A stretch of DNA of 64,000 nt from Aspidiotus rigidus (lineage: Eukaryota > Arthropoda > Insecta > Hemiptera > Diaspididae). Positions 1 to 64,000 of the stretch are shown here, piece after piece. Made by a program: the position numbers and the translations under genes. The DNA lies in assembly GCA_035079385.1 (NCBI GenBank), contig JAVHKY010000001.1:9262501-9326500 (forward strand), written 5' to 3'. Position 1 is the stretch's first letter. The number at the start of each line of letters is the position of its first letter. Below the pieces are notes generated by a model. The model did no database searches and was not told the DNA's origin. It worked only from the letters and a program-made list of their open reading frames with translations.

Positions 1-371
1 GCCTAGGGCGCAAAATTCTGTTTTAAAAAAATGATAATAAAAACAAAATATAACGAAAACGAAGAAAAATAGAAACAAAGAGACGAAAAACAAAATGAGT
101 TCGAGAAAATAATACTTTCAAAAAATAAGAACTATGCTTCTCTGAGAACTTTCATGGCATAATTTACATTCATACAGTACAGATAAGAAGGTGGGCGAGG
201 AGTCGAGTGAGAAGAATTTTTATTCATGTGATTTTGCTATGCCGGTCTCATCTCAAACGTTAGCGATTTATGGCCAAAATGTGATTTTTTTGAAAAATGG
301 TCTAAAAAAGGCGTTGAAGGTGAGGGCGCGAAAAAAACAGCCTAGAGCGAAAAAAGCTTAATGCGGCCCTG
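1..371. mobile_element. possible right part of a non-autonomous hAT-like element
   Basis: The text GCCTAGGGCGCAAAA at position 1 recurs in altered form as GCCTAGAGCGAAAAAAG near 339. The stretch ends with GCGGCCCTG near 370, which on the other strand reads CAGGGCCGC, a common style of hAT terminus. The other end would lie outside the window, so no target duplication can be tested. No protein is visible. This is a weak call made from terminal style only. Confidence 0.22.
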
Positions 372-2978
372 GTTCCGAGTACCATTTCTTAATGCTTACT
401 TTTTCAGACAATATGCAAAAACCTACCAAGCGCCAATACTGGAAAGAAGTAACTCTTTATTATAGAATGTATTATTGCCGCTCAGTCGGTTTTTGCATAT
501 TGCCGTCAATATGTAATTGCTCACTCGCAAGGCGCAATGACGTCAGTGTGTAATTTTGTATGATACTTTGCAGTGAATGGTGACGCCATTGGCATAACGT
601 AATCATTTAGACCGGTCAGCGCTAGCATCGCTAAAACACTACAACAGGAGAATAGTGTGACTCCATCTTGTATAAGATGAAGTCTCCCGATGGCTGCATT
701 ACGTTCACTTTTTTCTGTACCTTGATGACGTCATAATACACCAAAATGTAGAACTTGAACGTAAGTCTCGCTAGTCTAACATTCTACCACTCATTGAATG
801 GAAACCAAAGAGCAATGCTATTTGAAATAGGAAAACAAAATTGTTTGAATTTTGTATGAAAGAAGTACCATTCAAAAAGAAATTTCATGCTCTAAAACTT
901 TCACTCTGTTTGTTTTTTGGAACAGAGAATTATTTTACTAGGGCCTTTTTTCGCTTCGCTCGTTTCCCTCCATTTTTAGCCCAGTAGAAGTCTAGTATTT
1001 TGTATGTTAGGCTGAGTAGCTAGCCAGAAGCTAACTCGTTCTACTCGTTCCAAACTGGTATTCTTGATTTGCAAAAACCGGAAACGAAAAGAATATTTTC
1101 CTAGATTTTCTTTGGGAACTGGAACCAAAAAGAGTTGCTTCCCTCGATTTGCTATGGGAAGCGGAAAACAACCATTAAAAAATATTAAGGTTCTAACTTT
1201 TTAGGGTCATTTTCTTTTCTCCAAGACTGAGAACCAAAACTGGAACCTCTTCTAGAACCGCTTCCTTCAATTTTTCGCAAGAACCCGAATCAAGAATGTT
1301 AAAAAAATAATAGGTTCTGTCGTACACCGACTTTTGTTTGGCTAATTAGTTCAATATAGCTTTAGTTCGCCATAATATTGAACTATCTAAGAATTCACTG
1401 ATAGTCCCTAGTGCTATAATCACTTTTGGCAAGGCAGGCCTGAATTCTGGACCACAAAATCGACTTTGATACCACTTTCTCTTATTTCGAGTAAAATTTG
1501 AATAATGATAAGATTCGTTAAGAATGGAAATCTTTTTGCCCTTCTTTTGCCTTAGTGTAGGTCTAGTATTATACAGTTTAAGCCAAACACAGCTTCAATA
1601 GACTACTGTAGGCCCAACAATACTACTTCAGTCCTGACCAGATTAGTTGTGGGCTCACCCTAGGATAGGCGTAGTCAGAGTATGGGATAACAGCTTCCAA
1701 AAAGAAGGAGAAGAATCTTCGATAGGAAGGATGATCCAGGCCTCACCATCATTTCCTCTACAAGACTTCATTAAATGATGAAGAGCATTAGTATTGTGAG
1801 AAGATAGGAAAGTATAAATCTAGACAAGAACGTAACAAGATTTCAAGAATAAATCGAAGAACCCGCGGTAGGAAGACAAGGAGTCATACTAGTTTGATTC
1901 AAGTGCCTCTATTGGACAGTAGATAAGTGTTGATGCGTAGAGATTGAATGGATACTTGGAACAAAGCTCCCGACTTTTTAAAATCAAATTGAATCCTAAA
2001 ATTAAGTCAATACATAGAGTTGTTTTTCAACACAACTCGTAGAAGAATCAATGATGATTCTTTCAAGTCAATCATTTCGATATTTTACGACGTTATTTTG
2101 CACTAAAACATGTGCTATAAAATTATACTCAGTTGTTCTTCCCGTTTTCTTTTGCTACCATAAAAGTTTTTTTCTGAAAAAATAACACTCATAAAAATAC
2201 ACTCACTTTTAGTCGTAGGAAAATTTCGCAAATATCACTGGGAATTATTCTTCAATGTCGTATATTTCCTTTCGAACGAAAAATTCCCCTCAGTAAGCTT
2301 ATCACGAACGGGGTGATTCTGATTCACACCCTTGACGAGCGTTTACTGAAACATAGAAAAAAAAAAAAAAATGAAATGAATAACTCGAAGTAACTAACGT
2401 GGTGAGACTTTCTTAGCTCATCTGCCGTAGGAAAAATGATAGACGGACAAGTAAGATCACAATTTAGGGAAAAGAGTCTTTAGGTGATGAGTTCTGGACA
2501 TCAGACCATTGAATTGAACGCAGGTACGTCAAAACCTTCATCTGGTTTGTGATTTTTCCACAAAATTAACGTATACATAAGAAAAAGGTCAATGTCGAAT
2601 ATCTAATAAATAATACATAAGATTTGGATTTTATAATCTTAAAATAATACGCACTCATAATCATGCCTATTTCTCGTGGCATAAATAGGATGTCAAGTTC
2701 CATAAAAAATTCCGAAAAATCAAGTAGTCTAAATTAAAATCCACACGCAAAAATTCTAGGCAAATTTTTCAGTCGATAACATTCACAGCAAGAAGAAACA
2801 GAACTTTGTAGGATGAATTTCATAGAGTTAATCGTAGAAGGCAGAAAAGTTTGACATAAAAGAATTGAAAAGACGATGAAATCATGGACTTGGGTTTAGA
2901 ACCCCATCCATTCGAAAGTCTATTTTCAGTTTTCAAAACTGGAAAACGACATCTAGAAGTCGATATCAAAAAAGACTT
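372..2978. other. no gene recognised; scattered repeat traces
   Basis: No open frame of note on either strand. One copy of the dispersed TGTATGTTAGGCT repeat lies near 981-1035. From about 1060 to 1300 a weak inverted pair (ATTCTTGATTTGC against CGAATCAAGAAT) encloses several GGAACC/GGTTCT words, which might be subterminal repeats of a small DNA transposon. Nothing else stands out. Confidence 0.5.
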
Positions 2979-4259
2979 TTGGATACGTCAAAACGCAGAG
3001 AAAGAAGGTTTTCTGTTTCGGAATTAATAAGAACTCACTCAAATAACCGAAAAACTGTGTTTGTCAAAGTAAAATACAGCAGTAAAATCATACTTTGTAA
3101 AGAGAGAATTTTGAAAGTAGAACGATACAAAATTTGTAAATTTTTCAATTTCAAAGTCAATAATAGGAAGGAAAATTATTAGAGATTTGACTTCATCAGG
3201 GATTAGATACACTTCCTCAGTACTCGTACTCACGGATTTTGGGCCCAGCGGAAATATAACGAAGACAATTTGGGCCCTGTTAGTTGTTTTGAGATGCATA
3301 CAAACGTGAAACTGATACCAACTCGTTGGTTTTGGACAATGCAAAAAGGCTGTAGACTAATTATGTTTTCTCGAAAAGAGAATTGAATATTAGTCGGAGT
3401 CAGATGGTAATGTGCGCTGATCTCAGCTTTCCGATAATGAAATCGGTTTGTAGGCAAAATGCTTATTGAAAAAGCTTAGAGAGAGAGAGAAATAGACAGG
3501 ATTGAGTCCTGATAAGAAAAGATACACAGGAGATGAGCTTGAAACTGAATAAAAAACGCGGATTAAAAAGAGATAAATCATTTTTACTTCATTTCAACGT
3601 CACGTCAAAGTTTACAAGCAAAGATTTTGTCTTCGACCCGATCCAACTTCACACAAGTCACTCAACTATCAGTCTAACTGCGTCGCGACGTTTCAGTTTC
3701 ATTTTAATCCATTTCAAACACCAATTTTCAGCATGTTGTACATGTAAATTTAATCAGTCGTAATTAAACGAAGTTTTATAAGGTCATGATCATTGTTAGT
3801 AATGATATTTTATGAAACCAACGTCCCCCTCTAGATTTGAGACGAATACGATTATACAGACGAGGTTATGTCAGGATAAAAAAGTGATAGAAGACGTGAC
3901 ACAGCACAGAAGTCAACACGTCAGAGACACGTTGAAGCATTTCATACAGTTCCTTTTAACAATTTGATGTAATTGCAGTGTATTGATTTTATCGATTATA
4001 TTGAATCGATTCTGCCCATTACATCGACTCTTGATACCTTGGTCATGATGAAATCATAGTAGCGTCCCCCATGGTATGTCTGGGCTTAATAAAAAAATAG
4101 TATTCTGTATGTTAGACTAAGTAGCTGGTCAAGTTATGAAGTACACATAGCAAAGGTCAAAAGGCTCTAGCCAAGTAAGGGGGAAAACAGCCTTGGTCGC
4201 AAAATGTTCCAAATGTATAAATATATGTCAAAATTTTGTCAGTAAGTAGTATAAAGAAA
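2979..4259. other. no gene recognised
   Basis: Only short frames under 105 codons with no recognisable motif, on both strands. A GA-rich microsatellite sits at about 3479-3490. A copy of the dispersed TGTATGTTAGACT repeat lies near 4090-4130. Confidence 0.5.
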
Positions 4260-5424
4260 GGAGTATACTGGCTCACTACATAGCCTGACTCAACACGATC
4301 ACATTGGCGGCAATGTAATGATCACACACGTACCCAACCCCGCTAAAAAAAAAGTCAACGATTTTACAAACAAAATTTCCATTAAAAAACATTTTATTTC
4401 CGTTGTCACTTTTCTAAAAAAAAAAATACGGCATAGGTTGAATGTTGTACAAAAAATGAATACAGACCATAAAATTCAATTTTCTTTTCATCTTACTAAT
4501 TTTGTATGAAAAAAGAAACAATTTGTTCAACACTTTTTTTCTAAATTAGTACCTCACACCGAGGATATCTAGATTTTAGAAAGTGATGTAATGATGCAGT
4601 TAGGCAGATACCTATTTATAGTTGAGAGTAAAATTTTTACGGTCTAGACCAGTTTTCAGACTGGTGCTGTAGTGTTAAAATGCATAGATACGTAATTACA
4701 CTAGCTTCGTATAAAATTTTTATAATCTAAACAACTTTCAAGACGAGGGCAGTAGTAAAAAAATACATGTACCTACATAGACATAGATTGTTGCTTCATC
4801 TTCTAACGGAAATTTGTATGATCTCAACAACTTTCACGACAAGTTCAGTAAGAGCATCATCTTCTAGCAAAAGTTTTTCAGATTTCACTATAGGTGCATC
4901 ATTTTCTCAAGGCAAGTACGTATTTTCTCATGTGATTGTTGGTATTTTAGGTAATAGGAAAAGTATAGAAAATGGTCCCTACTATACAATTACCTAATTT
5001 CATCTTATACCTAATGTCATACTTACACCAGAAAATACCGAATTAGAGGGGCACGCCACTGTATACTTCGATGATACAGAAAATAGAGAACCTAATGATA
5101 CGGAGTAGAACTAAATTGTGAACTTTCACATACTCAGAGGAGTAAAATGAAAAATTCAGTTTCTCTCGTTGTACTAAGTTGTGAAGATGTTGGTGTATCA
5201 AATGTTGAACAAATTGTTCCTTTTTTCATACAAAGTTAGAAGATGAAAAGAAAATTGAATTTTCTGGCATGTCGTAATTTTTTATATAACATTCAACCGA
5301 TGTCGTAATTTTTTAAAAAAGTGACAACGGAAATTAATTTTTTTTTTTTTTCTCATAGAGATTTTGTTTGATTGCCGCCAATGTGATCGTGTTGAGTCGG
5401 GCTATATAGTAAGCTAGTATACCC
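4260..5424. mobile_element. 1.16-kb foldback element with long terminal inverted repeats
   Basis: The left arm (4260-4540) and the right arm (5195-5424) are inverted copies. Both start from GTATACT-type ends and share a GACTCAACACGATCACATTG block followed by a poly-A/T stretch and a CAATTTGTTCAAC block. The interior (4590-4900) holds about three degenerate copies of a unit of about 90 nt containing AACAACTTTCA. No transposase is present. It is best read as a non-autonomous DNA transposon; the superfamily is unknown and no target duplication was identified with confidence. Confidence 0.6.
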
Positions 5425-5431
5425 CTTGTCT

Positions 5432-6323
5432 TTAATGAGAAAACTTGAAATTCAAAGAATGAGACCCACCCGCTCACCCAAATGAGCTGCAGAGCCATTT
5501 TTGGGCCTAAAATCCAAATAGCTATATATCAGGCAATAATGATATTTTCTCTACTTCCTAAAAAAAATTGAAGGGCGGCACCTGAGGAAATTCATTATCT
5601 TCTAGTACAATGTCCTTGGTCAGGAGGAACATCCCCAAAAAATCAATATTTTGTAAATTTCTATGATTGTTTTCTTTTTGCGCATCTCACCGTGAGCTTA
5701 CATAAAAAAAAATTGTCTTGGTATCATCCTTTCCGTCGTCAGAACATGAAGAGAATCGTCGCTTACACCTCCACTTGGATCAAACGCAGAGCAATCGCCG
5801 TTCCCTCAGCGCGTGCTCACATTCAATGTACAGAAAGTGAATGTCAGGAGCGCGTATCATTCAGCCAAATCATACAACTATTGATTTCACGCGATCTATC
5901 GTCAAAGTAGCGATAACTTACCCCGCTATTGATGAGAAAATCATAGAACATCACCAAATATTGATTTTTGAGGGAATGTTCCACCTGACCAAGGACCACG
6001 ATACCAAAGTATGTTGTACCGAAAAGTATGGCGCATCAAATGAATGAATTTCTCCAGGTGTCACCCTCCAATTTTCTTTCTTGAATGAATTTGGAAGTTT
6101 TGTGATTGTTAGGAAGTAGAGAGACAGTAAGGATGATTTTTTTTTTTTTAAATACCATGATTGCATGTCTACATATTCCAAAGTGTTTCCAAGTTTGATC
6201 ACTAAGCAATAATTATTGTCTGAGATACAGCTATTTAGATTCTAGGCCTAAAAATGGCTCCGCAGCCCTAATAGGTGAGGGGATGAGTCCAATCTTTTAG
6301 ATTTCAAGTTTCCTCATTGGGGA
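5432..6323. mobile_element. 0.89-kb foldback element with long imperfect inverted arms
   Basis: The left arm (5432-5680) and the right arm (5936-6323) are inverted copies. They share ATGAGAAAACTTGAAAT at the outer end, then GCCATTTTTGGGCCTAAAA, then GTCCTTGGTCAGG and AATCATAGAA towards the centre. The right arm has small insertions, including a poly-T tract. The short frames inside are by-products of the palindrome. It starts eight bases after the preceding foldback, so the two may be side-by-side insertions. Superfamily unknown. Confidence 0.55.
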
Positions 6324-6392
6324 CAACATTTCGACAAACATAGCGGGTTCTGGAAGAAGGGCGTCTGTTCCATAAGAAATACATTGTGCGGA

Positions 6393-6406
6393 CGTCCTTT
6401 TGTCAG
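6393..6406. repeat. left target-site duplication of PLE-1 (14 bp)
   Basis: CGTCCTTTTGTCAG occurs here and again, identically, at 9192-9205. Between the two copies lies a complete inverted-repeat-flanked PLE, so the pair is best explained as the target duplication made on insertion. Confidence 0.75.
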
Positions 6407-6412
6407 TTTTTT

Positions 6413-6733
6413 TTATTTAAAAAGGAAGAAAACACATGGACGTGTAACGATTTATTTGTAACTCGCGGCTTGGTATCGGAAAGAACAAGGGATTGACAAT
6501 TTAGAAGTCGATACAAATCGAAAATAGAGAAAAATCGAAAGCAATCGAGGAGTAAACAGAAATTAAGGATTAAAAGCAAAAATATAATTAAAACACAAGA
6601 ACAAGACGCGAGTTAGAACGCTACCGGTTTCAGTCGTAACGCGACGACCATCATCAGGCAACTACAAAAATACAAGGTGGAAATCAATAAAGCCGAAATC
6701 GCTATCATCATAAAATTTCCTGTCGCGGAAGAA
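6413..6733 (-). repeat. PLE-1 left inverted tail copy (pseudo-LTR)
   Basis: This is a near-perfect reverse complement of 8837-9157. It runs from TTATTTAAAAAGGAAG to TGTCGCGGAAGAA. Coding sequence resumes directly inside the arm, as expected when a 5'-truncated element is joined to an inverted copy of its own tail. Confidence 0.85.
6612..6664 (-). ncRNA. hammerhead-ribozyme-like motif, PLE-1 left arm
   Basis: Read on the minus strand: CTGATGA (6657-6651), a stem-loop, GAAA (6631-6628) and the self-complementary ACCGGT (6628-6623), followed by A as the base before the expected cleavage point. It is identical in core to the motif at 8906-8957. Confidence 0.6.
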
Positions 6734-6735
6734 CC

Positions 6736-7854
6736 GTTTACAAACTGTACTACATCCTTCCGAACTTCAAGAGTTCCTCAACCAGTTATCAGATAAAACA
6801 AACGCGCTTACCGTCTCCTTACACCACAAAAAACTTCGCAAATTGAGAAACTAGTGGATGCAAAGAATGCGAAATTCCCCGCACAAAAGAGGAGGACAAC
6901 CGAGTTCGCCCCCTCCGTAATCAACCTTTCCGATGTTGTTTTGCCTGACAATGATCTAAAACTACTAGAAACAGGAAGAAAGTTCGCTGTCACCCCCACT
7001 GATAAACGCGAGAAAATGAAGACCATTCTGGTATCGACACCATGGTCTCTCAACTCTCAGCACCTCCCCCCCTCCTTTCTCGCAATTTCTTTCAACTCCG
7101 TCAACGTTTAGCACACGAAAATCTTGTAGTCGTCAAGGCTGACAAAGGCGAAACCCTTATCCTCATCTCCCGTGCCGATTATGATAAGAAGATGATCGAC
7201 TTCCTCAATTCATCTGCAGCAGTACCCACGAACTTCAATCTCAATAACTACAGCAAAGAAATCCGATCCGCTATCGAAAAAGCAAGATACGTTATTCGCA
7301 CCCATCATGATAATCTGAAGCAAATGAATTTTGCCACTCCGCGCCTCTACGGTCAGATAAAGCTTCACAAACCGGATCATCCTGTTAGACCAGTAGTCGC
7401 CTTCTTCTCAGACCCGTCGTTCTTACTGGCGAAATTCCTTGCCGCTTGGTTCCTGACCTCCTCCGGCTTCACTCCTCAACGTACAATAAAGAATTCCACC
7501 GAGCTGGCTAGAGATCTGCATCCTAAAACTTTCCCACCAGGCTCTCGACTCATCTCATTCGATGCCATGAGTATATTTACACGAATTCCGGTCCCCGATA
7601 CAATTGAAATTATGATCTCGTATCTCCAGGAAAAACAACTTCATGACGACATAAGTTGTGAATTCAAAAAATTAATAACGCTATGTCTTCAAGACAATAT
7701 CTGCTTCTACCGTGGAAAAACATACAAGTTTCCCGATGGACTCCCGATGGGAGGACCGTTATTCATTTTGGTAGCCGACATATTTATAGACCATATGGAA
7801 TCTCAGATCCTCACTCATGATATCCTTTCTCAGCACGTCCTTTACTATGTGTGA
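6736..7854 (+). pseudogene. PLE-1 reverse transcriptase, N-terminal and catalytic part, broken
   Basis: The PLE N-terminal region starts right at the end of the left arm with no initiator ATG, so the element is 5'-truncated. A frameshift near 6842 and another near 7040-7075 (by a C-rich tract) divide it. The SVINLSDVVLP and LLETGRKFAV segments (near 6910-6990) are the conserved PLE leader. From 7042 the RT proper follows: VKADKGET, LYGQIKLHKP and PVVAFFSDP, then motif A as SFDAMSIFT (near 7555-7580), then FPDGLPMGGP (motif B, 7732-7761). The frame ends in TGA at 7855-7857, immediately before the YVDD catalytic box. In PLE-2 the residue before the box is Arg, so a CGA to TGA change is the simplest explanation. 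Confidence 0.8.
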
Positions 7855-8828
7855 TACGTTGACGATATCCTTTGTGTGTGGAATGGTACCGATGACACCT
7901 TGCAGCATTTCTTATCCACTTTCAATTCCTTCCACCCAGCTATGAGGTTCACTCTTGAAATTGGCAACGATTCTCTAAACTTCCTCGACCTCACACTCAC
8001 TCTGCGACCTTCACCTGGAACCAACCGCCTCTCTCTCTCGACTTCTCCATCTACAGGAAGAAATCTTTCACCGGAATATCCATCGCAAACGATTCTCTTC
8101 ACCCAAGCTAGCACAAACTGGCCGCGGTCAATGCTGCTATCCACAGGCTGCTCGTCCTCCCTCTTTCAGAAGAGGCACGCCTCATTGAGATTCAAACCAT
8201 TCAGGATATGGCTTCACAGAACGGCCTTGATATCGATGTTCCGCAAATGGTGCGTCGGAAAAACTTACGTCTGCTTCTTGCTGAATCACGTGATGATAAT
8301 TCTATTCAAAATTCACCCCCCCCCCCTCCTCTTCGTAAATGCTGGCTTCGCCTTCCCTACTTAGGGAAAGTTTCTAATACACTTGCTCGTGAACTGAAGA
8401 GATATAATTACTACGTCGGTTTTTATCCAGTCACAACCTTGAATCAGCTCATCCGCCTTAAAGACACCATCCCAGAAGAAGAAAAATCCAGTATATACAG
8501 ACTATCTTGTGGCGAATGTGCTGCCCAATATGTAGGTCAGACAGGTCGTTCCCTCAAAACTCGACTCGCCGAACATCGAACAGCGTACAACTCTAAGAAA
8601 CCTAAAGATTCTGCAATGGCGAAGCATTGCCTTGAAAAAGAACACGATTTTCAGAAAATATCCTCCAAACTCATTCATCAATGCACCAAAGGGAACTTCA
8701 TGAATCGTGCCGAGGAAATAGAAACCATATCAGCGTTCAATTCGATTGGTCCGAATCTTTTAAATGACCTCACCGCAACTTTCGTCACTCCTATTATTCG
8801 CCACGTATACAATTATCATGTTGATTAA
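7855..8828 (+). pseudogene. PLE-1 RT C-terminal part and GIY-YIG endonuclease, broken
   Basis: After the TGA at 7855 the same frame continues with YVDDILCVWNG (motif C) and FTLEIGNDSLNFLDLTL. A CT-repeat near 8028-8040 then shifts the frame. The new frame reads FSIYRKKSFTG and has a TAG stop at 8109-8111. It then continues without a break through VRRKNLR (near 8250), a poly-C tract at about 8317-8329, the KVSNTLAREL linker and the GIY-YIG nuclease. In the nuclease, SSIYRLSCGECAAQYVGQTG and the RLAEH segment are present. The nuclease domain ends at 8828 with a normal stop. The frame from 8208 to 8828 is open (206 codons). Nuclease residues look complete, so the domain may be chemically intact, although it has no route to translation. 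Confidence 0.82.
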
Positions 8829-8836
8829 TGCCTCTA

Positions 8837-9157
8837 TTCTTCCGCGACAGGAAATTTTATGATGATAGCGATTTCGGCTTTATTGATTTCCACCTTGTAT
8901 TTTTGTAGTTGCCTGATGATGGTCGTCGCGTTACGACTGAAACCGGTAGCGTTCTAACTCGCGTCTTGTTCTTGTGTTTTAATTATATTTTTGCTTTTAA
9001 TCCTTAATTTCTGTTTACTCCTCGATTGCTTTCGATTTTTCTCTATTTTCGATTTGTATCGTCTTCTAAATTGTCAATTCCTCGTTCTTTCCGATACCAA
9101 GCCGCGAGTTACAAATAAATCGTTACACGTCCATGTGTTTTCTTCCTTTTTAAATAA
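8837..9157 (+). repeat. PLE-1 right tail copy (pseudo-LTR)
   Basis: Sense-orientation partner of 6413-6733. It begins nine bases after the nuclease stop codon and ends in CCTTTTTAAATAA. It carries the hammerhead-like motif at 8906-8957. Confidence 0.85.
8906..8957 (+). ncRNA. hammerhead-ribozyme-like motif, PLE-1 tail
   Basis: CTGATGA (8913-8919) is followed by a stem GTCGT/ACGAC (8922-8926 and 8933-8937, six-base loop), GAAA (8939-8942), then ACCGGT (8942-8947) and A8948. In a type I hammerhead this gives stem III as the loop-free palindrome ACCGGU, with the expected cut after GUA. A palindromic stem III can only pair between two molecules, as described for minimal PLE hammerheads. One oddity is an extra U (8920) between the core and stem II. 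Stem I pairs weakly (GC with GC, then G-U). Confidence 0.62.
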
Positions 9158-9191
9158 CGATGACGAGTACCTTCGAAGGAAAAATCCTCTT
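9158..9191 (+). other. PLE-1 34-nt terminal extension
   Basis: This stretch lies between the end of the inverted repeat and the right target duplication, and has no partner at the left end. It includes the palindrome CCTTCGAAGG. Extensions of this size next to one pseudo-LTR are known for Penelope-like elements; PLE-2 has a 38-nt counterpart. Confidence 0.65.
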
Positions 9192-9205
9192 CGTCCTTTT
9201 GTCAG
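9192..9205. repeat. right target-site duplication of PLE-1 (14 bp)
   Basis: Identical to 6393-6406 (CGTCCTTTTGTCAG). Confidence 0.75.
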
Positions 9206-9389
9206 GTACGTCCTCATACATTCGGAACATTTTGCGACCGAGCACAACCTTTTTCCAAATCCTGAGAGCCTAGTATGGAGAAAGTGGCAAATGTCAAAAT
9301 TATCACAAGGCCCCAATATAGACCCCAGTCACTGATAACTTCAAGAAGCGGGACAAGAAACTAGACAGGAGAAGTAGTCCCAATTAAAA

Positions 9390-9600
9390 CCTCGTATACT
9401 GTATATATTGGGCCTAGTATAGGTAGTTAGTCTGACATATGGTTTATGAAGGCCCAAGTATATGGTATTTCGGGGCTATTATAGCCTAGTATACTGTATG
9501 TTAGGCTTAATTAGTGAAAGGCTAGTATAGAGCCAGGATGCTGGTCAGCTTAGCAAGCAGTAGCTTAGTAGACTGAATGTTAGCTCTAGCATAACAAAGG
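9390..9600. repeat. cluster of dispersed TAGTATACTGTATGTTAGGCT repeats
   Basis: Several degenerate copies of a CTAGTATA-CTGTATGTTAGGCT word and of GGCCTAGTATA follow each other. Similar words occur near 981-1035, 4090-4130, 14140-14250, 17236-17285, 35735-35935, 36300-36400 and 36565-36650, and inverted near 62235-62330. It is a genome repeat family of unknown type; no coding potential or clear ends. Confidence 0.5.
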
Positions 9601-11736
9601 CATCGTTACAAATTTTATGACAATTTTTCAAGAGTAACCCAATGAGAATAGAATTTTTCCAAATCTCAAAATTTCGTTACGGACCCCCGAAGTAATCTCA
9701 TTTTTAAAAACAAACTCCCCCACCCCGTCTCGATGATGCAAGCTTCCAATCATGATATGAGATGGACTAATGGAAGAACGACTAACTATTAAATGAAAAG
9801 AATGAGACCTGCCTCTGGAAAAAAGAAAAAGAACAGAAACAGGAGGAAGACTAGGGAAACTTGAAGGTAAAAGAGAGCAAGCCCGTAGCCAGCGTGCGGG
9901 CAAAGCTCTCCCTGAAGAGTCCCACTGCCCTCCCTGGAGTCCCTTATTGGAAAAAAAACTTGCCTTCTCTGAAATCCTACTTGCCCTCTCAGAAGTAACA
10001 GGCTGTCTACGGGCTTGAAAGAGAGTCATTTATACTTTCGAAAAATAAATGTTTCTCACATACTTTTCCAAGAATAAACAAATTTATATCCACACTCACA
10101 ATTTTTTAAAGATAGGCTACCATGCCTTTACGACTTTTAAAATTGCTATTAAATTACAATAAAAACTAATAATTATTGTGATAGCGCGGTTAAATCAAAA
10201 TGCACAAAATAACACTATCGAGGTGCTCCTGCGTATATTCCTTCGTATTACAATGCAGTGAAATTATTCCTTGCGAGAATTGGATCAGACTGCAGAAAAA
10301 AATCGCATGACGTGGGGTTTTTAATTTATTCTGGTTGTTCTGTGTTGACATTCTAAGAACAACACTGAGTTGAGGGTATGATAGCAGACTTTAAACGCAG
10401 CCTGAATGACAAAATTTGATATCGTCGCTTCGAATCGAGAAATATCCGATTCTAACTTCCATTTGGTACCTACATTCGGGACTGGGCGAGAAAAATAACG
10501 AAGATCAAAGGTTGAGTCATATACCTAATTACATTGTATGAGCTATATAAATTACTGCACGCGTACTTTTACTTGTATAATATATCGCGCAGCTGAAAAT
10601 GTAATCAGATACATTAAGCATACTTAACACTTCATACCCTGAAAATATTCAAATAAGCGCATAACGCACTAAATTATACACGAATATCGTCGATATTTAT
10701 GATACCATCTTCTGACAGCGAAATAGGAACTGTATAGGCTTGAATCTCCTGCAAGGTATGTCAATCAGGAAAAGTGGGGGTAATATAAAAGTTGAAAATT
10801 TTTACGGACAGCCATTTAGGAATATGTCAATCATGGCGCACCCGCCAATGATGTCATTAGAATATTAGAGCTCGACACGAACGAGTGTTGGGTCAATAAC
10901 CTCCTGAATACAGTCGCGAACCAACTTATGTGATATTCAGCCTCGACGTGACTTATTATAAGATTTTAAACAGATAAATTATACTAAGTATAAGAAGAAA
11001 TGGAATTTTTCGCGTTCATTTATAGCGAAGATCTTGTTCCAATATTTGACAATGCTGTCTCGCCAGATTTTATACGTATATTATTTAGGTGTATGTATAC
11101 TCGAAAATTTTTTATTACACGACACCCGCAACTGAAAAAATCCGCTTGAGAAATGTTTAAAGTTCGCTTTTCCGAGTATGATTAAAGTACAATTTTTACA
11201 CTGGAAGCGTATAGTACAAAAAGGATTAGAACGTGGATTCTCTGATGATGTAACTTTCAATTTTCTTTCATCAATCAAAACGTCTACTCCCTTGATGAAA
11301 TTTAACAAGGCCAAGGATGTGTAGGCATCTGTCTACAGTTTATCATAAAACAAGAAAATTTTTTACAGATTTCTTTCAGATACGACTCCTGTTGATAGAA
11401 GTTTTGAAATTCTAAAACTGATGACACGTCCGATTCGGAGACTAATTGGTTAAGAGTTCTTTTTTTACACTTCAGTTGGGTGTAAACTATCAGGAAATGT
11501 CCACACCCAAAATATGTCTAGACTAGATAATAGAGAGGTCAAGGCAAGAGGATTTGAAAATTTCTGAAAGTTGATCTGCTACATAGTAACTCAGCAGAGG
11601 TGACATAATTATAATCACTTTTTTAGCGCAACAAAAACATAAATCGATAAACAACATCGCTAAAACGCTCGGCTGCTCAAGCTGCTTACAATTTGAAATT
11701 CTATCTGTGAGTTTAGTGCTACGCTACCAACACAAA
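9601..11736. other. no gene recognised; sequence upstream of the host-gene candidate
   Basis: Only random-looking frames. The longest, on the minus strand (9628-10029), is low-complexity Ser/Phe-rich and has no domain I recognise. A promoter for the exon at 11737 should lie here, but no TATA box or initiator could be assigned with confidence. Confidence 0.4.
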
Positions 11737-11780
11737 ATGATCGTTACAAGTATTAAGAGTGTCCTCGCTGCCATCGCAAG
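11737..11780 (+). CDS. candidate first coding exon of a host gene
   Basis: An ATG at 11737 opens 14 codons (MIVTSIKSVLAAIA) plus two bases, followed by a good donor, AG|GTATGT, at 11781. The leftover AG joins the first base of the exon at 14638 to make a Ser codon, and the frame continues openly for 44 more codons. A short N-terminus with a following HYKF segment resembles the start of innexin gap-junction subunits, which run from an amphipathic N-terminus into a first membrane segment. That resemblance is weak. The evidence for a real exon is the matched splice sites and frame. Confidence 0.4.
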
Positions 11781-14637
11781 GTATGTACCTCTAATTTTAG
11801 TTTTTTTTTTTTTCAAGTAAATAAGCCTGACAGAATAAACGTAGCTCGAATAAGCGGGGACAGTAATAGACAATAATATTACTGCAGGTCTGGTCTTTGC
11901 ACCGAGACTTTCCAGAATAGACAGGTAGAATTAATAAGACAGTAACAAATTAAATTCATCACCTCACAATCATTTGATGCATATGGAATTTGAAGGTAAG
12001 AGGATCCTTCACCACAGGAACTTGATTGATGAGGAAGTGGTGAACACTCATACAGTCAAATGAAAAATCAGTTGTGTAATGAAAAATGTACGGTTTAGAT
12101 ATTTTAGATTATGCCTCACGCTTTGTAAGTATTCCTTCGAGTCATCACTTTCCTCTTCAATTTTTTTTGCTTCTCGTGTCAAATTGGTTTTAGTATTGAG
12201 AGTTGAAATCAAAATCTTGAAGAATCTGAAAGAAAAACGACATTTTTCAAAACCCTTGCTATACAATATATGATATAAGGGGGACTTGGATCATTTTTGC
12301 CAAGGTAACTTGGACCATTTTGACGTTAAGTCCCTTTACTAACAGATAATATGGCTCAAAAGTTGAAATTTTTCCAAGTCCTCTTCCTATCATATATTAT
12401 GGCGAGGGACTTGGAAAAATTTTACTGACCTATGACGTCATCAGATTGTGACGTCACAAGGTCAAAAGTCGGAATTGTTTCAGTTCCTTGCCATAATATA
12501 TGATGGGAGGGGAACTTGGAAAAAGTCCCCCACCTATCATTATATTATTGTTTGAAAATCGAAATATTTCTGAATTCAACCATTGAGCTATGTATAACAG
12601 GAGGAGGACTCGGTCCATTTTTGCCAATGATGTCGGACTTGGACCATTTTTATTTTGATCGGATATCACGTGGCGAACGGTGCATGATGTACGTCAAATT
12701 TTTCGACCCAACTTCCTGGTAAAATTTCGATCTTGGAGCTATAGGTGATAAGAAGGGGGGGGGGGGGTGGAAAAATTTTCGACCTCCAAACTATATATGA
12801 TAGGAGGGAGACTTCGAAAAAATTCGACCTCCGAGCATATGATAAGAGGAGGACTTGAATCGTTTTTGCCAATGATGTTAAACTTGGACCATTTTTGTTT
12901 TGGTTGGACATCAAACGACTCGGAATAACCCCCCATAGAACAGGTTCCCTGTTAGAATTCGAATATTGAGCTGTATCTGGTAGAGGAGAACTTGGAAAAA
13001 TATTATGTACTTTCGAGCTTAAACTCCCAAGGTGGTGAGGAATAAAGTTTAATCTTCATTTAGAAAAAGTATGAAGAAAGAAATCACCATAAAACAGGTT
13101 TCCTGTTTGCCTCGATTACTTATTGTCGGGTCCTGAAGTGTGAACAGGAAAGTAATGATTGGAGGCGTACTTGAGGAGGTAGCTAATGATCTAAAATACT
13201 AAAACGACCTGTAAATACATTCTACATTTTTATAAACTCTTAGCGTGCTCTCTTGAAGACATTCTTACAATCTTTGTGTTTGCATATTTAGGCACTCGAA
13301 GGGGTTATCTTTCAGGCTATATACACCGACCATCGAGCTATACATGATAGGAGGGCAACATGAAAAATTTTCAAGCGTGAGAGTGGTTGGAAAAACGTCC
13401 ACTGTCCAGCCAGCTGACAGAGCTCGGAACTCAGAAATTTTTCAAGTCCCCCTCCTATCATATATAGCTTGGCGGTCGGTGTATATAATTTGAAAGATAG
13501 CTCCTTCAAGTAACTAGATATGCAATGCTTGACTTAGCCCCTTCAATGAACTAGATATGCACGCATGAAACACCCTATGACTCAGAACTTCCTTTTAAGA
13601 TATTCTAAGTCCCCATCATATGAAGCTATGACGTCACACAACTTGATGTCATAGATCTGGTACGTGAACATTTTTCAGATCCATCGTGCCCCGTAAAACA
13701 GGTTCCCTGTCACCTCTTGTTCCACTCCGTTAAAGAACCCGTGAGTTTTTTTTCCTAAGGGGGCAAAACAAATGCCAGAAAATTTATTGGTCGGTTTTCC
13801 ATAAGTTCGCAAATTTTTTGTTTCACCCTAGCATTCATCGTTTTGTTTTGTTTTTTTTTTCTCTCATTTCGTCTGACCGGGAGCAAGTTTCTCCTTGCCC
13901 TCTCTACTCCAACACCCCTTGTCAGCTCATGAAAGTTCCTGAGCTTAGTACCAACAATCTACAATTAGTTGGCGGCTGTTAGGAATGCGTTTTCGTTTGC
14001 TCTGGCCATTTACAGACATGCATTGTTATTGAGCTTATTTTTCTCCATACATACTAGTGAGGAGTCCTAGGTTATCAATTAGCTCAGAATGTCCTTAAAC
14101 AGTATGTTGGACAAGTTTACTCTTAACCAGCATTTCTTAGCCTAATGTTAGGCTTCGCTTCAAGGTCACTTTAGTATAGTTCACTGCATAACCTAAACTG
14201 TATAATAAGCTCACTAGCTGACAAGACCTAGAATAGCTTAGTACTTGTAGGATATTAGAAGGCCGTACGGACTCCCAGACAGAAGTTTAACAGTGAAAAT
14301 TTTCCAAGTCCAATGTTGTATTTATATGGACGCTTGTACGAACGCAAATCTCGAAATGAGGGTTCAAAACAGCCATGGAACATTTAGAAAAAAAACTCAC
14401 TTCTCTTCGAAAAGTATGAATAAACAGATCAAAAATTGACCAGGACGGCCACAACAGGAGTATAGAAACTCATTTATCAATCATGGGTCTTATTTATAAT
14501 ATTACTTCACTCTTTTAATTGTACCTCCTTCAGTAAAAATAACTGTAACTTAAAAATCGACTCAACTCAAGTCAGCGAACTTTTAGAAGCCATAATACAT
14601 TCATGATTACTTTCTAATAGTTATCCTTTCTTCACAG
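11781..14637 (+). other. candidate intron 1 of the host gene
   Basis: It starts GTATGT and ends in TTTCTTCACAG. It contains the repeat cluster at 12276-13745 and a copy of the dispersed repeat near 14140-14250. No other coding stretch was found in it. Confidence 0.38.
12276..13745. repeat. degenerate repeat cluster with CCTATCATATATAGCT and GACTTGGAAAAA words
   Basis: Many imperfect copies, in both orientations, of a unit of about 60-90 nt. The words are GGACTTGGAAAAATTT, TCGACCTC, GAGCTATATATGATAGG and AGGAGGACTTGG. A second word, AACAGGTTTCCTGT, recurs at about 12941, 13096 and 13695, the last followed by a GTTAAAGAACCC block. Poly-G tracts occur inside (for example about 12755-12767). An inverted pair encloses 13311-13500. 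The same words are found at 16540-17010 and 48060-48600. Short frames here are by-products. The biological type is unknown; it may be a composite non-autonomous element. Confidence 0.55.
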
Positions 14638-14772
14638 TTTGGGACTCTACGGTGGCCGTCTCATTGAAATTCCAACAGAATGGTTTTTCAATAAGAAATG
14701 TCTGATGCGTGGTGAAAAACTTACGTCACTTGTATTCCACTACAAATTTTCTGCTCTTCTATGGGCACCAAT
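14638..14772 (+). CDS. candidate second coding exon of a host gene, possibly innexin-like
   Basis: The exon is 135 nt long, with acceptor TTCACAG| and donor CCAAT|GTAAGAG. Read in the phase set by the exon at 11737, it is fully open. It encodes LGLYGGRLIEIPTEW early and LVFHYKFSALLWAPM late. VFHYKF followed by a hydrophobic run is reminiscent of the entry to the first membrane segment of innexins (usually VFRLHY then hydrophobic residues). The exon ends in phase 2. No convincing third exon with the expected extracellular Cys residues was found in the window, so the gene would continue through a long intron or may be a fragment. Confidence 0.42.
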
Positions 14773-16535
14773 GTAAGAGTAAATCATATTTTTATATCCG
14801 TGTTGGGGTCAGTGCACTAGCAAGAAGAAGACGAATATTGCCGGAGGACCCAAAATTTGGTCAGAAAATCAACAATAGGTAATATTCAAACGGAAATCTC
14901 TCTAACAATACAAGTACCTATTAAGTTTAAATCTGTTGGTACATAATTGTTACGTCGTCTAGCTCATCATTATTATTGATTATATAGGTGTTATTGGAAA
15001 AGAATTTGACAAAATTACCAATAATGTGCATATCTTGGTGTAGCCGACTTCAATTTTCCACTGGATACAGTATAATAAAACTTTTCTTAGTAAAATGAAG
15101 GATCTTCTAATTGTATTAAATAGCATGAAAAAAATTAGACATACGCTAAGTATACACGTATTTATGTATTATTATTTTAAAGATGGTATCAATTTCTCAC
15201 CTGAATTAAAAATCCTGTAAAAGTAACGATGAAACCAACTGCAAGGTTTCTATTTTGAGGTAAGAAGTTTTTAAATAAAAAATTGTTTGAACGAACATTT
15301 CTGCAGGTGAATTTTTATTTGAAAAATCGTCATTTCTATAGGTAACAGAAGTTGCAAATACACACGAAGTACGTGAAATACAGTTCAAATAATCTCGCTA
15401 CATAACCTGATAAATTCTAGAATCAGGGCATTTCCATGGAAATCGATTGCAGTTCATGATACGTTTCTACTCGTATATCTTTGTTAAAATTTAAAAATTA
15501 AGTGGTTTTGTGTATTTACATATTATAATATTTAGGTCTCGGGGAGAAATCGTGCACTCAGTACCAGTACTGAGAAGTGCTTCCTTAAAGAGAGTATAAA
15601 ATATATTGTTATGTCTGCTCGGTACGTGCTGTAAAAATGCAAGTGTCTGTCTAGCTAACCACTTCCTTACTTTTGCCGATAGCCCACAAGCGAATGAGTT
15701 TGTTATGTGCCACAAAATACTTTAGACTCTCCCTCACCCACACGCGTGTGAGTGCGGCTGCTCATTCTGTTTGGTAGAGCTACGAGTTTATCTCATTCAT
15801 GAATTCCCGAGGACAGACTACCAATCTGATCCACCTAACTGGAAACGCAAGGTGATAGAATGGCATCATGGACTGATAAGAGGACTAAATATGGGGCCGA
15901 GCTTATGTAGGACAGTGAAACCTACTTTTCAGCAGAATGATGTATTCTTATACGTAACATTCGTCTCGAGGTGCCCTGAATGGTAACACCCGTGTAGAGG
16001 TGAGAGATAAATCATTAACTAAGAGACAAAAATTTGGGGTGAATGACAAGCCAAAAATATAAAGACAAAATCAATATTGCGAAGAAGAAGACCAATAAAT
16101 TCCCTAACTGTCATTGTTGCTGAAATTTGCTACTGTGAAAAACTACCGTGAAAAGAACGAGGATAACGATGGGAAAATCAAAAATCATAAATTATAAGAA
16201 GACGTGAAACTAAAAAATATGTAGGAACTAGACCGTATATAAAATTGAAACGTAATGAAATAAGATAGGCAAAAATAGAAAGAGTGAAACGTAATAGAAT
16301 AATATATAGAATAATTAGAATACGTCAGTGGAAATACACGAAAATACAAAGTAATGGGTGAGTAACGAGAGTACGAAAATTATGTGAAATTTGCGTAAGA
16401 GTTTGAAAAGGAGAAGGTTGTAATAAATCAGAGAGATGTAGGAGATTGAAATTGGAAACACGTGGTTGAAATTGAGGTATTGGTTAGGTGGATACGTAAC
16501 AATATAATTATAGCTTTAGGGGCGGAGCCGGTGTC
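14773..16535. other. no gene recognised
   Basis: Donor GTAAGAG at 14773 opens this stretch. No further exon could be placed. Short frames at 15491-15715 (minus) and 15771-15986 (plus) carry no recognised motif. Confidence 0.4.
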
Positions 16536-16805
16536 GTCACAATCTAAATTTTCCAGGTTCGACTAAAGTACTATAAAGGGGAGGGGGGGGGGGTATGGCA
16601 ATACGCCATTTTAGCAGCAAAAAGAAGGCTCTCAAGCACGAACGCGTTCGCGCAGTGTCGCGGAATATTCGGCAGGGCCGGGCAACATCGGTCACGTTCG
16701 TTTTCTCGCGATGCTTTGCGATACGCATTCGTACATCGAACACTTCTTTTTGCTGCTAAAATGGCGTATTGCCATACCCCCCTCTATAGTACCCTAGTTC
16801 GACGT
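16536..16805. mobile_element. 0.27-kb foldback element
   Basis: Left arm (about 16555-16630) and right arm (about 16745-16805) are inverted copies: GTATGGCAATACGCCATTTT and AGCAGCAAAAAGAAG on the left recur inverted on the right, and the outer ends share GTACTATA. The left arm has a poly-G tract. The loop of about 115 nt holds small palindromes such as GAACGCGTTCGCG. It lies at the head of a second CCTATCATATA-type repeat cluster. Confidence 0.55.
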
Positions 16806-17010
16806 GCCCTAAAACAGATTTCCTGTCATCCCTCGTTCAACTCCGTCAAAGAACCCGTGAGTTTTCTAAATACCCCTCCTATTTTGTATAGCTTGAGAGT
16901 GGAAATTTTTCCAAGTCCTCCTACTATCATAAATAGCTCGAGTCGAAATTTTTCCAAGCTCTTTATCGGACGGCGCACGCCGAATTCCTCAACCCCCCCA
17001 GAACAGTTCC
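16806..17010. repeat. second copy of the CCTATCATATATAGCT repeat cluster
   Basis: Same word order as in 12276-13745: AAAACAGATTTCCTGTCATC, then GTCAAAGAACCCGTGAGTTT, then AATTTTTCCAAGTCCTCC with CTATCATAAATAGCTCGAG, then a GGACGGCGCACG word and AACAGTTCCCT. The recurring order shows that these words form one composite family. Confidence 0.5.
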
Positions 17011-17287
17011 CTATTGAAATCTTACGAGCCTAAATAAAGGCCTATATATGCATAATAAATAGATATATAAAGAAACCTGAAGAAGTGATCTAGGACCCCC
17101 AAGACGTCGAGAATATTCACTGCTTACTCTCCCTGTCAATCTTGCTACATATTTCATACTTCACTTTCCGAGCTACGTAGAAAAGTCGGTAAAAAAAAAG
17201 AGCTTCACAATTACATTTTCCTATACGTTATTTTTAGCTTAGTAATAGTCTAGTAAACTGTATATTAGGCTGAGTGGCTCAATTCTA

Positions 17288-17446
17288 CAGGGCCTTACTA
17301 AGGGGGGGGGGGCAGAGAGGCCATTGCTCCCTGGCCCCCACCACATAAGAAAAAAAAAGGAAAAAGAAAAGAAAAAGAGAAGAAAAAACTTTTGGGACCT
17401 CCATCACCGCTGGCCCCCCGGGCGAAATTCTCTTAATCCGGTCCTG
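17288..17446. mobile_element. candidate 0.16-kb hAT MITE
   Basis: It starts CAGGGCCTTACTAAG and ends CTTAATCCGGTCCTG, whose complement reads CAGGACCGGATTAAG, so the ends are inverted and hAT-like. The flanks share AATTCT (17281-17286 and 17447-17452), compatible with a decayed 8-bp target duplication. The interior is A-rich with GGCCCCC blocks. Confidence 0.45.
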
Positions 17447-17454
17447 AATTCTTG

Positions 17455-18653
17455 ATCACCTGCGATTCCTGGCATCACTTAATGCTGTCTCTAGCCGCTA
17501 TTTTTTCCATCCACTCATAAATTGTATTTACGCTCTCATCACCATTTTCTATTCAAACTCCATCTTAAGATTCTCTTCCCTCACGCTCCGACTTCTCCAA
17601 ACGCTATAACAAATATATCGCACCCGAGTCTGGTTCACTCGGTAGGTCTCACCTCAAATCTCACTCTCAGAAGCTAGTCCATATTGAAAATAATATTACC
17701 ATCTCCTGAGACACCACAAATCAACTATTAACCACTATCAAATTATGTATAGACGAAAAAATGACGTATAAATCAATAATAAATTTAAAAAAGAAGTCAC
17801 GAAGATATTCTTCCAGCTCTTTTGATGAAGACCAAAAAATTGTCCTGAATCATTCAAACTCAAGGTTTTCATTATCGAGTATGACTAATAAAAAATAAAG
17901 AGTGAGCTTGACAAAAGGAAAAAAATATTACAAAAATCAAATATGAAGTACTATAAATTAGGTACGCGTATACACAAAAAATGATGTATAAATCAATAAT
18001 AAATTCAAGAGTGAAGAATTGGGAGGTAAGAGTACATTTTATTAAATTAATGCGTTCTTGTATATTATTATTGTGGTTGATCATATTGATACAAAGAAAA
18101 GTACATTTATTGGTATTCTGTAACATTGATTGTCAATTCATCCCTTTCTTTCTGACGTATTTTTCTACAATTTCGATTAGGCAGTTGCACATTATTTTCT
18201 CCCAGTGTTGAATGATACCATTTGTCTATAACTGGTTACGAAAAAAAATTCAAAAAATTACTAACGTGTACGACTTCGTTTTGTTCATAGATTTTTCAAT
18301 CGATGTTTTCAAGTCCAGATGCGTTCTTATCAAGTAACAAACTCGTTCCTACCGAGAGAGAGATAAAATTGCCTCGAAGAAACACGTGACGATTACTGAT
18401 TACGATGATGTAATTGACATCATGACCGGCGCGGCGATTCGCCCACTCTGCATACGGTTTAAAATTCACAATATGCTATCGTTCTTTTTTTTTTTTTCAC
18501 TTTTCAAAAATTTCTGTCCCCTTTAAGGGTCATTTCTTTCATATTAATAAGGTCTTTCTGACTTCAAAGTAAGTTTGATTACCTTTCTCAAAAACTTGAC
18601 GAGGTTTTATATTTGTGCTCCTTACGAAAAATTAAAAAGACTTCCATTCCAAT
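17455..18653. other. no gene; short dispersed repeats
   Basis: About 17470-17590 resembles 35245-35340 (CTCATAAAT, then CGCTCTCATC-CC, then TTTCTAT), an uncharacterised dispersed repeat. A 30-nt direct repeat containing TATAAATCAATAATAAATT lies near 17765-17800 and 17980-18010. Otherwise AT-rich and empty. Confidence 0.4.
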
Positions 18654-18668
18654 TTCGTACAATTTATT
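18654..18668. repeat. left target-site duplication of PLE-2 (15 bp)
   Basis: TTCGTACAATTTATT here matches 21890-21904 exactly and brackets the whole of PLE-2. Confidence 0.75.
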
Positions 18669-18934
18669 ATTAGAGTATAGTAAAGTCCACAGGAACGTAA
18701 CGTTTTTAATATGATATGGAATATAAATAAATAAAACGAAGATCAAATACGAATGATCAAGAATACGAGTCGATTTAAGTTTTGAAATTATGTTTTGCAT
18801 ACGATAATCGTAGTACAGGATCATGAACGAAAGAACGAAAAACGAAAAAATAATTTGGAAGTTAAATGAAGAAAGAAAACGAAAATTTGAATAGATAATG
18901 TTAAATTATAGTAGGAATCTTTTCCATATCATAG

Positions 18935-18985
18935 CGAACACGACCGGTTTCGACCTACAGGTTGAGGTCATCATCAGGTGAAATG
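18935..18985 (-). ncRNA. hammerhead-ribozyme-like motif, PLE-2 left arm
   Basis: Minus strand: CTGATGA (18977-18971), stem GACCT/AGGTC, GAAA (18951-18948), palindrome ACCGGT (18948-18943), then C. Same core as in the right arm. Confidence 0.62.
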
Positions 18986-19357
18986 ATGATAGAATCGGAT
19001 GAATGGGTTAACGAAGGTGGAGTGTAAGTCATTTAGAAAGTTGGAGCTTGCTGCAACTGCTGCTTTTATCGTCTCGTTTTCTTCTAATCTGTTTAGCAGA
19101 CGCCCTTCGCTGCACGAATGAATGAGTTCGCACTCAGCAGTCCATATGTCGTGTCCTGTGGTTCTGCAGTGATCCGCGAACGCCGATTTCTTCTGATTAT
19201 TTGGATGAATGGCGGAGAGGTGGTCATGAAATCTGAGGCGCAATTTTCGGCCGGTTTGACCTATGTAGAAAGCTTGGCATTCGCCACATGAGAGACGATA
19301 CACGCCCGACTTATCCATAGCTGAGATAGGGTCCTTCAGCGCTGTGAGGTTGGACAA
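18974..19357 (-). pseudogene. GIY-YIG endonuclease fragment inside the PLE-2 left arm
   Basis: An open frame of 127 codons encoding the C-terminal GIY-YIG domain: GVYRLSCGECQAFYIGQTGR, then a RLRFHDH segment, then a CRTTGHD segment and the family-typical C-terminus with NRLEENETI and FVNPFIRF. It is not a separate gene. It is the inverted partial copy of the PLE-2 tail, read on the other strand. It keeps TTA (Leu) where the sense copy at 21407 has TAA. Confidence 0.8.
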
Positions 19358-19394
19358 AGTGGATAGGGGGTAGAAGTCTGCCTTGTACCCATAA

Positions 19395-20384
19395 TTTGAA
19401 GCTCTTCAACTCTCCACCCTCCGTAAGCAAGCCAAAACACATCACAGCATCCGTAAGATAAAATTAAATAAACTTCGGTTACTCACTGAGAGGCAGTCAC
19501 AAGAACCTGGGAAAACCGGAAGCCCTCCTCCACGCTTCTCTACTCCGGATCCGCCTACGGCTTCGACCTTTGCAGCCCCCGTAGTCAACCTGTCAAAAAT
19601 CGAAATACCGCAAAGCGAACTACAACTTCTACAGAAAGGGAAAAAGTTTGCTCTTCCGCCAATAGATAAACAGAATACGCTCAAGAGTATCATAATTTCT
19701 GACTTAACCGCGGGCATAGGATCCGACCGACGTCTCTGCACAGATGAGATCGTGAATGTAATCGACAAAATGGCTCAATCTGGCCACCCTCCCTCTCGGG
19801 ACCTCCGCGCCTACAGATCACTACGCAAACGTCTCCACAATGGTAAACTCCGTCTTGTTAAAGCGGATAAAAGGGAAACAATTGTTATCCTCACCGAACA
19901 ACAATACAACTCAAGAATGCAGAATCTTCTGCTCTCCGCCAACGCTAAACCGCTTCGTTTCAATCTCAATAAATACAACAAAGACGTCAGGGATCGCATC
20001 AATCACTCTAAGCACGTAGTCTCAGGCCAGCGCGAATTCCTCCTCCAGATGAACTATTCTTTACCGCAGCTGTACGGGCAAGTCAAATTACATAAGGAAG
20101 GGTACCCCATGAGTCCTGTGGTTGCCTTTTATACCGACCCATCTTATAAACTCGCAAAATATCTATCTAGTTGGTTTCAACACGCTGTCGATTTCCAGCC
20201 TAAATACTCGGTCAAAAACTCCCGTCAACTCGCTCTGCTCCTACAAGAGAAGAAATTCCCCGAAGGATCTATTCTTGTGTCTATCGACGTGTCTTCAATG
20301 TTCACCAACATACCTGTTTCCAAAACCATCGACCTCATGGTCCCACACCTAGAAGAAAAACACTGGCCACCAGAAAACTGTTAG
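19395..20384 (+). pseudogene. PLE-2 reverse transcriptase, N-terminal half
   Basis: Open from the arm junction at 19395 without an initiator ATG. The leader reads ALQLSTLRKQAK, then the conserved AAPVVNLSKIEIP and LLQKGKKFALPP segments (near 19575-19665). The RT follows with VKADKRET, LYGQVKLHKEG, PVVAFYTDPSYKLAKYLSSW and motif A as VSIDVSSMFTNIP (near 20278-20310). A +1 frameshift near 20370 sends the frame into a stop at 20382-20384. Confidence 0.8.
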
Positions 20385-21530
20385 TGAATTTCGGGGACTA
20401 ATTAGTATCTGTCTCAAGAACAACTTATGCGTATTTCGTGAGAAAGTTTATAAATTTCCAGATGGGTTACCAATGGGGGGACCGCTTTCCACTATGGCTG
20501 CAAACGTCTTCATGGACCGCATGGAAACGGACATCCTCGAATATGAACAAGCCCCTAGCAATCTCCGTTTCTGGGCCAGATACATCGACGATATCTTGTG
20601 CGTGTGGCACGGCTCACCAAATGATCTACTGAAGTTTCTGGAAACCCTCAACAGTTACCACCCGTCCATAAAATTAACTTGCGAGATAGGCGGTGCAAAA
20701 ATAAATTATCTCGAGCTCACCATTTCGCTCACCGAAGATCGCAACATCCTCCGCACAAATTTCGATATCTATCGCAAGGACACCTTCACCGGCGTATCAA
20801 TACACGGGGATTCTCTTCATCCGCATACACACAAAATGGCAGCAATTCGGCTATCGATCGCTTGCTAAGGCTTCCTCTATCCCAATCAGCTCAGGAAGGT
20901 GAAATACAAATGATCAAAAATATCGCCAAAATCAATGGCCTCAACGTTGATATAGATATGCTGGTTCGGAGGAAATCTCTACGCACCCTTCTCGCCGAAA
21001 CTACTCCTCCCCCTCTTCCCAACAACAACTATGGGAAAAATGGATCCGTCTTCCTTATCTCGGGAAAACTTCCGACAAGCTCGCTGCTATCCTTCGCAAA
21101 TATGGGTACAAGGCAGGCTTCTACCCCCTATCCACTTTGTCCAACCTCATAGCGCTGAAGGACCCTATCTCTGCTATGGACAAGTCGGGCGTGTATCGTC
21201 TCTCATGTGGCGAATGCCAAGCTTTCTACATAGGTCAAACCGGCCGAAAATTGCGCCTCAGATTTCATGACCACCTCTCCGCCATTCATCCAAATAATCA
21301 GAAGAAATCAGCGTTCGCGGATCACTGCAGAACCACAGGACACAACATATGGACTGCTGAGTGCGAACTCATTCATTCGTGCAGCAAAGGGCGTCTGCTA
21401 AACAGATAAGAAGAAAACGAGACGATGAAAGCAGCAGTTGCAGCAAGCTCCAACTTTCTAAATGACTTACTTTCCACCTTCGTTAACCCATTCATCCGAT
21501 TCTATCATCATTTCTCTACTTCTTTCGCCT
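20385..21530 (+). pseudogene. PLE-2 RT catalytic part and GIY-YIG endonuclease
   Basis: After the frameshift near 20370 the frame carries LISICLKNNLCVF, FPDGLPMGGPL (motif B, 20458-20487) and ARYIDDILCVW (catalytic motif C, near 20580-20605). A second frameshift near 20845 leads to AIDRLLRLPLSQS and MLVRRKSLR (near 20960). A third near 21020-21030 leads to the nuclease. The nuclease has GVYRLSCGECQAFYIGQTGR (near 21190-21245) and is open to a TAA at 21407-21409. The left arm has TTA at this point, so this stop is a point mutation in the right copy. The remaining C-terminus continues in frame to about 21530. Confidence 0.8.
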
Positions 21531-21535
21531 CGACG

Positions 21536-21590
21536 TCATTACCTGATGATGACCTCAACCTGTAGGTCGAAACCGGTCGTGTTCGCTATG
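21536..21590 (+). ncRNA. hammerhead-ribozyme-like motif, PLE-2 tail
   Basis: CTGATGA (21543-21549), an extra T, stem GACCT/AGGTC with an eight-base loop, GAAA (21569-21572), palindrome ACCGGT (21572-21577), C21578, then GTGTT. Stem I can pair AC with GT next to the cleavage site. The stem II sequence differs from PLE-1 in both strands while pairing is kept, which supports a selected RNA fold. Confidence 0.65.
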
Positions 21591-21851
21591 ATATGGAAAA
21601 GATTCCTACTATAATTTAACATTATCTATTCAAATTTTCGTTTTCTTTTTTCATTTAATTTCCAAATTATTGTTTCGTTTTTCGTTCTTTCGTTCATGTT
21701 CCTGTACTACGATTATCGTATGCAAAACATAATTTCAAAATTTAAATCGACTCGTATTCTTGACCATTCGTATTTGATCTTCGTTTTATTTATTTATATT
21801 CCATATCATATTAAAAACTTTACGTTCCTGTGGACTTTACTATTCTCTAAT

Positions 21852-21889
21852 CATTATGGATCGTACCCATGAGGATACCGTTAAACTGA
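21852..21889 (+). other. PLE-2 38-nt terminal extension
   Basis: Unpaired sequence between the end of the inverted repeat (CTCTAAT at 21845-21851) and the right target duplication. It is on the same side of the element as the 34-nt extension of PLE-1. Confidence 0.65.
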
Positions 21890-21904
21890 TTCGTACAATT
21901 TATT
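21890..21904. repeat. right target-site duplication of PLE-2 (15 bp)
   Basis: Identical to 18654-18668. Confidence 0.75.
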
Positions 21905-23269
21905 TGGAAGTTTTTACGATCGTTCATCATGAAATCTTTCGTTTCATAATCCTGAAGTCTGATAAAAAGTACATTGTACGCGAACTGATTTCGTTTAGTC
22001 TCGCTAATAAATTAATTAAATTAATATACGATAGCATTTTGACCATATGAGTAATGGTTGGTACAAATTATTCATATTTTTATAATTTAATAGCAGGAAG
22101 GAAGATTATCTTCCGGCACAGACAGTATAAAACAACATATTGATAATTTTCGCTCTCGTTTCCTCGGTCGTGGGATAGGACCCGTTTATCAATCGAGGCC
22201 TGTCATTCAAGTTCAAGTAAATGAAAGTTATAAATTTCGCAAGCAAATTAATAGAGCGAGCGTTTCTGTAGCACCATTGTAAAAGTTTTCCAAATATTTA
22301 AATAGTGCGAGGATTGTTTCTGTCTGCCATGAAAAAAATTCCATAATTGTTCCAATACCATTCGTCGCCACACGATGTTGCACTCAGTCAGACGACCCGC
22401 GCAATTCAGAAGATCTAGAGTTAGTATCATACCACATAATCGATATTAACAAGTATTATCTTGTGATACAGGAACGATTGGTAAAACGTTGTTAAAAATT
22501 TGGTCTGGGGTAGAGGAGAAACGCGAGGTTCAGAAATTAACGTGATCACGAACACTTTAAGGAAACGATCAGACAGACTTTTCACATTTTCTGGGTCCTA
22601 TTTCAAGAACCAGAGAGCTTTCGGTAATGAGCTTCAAATTCTCGACCGGCTATTTCTCCTCAAATTCAAGCAATGCCAATTCGAGTAGGTATTTTACAAA
22701 ATCAAATTTTAAAAGCCGTCATTACTTTTGCCGAGGGAACATCCTCAGTAATGTCCACATTCGTCCATCTGTGCATATAGAAACCTATCTTCAGTACAGA
22801 TTTGGAAAAATATTTGGCTTGAATTTGTGTAAAAAAAAGTGTGACGTGATCAGAGGGAGTTGAGATAATTTGTACCAAAGAGAAGAGGTGGGAGATAATT
22901 GAACAGAAAGCGGGGATAACATCAGGGCTTAAAATTCTGATTGAAAGACGGGAAGGAGCCCGTGGTGTCATCAAAATGTAACTTCAATCTACTGTATCAG
23001 AATATAAAGTCATCAGACTGAGACTTTCGAGGGTCAGAATAGGGAACCTTTACATCAGTGCAGCTTCAAGAAACTTGTATAAACACACAGAATACCCACC
23101 TACTCGATATAAATCACCAAACTATTATCAAAAGAGGAGAATTTGTTCTCCTTGTTTGAAGAATTGGAATGATGAATCTAAGAAAAAAATGCCTTTGTAG
23201 CGCGAAAGCAAAACCAACTTTTTCTGTCTTATTTTCCTACACCTCTACTTCTTTTTTTCATTTTGTTCA
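21905..23269. other. no gene recognised
   Basis: Host DNA downstream of PLE-2. The short frames found here (all under 95 codons) have no motif I recognise and overlap each other on opposite strands. Confidence 0.45.
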
Positions 23270-23650
23270 TTACACTACACAACAAAAAAAAAAAAAATTG
23301 AAAACCACATGAACGGAATAATACGATTCTAGAAGTATTTTCGACGCTGATCACGATGCCGTTGTCCGTTTTTCAAGTTTTGGCTCGGTTTTCGAGAAAT
23401 GATCAAATCAAATTACCGCGATTCATTGCGACGCGCGGCGTATGTTACCCAGCTATCGAATTTCGCGAGAACGGGAACATACGCTGCGCGCCGCAACGAA
23501 TCGCGGGAATTGGATTTGATCATTTCTCGAAAACCGAGCCAAAACTTGAAAAACGGACAACGGCATCGTGATCAGCGTCAAAAATACTTCTAGAATCATA
23601 TTATTTCGTTCATGTGGTTTTCAATTTTTTTTTTTTGTTGTGTAGTGTTA
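23270..23650. mobile_element. CACTA-type MITE, near-complete foldback (375 bp) with TTA target duplication
   Basis: It starts CACTACACAACAAAAAA (23273) and ends with the inverted form, GTTGTGTAGTG (23647). TTA flanks both sides (23270-23272 and 23648-23650). The arms are nearly perfect for about 180 nt. They carry ATGATCAAATC and GACGCGCGGCGTATGTT-type blocks around a short loop at about 23445-23475. CACTA ends plus a 3-bp duplication are the hallmark of the CACTA (EnSpm) superfamily, although other superfamilies with CAC ends exist. Frames inside are palindrome by-products. Confidence 0.7.
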
Positions 23651-23666
23651 TTGGCAACATTATTAG

Positions 23667-24863
23667 ACCAAGAAAGGAAGACATCTACCTGGACACGAAG
23701 AATACAGAGCTGATTTTTTCATAAAATGTTCGGAAGCCTCTCCTAATGGTGTCTTCAAAAACCCCCGTGAATCTCAGTAGGGTTTTCCTTTTTACAGGGG
23801 CGTAAAGGGGAGGAAATTGAGTTTTTTGTCAATAACTCGATAACGAGTGATCCTACAAAAAAAAAAATTTCATATAAAAATTCTTCTACGCCAAATTTCC
23901 TACAGAAAATGTTCCATGACTTTTTCCGTGTAAGTTCATATTTAAGTCGCTAGAGCGCGTCACATCCACCCATCTTCTTGTCATGTACGCGCAATATGCG
24001 TCATGCATGCGCTATACACGTATTAACTCAGCAAGATTAGGCTCAAAAATAAGAGTAAGTTTTTTTCTTGGATTATGTTTAAAATGGTCTCCTGATAAAC
24101 ATACTAAAAATCCATAGCAATCAAAGAGGTGGCTCAAAATACCAAAGAAATTAGTTTTTTGAGAATAAATCAAAAACTAAGCACCAGAGAAAAAAAAGTT
24201 TCAAGCAAAAATTGTTCCTCGTCAAATTTCCTACAAATTTCACGATCTATATGTCGAACTAGGCCAAAAACTCGAACTGAAAAGCTGGATTGAAAGTTGA
24301 GCGATTTCTAAAATTTTTGATTTCATCTCTGATCGCTGTGGATTTTCAGTATGTTTATCAGAAGATTATTTTAAACATAATCCATGAAAAAAACCTACAC
24401 CGGCATTTATTTCCATTTCAAAACCTAATCTGCCTGGCCTAAAAAAAAATGACACAAATAATGAAGAGACACGCGTAGGAAGGTAGGAGCGTGCGCGCGT
24501 ATACTTTTTGCATGTACTTCTGTCACGCGCAAACACGTGCATAAGTGAGAGGTATAATTTTAGCGTGCTGTAACGACAAAACTATCAATTTTTAGAAAAA
24601 AAGTAATAAAACATTTTTGGTAGGAAAGTGGGTGTAGAACAATTTTTGTTTGGAACTTTTTTTTGTAGGATTACTCGTTATCGAGTTATTGACGAAAAAC
24701 TCAATTTTTCCCCCTTTGCCCCCCTGTAAAAGGGAAACCCTATCAGAATTCGCGGGGATTTTTGAGGACATCTTCAGAGGACGGTTCTGAACATTCAATG
24801 AGAAAACCAGCTCTGTATTCATCGTGTCCAGGTAGCCCTATTTTTCGGGCTTCATTTCTTGGT
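23667..24863. mobile_element. 1.2-kb foldback element with arms of about 0.5 kb
   Basis: Ends are ACCAAGAAA and TTTCTTGGT. Moving inward, the arms share CTACCTGGACACG, a CAGAGCTG block, GGATTACTCGTTATCGAG, ACGCGCAA-type blocks, and GGATTATGTTTAAAATGGTC with AAACATACTGAAAATCC near the centre (24075-24115 against 24345-24390). No transposase frame exists. The frame at 24592-24822 (minus) is a by-product. No clear target duplication was seen. Confidence 0.6.
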
Positions 24864-27035
24864 GTGCATATTATTACTTAATCGTTTTTGTTTCAATTTA
24901 TTTTCCAAAATGAGCAAAGCTCTAAGTATTATTTTCATTCACTCTTCTATATCAGTTATCTACACCCGAATACGTCCCCCTCGCCTCCCGCTTCAATGAA
25001 TGGAATATCCGTCAAAAATTTTCAATCACCAAACATGAAAGAACTACAGTATTATCTATATTACTAAAAATTAATCGACCCGACCCTGCATGCCTCAGCT
25101 CGGAGATACCCTATTACAAGTTAGCTAAAAAATAGCTAAAACCGAATAATTATATTAGCAAATCGCAACAGACAGCCGGCCGCAGAAAAAAAAAAGGAAA
25201 GAATTTGAACGCGCGGAGTAGCGAAAACCAGTAAGTTAAAATAAAATAAATGAAAGAAACTAAACTGATGAGACTGAAACAGACTTGAACTGCACACTGC
25301 TGCTGAAACACTACTGATTTTATCTTACTAATCCATCCCTTGAATCCAAAAAACGGTCGGTTATCAGTGACTTTGCTGTCGTCTTCCGAAAATGTTTATC
25401 ACTATAATGATAAGAATGACGAAAAAGCGTGTAGATTGTAGATAGCAGTTGAGGTCAAGAAGTACACGATTGAAACACTCAAAAAACAAGAAGATGAAGG
25501 CAAAAAAACAAACGTAGTAATGAAGTTGCATTCCTGATATGTGTGAAGACACCAAAAAAATTTAAATTTTGTCCCCCTATCATATTACATGTCATAGCTT
25601 GATACTCGACATTTTTTTTGCAAATAGATAATTCAAAGTCGAACTTTCTCCAGTTGTAAATACTAGCGGAGGCAACAATTTTTTCCAAGTGTCTAGAGGT
25701 AGTTGGGTATAGGCCAGTTCCTGCCGCAAGGCGGAAATTTTTTGAAGAGAAAAAGCTAAAGAATGCGATAAATATCTCAAAATTTGAACTCCTAATGTGA
25801 ATGGAATGCACACTCCAACATATTTCCCTGAAAAACCTGAGTGGCCCATAGATGAAGAATTCTCAGACGATACGATATTTTTGGGTTACGGTCTGAAAAA
25901 AAGATGAATATACAAACGAAAGGTTGACAATTGTTGATCAAGAGCTGAAATGTAAGAGAAAACGCGATCGGATCTGAATTTAGATGGTGTGATAGGTGTG
26001 ATAATAGTTGATCTACTATTTCGGATGATTGACGGTCAGAAAATTTCAATTGTTGTTCTTGCAAAGAACTAACGACGTGTTCCTACGAAAAATGGGCGTC
26101 AGATGGGCTTGTGCCGAGGGTGGTCTTCCTTGAATGAAGTTATGAGAGTAATTTTTAAATAGAAAATAATTATAAGATATTTCATTATTAACACTTCACT
26201 TCACTCCATTGAAGGTGATTTGAATTTCAAACAAACCTGTAAAAAAGCTCTTTCTATAATCACTAAATATTTTTTCCCAATCTATGTTGAATACGATTCC
26301 TGGCAGTGCAGCTGCGTGGCAATTGTTACACTCATTTTTCCCCCCAAAAAAGATGAGAATAATTTAAAAAAATACGACGGAAGACAAGGCAAGATCTCGT
26401 CATAATATTTTACACGTCGCCATCTGCGCATATGAGTACCTAGTCCCGGGGGTACCAAGATTCTTTGCAAAAATAAATAAATAACAACCAACTGTTTCAT
26501 ACTCGTAACTTTATGTTTTGTTCATCGGTAAATGTGACTGTATCTATACAAACTATGAGTCAGTTTCGGTGAATTTTAGTCAATAAATACTTCCAGACCT
26601 AGCTGTAATGGGCAATAAACAAGCTCGGCCATGAGAAAGATATTGTAAGTGATTTTTACGATTGAGAAGTTAGAAATCATCACAATACGTCGTAAAACGG
26701 AGGCTTTGAAAAGAACCAGACATTTTTATTCTATTCTTCGAAACGTGGACCCCGCGTCAAGCAGTTAGAGTGAAAACATTCCTTCGAAATTACGATGATG
26801 TCGACAAGCACCATGGAAAACTTTTTTTTTTTTTCGTTTCCTGTTTTAACTAGCTTTTACAGCTACACAAATTGATTATTTGCTGGGCTTATAATACTTA
26901 TTAATGTGGGATCAGATCCCGAATCCAGCCTGGACCGCAATATATTCAGTTGACGCGGCATTGCTGATGTGGCAGTTTCTGGGGTACTATTGCTTAAGCG
27001 GTGAAAGAAAGATAGGAACAGAGATGAACCACCTG
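24864..27035. other. no gene recognised; possible host exon on the minus strand is unproven
   Basis: On the minus strand around 25580-25900 there is a TTTTTTTCAG acceptor-like site (near 25890) followed by overlapping frames of 85 and 110 codons. One of them contains GVCIPFTLGVQILRYL. Because two frames stay open together and no family is recognised, an exon cannot be claimed. Confidence 0.3.
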
Positions 27036-27039
27036 GTCT

Positions 27040-28075
27040 ACCATCCTCTTGTCAATCACTTTGGACGATGAGAGCAAACTTCTGGAAAGAATGAAAGCCA
27101 GTCGACTCGTGACCTATTTGAAGGAAGGAGACATAATCTCAAGCAGTCAGTGCGGTTCTCAAACTGGACGCTGTACATCAGATGCTGGCTAAAGAGGATA
27201 GCCGAGTCAGCAATCGCAGCCGTCAGCCTGGGCATAAAAAATGCGTTCAACTCGATTCATTGTGAGAGGATACTGGAAGCCCTCATGAACGACGACGTGC
27301 CTGCATACCAGCTCGGGATGATGGAAGTATCTCAGTTACCGAAATACAAGCAGAGACCCGTCTACTGGTACAGTAGAGCGCCTAGTTTTTTATGGGATAC
27401 CGCAGGAGGCGGTCTTTCGGCCGCTCTTCGGAAGGGTCTTATTTAACGGGATTTTCCAAGGCCCAGCTGTTACCAAAGTAAAGTTTATTTGCTATGCGGA
27501 TGACATACTGGTGGTATGAACAACCGAAATAACTGCAGCGGTGGAGCGTAGTGACGCGTTGGATCGAGTCGGTAAGACTAGAAATCCCAGCAGGAAAAAC
27601 AAAAGCCATATTATTCACGACCCGTGGAAAGTTCAGCCCACCCGACTTTCGTCTGCAAGATGTGGAAATCACGATCAAGAAGGTGATGAAGTACAGTCCG
27701 TCAGCGATTACTTGGTGATTGGTGCACAGGGTCCATGCATGCTATCCGCAACAACAAGGCACGTTCGTAAATGGCCAACGCGAACGAAATCGCATCCTTA
27801 ACAGCTGCCCACTAATCACTAACAGTCAAGGCGCTGAACATCAGGTATGGCAGAGAGAAGCAAGAAAGATGGTTATGATGAGGACCGCCTAGTCCATACT
27901 CCTACGTGGTGCCTTGGTGTCACTCTATAGACTGATTGCGATCAAGGGCAGGATAATGGACCACAGCACACCTTATTTGAGTGTGAAGCGAGGAGGCGTG
28001 AGCGGGGCAAGCTTAATGGTCACTGCAAGAGATTGACGTCGACGCAGAGCTTGCTCCGAGTAGCCTGGTAACCAC
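27040..28075 (+). pseudogene. R1-like non-LTR retrotransposon remnant (RT to C-terminal zinc region)
   Basis: Pieces in order, across several frames: LLERMKASRLVTYLKEGD (near 27080-27130), SSQCGSQTGRCTSDA (near 27142-27185), VSLGIKNAFNSIHCERILEAL (RT motif A region, 27220-27285), a decayed GxPQ region near 27400, ICYADDILVV (motif C, near 27488-27518), then AGKTKAILF with a TTRGKFSPPDF segment (27590-27650), and finally HTLFECEARRRERGKLNGH (near 27970-28030). The order and spacing are those of R1/I-type non-LTR RTs. The usual SLDIKNAFN motif reads SLGIKNAFN, so a catalytic Asp is lost. Frameshifts and stops are frequent, and the region between RT and C-terminus is shortened. A dead copy. Confidence 0.72.
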
Positions 28076-29203
28076 CTTTTTACATTCTGATGAAGCATGG
28101 AACTAGCTTCCTTCATTTGCAGACGTTTCACCGAGGAGATTCTTCCAACGTAGAAGTTATACCCAAAAGAGTCGATTCCTGTGTTGGAGGAAACATCGCA
28201 TCCAATCTACAAGGGAGGATGCGACACAAGAGATTGGATTTCAAATATAAAATGCTATGGAGAAGGAGAAATGTGAAGAGTTCATACGAGTTTCAGATTG
28301 TAAAATTGAGTTGATCGTGCCGGTGGTTCCACGATTATTGCCCAATGCCGAGCAGATATTTAAGGGAGGATAGGGTGGGGCATGAGAAGAAGTGTTCTAC
28401 CAATAAATTTTCTACGATATGATGGAGGAGCGAGATTTTTGAGATGTGTTGTCGCCTCTTCTGTCCCAAAATCAGGTCGTAAGCGTCAACTTTTGTACCA
28501 TAGACCTAGGTGGTAACCTTAATAAGCGAAAGTGGGACTGGCCGTTAGTCTCCGACCAACCCTTTCTCACATTGTCCAGTTCTCTATATAACCTCACTGG
28601 TCGGGCAATACATTCATTTACATAATTTCTTTCCGGGGTATAATATGCTCCTCATACCCAAGCAGTCTCACGGCGGATTTGAGTATGTGCTTGAATGATT
28701 TTTCAATCTATTGTGTTTAATAGTTCGCGGCTAAATAATATCAATCTCGAAAGGAGTGGGTATTGCAAATTACATTCTCGTGTGGGGGTCGATAAATATC
28801 TGCTGCCGCAAGGCTACGTACGAGTAGAAGATTCCAAGTTTCTCATGGTACTTTACTTCGATACTTGCTACCATTGATGATTAGGAGTGTTACATCTACC
28901 TTAGGAGAGGAAGAGCCCAGAGTTTTAGGAGCGGAAAGCTTGTACCAATACAGACTATTTGCAAATCTCAAAAAAAAAAAAAAAAATTGAGACTGTTGTC
29001 TTAAGGCGGCAGCAGTTGGCTAATGTCGTGAAAAATTTCGAAAATCTGTTGGTCCTCAAAATATCTCACCAAGAATTTTGAACGAGATGAAATCATTTTT
29101 TGACAGATTAAGAAACATTTTTTAGACATGTGTAGTCGTGTACGCAACTCATCTCTGTAGTTCCAAGTTCTTGTAGGAGTTTTATCCTTCTCACAGGAAT
29201 ACC
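28076..29203. other. no gene recognised
   Basis: It may include decayed 3' sequence of the R1-like remnant just after 28075, but no motif supports this. A poly-A tract lies at about 28971-28987. Confidence 0.4.
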
Positions 29204-29258
29204 GATCGTCTGTTATTTTTCAAAGTCGTAGGCCGTCACCAATTAGAAAGAAAGAAAG

Positions 29259-29290
<32 letters not shown>

Positions 29291-29503
29291 CATAATATTT
29301 TTCTCATATTTTACGTCTTTTTTTTCTTTTTTTCGTGTTATGACCCAAAATTTTTCTCATATTTTTTCGTGCTCTGACCCAAAATTTATAAGTATATTGT
29401 TTCAATGATTTATTAAATATCTAACCGCAATTTCGTCGGTATTCACACGACTTCATTGGTGACGGACTATCGGTTACGTACCTGTGACTTCGAAAAATAA
29501 CAG
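29204..29503. repeat. 0.3-kb inverted repeat around a poly-A tract
   Basis: TCTGTTATTTTTCAAAGTC and GTCACCAA on the left (29209-29242) recur inverted on the right (29455-29505). The loop holds a run of about 26 A and two copies of GACCCAAAATTT. Possibly a foldback MITE; no ends with target duplication were defined. Confidence 0.4.
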
Positions 29504-30900
29504 ATCCTATGGCTCGTACTTACAAAGACAACATTCTACGAATTCCGATTATTCCAAATTCACTCGACCGCAAATAATTTTCAACTTTCGGTGAACAAGT
29601 CAATTTCATAATGGTTTGTCGGTGTACCTTTGACATAAACCGAATCTCGGGGGGTAATATTTAAACAGAGTAACGTAATTCAGTCGCGTGCCCAACGAGG
29701 AGGGATGCGTTAGGCAGATGGTTCAGTAATGATACGCATTTAAAAAGTTGATTGCAGCTGTGAGTGTTCATTTTATGAGCACATAGGTATTATTATAGTG
29801 CATAGCCGGTAAATATGAGCGCATCGAATATCTATATGTCTCAGCTGGGCGCGGAGCTGGACTTAAGATACCAACAGTCAGTCTTGACATCGAAGGACTC
29901 ATCATATGAGATTCGAACAAAATTCGATATGTGACAGTTTCAGATGCGGATTCAATAAAAATAGAACGTTTATGGATAAACATTTAACAGCATCTGGGTG
30001 TTTTATTGCTTTCGTTTCCGTTCCAAAATCGCGAACGGATCGCCGCCCAGAAACCCGAATTACGTATTTAACATTACTCGAACATATGTGTACTCCTGTC
30101 AGTGAACGATCTTCTCGCTCAGAGTTGTGAAAAGTATGAAATATGAGTGAATTCACGATATCCAGATATTGAGCGCAGAATATGTTCGCGTAGGTCACCT
30201 TCCCTAGTTCACAGCAAATTATGACAGTAAATGATGACACCTACGAGTAGTTGGTCGAAGTTAAACAAAATATATGTACATCGAAAAAACAAATAATTTA
30301 AACGATCAAGTGAAATAGTGTAGTTGACGACACACGAAGAATAAAATAACGAACAAAAAGAGGCTTAACAATATTTCCAAATGGTGATGACAAATTCTCA
30401 TGCAGTTAAGTAAAAATGTATAACACGATTTTAGTGACAAGTAATTTTTGTTATGTACTTTACGACGGGACTAAACGAATACTAATTATCATTATGATTT
30501 ACGAGTGCCGTGTAGTAAAGTGGACCCACAATTTTCTTCTATTATAAGTTTGTAGGTGAGACTGATAATTTTCCATTTCGATTTTTTTTTTTTTTCAAAG
30601 ATATATAATATACTTTCGAACGAAAAATTCTTCATCTTCTTGAGATCACATTGCTTTACATTGTAGAGAACGAAAATTTCTAAAAATGAATTACACAGTC
30701 AAAGTGATAACTTGATGGCAGCCAACAGCATGCTGTACAACATGTGAACATGCCAAGAGTGTTCTTCCTCTCGTCTCCGAGTTCAAAGGTCTCGTTTCCG
30801 TGTGTCTGCGAACTAACATTGGTAGTTTCCGCAACAGTAGATACTAGTTTCGGTGCTCATGAACAAGAGCAAGGTATTTCTTTTCGATCCCAGCCCTCAC
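29504..30900. other. no gene recognised
   Basis: AT-rich DNA with random frames on both strands (for example 29902-30240 minus). No motif found. Confidence 0.4.
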
Positions 30901-30904
30901 CAGT

Positions 30905-31258
30905 TTTCTATGTCGCGGGCACACACAAAAGAGTGGACAACATTTGTATCCGAATGGGTAATGAGGACTCTCTTCGCTCTTTCCATGAAGCTTTAAATTA
31001 TCACGATTCTCCATGGAGTTGAAGCAGTCTTTCTCAAATCTCAAAATCTCCCTCCTCTCAAATTCTACAGGTACTCTCATATTCGTTTTCGATATTTTTC
31101 GTAAGACTCTCTACACCGGGCAAACTATCCACGGGAATTCTCTTCATCACGCCTCGCATAAAAGCGCAACTTTTACGGCCATTGCGTATAGGTTCGCCAA
31201 CCTTCCTCTTACTCCTCGCAACTTCCAGAAAGAAATTAATACGCGATTTCCAACGTAA
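30905..31258 (+). pseudogene. PLE RT fragment upstream of PLE-3
   Basis: The C-terminal part of the frame ending at 31022 reads RVDNIC-(I)-RMGNEDSLRSFHEAL, a decayed YVDD motif C region (the box now reads RVDN). The frame 31013-31258 follows with FSNLKISLL, FDIFRKTLYTGQTIHGNSLH, and FANLPLTPRNFQKE. These match the stretch between motif C and the linker in PLE-3 and relatives, but the text differs from PLE-3. It is therefore the stump of another PLE rather than a duplication. PLE-3 follows after about 100 nt. Confidence 0.7.
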
Positions 31259-31358
31259 TTGTGCGTGGAAGGCTGGGAGACTTTGGTGATTCGGAAACAA
31301 GTCTCGTTAACCACTTATTGCCTCCTTTTCCACAAACGGGGCTTCATAAGTCACAGAG

Positions 31359-33581
31359 TTGCGAAGATGGTATGGTAAATTTAATATTACGACTAGATTA
31401 AACCTTATGGTCCATTCGAGACTCTCCGGCATGCTCCCCCCCCCCCTTGAGTTTAATTACTTTACGCGGGACGTCAATGAAAAGTGTCGGAAGTTTGAGG
31501 CGAAGTTGAAGGAGAGGAAAAATGAGAAGCTGTCCTCCCTAATAACGGTTAATGAGGATGTGGTTGAGGAGGGGGTGAGTGACGGTGTTGTCGTTCATAA
31601 ATTCCACCCCCCCCCCTCATAAATAATAGTCAGGTAGTGTTCAATAGTGACAAAACATCCCTCCTTGAGAAAGGTTTGAAGTTCAGTATGCCTCCCCTCA
31701 AGAATGACGAAACCTTGGCCAATGTCGTTGCGGATCTTGCGGTCAAGATTGGTCCTGGTTTTAATACCCAGAAATTCTGTGCCGAATTAGTCCGTAATAA
31801 CCCCCTCCCTCGCATGAGTAATAAATTGGGAGGAGTGATTCAGGGTTTAAGGAGGAAGATGAAAGAGGGAGATTTTATCGTCACCAAGGCTGACAAGGGC
31901 AACGCTGTTGTAGTGATGGAGAGATCGGCCTATTCTTCTAAGGTCCATGAAGTCCTACAGCAGTGTGGTGCTAAAGAGAGTGAGGATTTCAGCTTTCCCA
32001 AGCACGTCAAAGAAATTAGGAGTGTCATCAACAGGAGTGAGGCTGTTATCAAAACTCCTGCTTTGAAAAAAGCCCTCCTTGTTCCTAACCCCACACCCCC
32101 CCCTCCTGTACGGGCTGCCTAAAGTGCATAAGAACAATACCCCGATGCGACCCGTTGTTTCTTTCGTCTCCCCTTTTACCTACCTCCTTGCCAAATTCCT
32201 TGACCGTTGGTTCAAAAATCGAATTGATTTTGAATCCCCTCATTCGGTCTCGAATTCGGCCTCTTTAACTGACGTCCTCAAGGATGTAAGTCTTCCCCCG
32301 GGAACGACCATCTGCTCGTTTGATGTCGTTGGTTTGTTCCCGAATATTCCTAAGGCTGCTACTATCCAGCGTATGGGTGAGCTACTCGTCAAAGCCAACA
32401 TTCCTCATAATGAGTTTCACGAATTCTTCGATCTTCTAAATACTTGCTGGTCCCCCAACTACTGTAAATTTGAAGGGAAATTTTTCGAGTTCCCTGACGA
32501 AGTAGGGATCCCCATTGGATCACCACTAGGCTCTCTCATATCCGAAATTTTTATGTCGAAGTTTGAACTTGACCTCTTTTCCTCGAACCAGGTGTTACTT
32601 AATCATATTCATTATTGGCACATGTACGTTGATGACGTTCTATGTACCTGGACTGGTCACCCAGATCTCCTTGGTGAATTTCTGAGGTATCTCAATTCTT
32701 GGTACCCTTCCATCAAATTTACGTTGGAAATAGGGGTATTTTCCATTAACTTTTTGGATTTATCGATCTCTATAATAGAAGGTATCCATAAGTTTGGAAT
32801 TTACAGGAAAGATACTACGACCGATGTTTTAGTCCACGGTGGTTCGTTCGGTCCTGTTGCTCACAAGATGGCTGCTTTTCATAGCCTAGTTCACAGACTG
32901 ACTCGTATTCCTTTGAGTCAGTCTGCCTTCAAGAAAGTGTTAATCACAATAAAACACCTGGCCAAAGTGAATGGGGTCAATGTCGATGTTGATGCCATGG
33001 TTCGGAGGAAAGTTACGAGGAGCCTCCTGGATTCTACCACCTCCCTCCCCCGAGACACGATCCGTGATCGCCGTTTGCGTTGGATCAGTCTCCCTTTCCT
33101 GGGGAAGTTCTCCCTGCAATTGGGTCGGGCCCTTCGCCCGTTTGGCTTCAGACCCGCGTTTTACAACCCTACCACAGTCAAGAGGTTGTTTGTGAGACTG
33201 AAGGACCCCATACCTGTTGATGAGAGGAGTGGTGTGTATAAGTTGGAGTGTGAGGATTGTGGAGGCTTTTATATTGGCGAGACCAGCCGCCAACTGAAAG
33301 TTAGAGTAGCTGAGCACCTGAAGTCTTGGAAGAAGGGACACTTGGGGGAGTCAGCTTTCGCCGATCACTTAATAAACAGTGGCCACAGCTTCCGTGAGGG
33401 ATCTGAAAAGCTCCTCCATAAGGAGAATTCCTACCGCAAGCGTATCGCCCTCGAGAATATAGAGATAATTCGTCATCTCAACACTGACGGTATCACCGTA
33501 CTCAAGTCGTACATTCGGGAAGATGGCCTGATCGAACTGGTTTATGACTCACACCGTGATTTCTCGTTTGGACGATCTTAA
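31359..33581 (+). pseudogene. PLE-3 RT plus GIY-YIG polyprotein with two frameshifts at C tracts
   Basis: Three segments: leader (31359-31622), second leader part and early RT (31637-32122), and RT catalytic core plus nuclease (32079-33581, 500 codons). The first shift is at a ten-C run (31607-31616) and the second at an eight-C run (32096-32103); the net shift is zero. Motifs: LLEKGLKFSMPP, then VTKADKGNAVVVM, LYGLPKVHKNN, PVVSFVSP, CSFDVVGLFPNIP (motif A, near 32310), GIPIGSPLGSLI (motif B, where many PLEs have PMG), MYVDDVLCTW (motif C, near 32625), MVRRKVTRSLL, and the nuclease SGVYKLECEDCGGFYIGETS with a RVAEH segment and a C-terminal HLNTDGITVLKS segment. All catalytic residues look present, making this the best-preserved PLE here. 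Confidence 0.85.
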
Positions 33582-33619
33582 TACCTCGTTCTTCTCTTGT
33601 GTTCGTCAGTTGCTTTCAT

Positions 33620-33680
33620 TTCAGGCTTGAAGATGGTTATTTAACCGAAAGCGCTCGTCGTCTTTTATTTTTCTGCGGTT
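33620..33680 (+). ncRNA. hammerhead-like motif with altered core, PLE-3 tail
   Basis: TTGAAGA (33627-33633) stands where CTGANGA is expected. It is followed by T, stem GGTT/AACC, GAAA (33647-33650), palindrome AGCGCT (33650-33655) and C. The layout equals the PLE-1 and PLE-2 motifs with AGCGCU as stem III, but core base C3 is changed to U, so activity is doubtful. After it come TTTATTTTTCTGCGGTTTGC words shared with the remnant at 51150-51230 and with 34760-34800. Confidence 0.45.
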
Positions 33681-34696
33681 TGCATGTTTTACTCCACGTC
33701 GGAGTATTCGTCTTTCACGTTTCACAAGAGGCTCTGATAAAACCCATTCGTAAAATGCTGGTTGTCGGATCATGTTGGAGTTTTTTTGTTTTTTTTTCCA
33801 TGTGGCCGTAAACTTTTTAACAACTTAAAACTGTCGCAAACTATTCGACTCGTCTGAAAATCAACATTACATTGAATTGCTCGAAGGCTAGCCGGTCCGG
33901 AATGCGCGAATGTGATGACTAATATGTTTCTTCCCTTTTATATGGACAAGTAGTCGATTTAGTCAGCGCATTACACTTACGAATACGTGATAATAATACA
34001 AATTCAACTGTTCAACCATACTCTAAATTGTATTACCGTACTTTTAATTTTCGTAAACATGTGTAGATAACTGCACGACGAGGAGAAAAATTATTTTGCT
34101 TCTCAAATATTTCACCTTGAAACGGAACGTGCATCACGGAAATACAACAAAGTGTTCGAGTCTCAATATTATTGTTGCCGAAAATTCGCAACAACGAAAT
34201 TAAACTACCTAACAATAATTTTTTTTGTTTTGATATACATCGATCAGAAGAACCTATAAAGTAATCCAACACACGTTGGGGAACGTTTCTTCCATATTAG
34301 TACAGCCTCTCGGCTTAATAACATGAAAAATTGTCTATTCAAAATATTAATAGCAGCCATTGCGCTTAAAACGATGAAACTCGTGCACATTTCGTCGAGC
34401 ATCCATTATGTTATAAAGTTGACCGTACCTATTTCCATAAAATTCGATTTCACGTCATTACTTTTGTACGAATATTTTGGAACATATGCTACACAAGAGA
34501 TTTCGAAAAGGAAATTACGTGTCGACTGAAATGGAGGACTCTCTTCTTTTCGAACACTACCACAAGTGGTACACCAGAAAGTACGGGGTATGAAGTGTTA
34601 TGTGGAGGAATGACGAAAAAAAAAAAAAAAAAAAAAAAAAACATGGAAAGGGAAATAGAGAGGTGTATATCAGCTGGGATGCAAGTTGAAAATGAG
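33681..34696. other. probable PLE-3 tail, then host DNA; no gene
   Basis: The first part is likely the remainder of the PLE-3 3' region. No matching inverted copy was found upstream of PLE-3, so its ends are undefined. A run of about 25 A is at 34615-34640. Confidence 0.4.
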
Positions 34697-34914
34697 CAAG
34701 TAAGAACTAGAATCAATTCTTTTTTTAATTTTACAGTTGTCCACTATGAAGAGGTATACACACGAAGAGTAAAAAAGACAAATACAAAAACCGCAATAAA
34801 ATTACACTATTGAGCGCTTTCGGCTGAACAGCCATTCTCGAGGTACAGAAAGCGGCAAGCTTTTTGTACTTGTCTTCTTTACTCTTCGTAAGTATACCTC
34901 TTCAAGTAAGAACT
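34697..34914 (-). mobile_element. mini-PLE A: 0.2-kb non-autonomous element with PLE-like ends
   Basis: Twelve-base direct repeats CAAGTAAGAACT bracket it (34697-34708 and 34903-34914). Inside: a 39-nt unpaired extension (34709-34747), the arm GAAGAGGTATA to CCGC (34748-34794), a hammerhead-like motif on the minus strand (34805-34845), and the inverted arm (34852-34903). The order is the same as at the 3' end of PLE-1 and PLE-2 read on the minus strand. No coding sequence. The arm word TGCGGTTTTTGTATTTG resembles the PLE-3 tail. Confidence 0.6.
34805..34845 (-). ncRNA. hammerhead-like motif, core degenerate, in mini-PLE A
   Basis: Minus strand: CGAGAA, then TGGCTG-TT-CAGCC, GAAA and palindrome AGCGCT (34818-34813), then C. 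The stem GGCTG/CAGCC is perfect, but the catalytic core does not read CTGANGA. Confidence 0.4.
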
Positions 34915-36841
34915 CTTGTAGGTTAGGTCGATCATTAACCTGTCATTAGTAGGTTTGTTTGCTTTGACATGCAGAAGTTTACCTATAGATGCGTATTCAA
35001 ATTTAGAATTAGAATCCATCTAACACATCGCTGCTGAAGAGTTTTACTCCTCGCGTATAGGATGTTATAGACAATAATATTCATTAAGGAATGATGTAAG
35101 TTTGTCCTACGTTTCAACTTACAAAATGCAAACATCCAAATATTTTAAATTGTGGTCCATTGAGAATGATACAATGACGAAATGAGCATAACAATAGTCA
35201 AAGAAACGCGTATATGATTTCATTTTTGGTAATCTCACAGTCCTTACGATTATTTGATGCTATCGCTCTCTCCAATCACTCTTCTGCTAATCTCCTCATA
35301 AATCTTATCCCCGCTCTCATCGCCACTTTCTATGAACTCAATTCTACGTCATAAGGTGTGCTGCAAAATCAGAAAGAAATAAATTCAAAAAACTTAGAAA
35401 AATCAATAACAAAATTATAAAAAAATGTTCTGGCCGAGTCGATTAATTAAAGATAATTTTCAATATCTTCTTATAGTAGCTCGATTAACCTGTCAGCCAA
35501 GATGAAGTAATTTTCAATAGCGAAAAAAGGCACAATGAAGACATCAACCAGCTTAAACTTCTTGCGAGTCACCAACATCCGTGAGGTCTTCAGCTTGGAC
35601 CTGGCTGTGAAGTCATCAAGTTAGTACCTCACTATTTCTTCTATTTCTTTTTTCTCTCGGGACTCACACATTTCCGGATTAGGTCGACGATTCCAAATCC
35701 GTCAACGGGAAGGAAGCTAAGCCTAGTTCAAGTCGAGTAAAGCCTCGTATTAGTATAGAGTACCACAGGCATATACTAGACCTGGTTCAAAGTTGGTATA
35801 GCTTAATTAAGCCTAGTTTAAAGCTGAAAAGAGTATCTCCACACCATATGTCTTTGAGTCTTTTATCAGTACATCGATCTTGACTGAATCAATATCTAAT
35901 ATGCGTGTATGTTAAGCTAATGAGCTTTTGGGGACCCACTCGCTCTGCTCGTTCGCCCTCACTTGGTTTTGTAACTATTCTGGGTCAAATCAAGGATTCT
36001 GGAGGGGGGGGGGGGGGCGAGGTCGAACTTTTGCGGATTTCCACAAGACTTGACCTCGAAAATTTCCAGTAAACAACTGGGGTGCTGGTAAAAACATTTC
36101 AAAGAGGGGACCTAGTCCCAAACTTGCGAATTTTCGATAGCGGATAAAGGTAAGATATCAAGTGTAAATATTCTTGGGACGTCATCATCATCCGTTCTGC
36201 TTGTGACGTCTTCACCCCCTGACGTCATTAGTTGGTGACGTCATCAGCCTCAAGATCATCAAGCTTTTGACGTCATCAACTTCATCTCTTTCGACATAAG
36301 CTTAGTATAATCTAGTACATTGAATGCTGAGCCTACCTTACGCCTAGTATAGTTTAATATCAGTACAGCGCAGCATAAGCGTATAGTTTAAAGCTCAGAT
36401 TCTTCAAGATTTTGATTCCAATTCTCGATACTAAAACGAATTCCATGCATGGTACAGGTTCCATGCATTCTTTGTTCAACTTCATTAAGGAAGCCGTCGT
36501 TTTCCAATCAGGTCGAGGGTTCGAGGATTCCAAATCCCTCAATGGGAAGAGGGCGGAGACAGAGCCTAGCATGTTAAGCTTAGTACAGCCTCCTACAAAC
36601 ACATTGCGTAGTATAAACATATGCTAGACCTAGTTTAAAGGTAATATTCAAGCAGAAATCCCGCACCTTTGGCGCGTACTACCAATATTTTATTTCAAAC
36701 TCATACCATAAATTTATTTCCAAATACATTAATACCATGTACCACTTGTACTGCGTACATTGAAGAAAAAAATATTACATCAAAGAAAGAAGAAATTATT
36801 CCAATCCGTATGGAAATCAGTCATCATCCATTTTACCTACT
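34915..36841. other. no gene; dispersed repeats
   Basis: The stretch 35245-35340 is similar to 17470-17590. 35735-35935, 36300-36400 and 36565-36650 carry words of the CTAGTATA/GCCTAGTTTAAAG repeat family. A poly-G tract lies at about 36003-36017. Around 36180-36290 the word GACGTCA(TC) occurs five or more times, a local cluster of CRE-like palindromes of unknown meaning. Confidence 0.4.
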
Positions 36842-37603
36842 ATCATGAATAGAGCTAGGATTCCTCGGTTTTTGTCGAATGAGTTTGCTAACGGGCAGAT
36901 CAGTAGAAATGAAATAGGAGTACGTTTCATAGTGGTAGGGACACATAAAAAAAATTTTATTTAACCGAAAAAAACCGAAAACCTTTTCAAGTACCGAAAA
37001 CGGGCATAAAACCGAAAATGACCAAAATGGTGAAATTTATCAAAACAGTAGAAAAAAACAGTATAGCGAACAATTTTGAGAAATGGAAGTACAGAAACGA
37101 TGCAATAGATGAAAAAAACTGTGTTACTCATCTACTCCAGTCGACGTAGAACGTTCGTTCTCCGATTGTAATAGTATATTACGCAACTAGGGGAAAAAAA
37201 GTGAAGAGTGACCTTCGAGTGCGAAATTTGCGGAACGAGGCGAAGCCGAGTGTAGCAAATGGCGCGAGAAGTAACTTTTCACTTTTTTTCACCAAGTTGC
37301 GTACGATATTTTATTGTATAGAGGGTTGTAAACGCCACCACCCGGGCAATAAACGGGCGTTTATTACCCTGAATCCAATAAATATATTCTTATGGACAGA
37401 AGACACTCTTTCACACAAGATGACCTCGAAAAGTACATTGTCGTGCTCTTCAATAAGCAGTTTTTGTAAAAATGTCAAAATTTCAGAAAAATTTGTATCA
37501 TTTTTAATTTTTTTTCTATTTTACCGAATAAAACCGAAAATGAGATTTCTTAAACCGATTTTCAATGTTTTTACAACCGAAAAATCCGAGCTCTAATCAT
37601 GAA
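36842..37603. mobile_element. hAT MITE (746 bp) with 8-bp target duplication
   Basis: ATCATGAA occurs at 36842-36849 and 37596-37603. The element starts TAGAGCTAGGATTCCTCGGTT (36850; one residue change from the other end) and ends AACCGAAAAATCCGAGCTCTA (37595). Repeated ACCGAAAA words lie just inside both ends, as hAT subterminal transposase-binding repeats often do. The only frame inside (37201-37596) has no transposase motif. The terminal style (AGAG-TCGGATTTTT) resembles the full hAT at 38814-41111, but the internal repeats differ. Confidence 0.72.
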
Positions 37604-38805
37604 TAAGGCATCTTACACCTTTACTGCCTGTTTTGCACCGTACAAATTTCACCCGTAGACCCACTCATCTTATACGTCAAATTTTTAAATCTTGGAGCTC
37701 ACTTTATATAATCACTAATCGATGCCTCGCCGTATGAAAAACCATTTCATTACTGAGAAGAATCTTTCCTTCCTCCACCAAGTTGGTTTTTCACCTCTTC
37801 AGTAAATTCTACTGCAAAAATTGGTGTCATACATCAATTTGAACGTAAAATACGTTTTAACACGGAACCAAACAGACAATAGTGCAAAGTAATAACCCTT
37901 GTAAAAGTTGTGATCCAAGTAAAAGATGATGAGAAGAATTTATTATTTTATCCAATATTCTGTGTTTTTTTTTATCCACAAAATTTCACTCTTATAGTTC
38001 ATTAAAGGATAGGCCTGTGCACCTATGTTTCCTTAGTTGACTTGCATATACGAACATACTCGTTTTTCTCTTTTCTCTCTTGACCTACATTCCTAATTCA
38101 CCAACTACTATACGTCATATAGTCCAAATATTCCCCAATTCTATCTCTCGTACTCTTACTATCCCGTCCTGCCCATATTCCAACGCAGAAATTTGCCCGT
38201 TCACGCATCTTTCATGGGTCTAATTGTTCATGAGTCATGATCACTCATCTAATATAATCAAAACCTACTCTCTGACCAATGCCACAAACCCAGTGAATTT
38301 AAAAAGTTCTATTCTTCTTCTATCAACTTGATATTTTCTCTCTTTTGTAAGGTTCTGTAGCAAAACACATTGCGAATCGCAGTGGAGTAGTTCATCAATA
38401 AAATCAAATCATTCAAATATTCTTAGCACGAGTATGAATAAGAAAAAGTCATCACAGAAATATACTCAACTACATTAATTTGTTCCCAGGCCACTCGACG
38501 CGCAGAAACAATAACTCGCATTTTTATATGGTAGAACGCAATGTGCAGCGTAAATCAATGTCAATGATACAGAGTAGTAAGAGGTGTTCACTTGTCACGC
38601 GCTGTAGCGGCGTATCAGTGCATTTACAGAAAAAATATGTAGAGACCTTTTTTATAGGAAATTTTACGATGAACAATTTTTGTTTCAACTTTTTTTCTCT
38701 AAAATCGTTTGTTTGCGAATTAGAGCTAGAAAACTAAAAAAATCCTTCCTTGTACCCCCTGGGGGAAATGCTCCACTCGGAATGTTGGGGAAACTTGGGA
38801 AAAGA
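37604..38805. other. no gene recognised
   Basis: No motif-bearing frame. The stretch separates two hAT insertions. Confidence 0.4.
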
Positions 38806-39282
38806 CTCATGAGCAGAGCGCGGATTCTTAGGCATTTGTAAGTTTTTTTCCTCAAAGGGCAGACGGCTAAAAATGAAATAGAAGTCCGTTTCATAACGCA
38901 CTGACCGTTGGAAAAAATGTTCATGTTGCCTAAAAATGCCTAAAATGAAATAAATGCCTTAAATAGCGTTATTGCCTAAAAATGCCTAGAATCACAAAAA
39001 TTGTAAAAAAAAAAAAATAAACATTGAAAAACGAAATACGAGTCAATGAAAAGTACGTGTACGGACAACGACGCGCTGATTAATTATAGGACGTATGTGA
39101 ATTTTTGTTCATGTTCCAACACAGCCCTGTACTGATAGAAAAAGATGAGCATGAATGTGATTGTATGAAGGTTTGCTCATACAGCGGTGTAGACTGTACG
39201 TAGTCTGTTATAGTTCGCACTTCGGATTATTCACTTGCTAAAGAAAATTCTATTTGATCATTTGCGCTACATTATTCCAATC

Positions 39283-39451
39283 ATGGGGAAAATGAAATCG
39301 TCTCGAAGTTCATCAATACGTCAATGGATAGCACCCTACAATAAGAACGGTGAGGTACTATTTTCCGACGGTACAATTATCACCTGCTTAGTTTGCGGTA
39401 AAGATCTTGGTGCTACGAAGAAGAACCATGTTGACAACCATTGTAGATCTG
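39283..39451 (+). CDS. hAT transposase, exon 1 (BED-type zinc finger)
   Basis: Starts at ATG 39283 (MGKMKSSRSSSIRQWI); an upstream in-frame extension lacks an ATG further 5' in good context. It contains ITCLVCGKDLGATKKNHVDNH, a zinc-finger pattern of two Cys followed by His residues, as in the BED-like finger at the N-terminus of CGGBP1-related hAT transposases. It ends at TCTG|GTACGT, a good splice donor. The reading frame hits a stop a few bases past the donor, so splicing to exon 2 is needed. Confidence 0.7.
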
Positions 39452-39527
39452 GTACGTAAATTTCAGTTGTTTCGGTAGGCCTACGTATTTTTTTCATGAA
39501 TTGAACAACATGTCATTCTTCTCGCAG
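39452..39527 (+). other. hAT transposase intron (76 nt)
   Basis: GTACGT at 39452 and TTCTTCTCGCAG ending at 39527. Removal joins G with TC to make a Val codon and continues the exon 2 frame through SHEAALHRTTRNHL, which completes the His pattern of the finger. Confidence 0.65.
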
Positions 39528-40867
39528 TCTCGCACGAAGCAGCCTTACATCGTACAACTCGAAACCACTTGAAACAAACCACATTGCCTGTTGTAGCTCC
39601 GATGAATACATCATCTGAGGATTTTGGTCGAGAATTATGTGAAGCTTTCCTAAGTGTCAACATTCCGCTACACAAACTAGCTGATACAAAGGAGCGACCG
39701 AACAAGTTGAGACTCTGCTTGGAGAAGTATACTAAACTACGTGTACCATCTGAAAGCACTCTACGGAAGACTCACGTTCCTTCAATTTTTGATGCAACAA
39801 TGTGTAACTTACGAAATAAAATTGGGACCAACAATGTTTACATAATAGTGGATGAAAGTACCAACTCACGAGGAGAATACGTCGCTAATCTTCTCATTGG
39901 TACATTGCTACCGTTTGCGCCTGGAGATTCATACCTCATAGCCTCTAGACACTTAACAAAAACTAATGCCGACACAGTCACGGCTTTCGTTAATAATTCG
40001 CTTATTCAGTTCTATAGTGGAGAAGTATTTGCTGATCGCGTACTCCTTCTCGTCACAGATGCCGCCCCGTATATGGTCAAAGTGGGAAAAAATCTGAAGG
40101 TCATCTACCCCAACCTAATTTCCGTGACGTGTATTGCGCACGGCATACATCGCCTCTGCGAAAAAGTACGAGAGCTGTTTCCTGACATCAATAGCCTCGT
40201 AAGTTCATCAAGAAAAATCTTTTTAAAATGTCCTGCACGTATTGCAATTTACAAACAGTTCATGCATTGCGAACTGCCTCCCGATGTCGTCATAACGCGT
40301 TGGGGGACGTGGATCGAAGCGGCCGTTTTTTTTGCGACTCATTACGATGATTTCTCAATAGTAGTAGATGAATTACGCTCTGATGACTCTAAGTATATCG
40401 ACCCACTAAAAACTTTGATGAAGAAAAGTACACTTCGTGCAGATTTAGCATTTGTTAACACATACCTCTCCTTTCTATCCCAAGCACTAACAAAATTACA
40501 AACCAAAGGACTATCTTTGAACGACCAGTTAGCTGTAGTGGATGATGTTACATCTAAAATTCATTCAATTCCTGGTACACGAGGTCTTCATCTGAAACGT
40601 AAAATTGACGATATCTTTCAGAAAAATGAGGGACTTATTCAGCTACGACGATTGAATGATGCTGTCATTCAAGGTATTGGTACCAGCAGTGTGAAGAGTC
40701 CCGCGATTGGGAGCGCGTACACGTATGCTCCAATGATGCCCGTAGACGTAGAAAGGTCCTTCTCAGACTATAAATTGATTTTAACAGATAGAAGGACCGC
40801 TTTTACTGAAGAAAATTTAGAGAAACATATCATTGTAATGTTTAATTCGAGATATGACACATTATAG
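39528..40867 (+). CDS. hAT transposase, exon 2 (catalytic and dimerisation part)
   Basis: About 446 codons, open throughout, stop TAG at 40865. Features in order: FGRELCEAFLSVNIPLHKL; KLRVPSESTLRKTHVP; IIVDESTNSRGEYVANLL, holding the first catalytic Asp; LLLVTDAAPYMVKVG, holding the second; SVTCIAHGIHRLCEKVRELF, with the hAT CxxH signature; VITRWGTWIEAAVFF, the conserved RW motif; and at the C-terminus PVDVERSFSDYKLILTDRR with FTEENLEKHIIVMFNSR, the hAT-type C-terminal dimerisation region. It should act in the nucleus to cut and paste its own element. The closest family I recognise is the group related to the vertebrate protein CGGBP1. No disabling mutation was seen. Confidence 0.82.
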
Positions 40868-41119
40868 ACTTGCATCGTTTTATACCATATTTACAATCGT
40901 TTTATTCCATATTTTACGTCAATTTTTTTTATATTTACCTTAATTTTCTCCATATTTACATCAATTTTCTCTGTTTTAATCAATTTTCTTAGCAATTACG
41001 ATCATTTTTTGAATACTCAATACATTTATGACAATGATGCCTAATACTGCCTAATTTATCATTTTAAGTGCCTAAAATTACCTCCTTCACTGCCTAAAAA
41101 TCCGCGCTCTGCTCATGAG

Positions 41120-43199
41120 AAAGTTCCCAACAACTTTTCCAAGTTTCGCTTCTGTACCATTTATTGTTTTTTTCGACCTTTAAAATGGCTAATTTTACTG
41201 GACTAGCCTGTTTATGTTCATTGAAGGCTGTTCACGTGTGTAAGTAAGCAGTTTTTGTCTCGACTTCCATTCGAAATTAAAAACCAAGAACATTATTCTA
41301 ATCGAGCAGGTGCAAGCATGCTTTTAAACGTACAACTTTCAAAAACCAACACCTGTTTCATTTTAAGAAACTCGTTTGTCTCTCCCATACAGAATATTAG
41401 GACTTACGAGAAGATACAAAATATTTCAATTTTAGTTAATGTATTCTTTTTCGATGATGAAACGTTGAAAATTATTCTCTACAATGATACACGTGAATTC
41501 CGCAAGGCGGATCAATCGAGTTGGAGCTCTCTACAGAAAAATTCTAAATTAGAACGGTTGTTCGCTTTCGCTAGAACACTTAGATGAAGCGATAAAGAAA
41601 TGCACATTGTAGAGGACGAATCCAATGTGATAATTGAGGCAATAAATAGCGTGTTACAAAGAAAAAAGAAAGAGCAAATTTGATAACGTAGTACTCGATT
41701 TGGACCAGTTCACTACGACATACGCGCGCGTAAGCAAAATCACTAGTTCTCTAAGACTTTTTACCAAATTCAATTTACATGATTTGCTCGAAATGAAAGG
41801 ATATTATCGTAGTAATTTATCATCATTATGACCCTGGTTTAGTTAGTACGTTATACAAATAGATGCATAAAGTGCGCGATTATAAACGAGTGCGAAAGTT
41901 CGCAAAGCCGGCGACAGCGGCTGAAGTAAACTCAGGAGTTGATACTTTTTATTATGAAGTAAATCAGATCATCGAACTTCAGCGCATACACAACTCCAGC
42001 AAAATTAAAAACAGCTCACATTTATTACCCTGTTATACATTTTATCCCGCTTTCTTCGTTATCACTTATCATCTTGAAAGCGAGACTATCCCACGCAAAA
42101 TTAAGATATGAGTTCACGTCACTCCTGTTCGCTTTTCGATCATTCGACCATGAAAAATGAGAGCCTAAAAAATTACTAGGGGGCAATGATTGCACTTTTT
42201 CTTCAGCCTCATCAATGCGAATAGCATAAAAGTGGTTCGACAAAAAAACGTCAGAAGGCAAGTTACATTGAAGAATGTTTCAAGAACCTTTCGGATGAAT
42301 AGGACGTGAAACATAGACAAATAATTCGAACAGCATTCATAAATATACGACTCAAAAGAATAGTTTTTCAATATTTAAAACCGTTATCTTTTCTGAGAAA
42401 TGAGGTTGGGTGACAGCGGTTACGCATACGTTTTACAGCTGGACATTTTCTGCACTTGTTATCGAAACTCTGGTTAAACTAGCGATGATATGTTTTTCGT
42501 ATTTTTCAAATGAATTCTTTCGCGAAATTGTATGCGTCGAATTCACAAAGTCTCATCAACCTATTTTTACAAGCATACAAAAAAATGTGTCATTAGTTGA
42601 ACGTAGAACAACGAAGAGCGAATTAAAGTTATAACACCTTTAGCTTCTTACAGTGGGAATTTCGCGATAGGAATGGGTGCGATGATTCCGTGTGAAACTC
42701 AACCTTTGATAATCGGGTGTATGGACTAGCCAAGCTCCATAAGCGCTGTACAACATTCATAAGAAGAAACCTGGGCGCGCCGATAGGTTGTGTTGACACT
42801 TTAGCGGTGTGTTGACGCATTAACACAGTCGTTGTTGTCTGCCGATGCGTGAAAAAAAAACAAGTCCCACTATTTTCCAACACATGTCGAGTACCTGCGG
42901 CGTCCGGGTTTCTTCCCACGAAAAATGTGTCTTGGCTAGTCCATACTCTATAGATGTTCGAAAAACTCAACAGTAGTCTAGGCCTTTTTTATCGAGACAG
43001 GAATTTCGTTTGACGAGCTGAATGAAGCACAATACGTTCATCATCCTCTCAAAATGATTTCTTTTATTTACTCGTACAACGAGTCGACAGAAAAGGAACT
43101 ATAAACGCAGAGCACTGGCTTAGGCCTTCTCTGGCTTTCATCGAGCTATTTTTGATGACTAACACTTTCTGGGACTGTGGAAGAGAGTTCTCATCAGCA
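41120..43199. other. no gene recognised
   Basis: The frames at 41255-41587 (plus) and 42629-42970 (minus) have no motif and no splice context that would support them. Confidence 0.4.
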
Positions 43200-44177
43200 G
43201 AAATGTGGCAATCGAGCTAGCCGCGAATCTAAAACAGAAAAGTTTTCCCCATATTATGTTTTTTCCGGGGCAAAACCTACCGGTTTTCGCCATGGGAGGA
43301 CCATTATCAGCTTTAGTCGCAAACGGCTTCATCAGACGATACAGGGCGCGGAACACGTTCTCTATTATAAGCGTTACGTTGACGGTATTCTGTGTGTGGG
43401 ACGGTCCTGACGAAGCATTACAAAAGTTCCTGACTTCGATGAACGAATTCCATCCATCCATGAAGTTCACTTTAGAAATGGGTAACAACACTATCAACTT
43501 CCTTGACCTCACCCTACACCTCACACCAGTACATTCTAATCCAACAGTTGAATTTTCCATCCATAGGAAAGAGACGTTCACTGGTATCGCAATCTCCAAT
43601 GACTCACTACATCCACGTACTCACAAACTGGTTCAAATAAATGCCGCTATCCTCCCCCTCCCTCTGTCTGAGGCGTCTCAAGAAACCGAAACGCACTTCA
43701 TCAAAAGTAGGGCGAGAAGAAAGGGACTGAACCTCAATATTCAGTCAATGATCAGGCGTTCTATTGGCCGAGTGTAACATCGAAGCTCCCCTTCCTGAAC
43801 CCTCACCCTGGCAACGCTGGATTCGCCTCCCCTATCTGGGGAAAGTATCGAATCAATTGGCACGAGAACTCGGGAAATATGGTTATAAAACAGGCTTCTA
43901 TCCACTCGCTACCCTCAGACAACTCATCGACCTCAAAGATGTGATCCCGGCCGACCAAAAATCGGGAATATACAGACTCGAATGTGGCGATTGCGACGCG
44001 CTGTATATTGGACAGAGCGAGCACCGAACGGCTTTCAACACAAAAAAGCCTTTGGATTCCGCCATGACCAAATATTGCCTTGAGAAGGAGCATAATTTCA
44101 TTAAGGTATCCGGCAAAATTATATACCCATGCTCAAAAGGCAACTTGATGAACGAGTCGAAGAAAGTGAAACAATAG
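43200..44177 (+). pseudogene. PLE-4 RT and GIY-YIG remnant with deletions
   Basis: IELAANLKQKSFP (43208-43248) matches the stretch just before motif A in PLE-1. The text then jumps to the FFPGQNLPVFAMGGPLSALV segment (motif B), so motif A and its Asp are deleted. At motif C the correct frame reads KRYVDGILCV (changed from YVDD), but it lies in another frame from the flanks, so a frameshift is present. FTLEMGNNTINFLDLTLHL, FSIHRKETFTGIAI and THKL follow. The frame 43764-44177 is the nuclease: SGIYRLECGDCDALYIGQ joins directly to SEHRTAF, an in-frame loss of about ten residues including the nuclease Arg segment. Closest in the window to PLE-1. Confidence 0.8.
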
Positions 44178-44384
44178 CAACTATTAAAGATCATGGTAGG
44201 TAGTAAGGTGCTGAACGATATTGACGCTACCTCTCTCACGCCCATTATACGGTTCATCCTTAAGCACAAAACTCGCGATGACGCATCAGCCGCTGCAAAT
44301 TAAAGCTTGGACGTCGTTCGAGGCGTCGCGTTGTATGAAGTAGACTAATCTCATTTTTGTCTTTTAGTTGTATTCTTTTTCTCA

Positions 44385-44430
44385 CCAGATGATGGTCGTC
44401 CTGCCACATCCGAATCCGGTGCTGAACTAT
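44385..44430 (+). ncRNA. degenerate hammerhead-like motif, PLE-4 tail
   Basis: CAGATGA stands for CTGATGA, and GAATCCGGT for GAAACCGGT, with ATGGTCGT between, as in PLE-1. Both catalytic boxes are mutated, so it is a fossil. It marks the 3' tail of PLE-4. Confidence 0.5.
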
Positions 44431-45558
44431 TTCAGACCGTCGATCTCAACTGTATTCTAAACGTTTTCATCAAAAAAAAAAAATTGCTGAGAGTTTGGCT
44501 ACTGGAATCGTGAGCTAGGACTTTTCAATTTCTCAAGAGTACTCTCGAACAGTAGCCACCAGGAAGTCAATCAAAATTCCAAATAGAAAATCCGTGACTT
44601 CTTCAATATTTTGCAAGAACTAATGAACGACATTTCCGGGAGCCTTGAGAAAATTTCTTTCCACTATATTCTTCTCAAAATTCAGCAATAGACGCCCTCA
44701 ATCATTATGAAATTCTCTGAAACATTTTTGTTTTTTCGGAAAAATACGTGGTTTTGAGATAGTTTTTCATGAGCCATTGGGACCCTTCGGGTTTCCGGGC
44801 CACTTTGTAAAATCGGGGACTCCCAAGTTTTTTCCTAGGTCGACACACACCTGGGGAAGACGACGGCCAGCGGAATGAAAAAGGTGCTTATGCTTATTAA
44901 CGGCTAAATTAAGGGAGGGGATGATTATGAAACAACGAAAAACGCATAAACTTCTACAGCTTGGAATATCTCTGAAACCACTTCACCACTGAAGTATACA
45001 ACTGATGCGTTTTAACAGGGAACTAGTTCTAGGGGGTGTTCAAAGAATTTGCCGTGCACCGTACGATATCCGGCAAAAACTGACCTACCCTGATACAGGA
45101 TTTGGACTTGGACTCAGAAGTGACTGAAATATCAAAATCAATTTGATCCATAGAACCGGTTTCCTGCGATCAACTTCGTTAAGGAAGCCATCGTTTTTCG
45201 TTTTTTCATAATTCTTCCCTCTCTTACAGTACGATTGTGCTTGAAAACCACCAGTCTTCCTTCCAACTGCTCTTTTCCCTTCCCTCATAACCACAAATAA
45301 TGATGTGTGTTTCAAGAGTTTTCTCTTCAAATTGGAATTTCAGAGAAAAATGACGGTCTTTCGACTGTACCAACAATTATCACCAAGTTTTCGCCATTAG
45401 GTTGATAAAATCTTATCAATCAAGAAATGTTACTGGACACCTATGAAACGAATATATTTATTGAGACCATAAGGTTTTGAAGTCGGAAAAGGTAGACTGT
45501 ATAATCAATCGAACGACATTGAAGTGACAAGAAAAGACGTACGCATAAGGGAAGGAGT
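44431..45558. other. no gene; host DNA after PLE-4
   Basis: An AACCGGTTTCCTGCGATCAACTTCGTTAAGG-type word of the composite repeat family lies near 45153-45190. No coding motif. Confidence 0.4.
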
Positions 45559-45786
45559 ATCGACCTATAAGTTTACCCATAAGAACGAGCAATAAAATTG
45601 TTATAAGAGATTAAAATCATTATCGCCTCGAAAAACACTTGCAAAATAATTCACCATGTATGCACAACGAGCATCGACCTATAAGTTTACCCATAAGAAC
45701 GAGTAATAAAATTGTTATAAAAGATTAAAATCATTATCGCCTCGAAAAACACTTGCAAAATAATTCACCATGTATGCACAACGATA
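45559..45786. repeat. tandem duplication, 114-bp unit, two copies
   Basis: Copies at 45559-45672 and 45673-45786, starting ATCGACCTATAAGTTTACCC and ending ATGCACAACGA, with only a few differences (for example CGAGC against CGAGT, AAGAG against AAAAG). The second copy runs directly into a PLE RT remnant, so a tandem duplication inside or at the edge of an element is likely. Confidence 0.7.
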
Positions 45787-45940
45787 CGTCAACAATATCT
45801 TGTGTATCTTCACTAAAAATGATACCTCTCGTAACTTCTATAATCTACTCAACTCTTACCATAGAAATATAAAACTCACGGTGGAAATAGGGGGAGAGTC
45901 TATCAATTTTTGGGACTTGAAGGTGTGCTTTGCTCGTTGA
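45778..45940 (+). pseudogene. PLE RT remnant (motif C region)
   Basis: Reads RYVNNILCIFTKNDTSRNF, then NLLNSYHRNIKLTVEIGGES, then INFWDLKVCF. This is the motif C region of a PLE RT with YVDD changed to YVNN (both Asp lost), followed by the conserved segment that in PLE-2 reads LTCEIGGAKINYLEL. The trace is lost after about 45940. Confidence 0.7.
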
Positions 45941-48059
45941 AAAACGCTGAAACTGTGTACGATATGTTGCATATACACTCCCAAAATACCCTGCAAGGTT
46001 CGGTATACCAGCGGTCACTACGCGACGCTTGTCGAGCGTACGTGGGTAGTCCTTGTAAGGAATGACTTCACAAGTCATCGTAAAAAAGTCGCTCAAAGCT
46101 CTATTTTCCGAAGAATTTTTTCAATCTAGAGAAATGTTGGGAATGTTGAACAAAGAAGTTCAATGAAAAACGGAAATCCAAATTTTTGCTTCAGAAAAAT
46201 TTTATGTCGGAAAGTAGACAAATTTTCGAACATTTCAAAATAAATAGCGTATGGAAGAGAATTTTTTAATTCTGCTTCTATACAGCCTCTAATGGAATCT
46301 TTCTGAAGGCCGAATATGAAATATCTTTGTGTCCATCCTTCTACAGAAAATTTTCTTACACAATCGCTTCAAACTACTGCGCGGCCTTCTACTCCCTCTG
46401 TATACCGTTGACTCATTAAAGCCAAAGACTCTTCTACATTTTGGGACTAGAGTCACGTCTATCGACTGGAGTGCCAGAATTGTGATATCAAATATATTAG
46501 TCTTTTCTAGAATTACATATTGCATACTCATTCTCCTACGTGTTATCAATCTGATAGTGTTCCTCAATCATGATCAAGTAGGTGTTCCGTTTCTGGGTTG
46601 CATACTTACTTTCATTCCAGAAAGTTCGATAAAGGATCAACGTTGGAAACGTTACAAGGTTGATAGCGCTTAGAAGGAAAGTATGGAATATAAAATACTG
46701 GAAAAGCCTTACTGGACAAACCTACACGAGCACTTCAGAGCTTAGACCAGGAACAACCTCATTGGACACTCCTACTTCACCACTCAAAACACTTCTTTGA
46801 ACCTGAAACCAGTGTGTCACTCCTTCATCGAACAAGAGAAGATCAAAATTTACAAGCATAATATTGATATAGTGGTCACAAATTAGCTAATAATATTATT
46901 AATTCTCTAATGACGATTTTATTGCATATTTTTACGGCTTGACTTATACGGCGAAGCTACTACATTCAATTTCTGTTTTTTCTTGTTAATTTAATATTAT
47001 TCGACTGACGATCCAGTCTATCTTTTCCGACAAAATTTTTGTCTGCTTTCGATTCAACCACTCGAAATGAATGAATTCACTTTCCTTTCCTTGGAAACGT
47101 GGAAAAAGTCATCCGAGTTGAACATAAATAGCCTGATAGCAGGGACAGACTCGGATAAACGTTCCGAGTACCTACATTCAAATACATTTCAATTGATCAA
47201 TGTCCAATAAGCTGCAAATTCTAGAAAATGTTCACCTCTATAGGCTTAGATTAGAATAGGTATTGAACTTCGTAGACCAGGCAGAAGTACGAGACAAACT
47301 GTTATGGTTGAAATCATCTTCCGAACTGTCATCTGTAAGACAGGTTCTCTGAACTTGATTCATGGGGTCGTCCTTCGTTTCACTTCTTGCAAGCCAACAC
47401 ATCTGTCATATCGAGTAACCTTTGGTATATTTGCGACGGCGACGTCTGTATGGAGCCGGGGAAAAGAGGCCCTATGCTATGTTATATTAATGTATATTCA
47501 GGTAGAATATTAATTAAGTATTCGTCTTCAAAATTATGAACAAATAATAAATTGACGATTATTACGCGCAAGGATAATCTCAATAGTTGAAATACGTAAT
47601 AACGGCTCTACTTCCACAGCTGTACAAACAATATCAATATGACTCATACATGGAGTTAGGATTTCCGTGCGGTAAAAACACTAAAAAATGCAATAAAAAC
47701 GAGTAACAAAAATCTAGAACGTATAATAAAATTTGAGATCATACAGTATACTACGACCAAAGAAAATTCATAAATTAACGATGAACACGATTAAAATCGA
47801 CAATAAGCAGCCAAAATCGGACATAAAATCAGAAAATTACCAAAATTGAGGGAATAACATGTGAATTACCTGAATTGACCAAAATAATCCAAAAAGTTTC
47901 GAGACCCGAGAAGGATGGAATAAACGACCATGAGTAATCAGGAAATTATCGAAGCCAAGAAAAACAAACGTAGGAAATGATGAAAATAAAGCAGAATCAA
48001 CCAAGAACGTTCAAAATTGATCGAAAAATGACAAAGAAAACCGAAGATGATCAAAACAC
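45941..48059. other. no gene recognised
   Basis: The largest frame (46329-46673 plus) has no motif. The region 47880-48050 is A-rich with repeated AAAA-TGATC words. Confidence 0.4.
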
Positions 48060-48600
48060 AACAAAAATTGGATGATAGGAGGAAGACGGGAAAAAATATA
48101 TGCTCTCGAGCTATAAACGATAGGAGGGAGACTCAGAAAAATTTCCACACTCGAGTTACATCCATATGAAAGGTGGGGCACTTGGAAAAATTTCGACTTG
48201 CGACCCGTAATATATGATAGAAGAGGGGGGGGGGGGGGGGCGACTTACGGTGTTTGAAGTATTGCACATCTGGCGGATCGAAGGGGCTAAGCCAACTGGC
48301 TTGTCTTGGGACTTGAATGGGCTATCCTAATGCAGGCCATATCATGTGTTATTTTTCATCCCACATAACCGGTTTCCTATGTATCGTTCAGAAAGTCGTT
48401 CTTTTCTTTGTCCCCCTCCTATCACATATACGTAGCTCGAGAAGCAAAGTCTTTCACAGTCCGCCTCCTATCTTATATAGCTCTAGAGTCGGAATTTTTC
48501 CAAGTTTTTGGCCGGACGGCACAAGGCACACGGCAAGTTGAAAAAAAAAAAAAAAAAACAGAGCAGGTTCCCCGTTAAAACCAGAGGAGGGCCTAATTTG
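48060..48600. repeat. third copy of the CCTATCATATA/GACTTGGAAAAA repeat cluster
   Basis: Words GGATGATAGGAGG, CTCGAGCTATAAACGATAGG, AAAATTTCGACTTG, ATATATGATAG followed by a poly-G tract (about 48225-48240), CATAACCGGTTTCCT, CCTCCTATCTTATATAGCTC, GGCCGGACGGCAC, poly-A and GCAGGTTCCCCGTT. This is the same order of parts as at 16806-17010. Confidence 0.5.
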
Positions 48601-51149
48601 ACCAAAGAACGACTAGACACGGCTGAAAATTGACCAAATATACCGTCAAGAAATACTTTGGAAGCATCAAATCTGTCCATGAACGCAAATCGTGCAAATA
48701 AGATCAAACGTGCGAAAACGTGTAACATCAAATGTCATAGGAGACCTCCTACATGCGTAGATCGTCCAGTTTTTTTATTAGAATTAGCCTACCACTCCTA
48801 AAAAAAAAACACACAGTATGATAGTAGTCCTCACTCAACTCATTACTTGTAGCCCTTTTTCCAGTCCTTCGGTATTTTGCGTCACTGACAAATGATTTGT
48901 GGAAATTCTTAAGGGGTCCTACGGCGGATGTGTATAGACAAATAGCAGTACAATTTAACGGATCTTGCCTCCTATCATTCAAACCAAATTTGACATTTTG
49001 GCATTTATTCTATTTTCGGTAGTTTTAGACGGAGTTCACTCTTATCTACACTCGTCTCTTATCAACCTTGAAAGGACTTAATGACCTGACGTGACATAAA
49101 AAAGTCAGATTGAAGCCATCTAGCGCTTCTATACTCAGAAGTTGGCAAGTTTTACATAAGTATAAAATGCTCACCTGATAAAACATAGGATTTCTCAAAT
49201 GCCACTTTTTATAACGAATCCGCTTTCGAGGGAAGAGTTGACAAAAAAAATTCGCATTATCGAACACGCACTGTTCCGAGTATGAATTCGAAAGAATCAA
49301 TCACAACATCATGCATTTTAAATTTAGTTAGTCCAGCAAATACTCATAGGACAGAAAACGAATACAGTAGAAATCACGAATGACGATACCGCTTTTAGCG
49401 ATTTACTGTTTACAACAAATAAAATTAGCGAGTCCTGGCTGCTATAGAAAAAATTGAAATTTTGATCCCCTTGGACATCGTTATATCCAATTTCTACTGT
49501 ACACATAAATATAGAATGATGCTGCACTTGTATACGTTGAACGCATTTTACAACACCAAAAAAACAAACACGATCGAGTAGGTGCGATGGTTCGTGTTCT
49601 ATTAAGGTAACTAAATTGAAACAAGCCTTTTGGCACTATATGTGTACATGGAGAAAATCCTAACAGGGAGAAAAAACTGTCGCCGAGAGAAGAATAGAGT
49701 CTAGACAGTTGATACATGTACCCCCAAATACATAATAGACATACGCGTGCAAGACCACGGGCGGACAAGAGACGGGCATTGTCAGCCAGGTAGGAAGTCC
49801 TTAACACAACTATGGATGTAATATCAACCCGGAAGTCCGGACGATAAGTTGTAGAGGATCATTTTATTCGCACTGTAATGTTCAATCAGCGATGAATACA
49901 AATTCAAATTTATTTCCATCTGACGGGGATTAAAATTTTTTTCGAGTATAAAAAATGTGGGTCGAAGAACATGAATCAAATTGCCACAGAATTACATTTT
50001 TAATTTATCTCGCACTCGGACTCGCGTGAAAATCACTCACAATTTCGAAGCTAAAACTCAAGAAGATCTTACGTTTGTGTAATACCTGCGATCATCAATA
50101 AAACGTCAGAACGACGACTACAGCAGATACGACACATGAAGTGAGTATTTTCCTCTCATTACCCGCAAACTTATTCATATACGACCTTCTCTTCTGGACT
50201 TTCTTCGTCATCATAGTTGCATAATCTCCAAAAAGAATTTCGATCCACATTATTAGCCTTTGTGATTTTTATTCACGTCATAGATTCAACATCACGCTTC
50301 CACTGTTTTCATTTACTAGCGGCTTACGAGATGCATTAAAGAGCCATGGAATAATATGGAATTGCGGCTCCCGCGTCTGACAAACCACGAGAACTCGCCT
50401 ACGGTAAAAACTAGTTCAATACCCTAGACTGTAATCATTTTCGGCGTGATCTTTCTAGAGTGATCTGCAAATTTCCTTCAAAGAATACAGGAGGATTCAT
50501 GGAACGAGAGGTTCTGTTGGGTGAATGTCGAGTTTTCAGAGATCGTGTTTTAGCAATAAGAAAAATGTAAAATTAAAAATTTTTACGACCCAGATGTCAA
50601 TCAGACGGAAAAATTAAAAAAACTTGAACTGCTACTAGCGTTACCGAGTTGTAAAAATTGCTAATCGTCAATTGAGCGTTCAAAATACTCTATTTTTTGT
50701 GGGAAGGGGGTAGTCGTAAGTTCAAAGAGATCCTTGAGGTTCCTAACCTGCAAATAGAAGGAAAAAAACCATTTCTATAACAGTTTTTACACTTCAAGGC
50801 TGAGCAATGTTGTGCACCGCAACAGCCAATCCATTCTGGTTGTTCGTCAACGAAAGCAGTTGTTGGTTGAACGGGACACCTTCAGTAGTACTCCCACGCA
50901 AAAACTGTACACAATTGGATGTCCCCACCCTCGGGGCACGGGCATACGCCTGGTGTCAGTATCATTCTGCAATGTGCCGATATTATGCACATGAACTCTT
51001 ACTCACTAGCATGTACCATAGAGTGCGCAGTTGAACTAGTGTTAGAAGTCAATGTTAGGGAGTCTGCATTATCCATTTCCTATTCACCATAACTGCAATA
51101 CCTCGTTCAGCGTCCACGGACTTAATGGGCTAGAAACAGATACCACACT
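48601..51149. other. no gene recognised
   Basis: Random frames only. The frame 50807-51034 (plus) is Cys-rich (CQYHSAMCRYY), but it has no matching splice or family evidence. Confidence 0.4.
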
Positions 51150-51222
51150 GAAAGAGGAGTTCTCAAGAGAGTCAACCAGAAAACTTGCAAATACCGCAAG
51201 AATAAATACCAGAGAAGCCGCG

Positions 51223-51262
51223 AGCGCTTTCAGTTGATCAATCATCATCTAAGCGAAAAGGA
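51223..51262 (-). ncRNA. hammerhead-like motif, altered core
   Basis: Minus strand: TTAGATGA, then TGATTGATCAACT (weak stem), GAAA, AGCGCT, C. Core base U4 reads A, so activity is unlikely. A second, better-paired copy (TGGTTGATCAACC) ends at 51839-51844. Confidence 0.4.
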
Positions 51263-51356
51263 AAGCGACTGAAGCCAAAACGACTAAGACAGCGAACATT
51301 CAGAGAAATCAAGGATTTAAGCAAAACCATATCCTGATGATGTCACACTCTTCTAT

Positions 51357-51836
51357 AACCTAAGGATTGAACTCAGGATCACAACTGTGGGAATCATTCT
51401 CGTAAATTAACACAATTAACCCTTCGTCAGGAATGAGCCTGTCAAAAATAATGACGATGTTTTCGGTATTCAGATGGCGGTTAATTTCAATACGTGCCCG
51501 CGCGATACGTCTAAAAAACAAATTCACGCACTCTTCTCGAAACTACGACCACTACCTCAGGACAGCCCCCTACATACCACTTCTCTACCAGTGGGATAGA
51601 ATCTTTTAATTCAATAAACTTTTTACGGTGTTAGGGTTGTAGAACGCTGGTTGAAACTCACGAGGGCGGAGGACACAATTTAACTGCGAAGAGAACTTCC
51701 CCAGAAATGGGAGCCTGATCCATAGCAACCTATCACCAAGGAGCGATTCGCGGGGGACGGAAGTTCTCGTAATCTTCCTACGGACCATAAGATCAATGTC
51801 CAGGTTGACTTCATTTACTCTGGCTAGGTATTTCCG
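51357..51836 (-). pseudogene. PLE RT linker and GIY-YIG C-terminal remnant
   Basis: Minus strand: LARVNEVNLDIDLMVRRK, then WIRLPFLGKFSSQLN and FQPAFYNPNTVKSLLN (51788-51606) match the linker of PLE-3. Beyond a scrambled stretch where the nuclease core should be, IEINRHLNTENIVIIF and GLIVLIYENDSH (near 51480-51400) match the PLE-3 C-terminus. The catalytic nuclease core is missing or unreadable. Confidence 0.7.
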
Positions 51837-51876
51837 CTAGCGCTTTCGGTTGATCAACCATCATCTAAGCAAGAAG
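51836..51876 (-). ncRNA. hammerhead-like motif, altered core (second copy)
   Basis: Minus strand: TTAGATGA, stem GGTTG/CAACC region, GAAA, AGCGCT (51844-51839), A. Same altered core as the copy at 51223, so the change was present in the parent element. Confidence 0.4.
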
Positions 51877-51960
51877 GAATGCGACTGAACCCTCTTTGGT
51901 ATTTATTCTTGCGGTATTTGCAATTTTTCTGATTCAATCTCTCGAGTACTCTATCTTCAA

Positions 51961-54526
51961 GATCGAACTGATTCAGACACCACAGCTTAGTAGGAGTAGA
52001 GTGTCTACCTAGAGCCATTGCCACACAGACCATACTATTGCTACTATATGTTAACAACAACCCTTAGGATACACTTACACCTTCCGCACAGTGGATCGTG
52101 TTTAGTGCTGCATTTTCAGAGACCCACTTCCTTCCACCCGGGCGTACTGGGGCTGAGTCTTCAGCACTGCTGCACCATACATCGGATTGAAGGAGAAGGT
52201 GTTGTATCAATCAAGTCAAACTTGGATTACCATGGCGAGGTCTTAGGTGTCTTCCTGTCTTATTCTTAACGCGAAGGACATGATTTATTTGAATTGGATC
52301 ATGTATGCGGACTGGGGTTAATTGCGGTAGGTATTTTTCTACTGGACTAGGCTTGTTCTATTTCTTCTATGTAGTTGTAAGGATAGGATCATGAAAAAGA
52401 ATAATGAATTATTGGAGGGATATTTTATAACGTGCTCTAATGATATTTCTCTCAGTGAAGCGTCGCTGAATTAATTTCTTACATTTTTTTTCATTTTGTA
52501 CATCCAACAATTTGAAAGACTGTGTCTCCATTTCAAAGATTTGATTTCTTTTCAGCCGCAGACATTGGCTCGATTGTAGTGTTGAGAGTATCGAGTCGAC
52601 TACATTATAATACAAGATACATATAATTTTTACATTTTGGTATCGTTCCAGGATTAGATATATCGGTCTTAAGAGATCACAGTCTCCCAAAACTTGTTCA
52701 ATGAATAATCAGAAAACAGAAGGCGGTCTTGATATATTCTTTAAAGGAAAATAATTCGAGCTTTTTACATAATTTTCTTCGAAACTATAGGTATTGTTTC
52801 CTCAAACATCACTGCCTGTTTGACGTGTCTTCTTTCAAAACTATTCCACCGGATGTGAATTAGGCTCCGAGATTTGATTGGTAACTGATCAAGAATTCAC
52901 AGAATTAAAATTTGAGGAAAATTCCGCAGTTAATAAGTTTACGTAAGCTTTATTAATTGCGTTTTAAAAATATAAAACGTAGCGAAGCTGAAATCCTTTG
53001 CGCACGAGATGTTATATACTAAGAAAAACAGAGCAATAAGGTTCCACGATTTTATACTTTTATGACTTGTTTATTTAGAAAAACTCTCTGCTATCTCTAT
53101 TCAACACCAGGTGCGCCCACGTGCCGATGGACGCTCGCTGCGTAGAGGGGAATGCACAGAAGAACGAACGTTCCCTTCTCCCTCGTAATTTGTAGCGTCC
53201 CAGGTTGCGGGCGCATCTTGCGTTGAATCGAGAGATAAACACCCAATAGAGATGTTTCTATAAACTTTAAACTTTTCACGAAGAGATAAGACTTCCGATT
53301 TTATTATTTTAATATTCGATTTTAATGGCGTGATATCTTAAAGAAGCAACGAACAGCACAGTCGCTTATACGCAGTCGATAAGAGGGTACAAAAGGTCAT
53401 AGTAAATGATCTCTCACTTGTTATTGAAATTGATTTCTTAGAAACTTGTACGCTCATTTCGCCGAGTTGGAGAAATGTGCAGTAACGTTGAGTAATAATT
53501 ATGCAATATGCTCAGCTTCACTGCATAGCTCCCATTATACAGAGAATTCTATGAATAGTGGAAATGCTGGTGAAGTGTGTTCTTCAGCTAGTTAGAATTT
53601 TACGGTATACTTGCAGTATACTCCGACGTATGTTCTTAGCAATATTATCGTGGTCCAAGACAATACATCGAAACAATCAATATCAATCGATATTGACACA
53701 TCGGTCTTTGAATTCAAACGGTCAAGCAATCCTCTCTTAAAGATCTAAATTAACAAACCACGGGCCACGTAGCCCAATAAACATCACACTTGCAGATGAA
53801 AACCTCAAGCAAAAAATTTGACTACCTTCTTTTTGTTTGATTTTTTCATTCACCAACAACCGCCGCTCCCTCTCACTCTAATATTACCCCCGCATGATTT
53901 CTTTGCAAACGCCTGAAGGCATATACATGATTCCGTATTTTTCGATGAGGTGGATAAATCTACTCTTTCGGCACGAGGGTGAAGCGAAGGGCCCAAGAGA
54001 CGGATGTGCCCAATTCTTAGTCGTGCTATGACTATTTTTCCACAGCGTCAGGACGAATATACGAAGACCAGGGGGTCGGGGATTTTTCAATCGAAAGAAG
54101 TGTACTATAGGATTGAGAGGACCAAAGCTTGTGCCATGATTTGATTTTTAGAGAACGATAGTAAGATTTCAAGTCATAGGCCGGAGAAGAGAAGGGATCA
54201 GTGATTGAGGAGCAAGTAGATTGCTATGATGCAAACAAATTCTCCTATCTGAAGACGATTTGGCGTTCAAACAGCGAAGGGAAGTCGTTTACATCGTAGC
54301 AATCTAATTGCGGACAGACTACTTTAGGTCCACTGCGTTGTGTTCCGAAAGGCTGACATGACTAGGAATCCAGAGGTAGGCAATTAAAGATAGAGACGAT
54401 GTTACGCTGTGCAGGAGGACGAGAATACACCAAACGACAAGGTTGGGTGAATAGGTGTCTCGCATGGCTTGAAGAGAGGGGTGCATCCCAATACGACTCC
54501 TTCCGTATGTATAGAAGGAGGCAATC
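51961..54526. other. no gene recognised
   Basis: Frames at 52018-52269 (plus), 52409-52690 (minus) and 53884-54090 (minus) have no recognisable domain. Confidence 0.4.
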
Positions 54527-55457
54527 TATACTTAGATTTTGACCTCCTGAATTCGGCAACATAAATTTTTATACGAGTTCGCGCTGAATTTCCGCGATAC
54601 GAACCAAAATAAATTGCAATAATAGCGAACATCTAGTGATTCGGCTCGTGGCGCCAACTAAACGACGAGCGATGTAGCGCAATATGGTGACTAGAGCATA
54701 TAATTTTCGCGCCTTTTTCCTACCGAACTCCGCGTATTATTCGCGCGTTTTTCTAGCGTATCATTTTAGTGCATTGTTTCTATAATCTTCTCATAAAATC
54801 ATTTGCGCGCGCTTCAGGTAATTTATTTGTAGAATGATTTGTATACATTCATGTAAATAATAAATCGTCGACATAGTTTTTGGGCAATGTTTGTGCCATT
54901 TCTAAGATAATAAGTGTACGTGAAAAGAGAAATGAGTTCCAACAGTACATGGAGTACACAGAACTGAAGGTTCTGGAACCAAGGTTCTAGGAAAAGGTAA
55001 TGAAATCGGATAATCCAATGTCTGGTACCAATCTTTTCTCACTTACATAACAATTGTAATGCGCACAAAAAAAGACGCAAAATTCGTTACCGCTTAAATT
55101 GTTTTACGCAAAATAAAAATTTTTCTCGCAATGATTTCTCCCTCCCCTCCCCCCTACAACTTCTACGTTCTTACCGCGCAAAAAAGAAGGCGCGAAATTC
55201 CCAAGTGAGCGATATCTTAAGATTCGAACGGTAAAATGCGCGCGAGAAAAAAAGACGAACAAACGGGAAAACGGCGCGAATAGTACAGTAGAAGTGTAAG
55301 AGGAAGAAGCGAGTGAAGAACGTAGGAAATACCACGACTCAAATCACTAGATGCTCGCTATTATTGTCATTACATTTTGGTTCGTACGGCGGAAATTTAA
55401 CGCAAACTCATATAAAAATTAATATTGCTGTACTCAGGAGGTGAAAATCTAAGTATA
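54527..55457. mobile_element. 0.93-kb element with 110-bp terminal inverted repeats
   Basis: Ends TATACTTAGATTTT at 54527 and inverted at 55457. The arms run inward through ACCTCCTGA, ATAAATTTTTATA, TTCGTA-type text and AATAATAGCGA to ATCTAGTGATT (54640 and 55344). The interior is GC-richer, with many CGCGC and GCGAAAAT words that are partly inverted. No transposase. A TA duplication is possible (the ends read TATA on both sides), which would fit a Tc1/mariner-type MITE, but this cannot be separated from the palindromic end itself. Confidence 0.5.
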
Positions 55458-55727
55458 CAAACGTAAAACAGACACACCCCCCACACCTACGAGCCGCTGT
55501 TTTTAGACTGGAGATTCAAAACGAATAACAAAATGCAGAAAATCGAAACATTTCTATCGATGCTCACAAAAATGAAGTTCACAGAGACAACCGGCCAAAA
55601 GAAATACAGATAAACAGACACACATATTGTAGAAAACGCTAATCTAAAATACATTGTAATATCCGGTAGGAAGGCAAAATTACTTACAATTTATAGTCGC
55701 TGAATACTTCAAAATTCTTGATACAAA

Positions 55728-56102
55728 ATTAACACCACAAAATTTACTCACAACTAAGACGAGTTTCGTTAACAATACACCAATGCGCGCAGAGCTAAAA
55801 ATACATTTGCTACGCACACTGAAAGAAATATTCTATAACAGTTATTAGAAAAAAAGAACTGTTATTAATAAATTGATGAAAAAGTCACAAGTTTGTAAAA
55901 GTTAAAAATTGGATGCTGAAGATATTGTAACTATTCCCTTTTTTTGCTCATATGACTTTTTCTATCAATTTGTTAATAGCCGTTATAGTTTTTCTTTCTA
56001 TTTCTTTCAGGGCACAACACAAATTTACAGCACAAAACGTATTCACAACTGAAACGAGTTCCGTTAACAATGCACCAGCGCGCGCGGAGCTAAAAATGAA
56101 TT
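55728..56102. repeat. 75-bp direct repeat interrupted by a foldback
   Basis: About 55730-55806 and 56022-56102 are direct copies (CACAACT-GAGTT-CGTTAACAAT-CACCA-CGCGC-GAGCTAAAAAT). Between them lies a foldback (55821-56008) whose arms share GAAAGAAATA, TATAACAGTTATTA and AAATTGATGAAAAAGTCA. Either the foldback inserted into a duplicated unit, or the unit forms the long terminal part of a small element. The frame at 55952-56140 is incidental. Confidence 0.45.
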
Positions 56103-56792
56103 TTTCCACACACAACACGTTATTCACTAAAGCGAAGTAACTGATGAGAATGCGAGTTCTGAATGATTATCTCTGAACGGAGCGCGCACTTTTTATAAAG
56201 CAGTTGACTTTGAAACTTAAAGGGCACATGCGCAAGCAAGGGGAAAATTTCCTCACGCCCAGTGCCTTCCGCTTAATAATTAAGCACGTATCAACTGTAA
56301 AAAATGAATTCAGTTACTTGAGAGAACCACGCCCGACGAGTCAAACCGGTCATCCATGAGGAGCGCTAGCAGTCAGATAAACCGAGTAACGCAAGCGTTG
56401 CTGTATTGAAAAGATGAGCGTGTGTACGATGAAAACGCAGCTCTATGTACCGCAATACCTCAAAGACAAACGCGATTATTGTAAAAACGAAGGGAATACA
56501 ATTTGTAGAGCGTAAAATTTTCTATCAAATGATGTTTCCTTCATCGAAATTGGAACAATTTTATTTTCTCCCTAAATTAGCATTGCCTCCTGGTTGTTTT
56601 TGTAAGTAATCCATAGTAGTAGGGGCTGTTAATCCGAGATTCTAGAGAATTGTGCATTTTGTCATAAAAGCATGAAATTTCGTGTTGAAATGTATGAAGG
56701 TGTAATAAGTGATATTAACAAGAGTTCCACACAAAAAGTCCATTTTTGTAGCCCCAGGGGTCCACTTCTGGGGATAGGGTTCATTTTGGAGA

Positions 56793-57157
56793 TTACACTA
56801 CTCACCCAACAGCCTAAAAATCGCTGAGCTGAAATTATCAAATTGTAAATGAATTTTGAACGCTGAATTCAATGCCGTTCTCAGTTTTTCGATAGGACGT
56901 CTCAATTTTTCGTATTCGTATAAAATATTCACGTTTATTCGCAGCGCGTTGTTGCGGAACGTAACACAACTTCTCGATACCGAGAAGGAACGCTACGTTC
57001 CGGAACAACGCGCTGCGAATAAACGTGAATATTTCATACGAATACGAAAAAAAAACTGAGAACGGCATTGAATTCAGCATTCAAAATTCATTTAAAATTA
57101 GATAATTTTAGCTCAGCAATTTTCAAAAAGTGTGAATTTGTTGAGCACCTAGTGTTA
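56793..57157. mobile_element. CACTA-type MITE (359 bp) with TTA target duplication and an empty-site control
   Basis: It starts CACTACTCACCCAACA (56796) and ends GCACCTAGTG (57154), with TTA on both sides. The body is a foldback whose arms share GCTGAG-TAAATTATC, the AATTCAATGCCGTTCTCAGT block and a CGCAGCGCGTTGTT block. The paralogous right arm of the palindrome (around 60005-60020) has the uninterrupted text GGAGATTATTGTTGCAG, read on the minus strand, with a single TTA. This shows directly what was inserted. It is related in ends to the element at 23273-23647. Confidence 0.75.
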
Positions 57158-58069
57158 TTGTTGCAGAAATTGGAAAGAAATAAATCATAAAAAATATATT
57201 AATCAGGTGATTTGTAGAAAAAATGTATTACACAATTTTTTTCCTACACGCACCCTACCATTGAGGGCTATGGGCCCAAAATTTCACAAAATTGTAAATG
57301 TAATCAGAAAAACTTGGAATTCGGTATACAGGTGAAGGAAGAGGTAATGAATAATATCAACAGAATAGCATGCAGTAAGTTCATTTTTGTGCCCCCGGGG
57401 GCCATTTTTTTGGGGGGGGAAGAGATGCTTATTTTGAACACTATTGTTGCAAAAATTGGGAAAAAATTATATAAAATTTATGCATTGAGTGAGTTGTTCG
57501 AAGAAATGCTGCGAGGAATTTTTTTCTATACATAGACTCTTTCATTGGGGGCCTTGGGGCCCAAAATTGCACAAAATCATAAATTTCTTAGTACACAGGT
57601 AAAGGAAGGTGTAATGAATACGTTGAGGGGGGTAGGCAAAGCCTTCATTATTTTAAGACTTATTGTTGCAAAACTTAGAAAAAGATTTATATAGTCATTG
57701 AGTGATTTGTATGAAAAAAATGGTGCGAGAAGTTTTTTTTATGTATAAACTATTCCATTGGGGGCTCACGGACTCCAAGTTTCACAAAACTCTAAATTTC
57801 ATCAGATGTGTACGTAAGTTTTTAGCCTTCACTATACCAGGCCTAATTTACACAAATTATGAGACAAAAGAAAACGCAAATTGTAAAGATTTAAGTATTG
57901 AATAAAATTATCATGTGCCGTAATGTAGAGAGACAAATTCTGGATTCCGTTTTTTTCGAACATTATTTGCCAAACTTGAGTCTATAAAATAAAGTTGTGA
58001 ATATTTAATTTTTTGAGCATCGTGTTCTCTCAAATTACTACTTAAATGTGAAAGAATACCTTAGTGAGG

Positions 58070-59015
58070 CCCATTTTGTACATTACCTATTAAAACTGAG
58101 GCACCAAAAGATGCAAAAGCTAGCGCCGAATTATATTGTCTAATATTTTCTCGGAATTGCTTACTTTCAATATGAATACCACACAACAATTCCTTGATTA
58201 ACGAAGGCACTTTATAATCAAAATCAAAAATACCTCACATGCAACGCTTGGTGATTATTTTCTGCTTTTCGGTTACCTACTTCATTTTTGAAATGAAAAG
58301 CTTCACAAAATTTACAGTTTAGATTCATGGCACCCAAGTAATTTGGCGCAATATTGATTTCACAATATTTTCTTCTACCAATAAATATTAAACCAGAATT
58401 TGAAGAGATTGAGCATAGATATCATTTTCAAAAGTAAATGTATTGTCTGGTAGATGTGGAATATTTTGTGATTCATTATTACCAACAGAAAACTCTTTCC
58501 TGGCATATGAATGATTTAAAAAGGAGTCAACTACGTTCGTATTTTCATGGTCATTCAAATTATCGCTACGTGTGTCAACACCTAGACCATCAATAACAGT
58601 GTAACTACTGGCATAAGAATGCCCCAATGAGATACGTATTTGAAGTATGATTTTCGGCGTCTGTCAATCTATGATGCATATAAGCAATTTTTTTCAATCG
58701 ACGGCATATAATGGTTACCGTTTGTGTACAACAAACGTATTGTACGAACGGGAATAGTTTTTTTTTTTTTTCATTCAATACTCTAATACTGGAAAAAGAA
58801 ATGTCTTCGTAAATAATGGCGTCAACTTGATAGATTATAGACATAAAATAAATCTCAATATATGTAACATCTTGATTCTATTGATATAGATCTCGTACTC
58901 TTTTATCAAAATTATCTAAATTTGAATTGTCAGAGTATAAAGATAACCATTCTTTATTATTCTGTTCATATTCACAACAATTAACTCGTAATCCCTGAGA
59001 AAAAGAAGTATTACC
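58070..59015 (-). pseudogene. Helitron-like Rep/helicase N-terminal remnant
   Basis: Minus strand, several frames. From 59015 a trace runs through GLRVNCCEYEQNNKEWLSLY, a stop near 58887, IIYQVDAIIYEDISFSSIRVLN (58844 onward) and MHHRLTDAENHTSNTYLIGAF. After a shift comes the frame 58627-58388. Next is NYLGAMNLNCKFCEAFHF (near 58345-58290), then, in another frame, SKQFRENIRQYNSALAFAS with FGAS (near 58165-58095). The last two match the conserved entry region of Helitron helicase-like proteins, where an LG-M--C--C-A-HF zinc pattern precedes a FRENIR-YN--FAF-S-GA motif. No Rep HUH motif or helicase domain follows, so this is a truncated fragment inside the palindrome spacer. Confidence 0.6.
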
Positions 59016-59539
59016 TAGTATGTATGATTTTTTTTCCCAAGTTTTCCAACAATAAGTCTTAAAATAATGAAGGCTTTGCCCTTACCCCGCCCCCCCCCAA
59101 AAAAATGGGCCCATAGGGGTTATTCTGTGGCATATTCTTGTTAATATTATTCATTACACTTTCCTTTACCTGTGTATTAAACTTCAAGTTTTTCTGATAA
59201 AATTTATGATTTTGTGGAATTTTGGGTCCCAAGGCCCCCAATGAAAGGGTCTATGTATAGAAAAAAATTCCTCGCAGCATTTCTTCGAACAACTCACCCA
59301 ACGCATATATTTTATATAATTTTTTCCCAATTTTTGCAACAATAATGTTCAAAATAAGCATCTCCCCCCCCCCTCCCAAAAAAAAAAAAAGAAAAATGGG
59401 CCCCGGGGGCACAAAAATGAACTTACTGCATGCTATTCTTGTTAATATTATTCATTAGGTACCTCTTCCTTCACCTGTATACCGAATTCCAAGTTTTTCT
59501 GATCACATTCACAATTTTGTGAAATTTTGGGCCCACAGC

Positions 59540-59915
59540 CTGTGGCCCGTGAAGCACTGTCGTGCGGCCCGCGAAAGAATTTCAGAAAACCCAAAAAGTA
59601 AACCTTACGATTTCATGACACGATTTGATATCATAATACAAGTAGGATACAAAGATTTTTTTTTTCAATACATGCAAACATATATGAAAAAAAAATAGAA
59701 AAAAAAAATAATGCTGAAAAAATAGGAAAGTAATCCAATCAATGTGATGGCTGTCTTTGTTTTTCAGCTGCGAGTTCAGGAATATTTCCCCTTTAATTAT
59801 CGTTCTACATTACAATAAAATCGTTATTAAATATGGGTAAACGATTTGCGGCCCGCGTAAATTTTGGGAGACACAGATGCGGCCCGCGAGTCGTAAAAGG
59901 TTGAGCAGGCCTGCC
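59540..59915. mobile_element. hAT-like insertion in the right palindrome arm
   Basis: Comparison with the left arm (57245-57270) shows about 375 extra bases here. They begin near CAGCCTGTGGCCCGTGAAGC and end near AAAGGTTGAGCAGGCCTG. GCGGCCCGCG words lie near both ends, a style common in hAT elements. A perfect 8-bp target duplication is not visible, so boundaries are approximate. Confidence 0.42.
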
Positions 59916-60172
59916 CTAATGGAAGGATGCGTGTAGGAAAAAAATTGTGTAATACATTTTTTCTACAAATCACCTGATTAATATATTTTTAATAACTTCT
60001 TTCCAATTTCTGCAACAATAATCTCCAAAATGAACCCTATTGGACCCCTGAGGCCAAACAATATGATAGACTTTTTGCGTGGCACTCTTGTTAATATCAC
60101 TTATTACACCTTCATACACCTCAACACCAAACTTCATGCTTTTATGACAAAATGCACAATTCTTTCCTTACT

Positions 60173-61537
60173 GCCTGTACTATAGAGTGATTGAATGTTA
60201 AACTACAGTACAGGCGTTCGTGCTAAACTTTTCTCAAAAATCATCAGTGTAAGCAATCTCTTAGCATGCTTATATGACACCACCTGAAGCAAAGAGTTCT
60301 CTCAGGAAAGCTTAGGAAGAGAGGAAGACCTCAGAAAGCGAAAAAAGCCTTATTAACACAGTCATAAATGTTTTTTAGATTATATTGCGATAGTTAATGA
60401 TTATTACGTTCGATTTTACTTGGAAAAAAAAATTTACCAACTCACTTTTTCACAAAATTGCGTTTATTTTTTTTAAATTTTTGCTTGCTAACTTCGTTAC
60501 AATTACGTCTTCAATTTTTGCGTGCCATCTTTGTTACGATTGCGCCCTGATTTTTTTTTGTACGGGTCCGATTTGCATTTAAAAAAATGTCATTTTGCGT
60601 TCTATAGGATATTTTTTCCCATTTCAAAACGACAGCCGACAATTAAATCAGTTTCCAAATGAAACTCGGAAAAATATAATATCAAAAATAATAATAAAAA
60701 TGAAACAATCAACACTCGGTTAAAAAACGATGTGAAAAATTCTAAAATTTGTTGCATAAACTGAACGAACTAGAACAGTGTCCAGGAGAAAAAGATTCGA
60801 AGTAATGAAATAGGAATGATTCATCCAATGGCCTTGTAGACCATAAATCGTCTAAGGTGCGCGTGTGGAAGATTTAAAAAGAAGAGAAAAAATGCATTCA
60901 TTATCAAAAATAAAATCGTTCTCTCCATGCATAAAAATTCTCCTCGAGATATATTAGATTAAACAAATGACAAGTGACGCAAGAAATTAACCCATGCAAT
61001 TTGCGAGTGCATTTAAATTAAATACCTACTAGGCTACATCTCAATTTTTCTCATTGTCAAACTTTAAAACCTCGAGTTACAAGAGTAGGTTACGCCAAAT
61101 ATTATTTGACATTTCGAATTATGACATTATCTATCCTAAAGCGAAGTGCACGCTTTGAAAATGCATCAAATTAGAAAAGAAGTATAGGTACACAATAACG
61201 AAATACTTGACATATAAGGTGAACGAACAAATTATAAAAATACGATCACGAATTTCTTACACATGTTCACATTTGAAATTTTTTTCAGATGTATTAGCGT
61301 GCTGATTCGAGAGAACATTAGGGTAACCGAGAGAATAATAAATGACCGCTCGCTGCACAACTCACAAATTCATTCTACATTTTTTTTTTTTTTTTTTTTT
61401 TAATGAGAGAAATGCAAGCGTGTGATGGTCTAGATTTAGAGGAAAGCATATTACAGCACATTCACGAGTGCATTATGCAACTAATTTTTTCTTCTCGCGT
61501 GTTATCAGAATGAATTCACGTTCGAAAAAGACCAAAT
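60173..61537. other. no gene recognised
   Basis: AT-rich. Near 60460-60560 a short unit (TTGCGTTTATTTTT, TTCGTTACAATTACG, TTTGTTACGATTGCG) is repeated. A run of about 22 T lies at 61380-61401, just upstream of mini-PLE B. Confidence 0.4.
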
Positions 61538-61655
61538 TTAGTTTTTCTTTCAAGTACACGTTCTTCCATACTACGGCTCATAATAATATTTGAAAATAAG
61601 ATTTTAATTTACTATCACCGTGATAATTAAATAAAATAAATTTCACTCGCTGATG

Positions 61656-61690
61656 AGCGCTTTCGGTTCACAAACCATTCACGAAAGTCA
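61656..61690 (-). ncRNA. hammerhead-like motif, degenerate core, mini-PLE B left arm
   Basis: Minus strand: CGTGAA, then TGGTTTGTGAACC (stem GGTT/AACC), GAAA, AGCGCT (61661-61656), C. The stem is kept, but the CTGANGA box is not. Confidence 0.4.
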
Positions 61691-61694
61691 GTAG

Positions 61695-61726
61695 CTTCGT
61701 GAATTGTTTGTAAACCGAAAGCGCTA
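61695..61726 (+). ncRNA. hammerhead-like motif, degenerate core, mini-PLE B right arm
   Basis: Plus strand: CGTGAA, then TTGTTTGTAAACC, GAAA, AGCGCT (61720-61725), A. Inverted partner of the motif at 61656-61690. Confidence 0.4.
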
Positions 61727-61785
61727 AGCGTGTTAAATTTATTTTATTTAATTTAAAATCTTATTTTCAAAAATTAGTTTTTCTT

Positions 61786-63512
61786 CTTATCGATGAAATA
61801 AATGAATTCAAATTTGTACTCAAAATTCATACAATTTTTTTAGCGGGGGTAGGCGTATACGTATTGGATCGTTATGAAGCCGGGAAATGAGTAGTGTTGG
61901 GTCGGAAAATACAATACTGTTACGGTTATACGTATTTAAGAGAACTGAGTATTCTTCTTTCACTCTACCAGGCTGTTCAGGCGAACGAGCGGAGCCCGCC
62001 GGACATAAAGTTGACTGAACCAGCACAAGGCTAAGAATGGAGGTGAACAAGTGGAGTGAGTAAGTGAGTGAGTGAGTGAGTCCGTAAGCCTAGTTCGGTT
62101 CATAATAATTTGGTAAAACGTCATCATGACCGAGCTAGACGTCTCAAAAGTCGATAATACTGTAATAACATTCAATTACTAGACATTCTAGGTCAAGAAT
62201 GGGGACGCACAAGCGGAACGAGTGAGTCCATGAGCCACTCAGCCTAATATGTATAAAGTTGAAGAGTGAGCCCGTCAGCTAGTAAGGCTAGCATACAAAA
62301 TACTGGGTTATACTGAGCTACGAAACACTAAAGGGTGAGAAACGTTACTATAGATAATCGATTTAATCGATGTACTTTGTCGAAGTGTAGGTGGGAAGCA
62401 AGTATATAAAATGCTACACTAAATATTTCTGGAGGAGATATATCAGCTTCTGTGTTGTGTCACGGGTGTTCGAGGAGGAGGGAAACTCATCTTTTTCCAC
62501 GAATGAATAAATCATAAAAGTACTTCGAATCATCAACTAGAGAAAGAGATTTCCACACGGAATGACGTGGACATTAATGAAACTGCAAAACAATTAATTA
62601 TCGGTATTCATTACGAAGCTTGAAAAGCGTGTCTGATAAAAGCATTTCGAGGAATGAATGTGCGCTTGAAATGACCCTGCAGTGACTGACGCAATTTTTG
62701 CCCTTCTCAAGCAACTTTATTTTTCTTCTATTCCAACGCATTCCCTTATACGTTGACAGATATTCCTTTCAATATCGTCAACTGATTCGCGGGTAGCCAA
62801 CAGACATCAGAAACAGAGACGCACGTTATTTATTATTTATGTAGTGCGGCTCACATCTCGCAATAACCGACCGAACATTTTGTTGAACTTCATACATTAT
62901 TTTAGATTGACACAAACTATTCTTCCTTCACACAAGACCAAATTACAGAGAAATACGTTACCCCCCAATCATCGGTAGCCGAATACTGGGACTGTAGAAT
63001 CGAGAGCTTAATATTTCCTAATTAGGGTTTTTCGTCGCCAAAGAGATGATGAGTTGAAACAATTACAAAAATCTCTCGCTAAATTCTCAATTTCATCTCT
63101 TAATACCTTTGTCGATTACATACAAGCGTTCCTAGTTTCAACACACCGCGTGCTCAGAATCCTACTTGATTATTGTTAAGTTACAGCAAACTCGTTTGCG
63201 TCATTTTCATCAGAATTTTATTCTCTGTTCGCGCCAATCGCGAAGAAGCACAAGTTCAGTATCACTTCGAAAAATCAATGATTACCGATTAGTATAAGAC
63301 CATCCACTTAAAATTTCTTAGAAATACATCGATCACGTTCTTCGTACAGTTCTAGAGGTTATTGACGGATGAGTCATTATCAGTTGAACAATTTATTTTT
63401 CTGAAACTCGCTCCTCTCGCTCATTATAATATCTAGACTCGACTGTACCATTCGATATATATATTATTTTCAATTCTATGGCTGGGTCAGGATTCAAAAG
63501 AGGTAAAGAAAG
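61786..63512. other. no gene; simple and dispersed repeats
   Basis: A GTGA microsatellite lies at about 62060-62080. The stretch 62235-62330 contains inverted copies of the AGCCTAACATACA-type dispersed repeat. The frames at 61820-62175 (minus) are read through the microsatellite and carry no motif. Confidence 0.4.
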
Positions 63513-63605
63513 TGTATAGATATAGAACTAGTTCAAATTTGCAACTCGCGCATACAATTTATTCTACGAGCGACTTGCAAATTTCAAGTAGCTCTATATC
63601 TATAC
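63513..63605. repeat. 93-bp inverted repeat (small foldback)
   Basis: Left arm 63513-63550 (TATAGATATAGAACTAG, then CAAATTTGCAACTCG) and right arm 63567-63605 are inverted copies with a 16-nt loop. It could be a very small MITE or a structured regulatory RNA. No hammerhead-like core is present and no target duplication was identified. Confidence 0.45.
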
Positions 63606-64000
63606 GGGTACAATATCTAGTAAAACCACCGAAACTTTACTTTGAATAGAGGTGAAGAAGCCTGATATTCTTTTTTCTTTATATTTTTCATAATGATTTT
63701 ACAACACAATTTTATTCTTCATTCGATAGCACTAAGAAATCACTAAAAATTTGCTGAGTTTTCCTTCACACTTTTCCAGTAACCTTCCCATCATTAACGC
63801 GGCTTCCGTCAGATTTCTTACGAAGCGACGACATGCGCTCCTATAATGCTAATCAAACTGAAATTCTGGTCGGGGTGATTGACCTCTCTGATTCGAAATC
63901 CTCCCTAAACCAGTTTTCAGTAGATAATAGATCCTAATTATTTTTCATAACGAGCAGATTATATTCTCCACCCATTCGAAATAAAACAAAGCGAAGTACT
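63606..64000. other. no feature seen
   Basis: No open frame, repeat or motif recognised up to the window edge. Confidence 0.4.

Follow-up and report, generated by a model that had tools for sequence, protein, structure and literature searches.

A 0.2-kb insert without an open reading frame as a probable product of two-primed insertion by an autonomous PLE

A 0.2-kb insert at 34709-34902 of the window, the whole 64,000-nt stretch of DNA analyzed here, lies between perfect 12-bp direct repeats, and no protein of its own was seen in it. Is it a member of a separate miniature family, as the initial annotation proposed, or a by-product of autonomous PLE activity? We consider it quite probable that the insert is one insertion event of an autonomous Penelope-like element (PLE), in which only the mRNA 5' leader was copied, from two primers. 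Inserts of this kind (minis) are probably recurrent by-products of autonomous PLE activity and not a separate miniature element.

Layout of the window insert

On the minus strand, the insert runs from an inverted arm of 42-44 nt through a 6-nt joint into a 146-nt sense part (hairpin, arm and tail; positions in it are given below as core positions) and ends at the repeat (Table 1). The enclosing 12-bp direct repeat that the initial annotation had described is present and perfect. Within 34600-35000, no direct-repeat family of 10 nt or more was reported apart from the CAAGTAAGAACT pair (runs of 1-3 base units excluded), and no second 12-mer is repeated at identical spacing anywhere in the 64-kb window. 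Across the same window, 29 identical 12-mer pairs that are not of low complexity are spaced 150-300 nt apart, thus the 12-bp repeat is by itself no proof. What raises the insert above chance is its tail end, which is constant across genome insertions with unrelated flanks.

The inverted arm pair was found as annotated, with 44 nt at 91% complementarity (34747-34790 vs. 34861-34904), and the unpaired extension is also there, with a length of 38 nt (34709-34746) instead of 39. Folded on the minus (sense) strand, the insert reaches -76.2 kcal/mol (z -10.3), a low energy that is mostly due to the inverted arms. By eye, each window arm departs from the family letters at about 2 of 44 sites, and the sites differ between the arms, which fits arms that were alike at insertion and have decayed since.

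The annotated hammerhead-like motif is degenerate. It keeps the stem-II hairpin, GAAA and the AGCGCT palindrome, and the extension does lie on its 3' side, on the minus strand. The hammerhead core motif is CTGANGA; at the place where it is expected the window has CTCGAGAA, and the majority letters of 58 copies agree. No match to the Rfam hammerhead families was obtained for the window motif at the gathering score or at E<=5, a test that is weak because the CTGATGA...GAAA motifs of PLE-1 and PLE-2 were also missed at the gathering score. Structure prediction on the 58 leader sequences, which are very alike, gave no convincing fold or covariation.

Table 1. Positions of the insert's parts and of its comparators, in window coordinates except in the last row
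Feature	Position	Strand	Remark
Target duplication, left copy	34697..34708		12 bp CAAGTAAGAACT, perfect repeat of 34903-34914
Tail, 38 nt	34709..34746	-	Constant 3' end across copies; locus L018 continues into open PLE frame
Arm, direct copy (core 65-108)	34747..34790	-	PLE mRNA leader, between hammerhead-like domain and start codon
Hammerhead-like motif CTCGAGAATGGCTGTTCAGCCGAAAGCGCTC	34812..34843	-	Core not canonical; no Rfam match
5' end of direct copy (core 1)	34854	-	Recurrent breakpoint beside TCAGT of long copies
Presumed joint of two cDNAs, 6-nt filler	34855..34860		Sequence GCTTGC (sense strand)
Inverted arm (core 108 to 65)	34861..34904	+	Without tail; presumably copied from upstream start site
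Target duplication, right copy	34903..34914		Perfect repeat of 34697-34708
Mini-B, ORF-less inverted insert of another PLE family	61538..61785	-	One-sided tail, opens with ATG (by eye)
PLE-1 with inverted 5' copy	6393..9205	+	14-bp duplication CGTCCTTTTGTCAG; one tail at 9158-9191, cgATGACGAGTACC...
PLE-2 with inverted 5' copy	18654..21904	+	15-bp duplication TTCGTACAATTTATT; one tail at 21855-21889, tATGGATCGTACC...
PLE-3	31407..33656	+	RT/EN coding resembles that in the mini's family; hammerhead-like motif preceded by TCAGTTGCTTTC at 33606
Palindromic places of the mini-B family	C34:2745219, C4:21152217, C2:13873369, C56:3943370, C20:11355069, C34:4758379		

PLE coding regions lie in the window at about 7.0-8.8, 19.4-21.4, 31.4-33.6 and 43.2-44.2 kb. 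Among five window pieces searched for Pfam domains, PLE-3 contains RVT_1 above the cut-off and PLE-2 has a GIY-YIG match of 21.7 bits (cut-off 22.6); the other three gave no match. PLE-1, PLE-2 and mini-B each carry a single tail in which, by eye, an ATG lies among the first bases and is not followed by a stop, and each is flanked by a duplication of 12-15 bp, which in mini-B is TTAGTTTTTCTT at 61538-61549/61774-61785. Places related to mini-B occur in the genome. The short tail words that had been thought common to the insert and PLE-3 were not recovered, as BLAST with a word size of 7 links only the hammerhead-like stretch (33633-33656, 83%).

Elsewhere, the window contains an inverted PLE remnant (51157-51951). 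A hammerhead-like motif is located close to each of its ends (51222, 51839), and an 11-bp duplication that has a single mismatch may be present (51137/51974). By eye, a 455-codon open frame at 39500-40867 resembles a hAT-type transposase or a domesticated relative. Near-palindromic stretches, possibly MITE-like or foldback, were observed at 23269-23651, 56817-57123, 13280-13525, 16588-16782 and 63514-63605, and a 114-bp unit forms two tandem copies, 96% identical, at 45552-45784.

Related copies in the genome

The 441-Mb host assembly was searched, and the best 40 of 1377 candidate places were scored. Of these 40 places, 34 match from query 9-14 to query 155-160; the similarity sets in at the first base past the duplication, or close to it, and does not reach the second arm. 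The initial annotation had itself named two observations that would speak against it, a single genomic copy and similarity running past the repeats. Many related copies were found in the full genome and, besides the window, similarity reaches beyond the fourth nucleotide of the 12-bp repeat at only 2 of the best 40 of 1377 places. The Penelope-type ends, the target duplication, the tail and the mobile origin are upheld by these genome copies.

In 21 aligned copies (20 fetched loci, including the duplicates L018 and L019, plus the window), the flanks past the tail are unrelated. Upstream of the 146-nt part, 11 of the 21 have the end of a PLE frame (...GLIELVYEDDSHFDDSLVQS stop), as in PLE-3, and the coding sequence beside this part in long copies matches PLE proteins over the RT and C-terminal parts. 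At L018, the 146 nt precede the frame: an open stretch of no fewer than 110 codons (MDNRKIEKRIDSINGVDTPYLTFLFRKF...) begins with the ATG at core 110 and resembles the N-terminus of PLE protein P0007. The N-termini of database PLE proteins alone do not show the start codon, which was shown by L018. This arrangement identifies the 146 nt as a pseudo-LTR (pLTR) composed of the leader and the first 12 codons, and the tail as coding sequence. In the window, the tail holds these 12 codons, with a GTG start codon at 34744-34742, and lies between two presumed reverse-transcription start sites. L018 (on C68) and L019 (on C41) have identical core and upstream letters, and their PLE coding matches are mirrored over 8-kb stretches; they represent either a recent duplication or an assembly haplotig.

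For counting, 66 separate copies were used, the window (WIN) included. Rows left out were L001-L008 (in the window or in stretches already fetched), L055 (the window), 10 core-match loci repeating fetched loci, 9 further passengers of the L060 type described below, and 5 places that duplicate others in both core and upstream sequence (L019, L062, L075, L076 and L098). The sample is biased toward copies that match core 31-72 with 3 mismatches or fewer (part of 119 matches), plus the best 40 of 1377 candidates, and breakpoints beyond core 31 are hardly visible in it. The upstream sequence covered 4 kb in 20 stretches, 1.5 kb at the core 31-72 match loci and about 0.2 kb at the others, thus inverted pieces far upstream are undercounted. 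Within this sample, 42 of the 66 copies of the 146-nt part run upstream into PLE sequence, which does not support the proposal of a non-autonomous family defined by its ends alone.

Ends and tails of the copies

At the 3' side, the tail (core 134-146) forms the end of 30 of the 66 copies; another 30 stop at core 99-117, and the remaining 6 at other points. The two main sites are about 38 nt apart, and we infer that they are the reverse-transcription start sites in the PLE family of the window insert. They resemble the two start sites of the anole PLE, whose spacing equals the tail (PMC11167929; our statements on this and the other cited papers refer to excerpts of their texts).

Upstream breakpoints are concentrated at the other end of the leader. 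Of the 34 breakpoints within -160..+30, 18 fall in -3..+8, whereas 2.1 are expected by length (binomial P = 2e-13); one of the 18, L038, has PLE coding sequence directly upstream and is an internal deletion, not a truncation. Most long copies read ...TTGGGTTCAGT up to the breakpoint and CGCTTTC after it, or nearly so, and PLE-3 has TCAGTTGCTTTC there. TCAGT(T/C) is the arthropod initiator (Inr), which we take the TCAGT beside the breakpoint to match. Several of the best named protein matches come from insects, a weak sign that the host is an arthropod. The breakpoint is likely a transcription start, and the 5' end of the direct copy in the window is probably the mRNA 5' end; a cap or a processed end may account for it alike. 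If the RNA ends there, reverse transcription on it would stop at the breakpoint. A structural pause is less fitting, because reverse transcription should pause at the hairpin's near side, whereas the breakpoint is on the far side.

An inverted piece was detected within 420 nt of the core in 14 of the 66 copies, and further off in the long copies L012, L022 and L032. At the predicted boundaries, TSD-like flanks are present in 8 of the 14 inverted copies, compared with 1 of 182 mismatched pairs. The scoring rule detected none in L020, L040, L045, L051, L078 and L083, of which L078 has one by eye. The duplications detected in other minis differ from CAAGTAAGAACT. Among copies with neither an upstream PLE 3'-UTR nor a detected inverted piece, 0 of 10 have a duplication, which suggests that some copies form another way; these 10 include L038 and L080, and at the joint of L080 about 15 nt of the core are inverted, a length below the detection threshold.

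Exactly one tail is carried by 16 of the 17 inverted inserts (the 14 plus L012, L022 and L032), and two tails by none. The tail is on the direct side in WIN, L009, L020, L027, L040 (partial), L077, L078, L012 and L022, and on the inverted side in L010, L045, L051 (partial), L057, L060, L068 and L032; L083 has no tail at either end (re-test scores of 17 and 12). When the tail was scored again at both ends of the 16 inserts, one end reached 29-72 and the opposite end 10-18, and none of 161 control stretches scored above 22. The chance of at least 16 of 17 one-tailed inserts at even odds per end is about 1.4e-4. At six palindromic places of the mini-B family (Table 1), the match begins at query 9-14 on one strand and at 43-51 on the other; these hit coordinates suggest the one-tail pattern in that family too, and the other listed places are less complete.

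The two ends of the inverted pieces behave differently. Outer ends are at core 100-113 or 134-147 in 16 of the 17 inserts, L078 being aligned to core 90 and extending further by eye, whereas inner ends fall anywhere from core 3 to 113. Near-fixed outer ends and free inner ends are explained if the two target strands each prime on the RNA. Alternatively, a cDNA or antisense strand could fold on its own 3' end and prime itself, which would also produce an inverted arm. A self-priming model has been proposed for rotifer PLEs, as excerpted from PMC3846280, and palindromic copies with the motif on both strands (L020, L027, L077, L078 and mini-B) speak for folding back, with which L020, L027, L077 and L078 are compatible when taken alone. 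Folding back, however, predicts a fixed inner and a free outer end, contrary to the distribution above, and is disfavored in WIN, L009, L010, L045, L060, L068 and L022, in which the piece stops at core 64-104, a long way from the core's joint side. We therefore regard it as very improbable.

Inner ends at core 64-67, the edge of the hammerhead-like domain, are found in the window insert, L009, L010 and L022. At L022, the same arm is joined to a point inside RT coding sequence. The arm as an encoded 5' end was considered and rejected on this ground; an arm in mid-RT was made at insertion. Inverted pieces of PLE coding sequence at L011, L018, L025 and L028 have outer ends that were not traced to a start site, thus priming probably also occurs outside the start sites; L028 resembles an ordinary 5' inversion without duplication.

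The same final layout as in the window would be expected if a full PLE (inverted pLTR, pLTR, ORF, pLTR) had lost its ORF by pLTR recombination, leaving a remnant like a solo LTR, and such full structures are described for A. vaga in the excerpted text (PMC3846280). Among the 30 tail-bearing copies, however, the ORF follows only in L018 and its duplicate L019, and L018 starts upstream of the breakpoint peak, so that fitting parents were not seen in the sample. Such secondary deletion appears quite unlikely.

The remaining alternative is the MITE- or retrozyme-like family of the initial annotation, a non-autonomous, protein-less mini-PLE mobilized in trans. A fixed tail end, TSD-like flanks and several ORF-less copies with the same layout agree with such a family, and the authors of the A. 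vaga paper conclude that integration in trans required no more than pLTR sequences (PMC3846280). WIN and L009 also pair on the tree (95/75) and have common substitutions, by which a mini may have copied itself once. Nevertheless, the 14 ORF-less inverted copies are scattered on the tree, where they need 13 changes against a shuffled-label mean of 12.9 (core 10-100, 92 columns; resolution is poor, with 2 of 62 inner branches starred), and no mini lineage is present in the sample. They also differ in their joints, detected duplications and tail side. Joint-sharing was judged from the best 40 of 1377 genome matches and the 66 copies; in the former, the best match after the window (245 vs. 394 bits) has another joint. 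The only mini seen in many copies, the L060 type, belongs to the same PLE family but has another joint, and it is a passenger of another repeat: its 13 places have common flanks beyond both ends, which indicates that the mini is carried inside that repeat. These places are L060 (G000:C13:12370534-12370944), L062, L070, L071, L073-L076, L084, L085, L090, L092 and L095, several of them on C52. The tail is on the inverted side, inside an amplified repeat of at least 411 bp, and the 13 stretches are 95-100% identical including flanks, with L084 only 70% identical in the last 60 nt. On balance, a mini family is a quite unlikely source of the window insert.

Insertion mechanism and known systems

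The course of a two-primed insertion can be proposed as follows. The PLE mRNA would start at the initiator-like TCAGT and continue through the hammerhead-like hairpin and the arm to the start codon. Reverse transcription would begin inside this RNA at two sites about 38 nt apart, one before the start codon and the other 12 codons into the frame. With a staggered cut in the target, the 3' end of one strand would prime at the in-frame site, giving the tail, and copy as far as the mRNA 5' end, while the 3' end of the other strand would prime before the start codon and copy 44 nt, up to where the hammerhead-like domain begins. The two cDNAs would then be joined, and gap filling would produce the 12-bp duplication. 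The order and the joining of the two cDNAs are presumptive. Whether insertion in the PLE clade of the window insert is usually two-primed, with one strand per start site, appears to us evenly balanced; perhaps both strands use one RNA molecule, since no double-tailed insert exists among the 17.

The window insert has the marks of a PLE insertion product, namely related RT/endonuclease-type coding sequence, a target duplication within roughly 8-15 bp (12 here) and an optional tail of 30-40 nt at one end, at the ORF start. Retrozymes are recognized by tandem repeats and a canonical type I hammerhead, whereas the insert is a single unit with a non-canonical core. It is not a MITE either, as one end extends 38 nt past the arm and long copies encode RT.

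Endonuclease-containing PLEs with inverted pseudo-LTRs, Pen2a of A. vaga and others, have been described, as have solo pLTRs and one-sided tails (excerpts of PMC3846280). Compared with these, the window insert is without an ORF, and its inverted arm, just 44 nt long, does not extend into the hammerhead-like motif. In the Poseidon element of Anolis carolinensis (PAc), again by excerpt, a hammerhead is located at the ORF start, two adjacent internal RT start sites lie near it with the tail as the sequence between them, and both target strands are cut and extended in vitro (PMC11167929). The present family is similar in having a hammerhead-like motif at the ORF start, two presumed start sites with the tail between, and probable use of both strands; the PAc evidence, however, is mainly in-vitro biochemistry, whereas ours consists of genomic scars in another host, with a degenerate core in most copies. 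Metazoan retrozymes are about 170-400 nt, non-coding and hammerhead-related, with PLEs suggested as movers, according to excerpts of PMC7229834. The window insert is likewise small and non-coding, with a hammerhead-like motif, but retrozymes are tandem and mostly of canonical type I (PMC7229834), in contrast to its single unit, inverted arms and non-canonical core.

In the open-licence literature, no description of ORF-less, start-bounded inverted PLE inserts was found. In L1 twin priming, both target strands prime on the element RNA, which results in an inverted 5' piece. Here, by comparison, both primers would use defined sites at the same RNA end, and the same stretch would be copied twice.

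The value of the window insert lies in its evidence on PLE insertion. Self-priming was hypothesized for this process in 2013 (PMC3846280, excerpted), and in-vitro work in 2024 found that reverse transcription starts at two internal sites and that both strands are cut, with later steps left to validate (PMC11167929, excerpted). Because their outer end is fixed, their inner end free and their tail single, scars of about 0.2 kb allow these models to be told apart by means of genome sequence. They also carry a warning for annotation, in that inverted arms on a short piece of PLE do not necessarily mark a non-autonomous family. If the two-primed reading is true, start-bounded minis would be fossils of PLE insertion, from which PLE mRNA starts and the joining step could be mapped using genome sequence alone.
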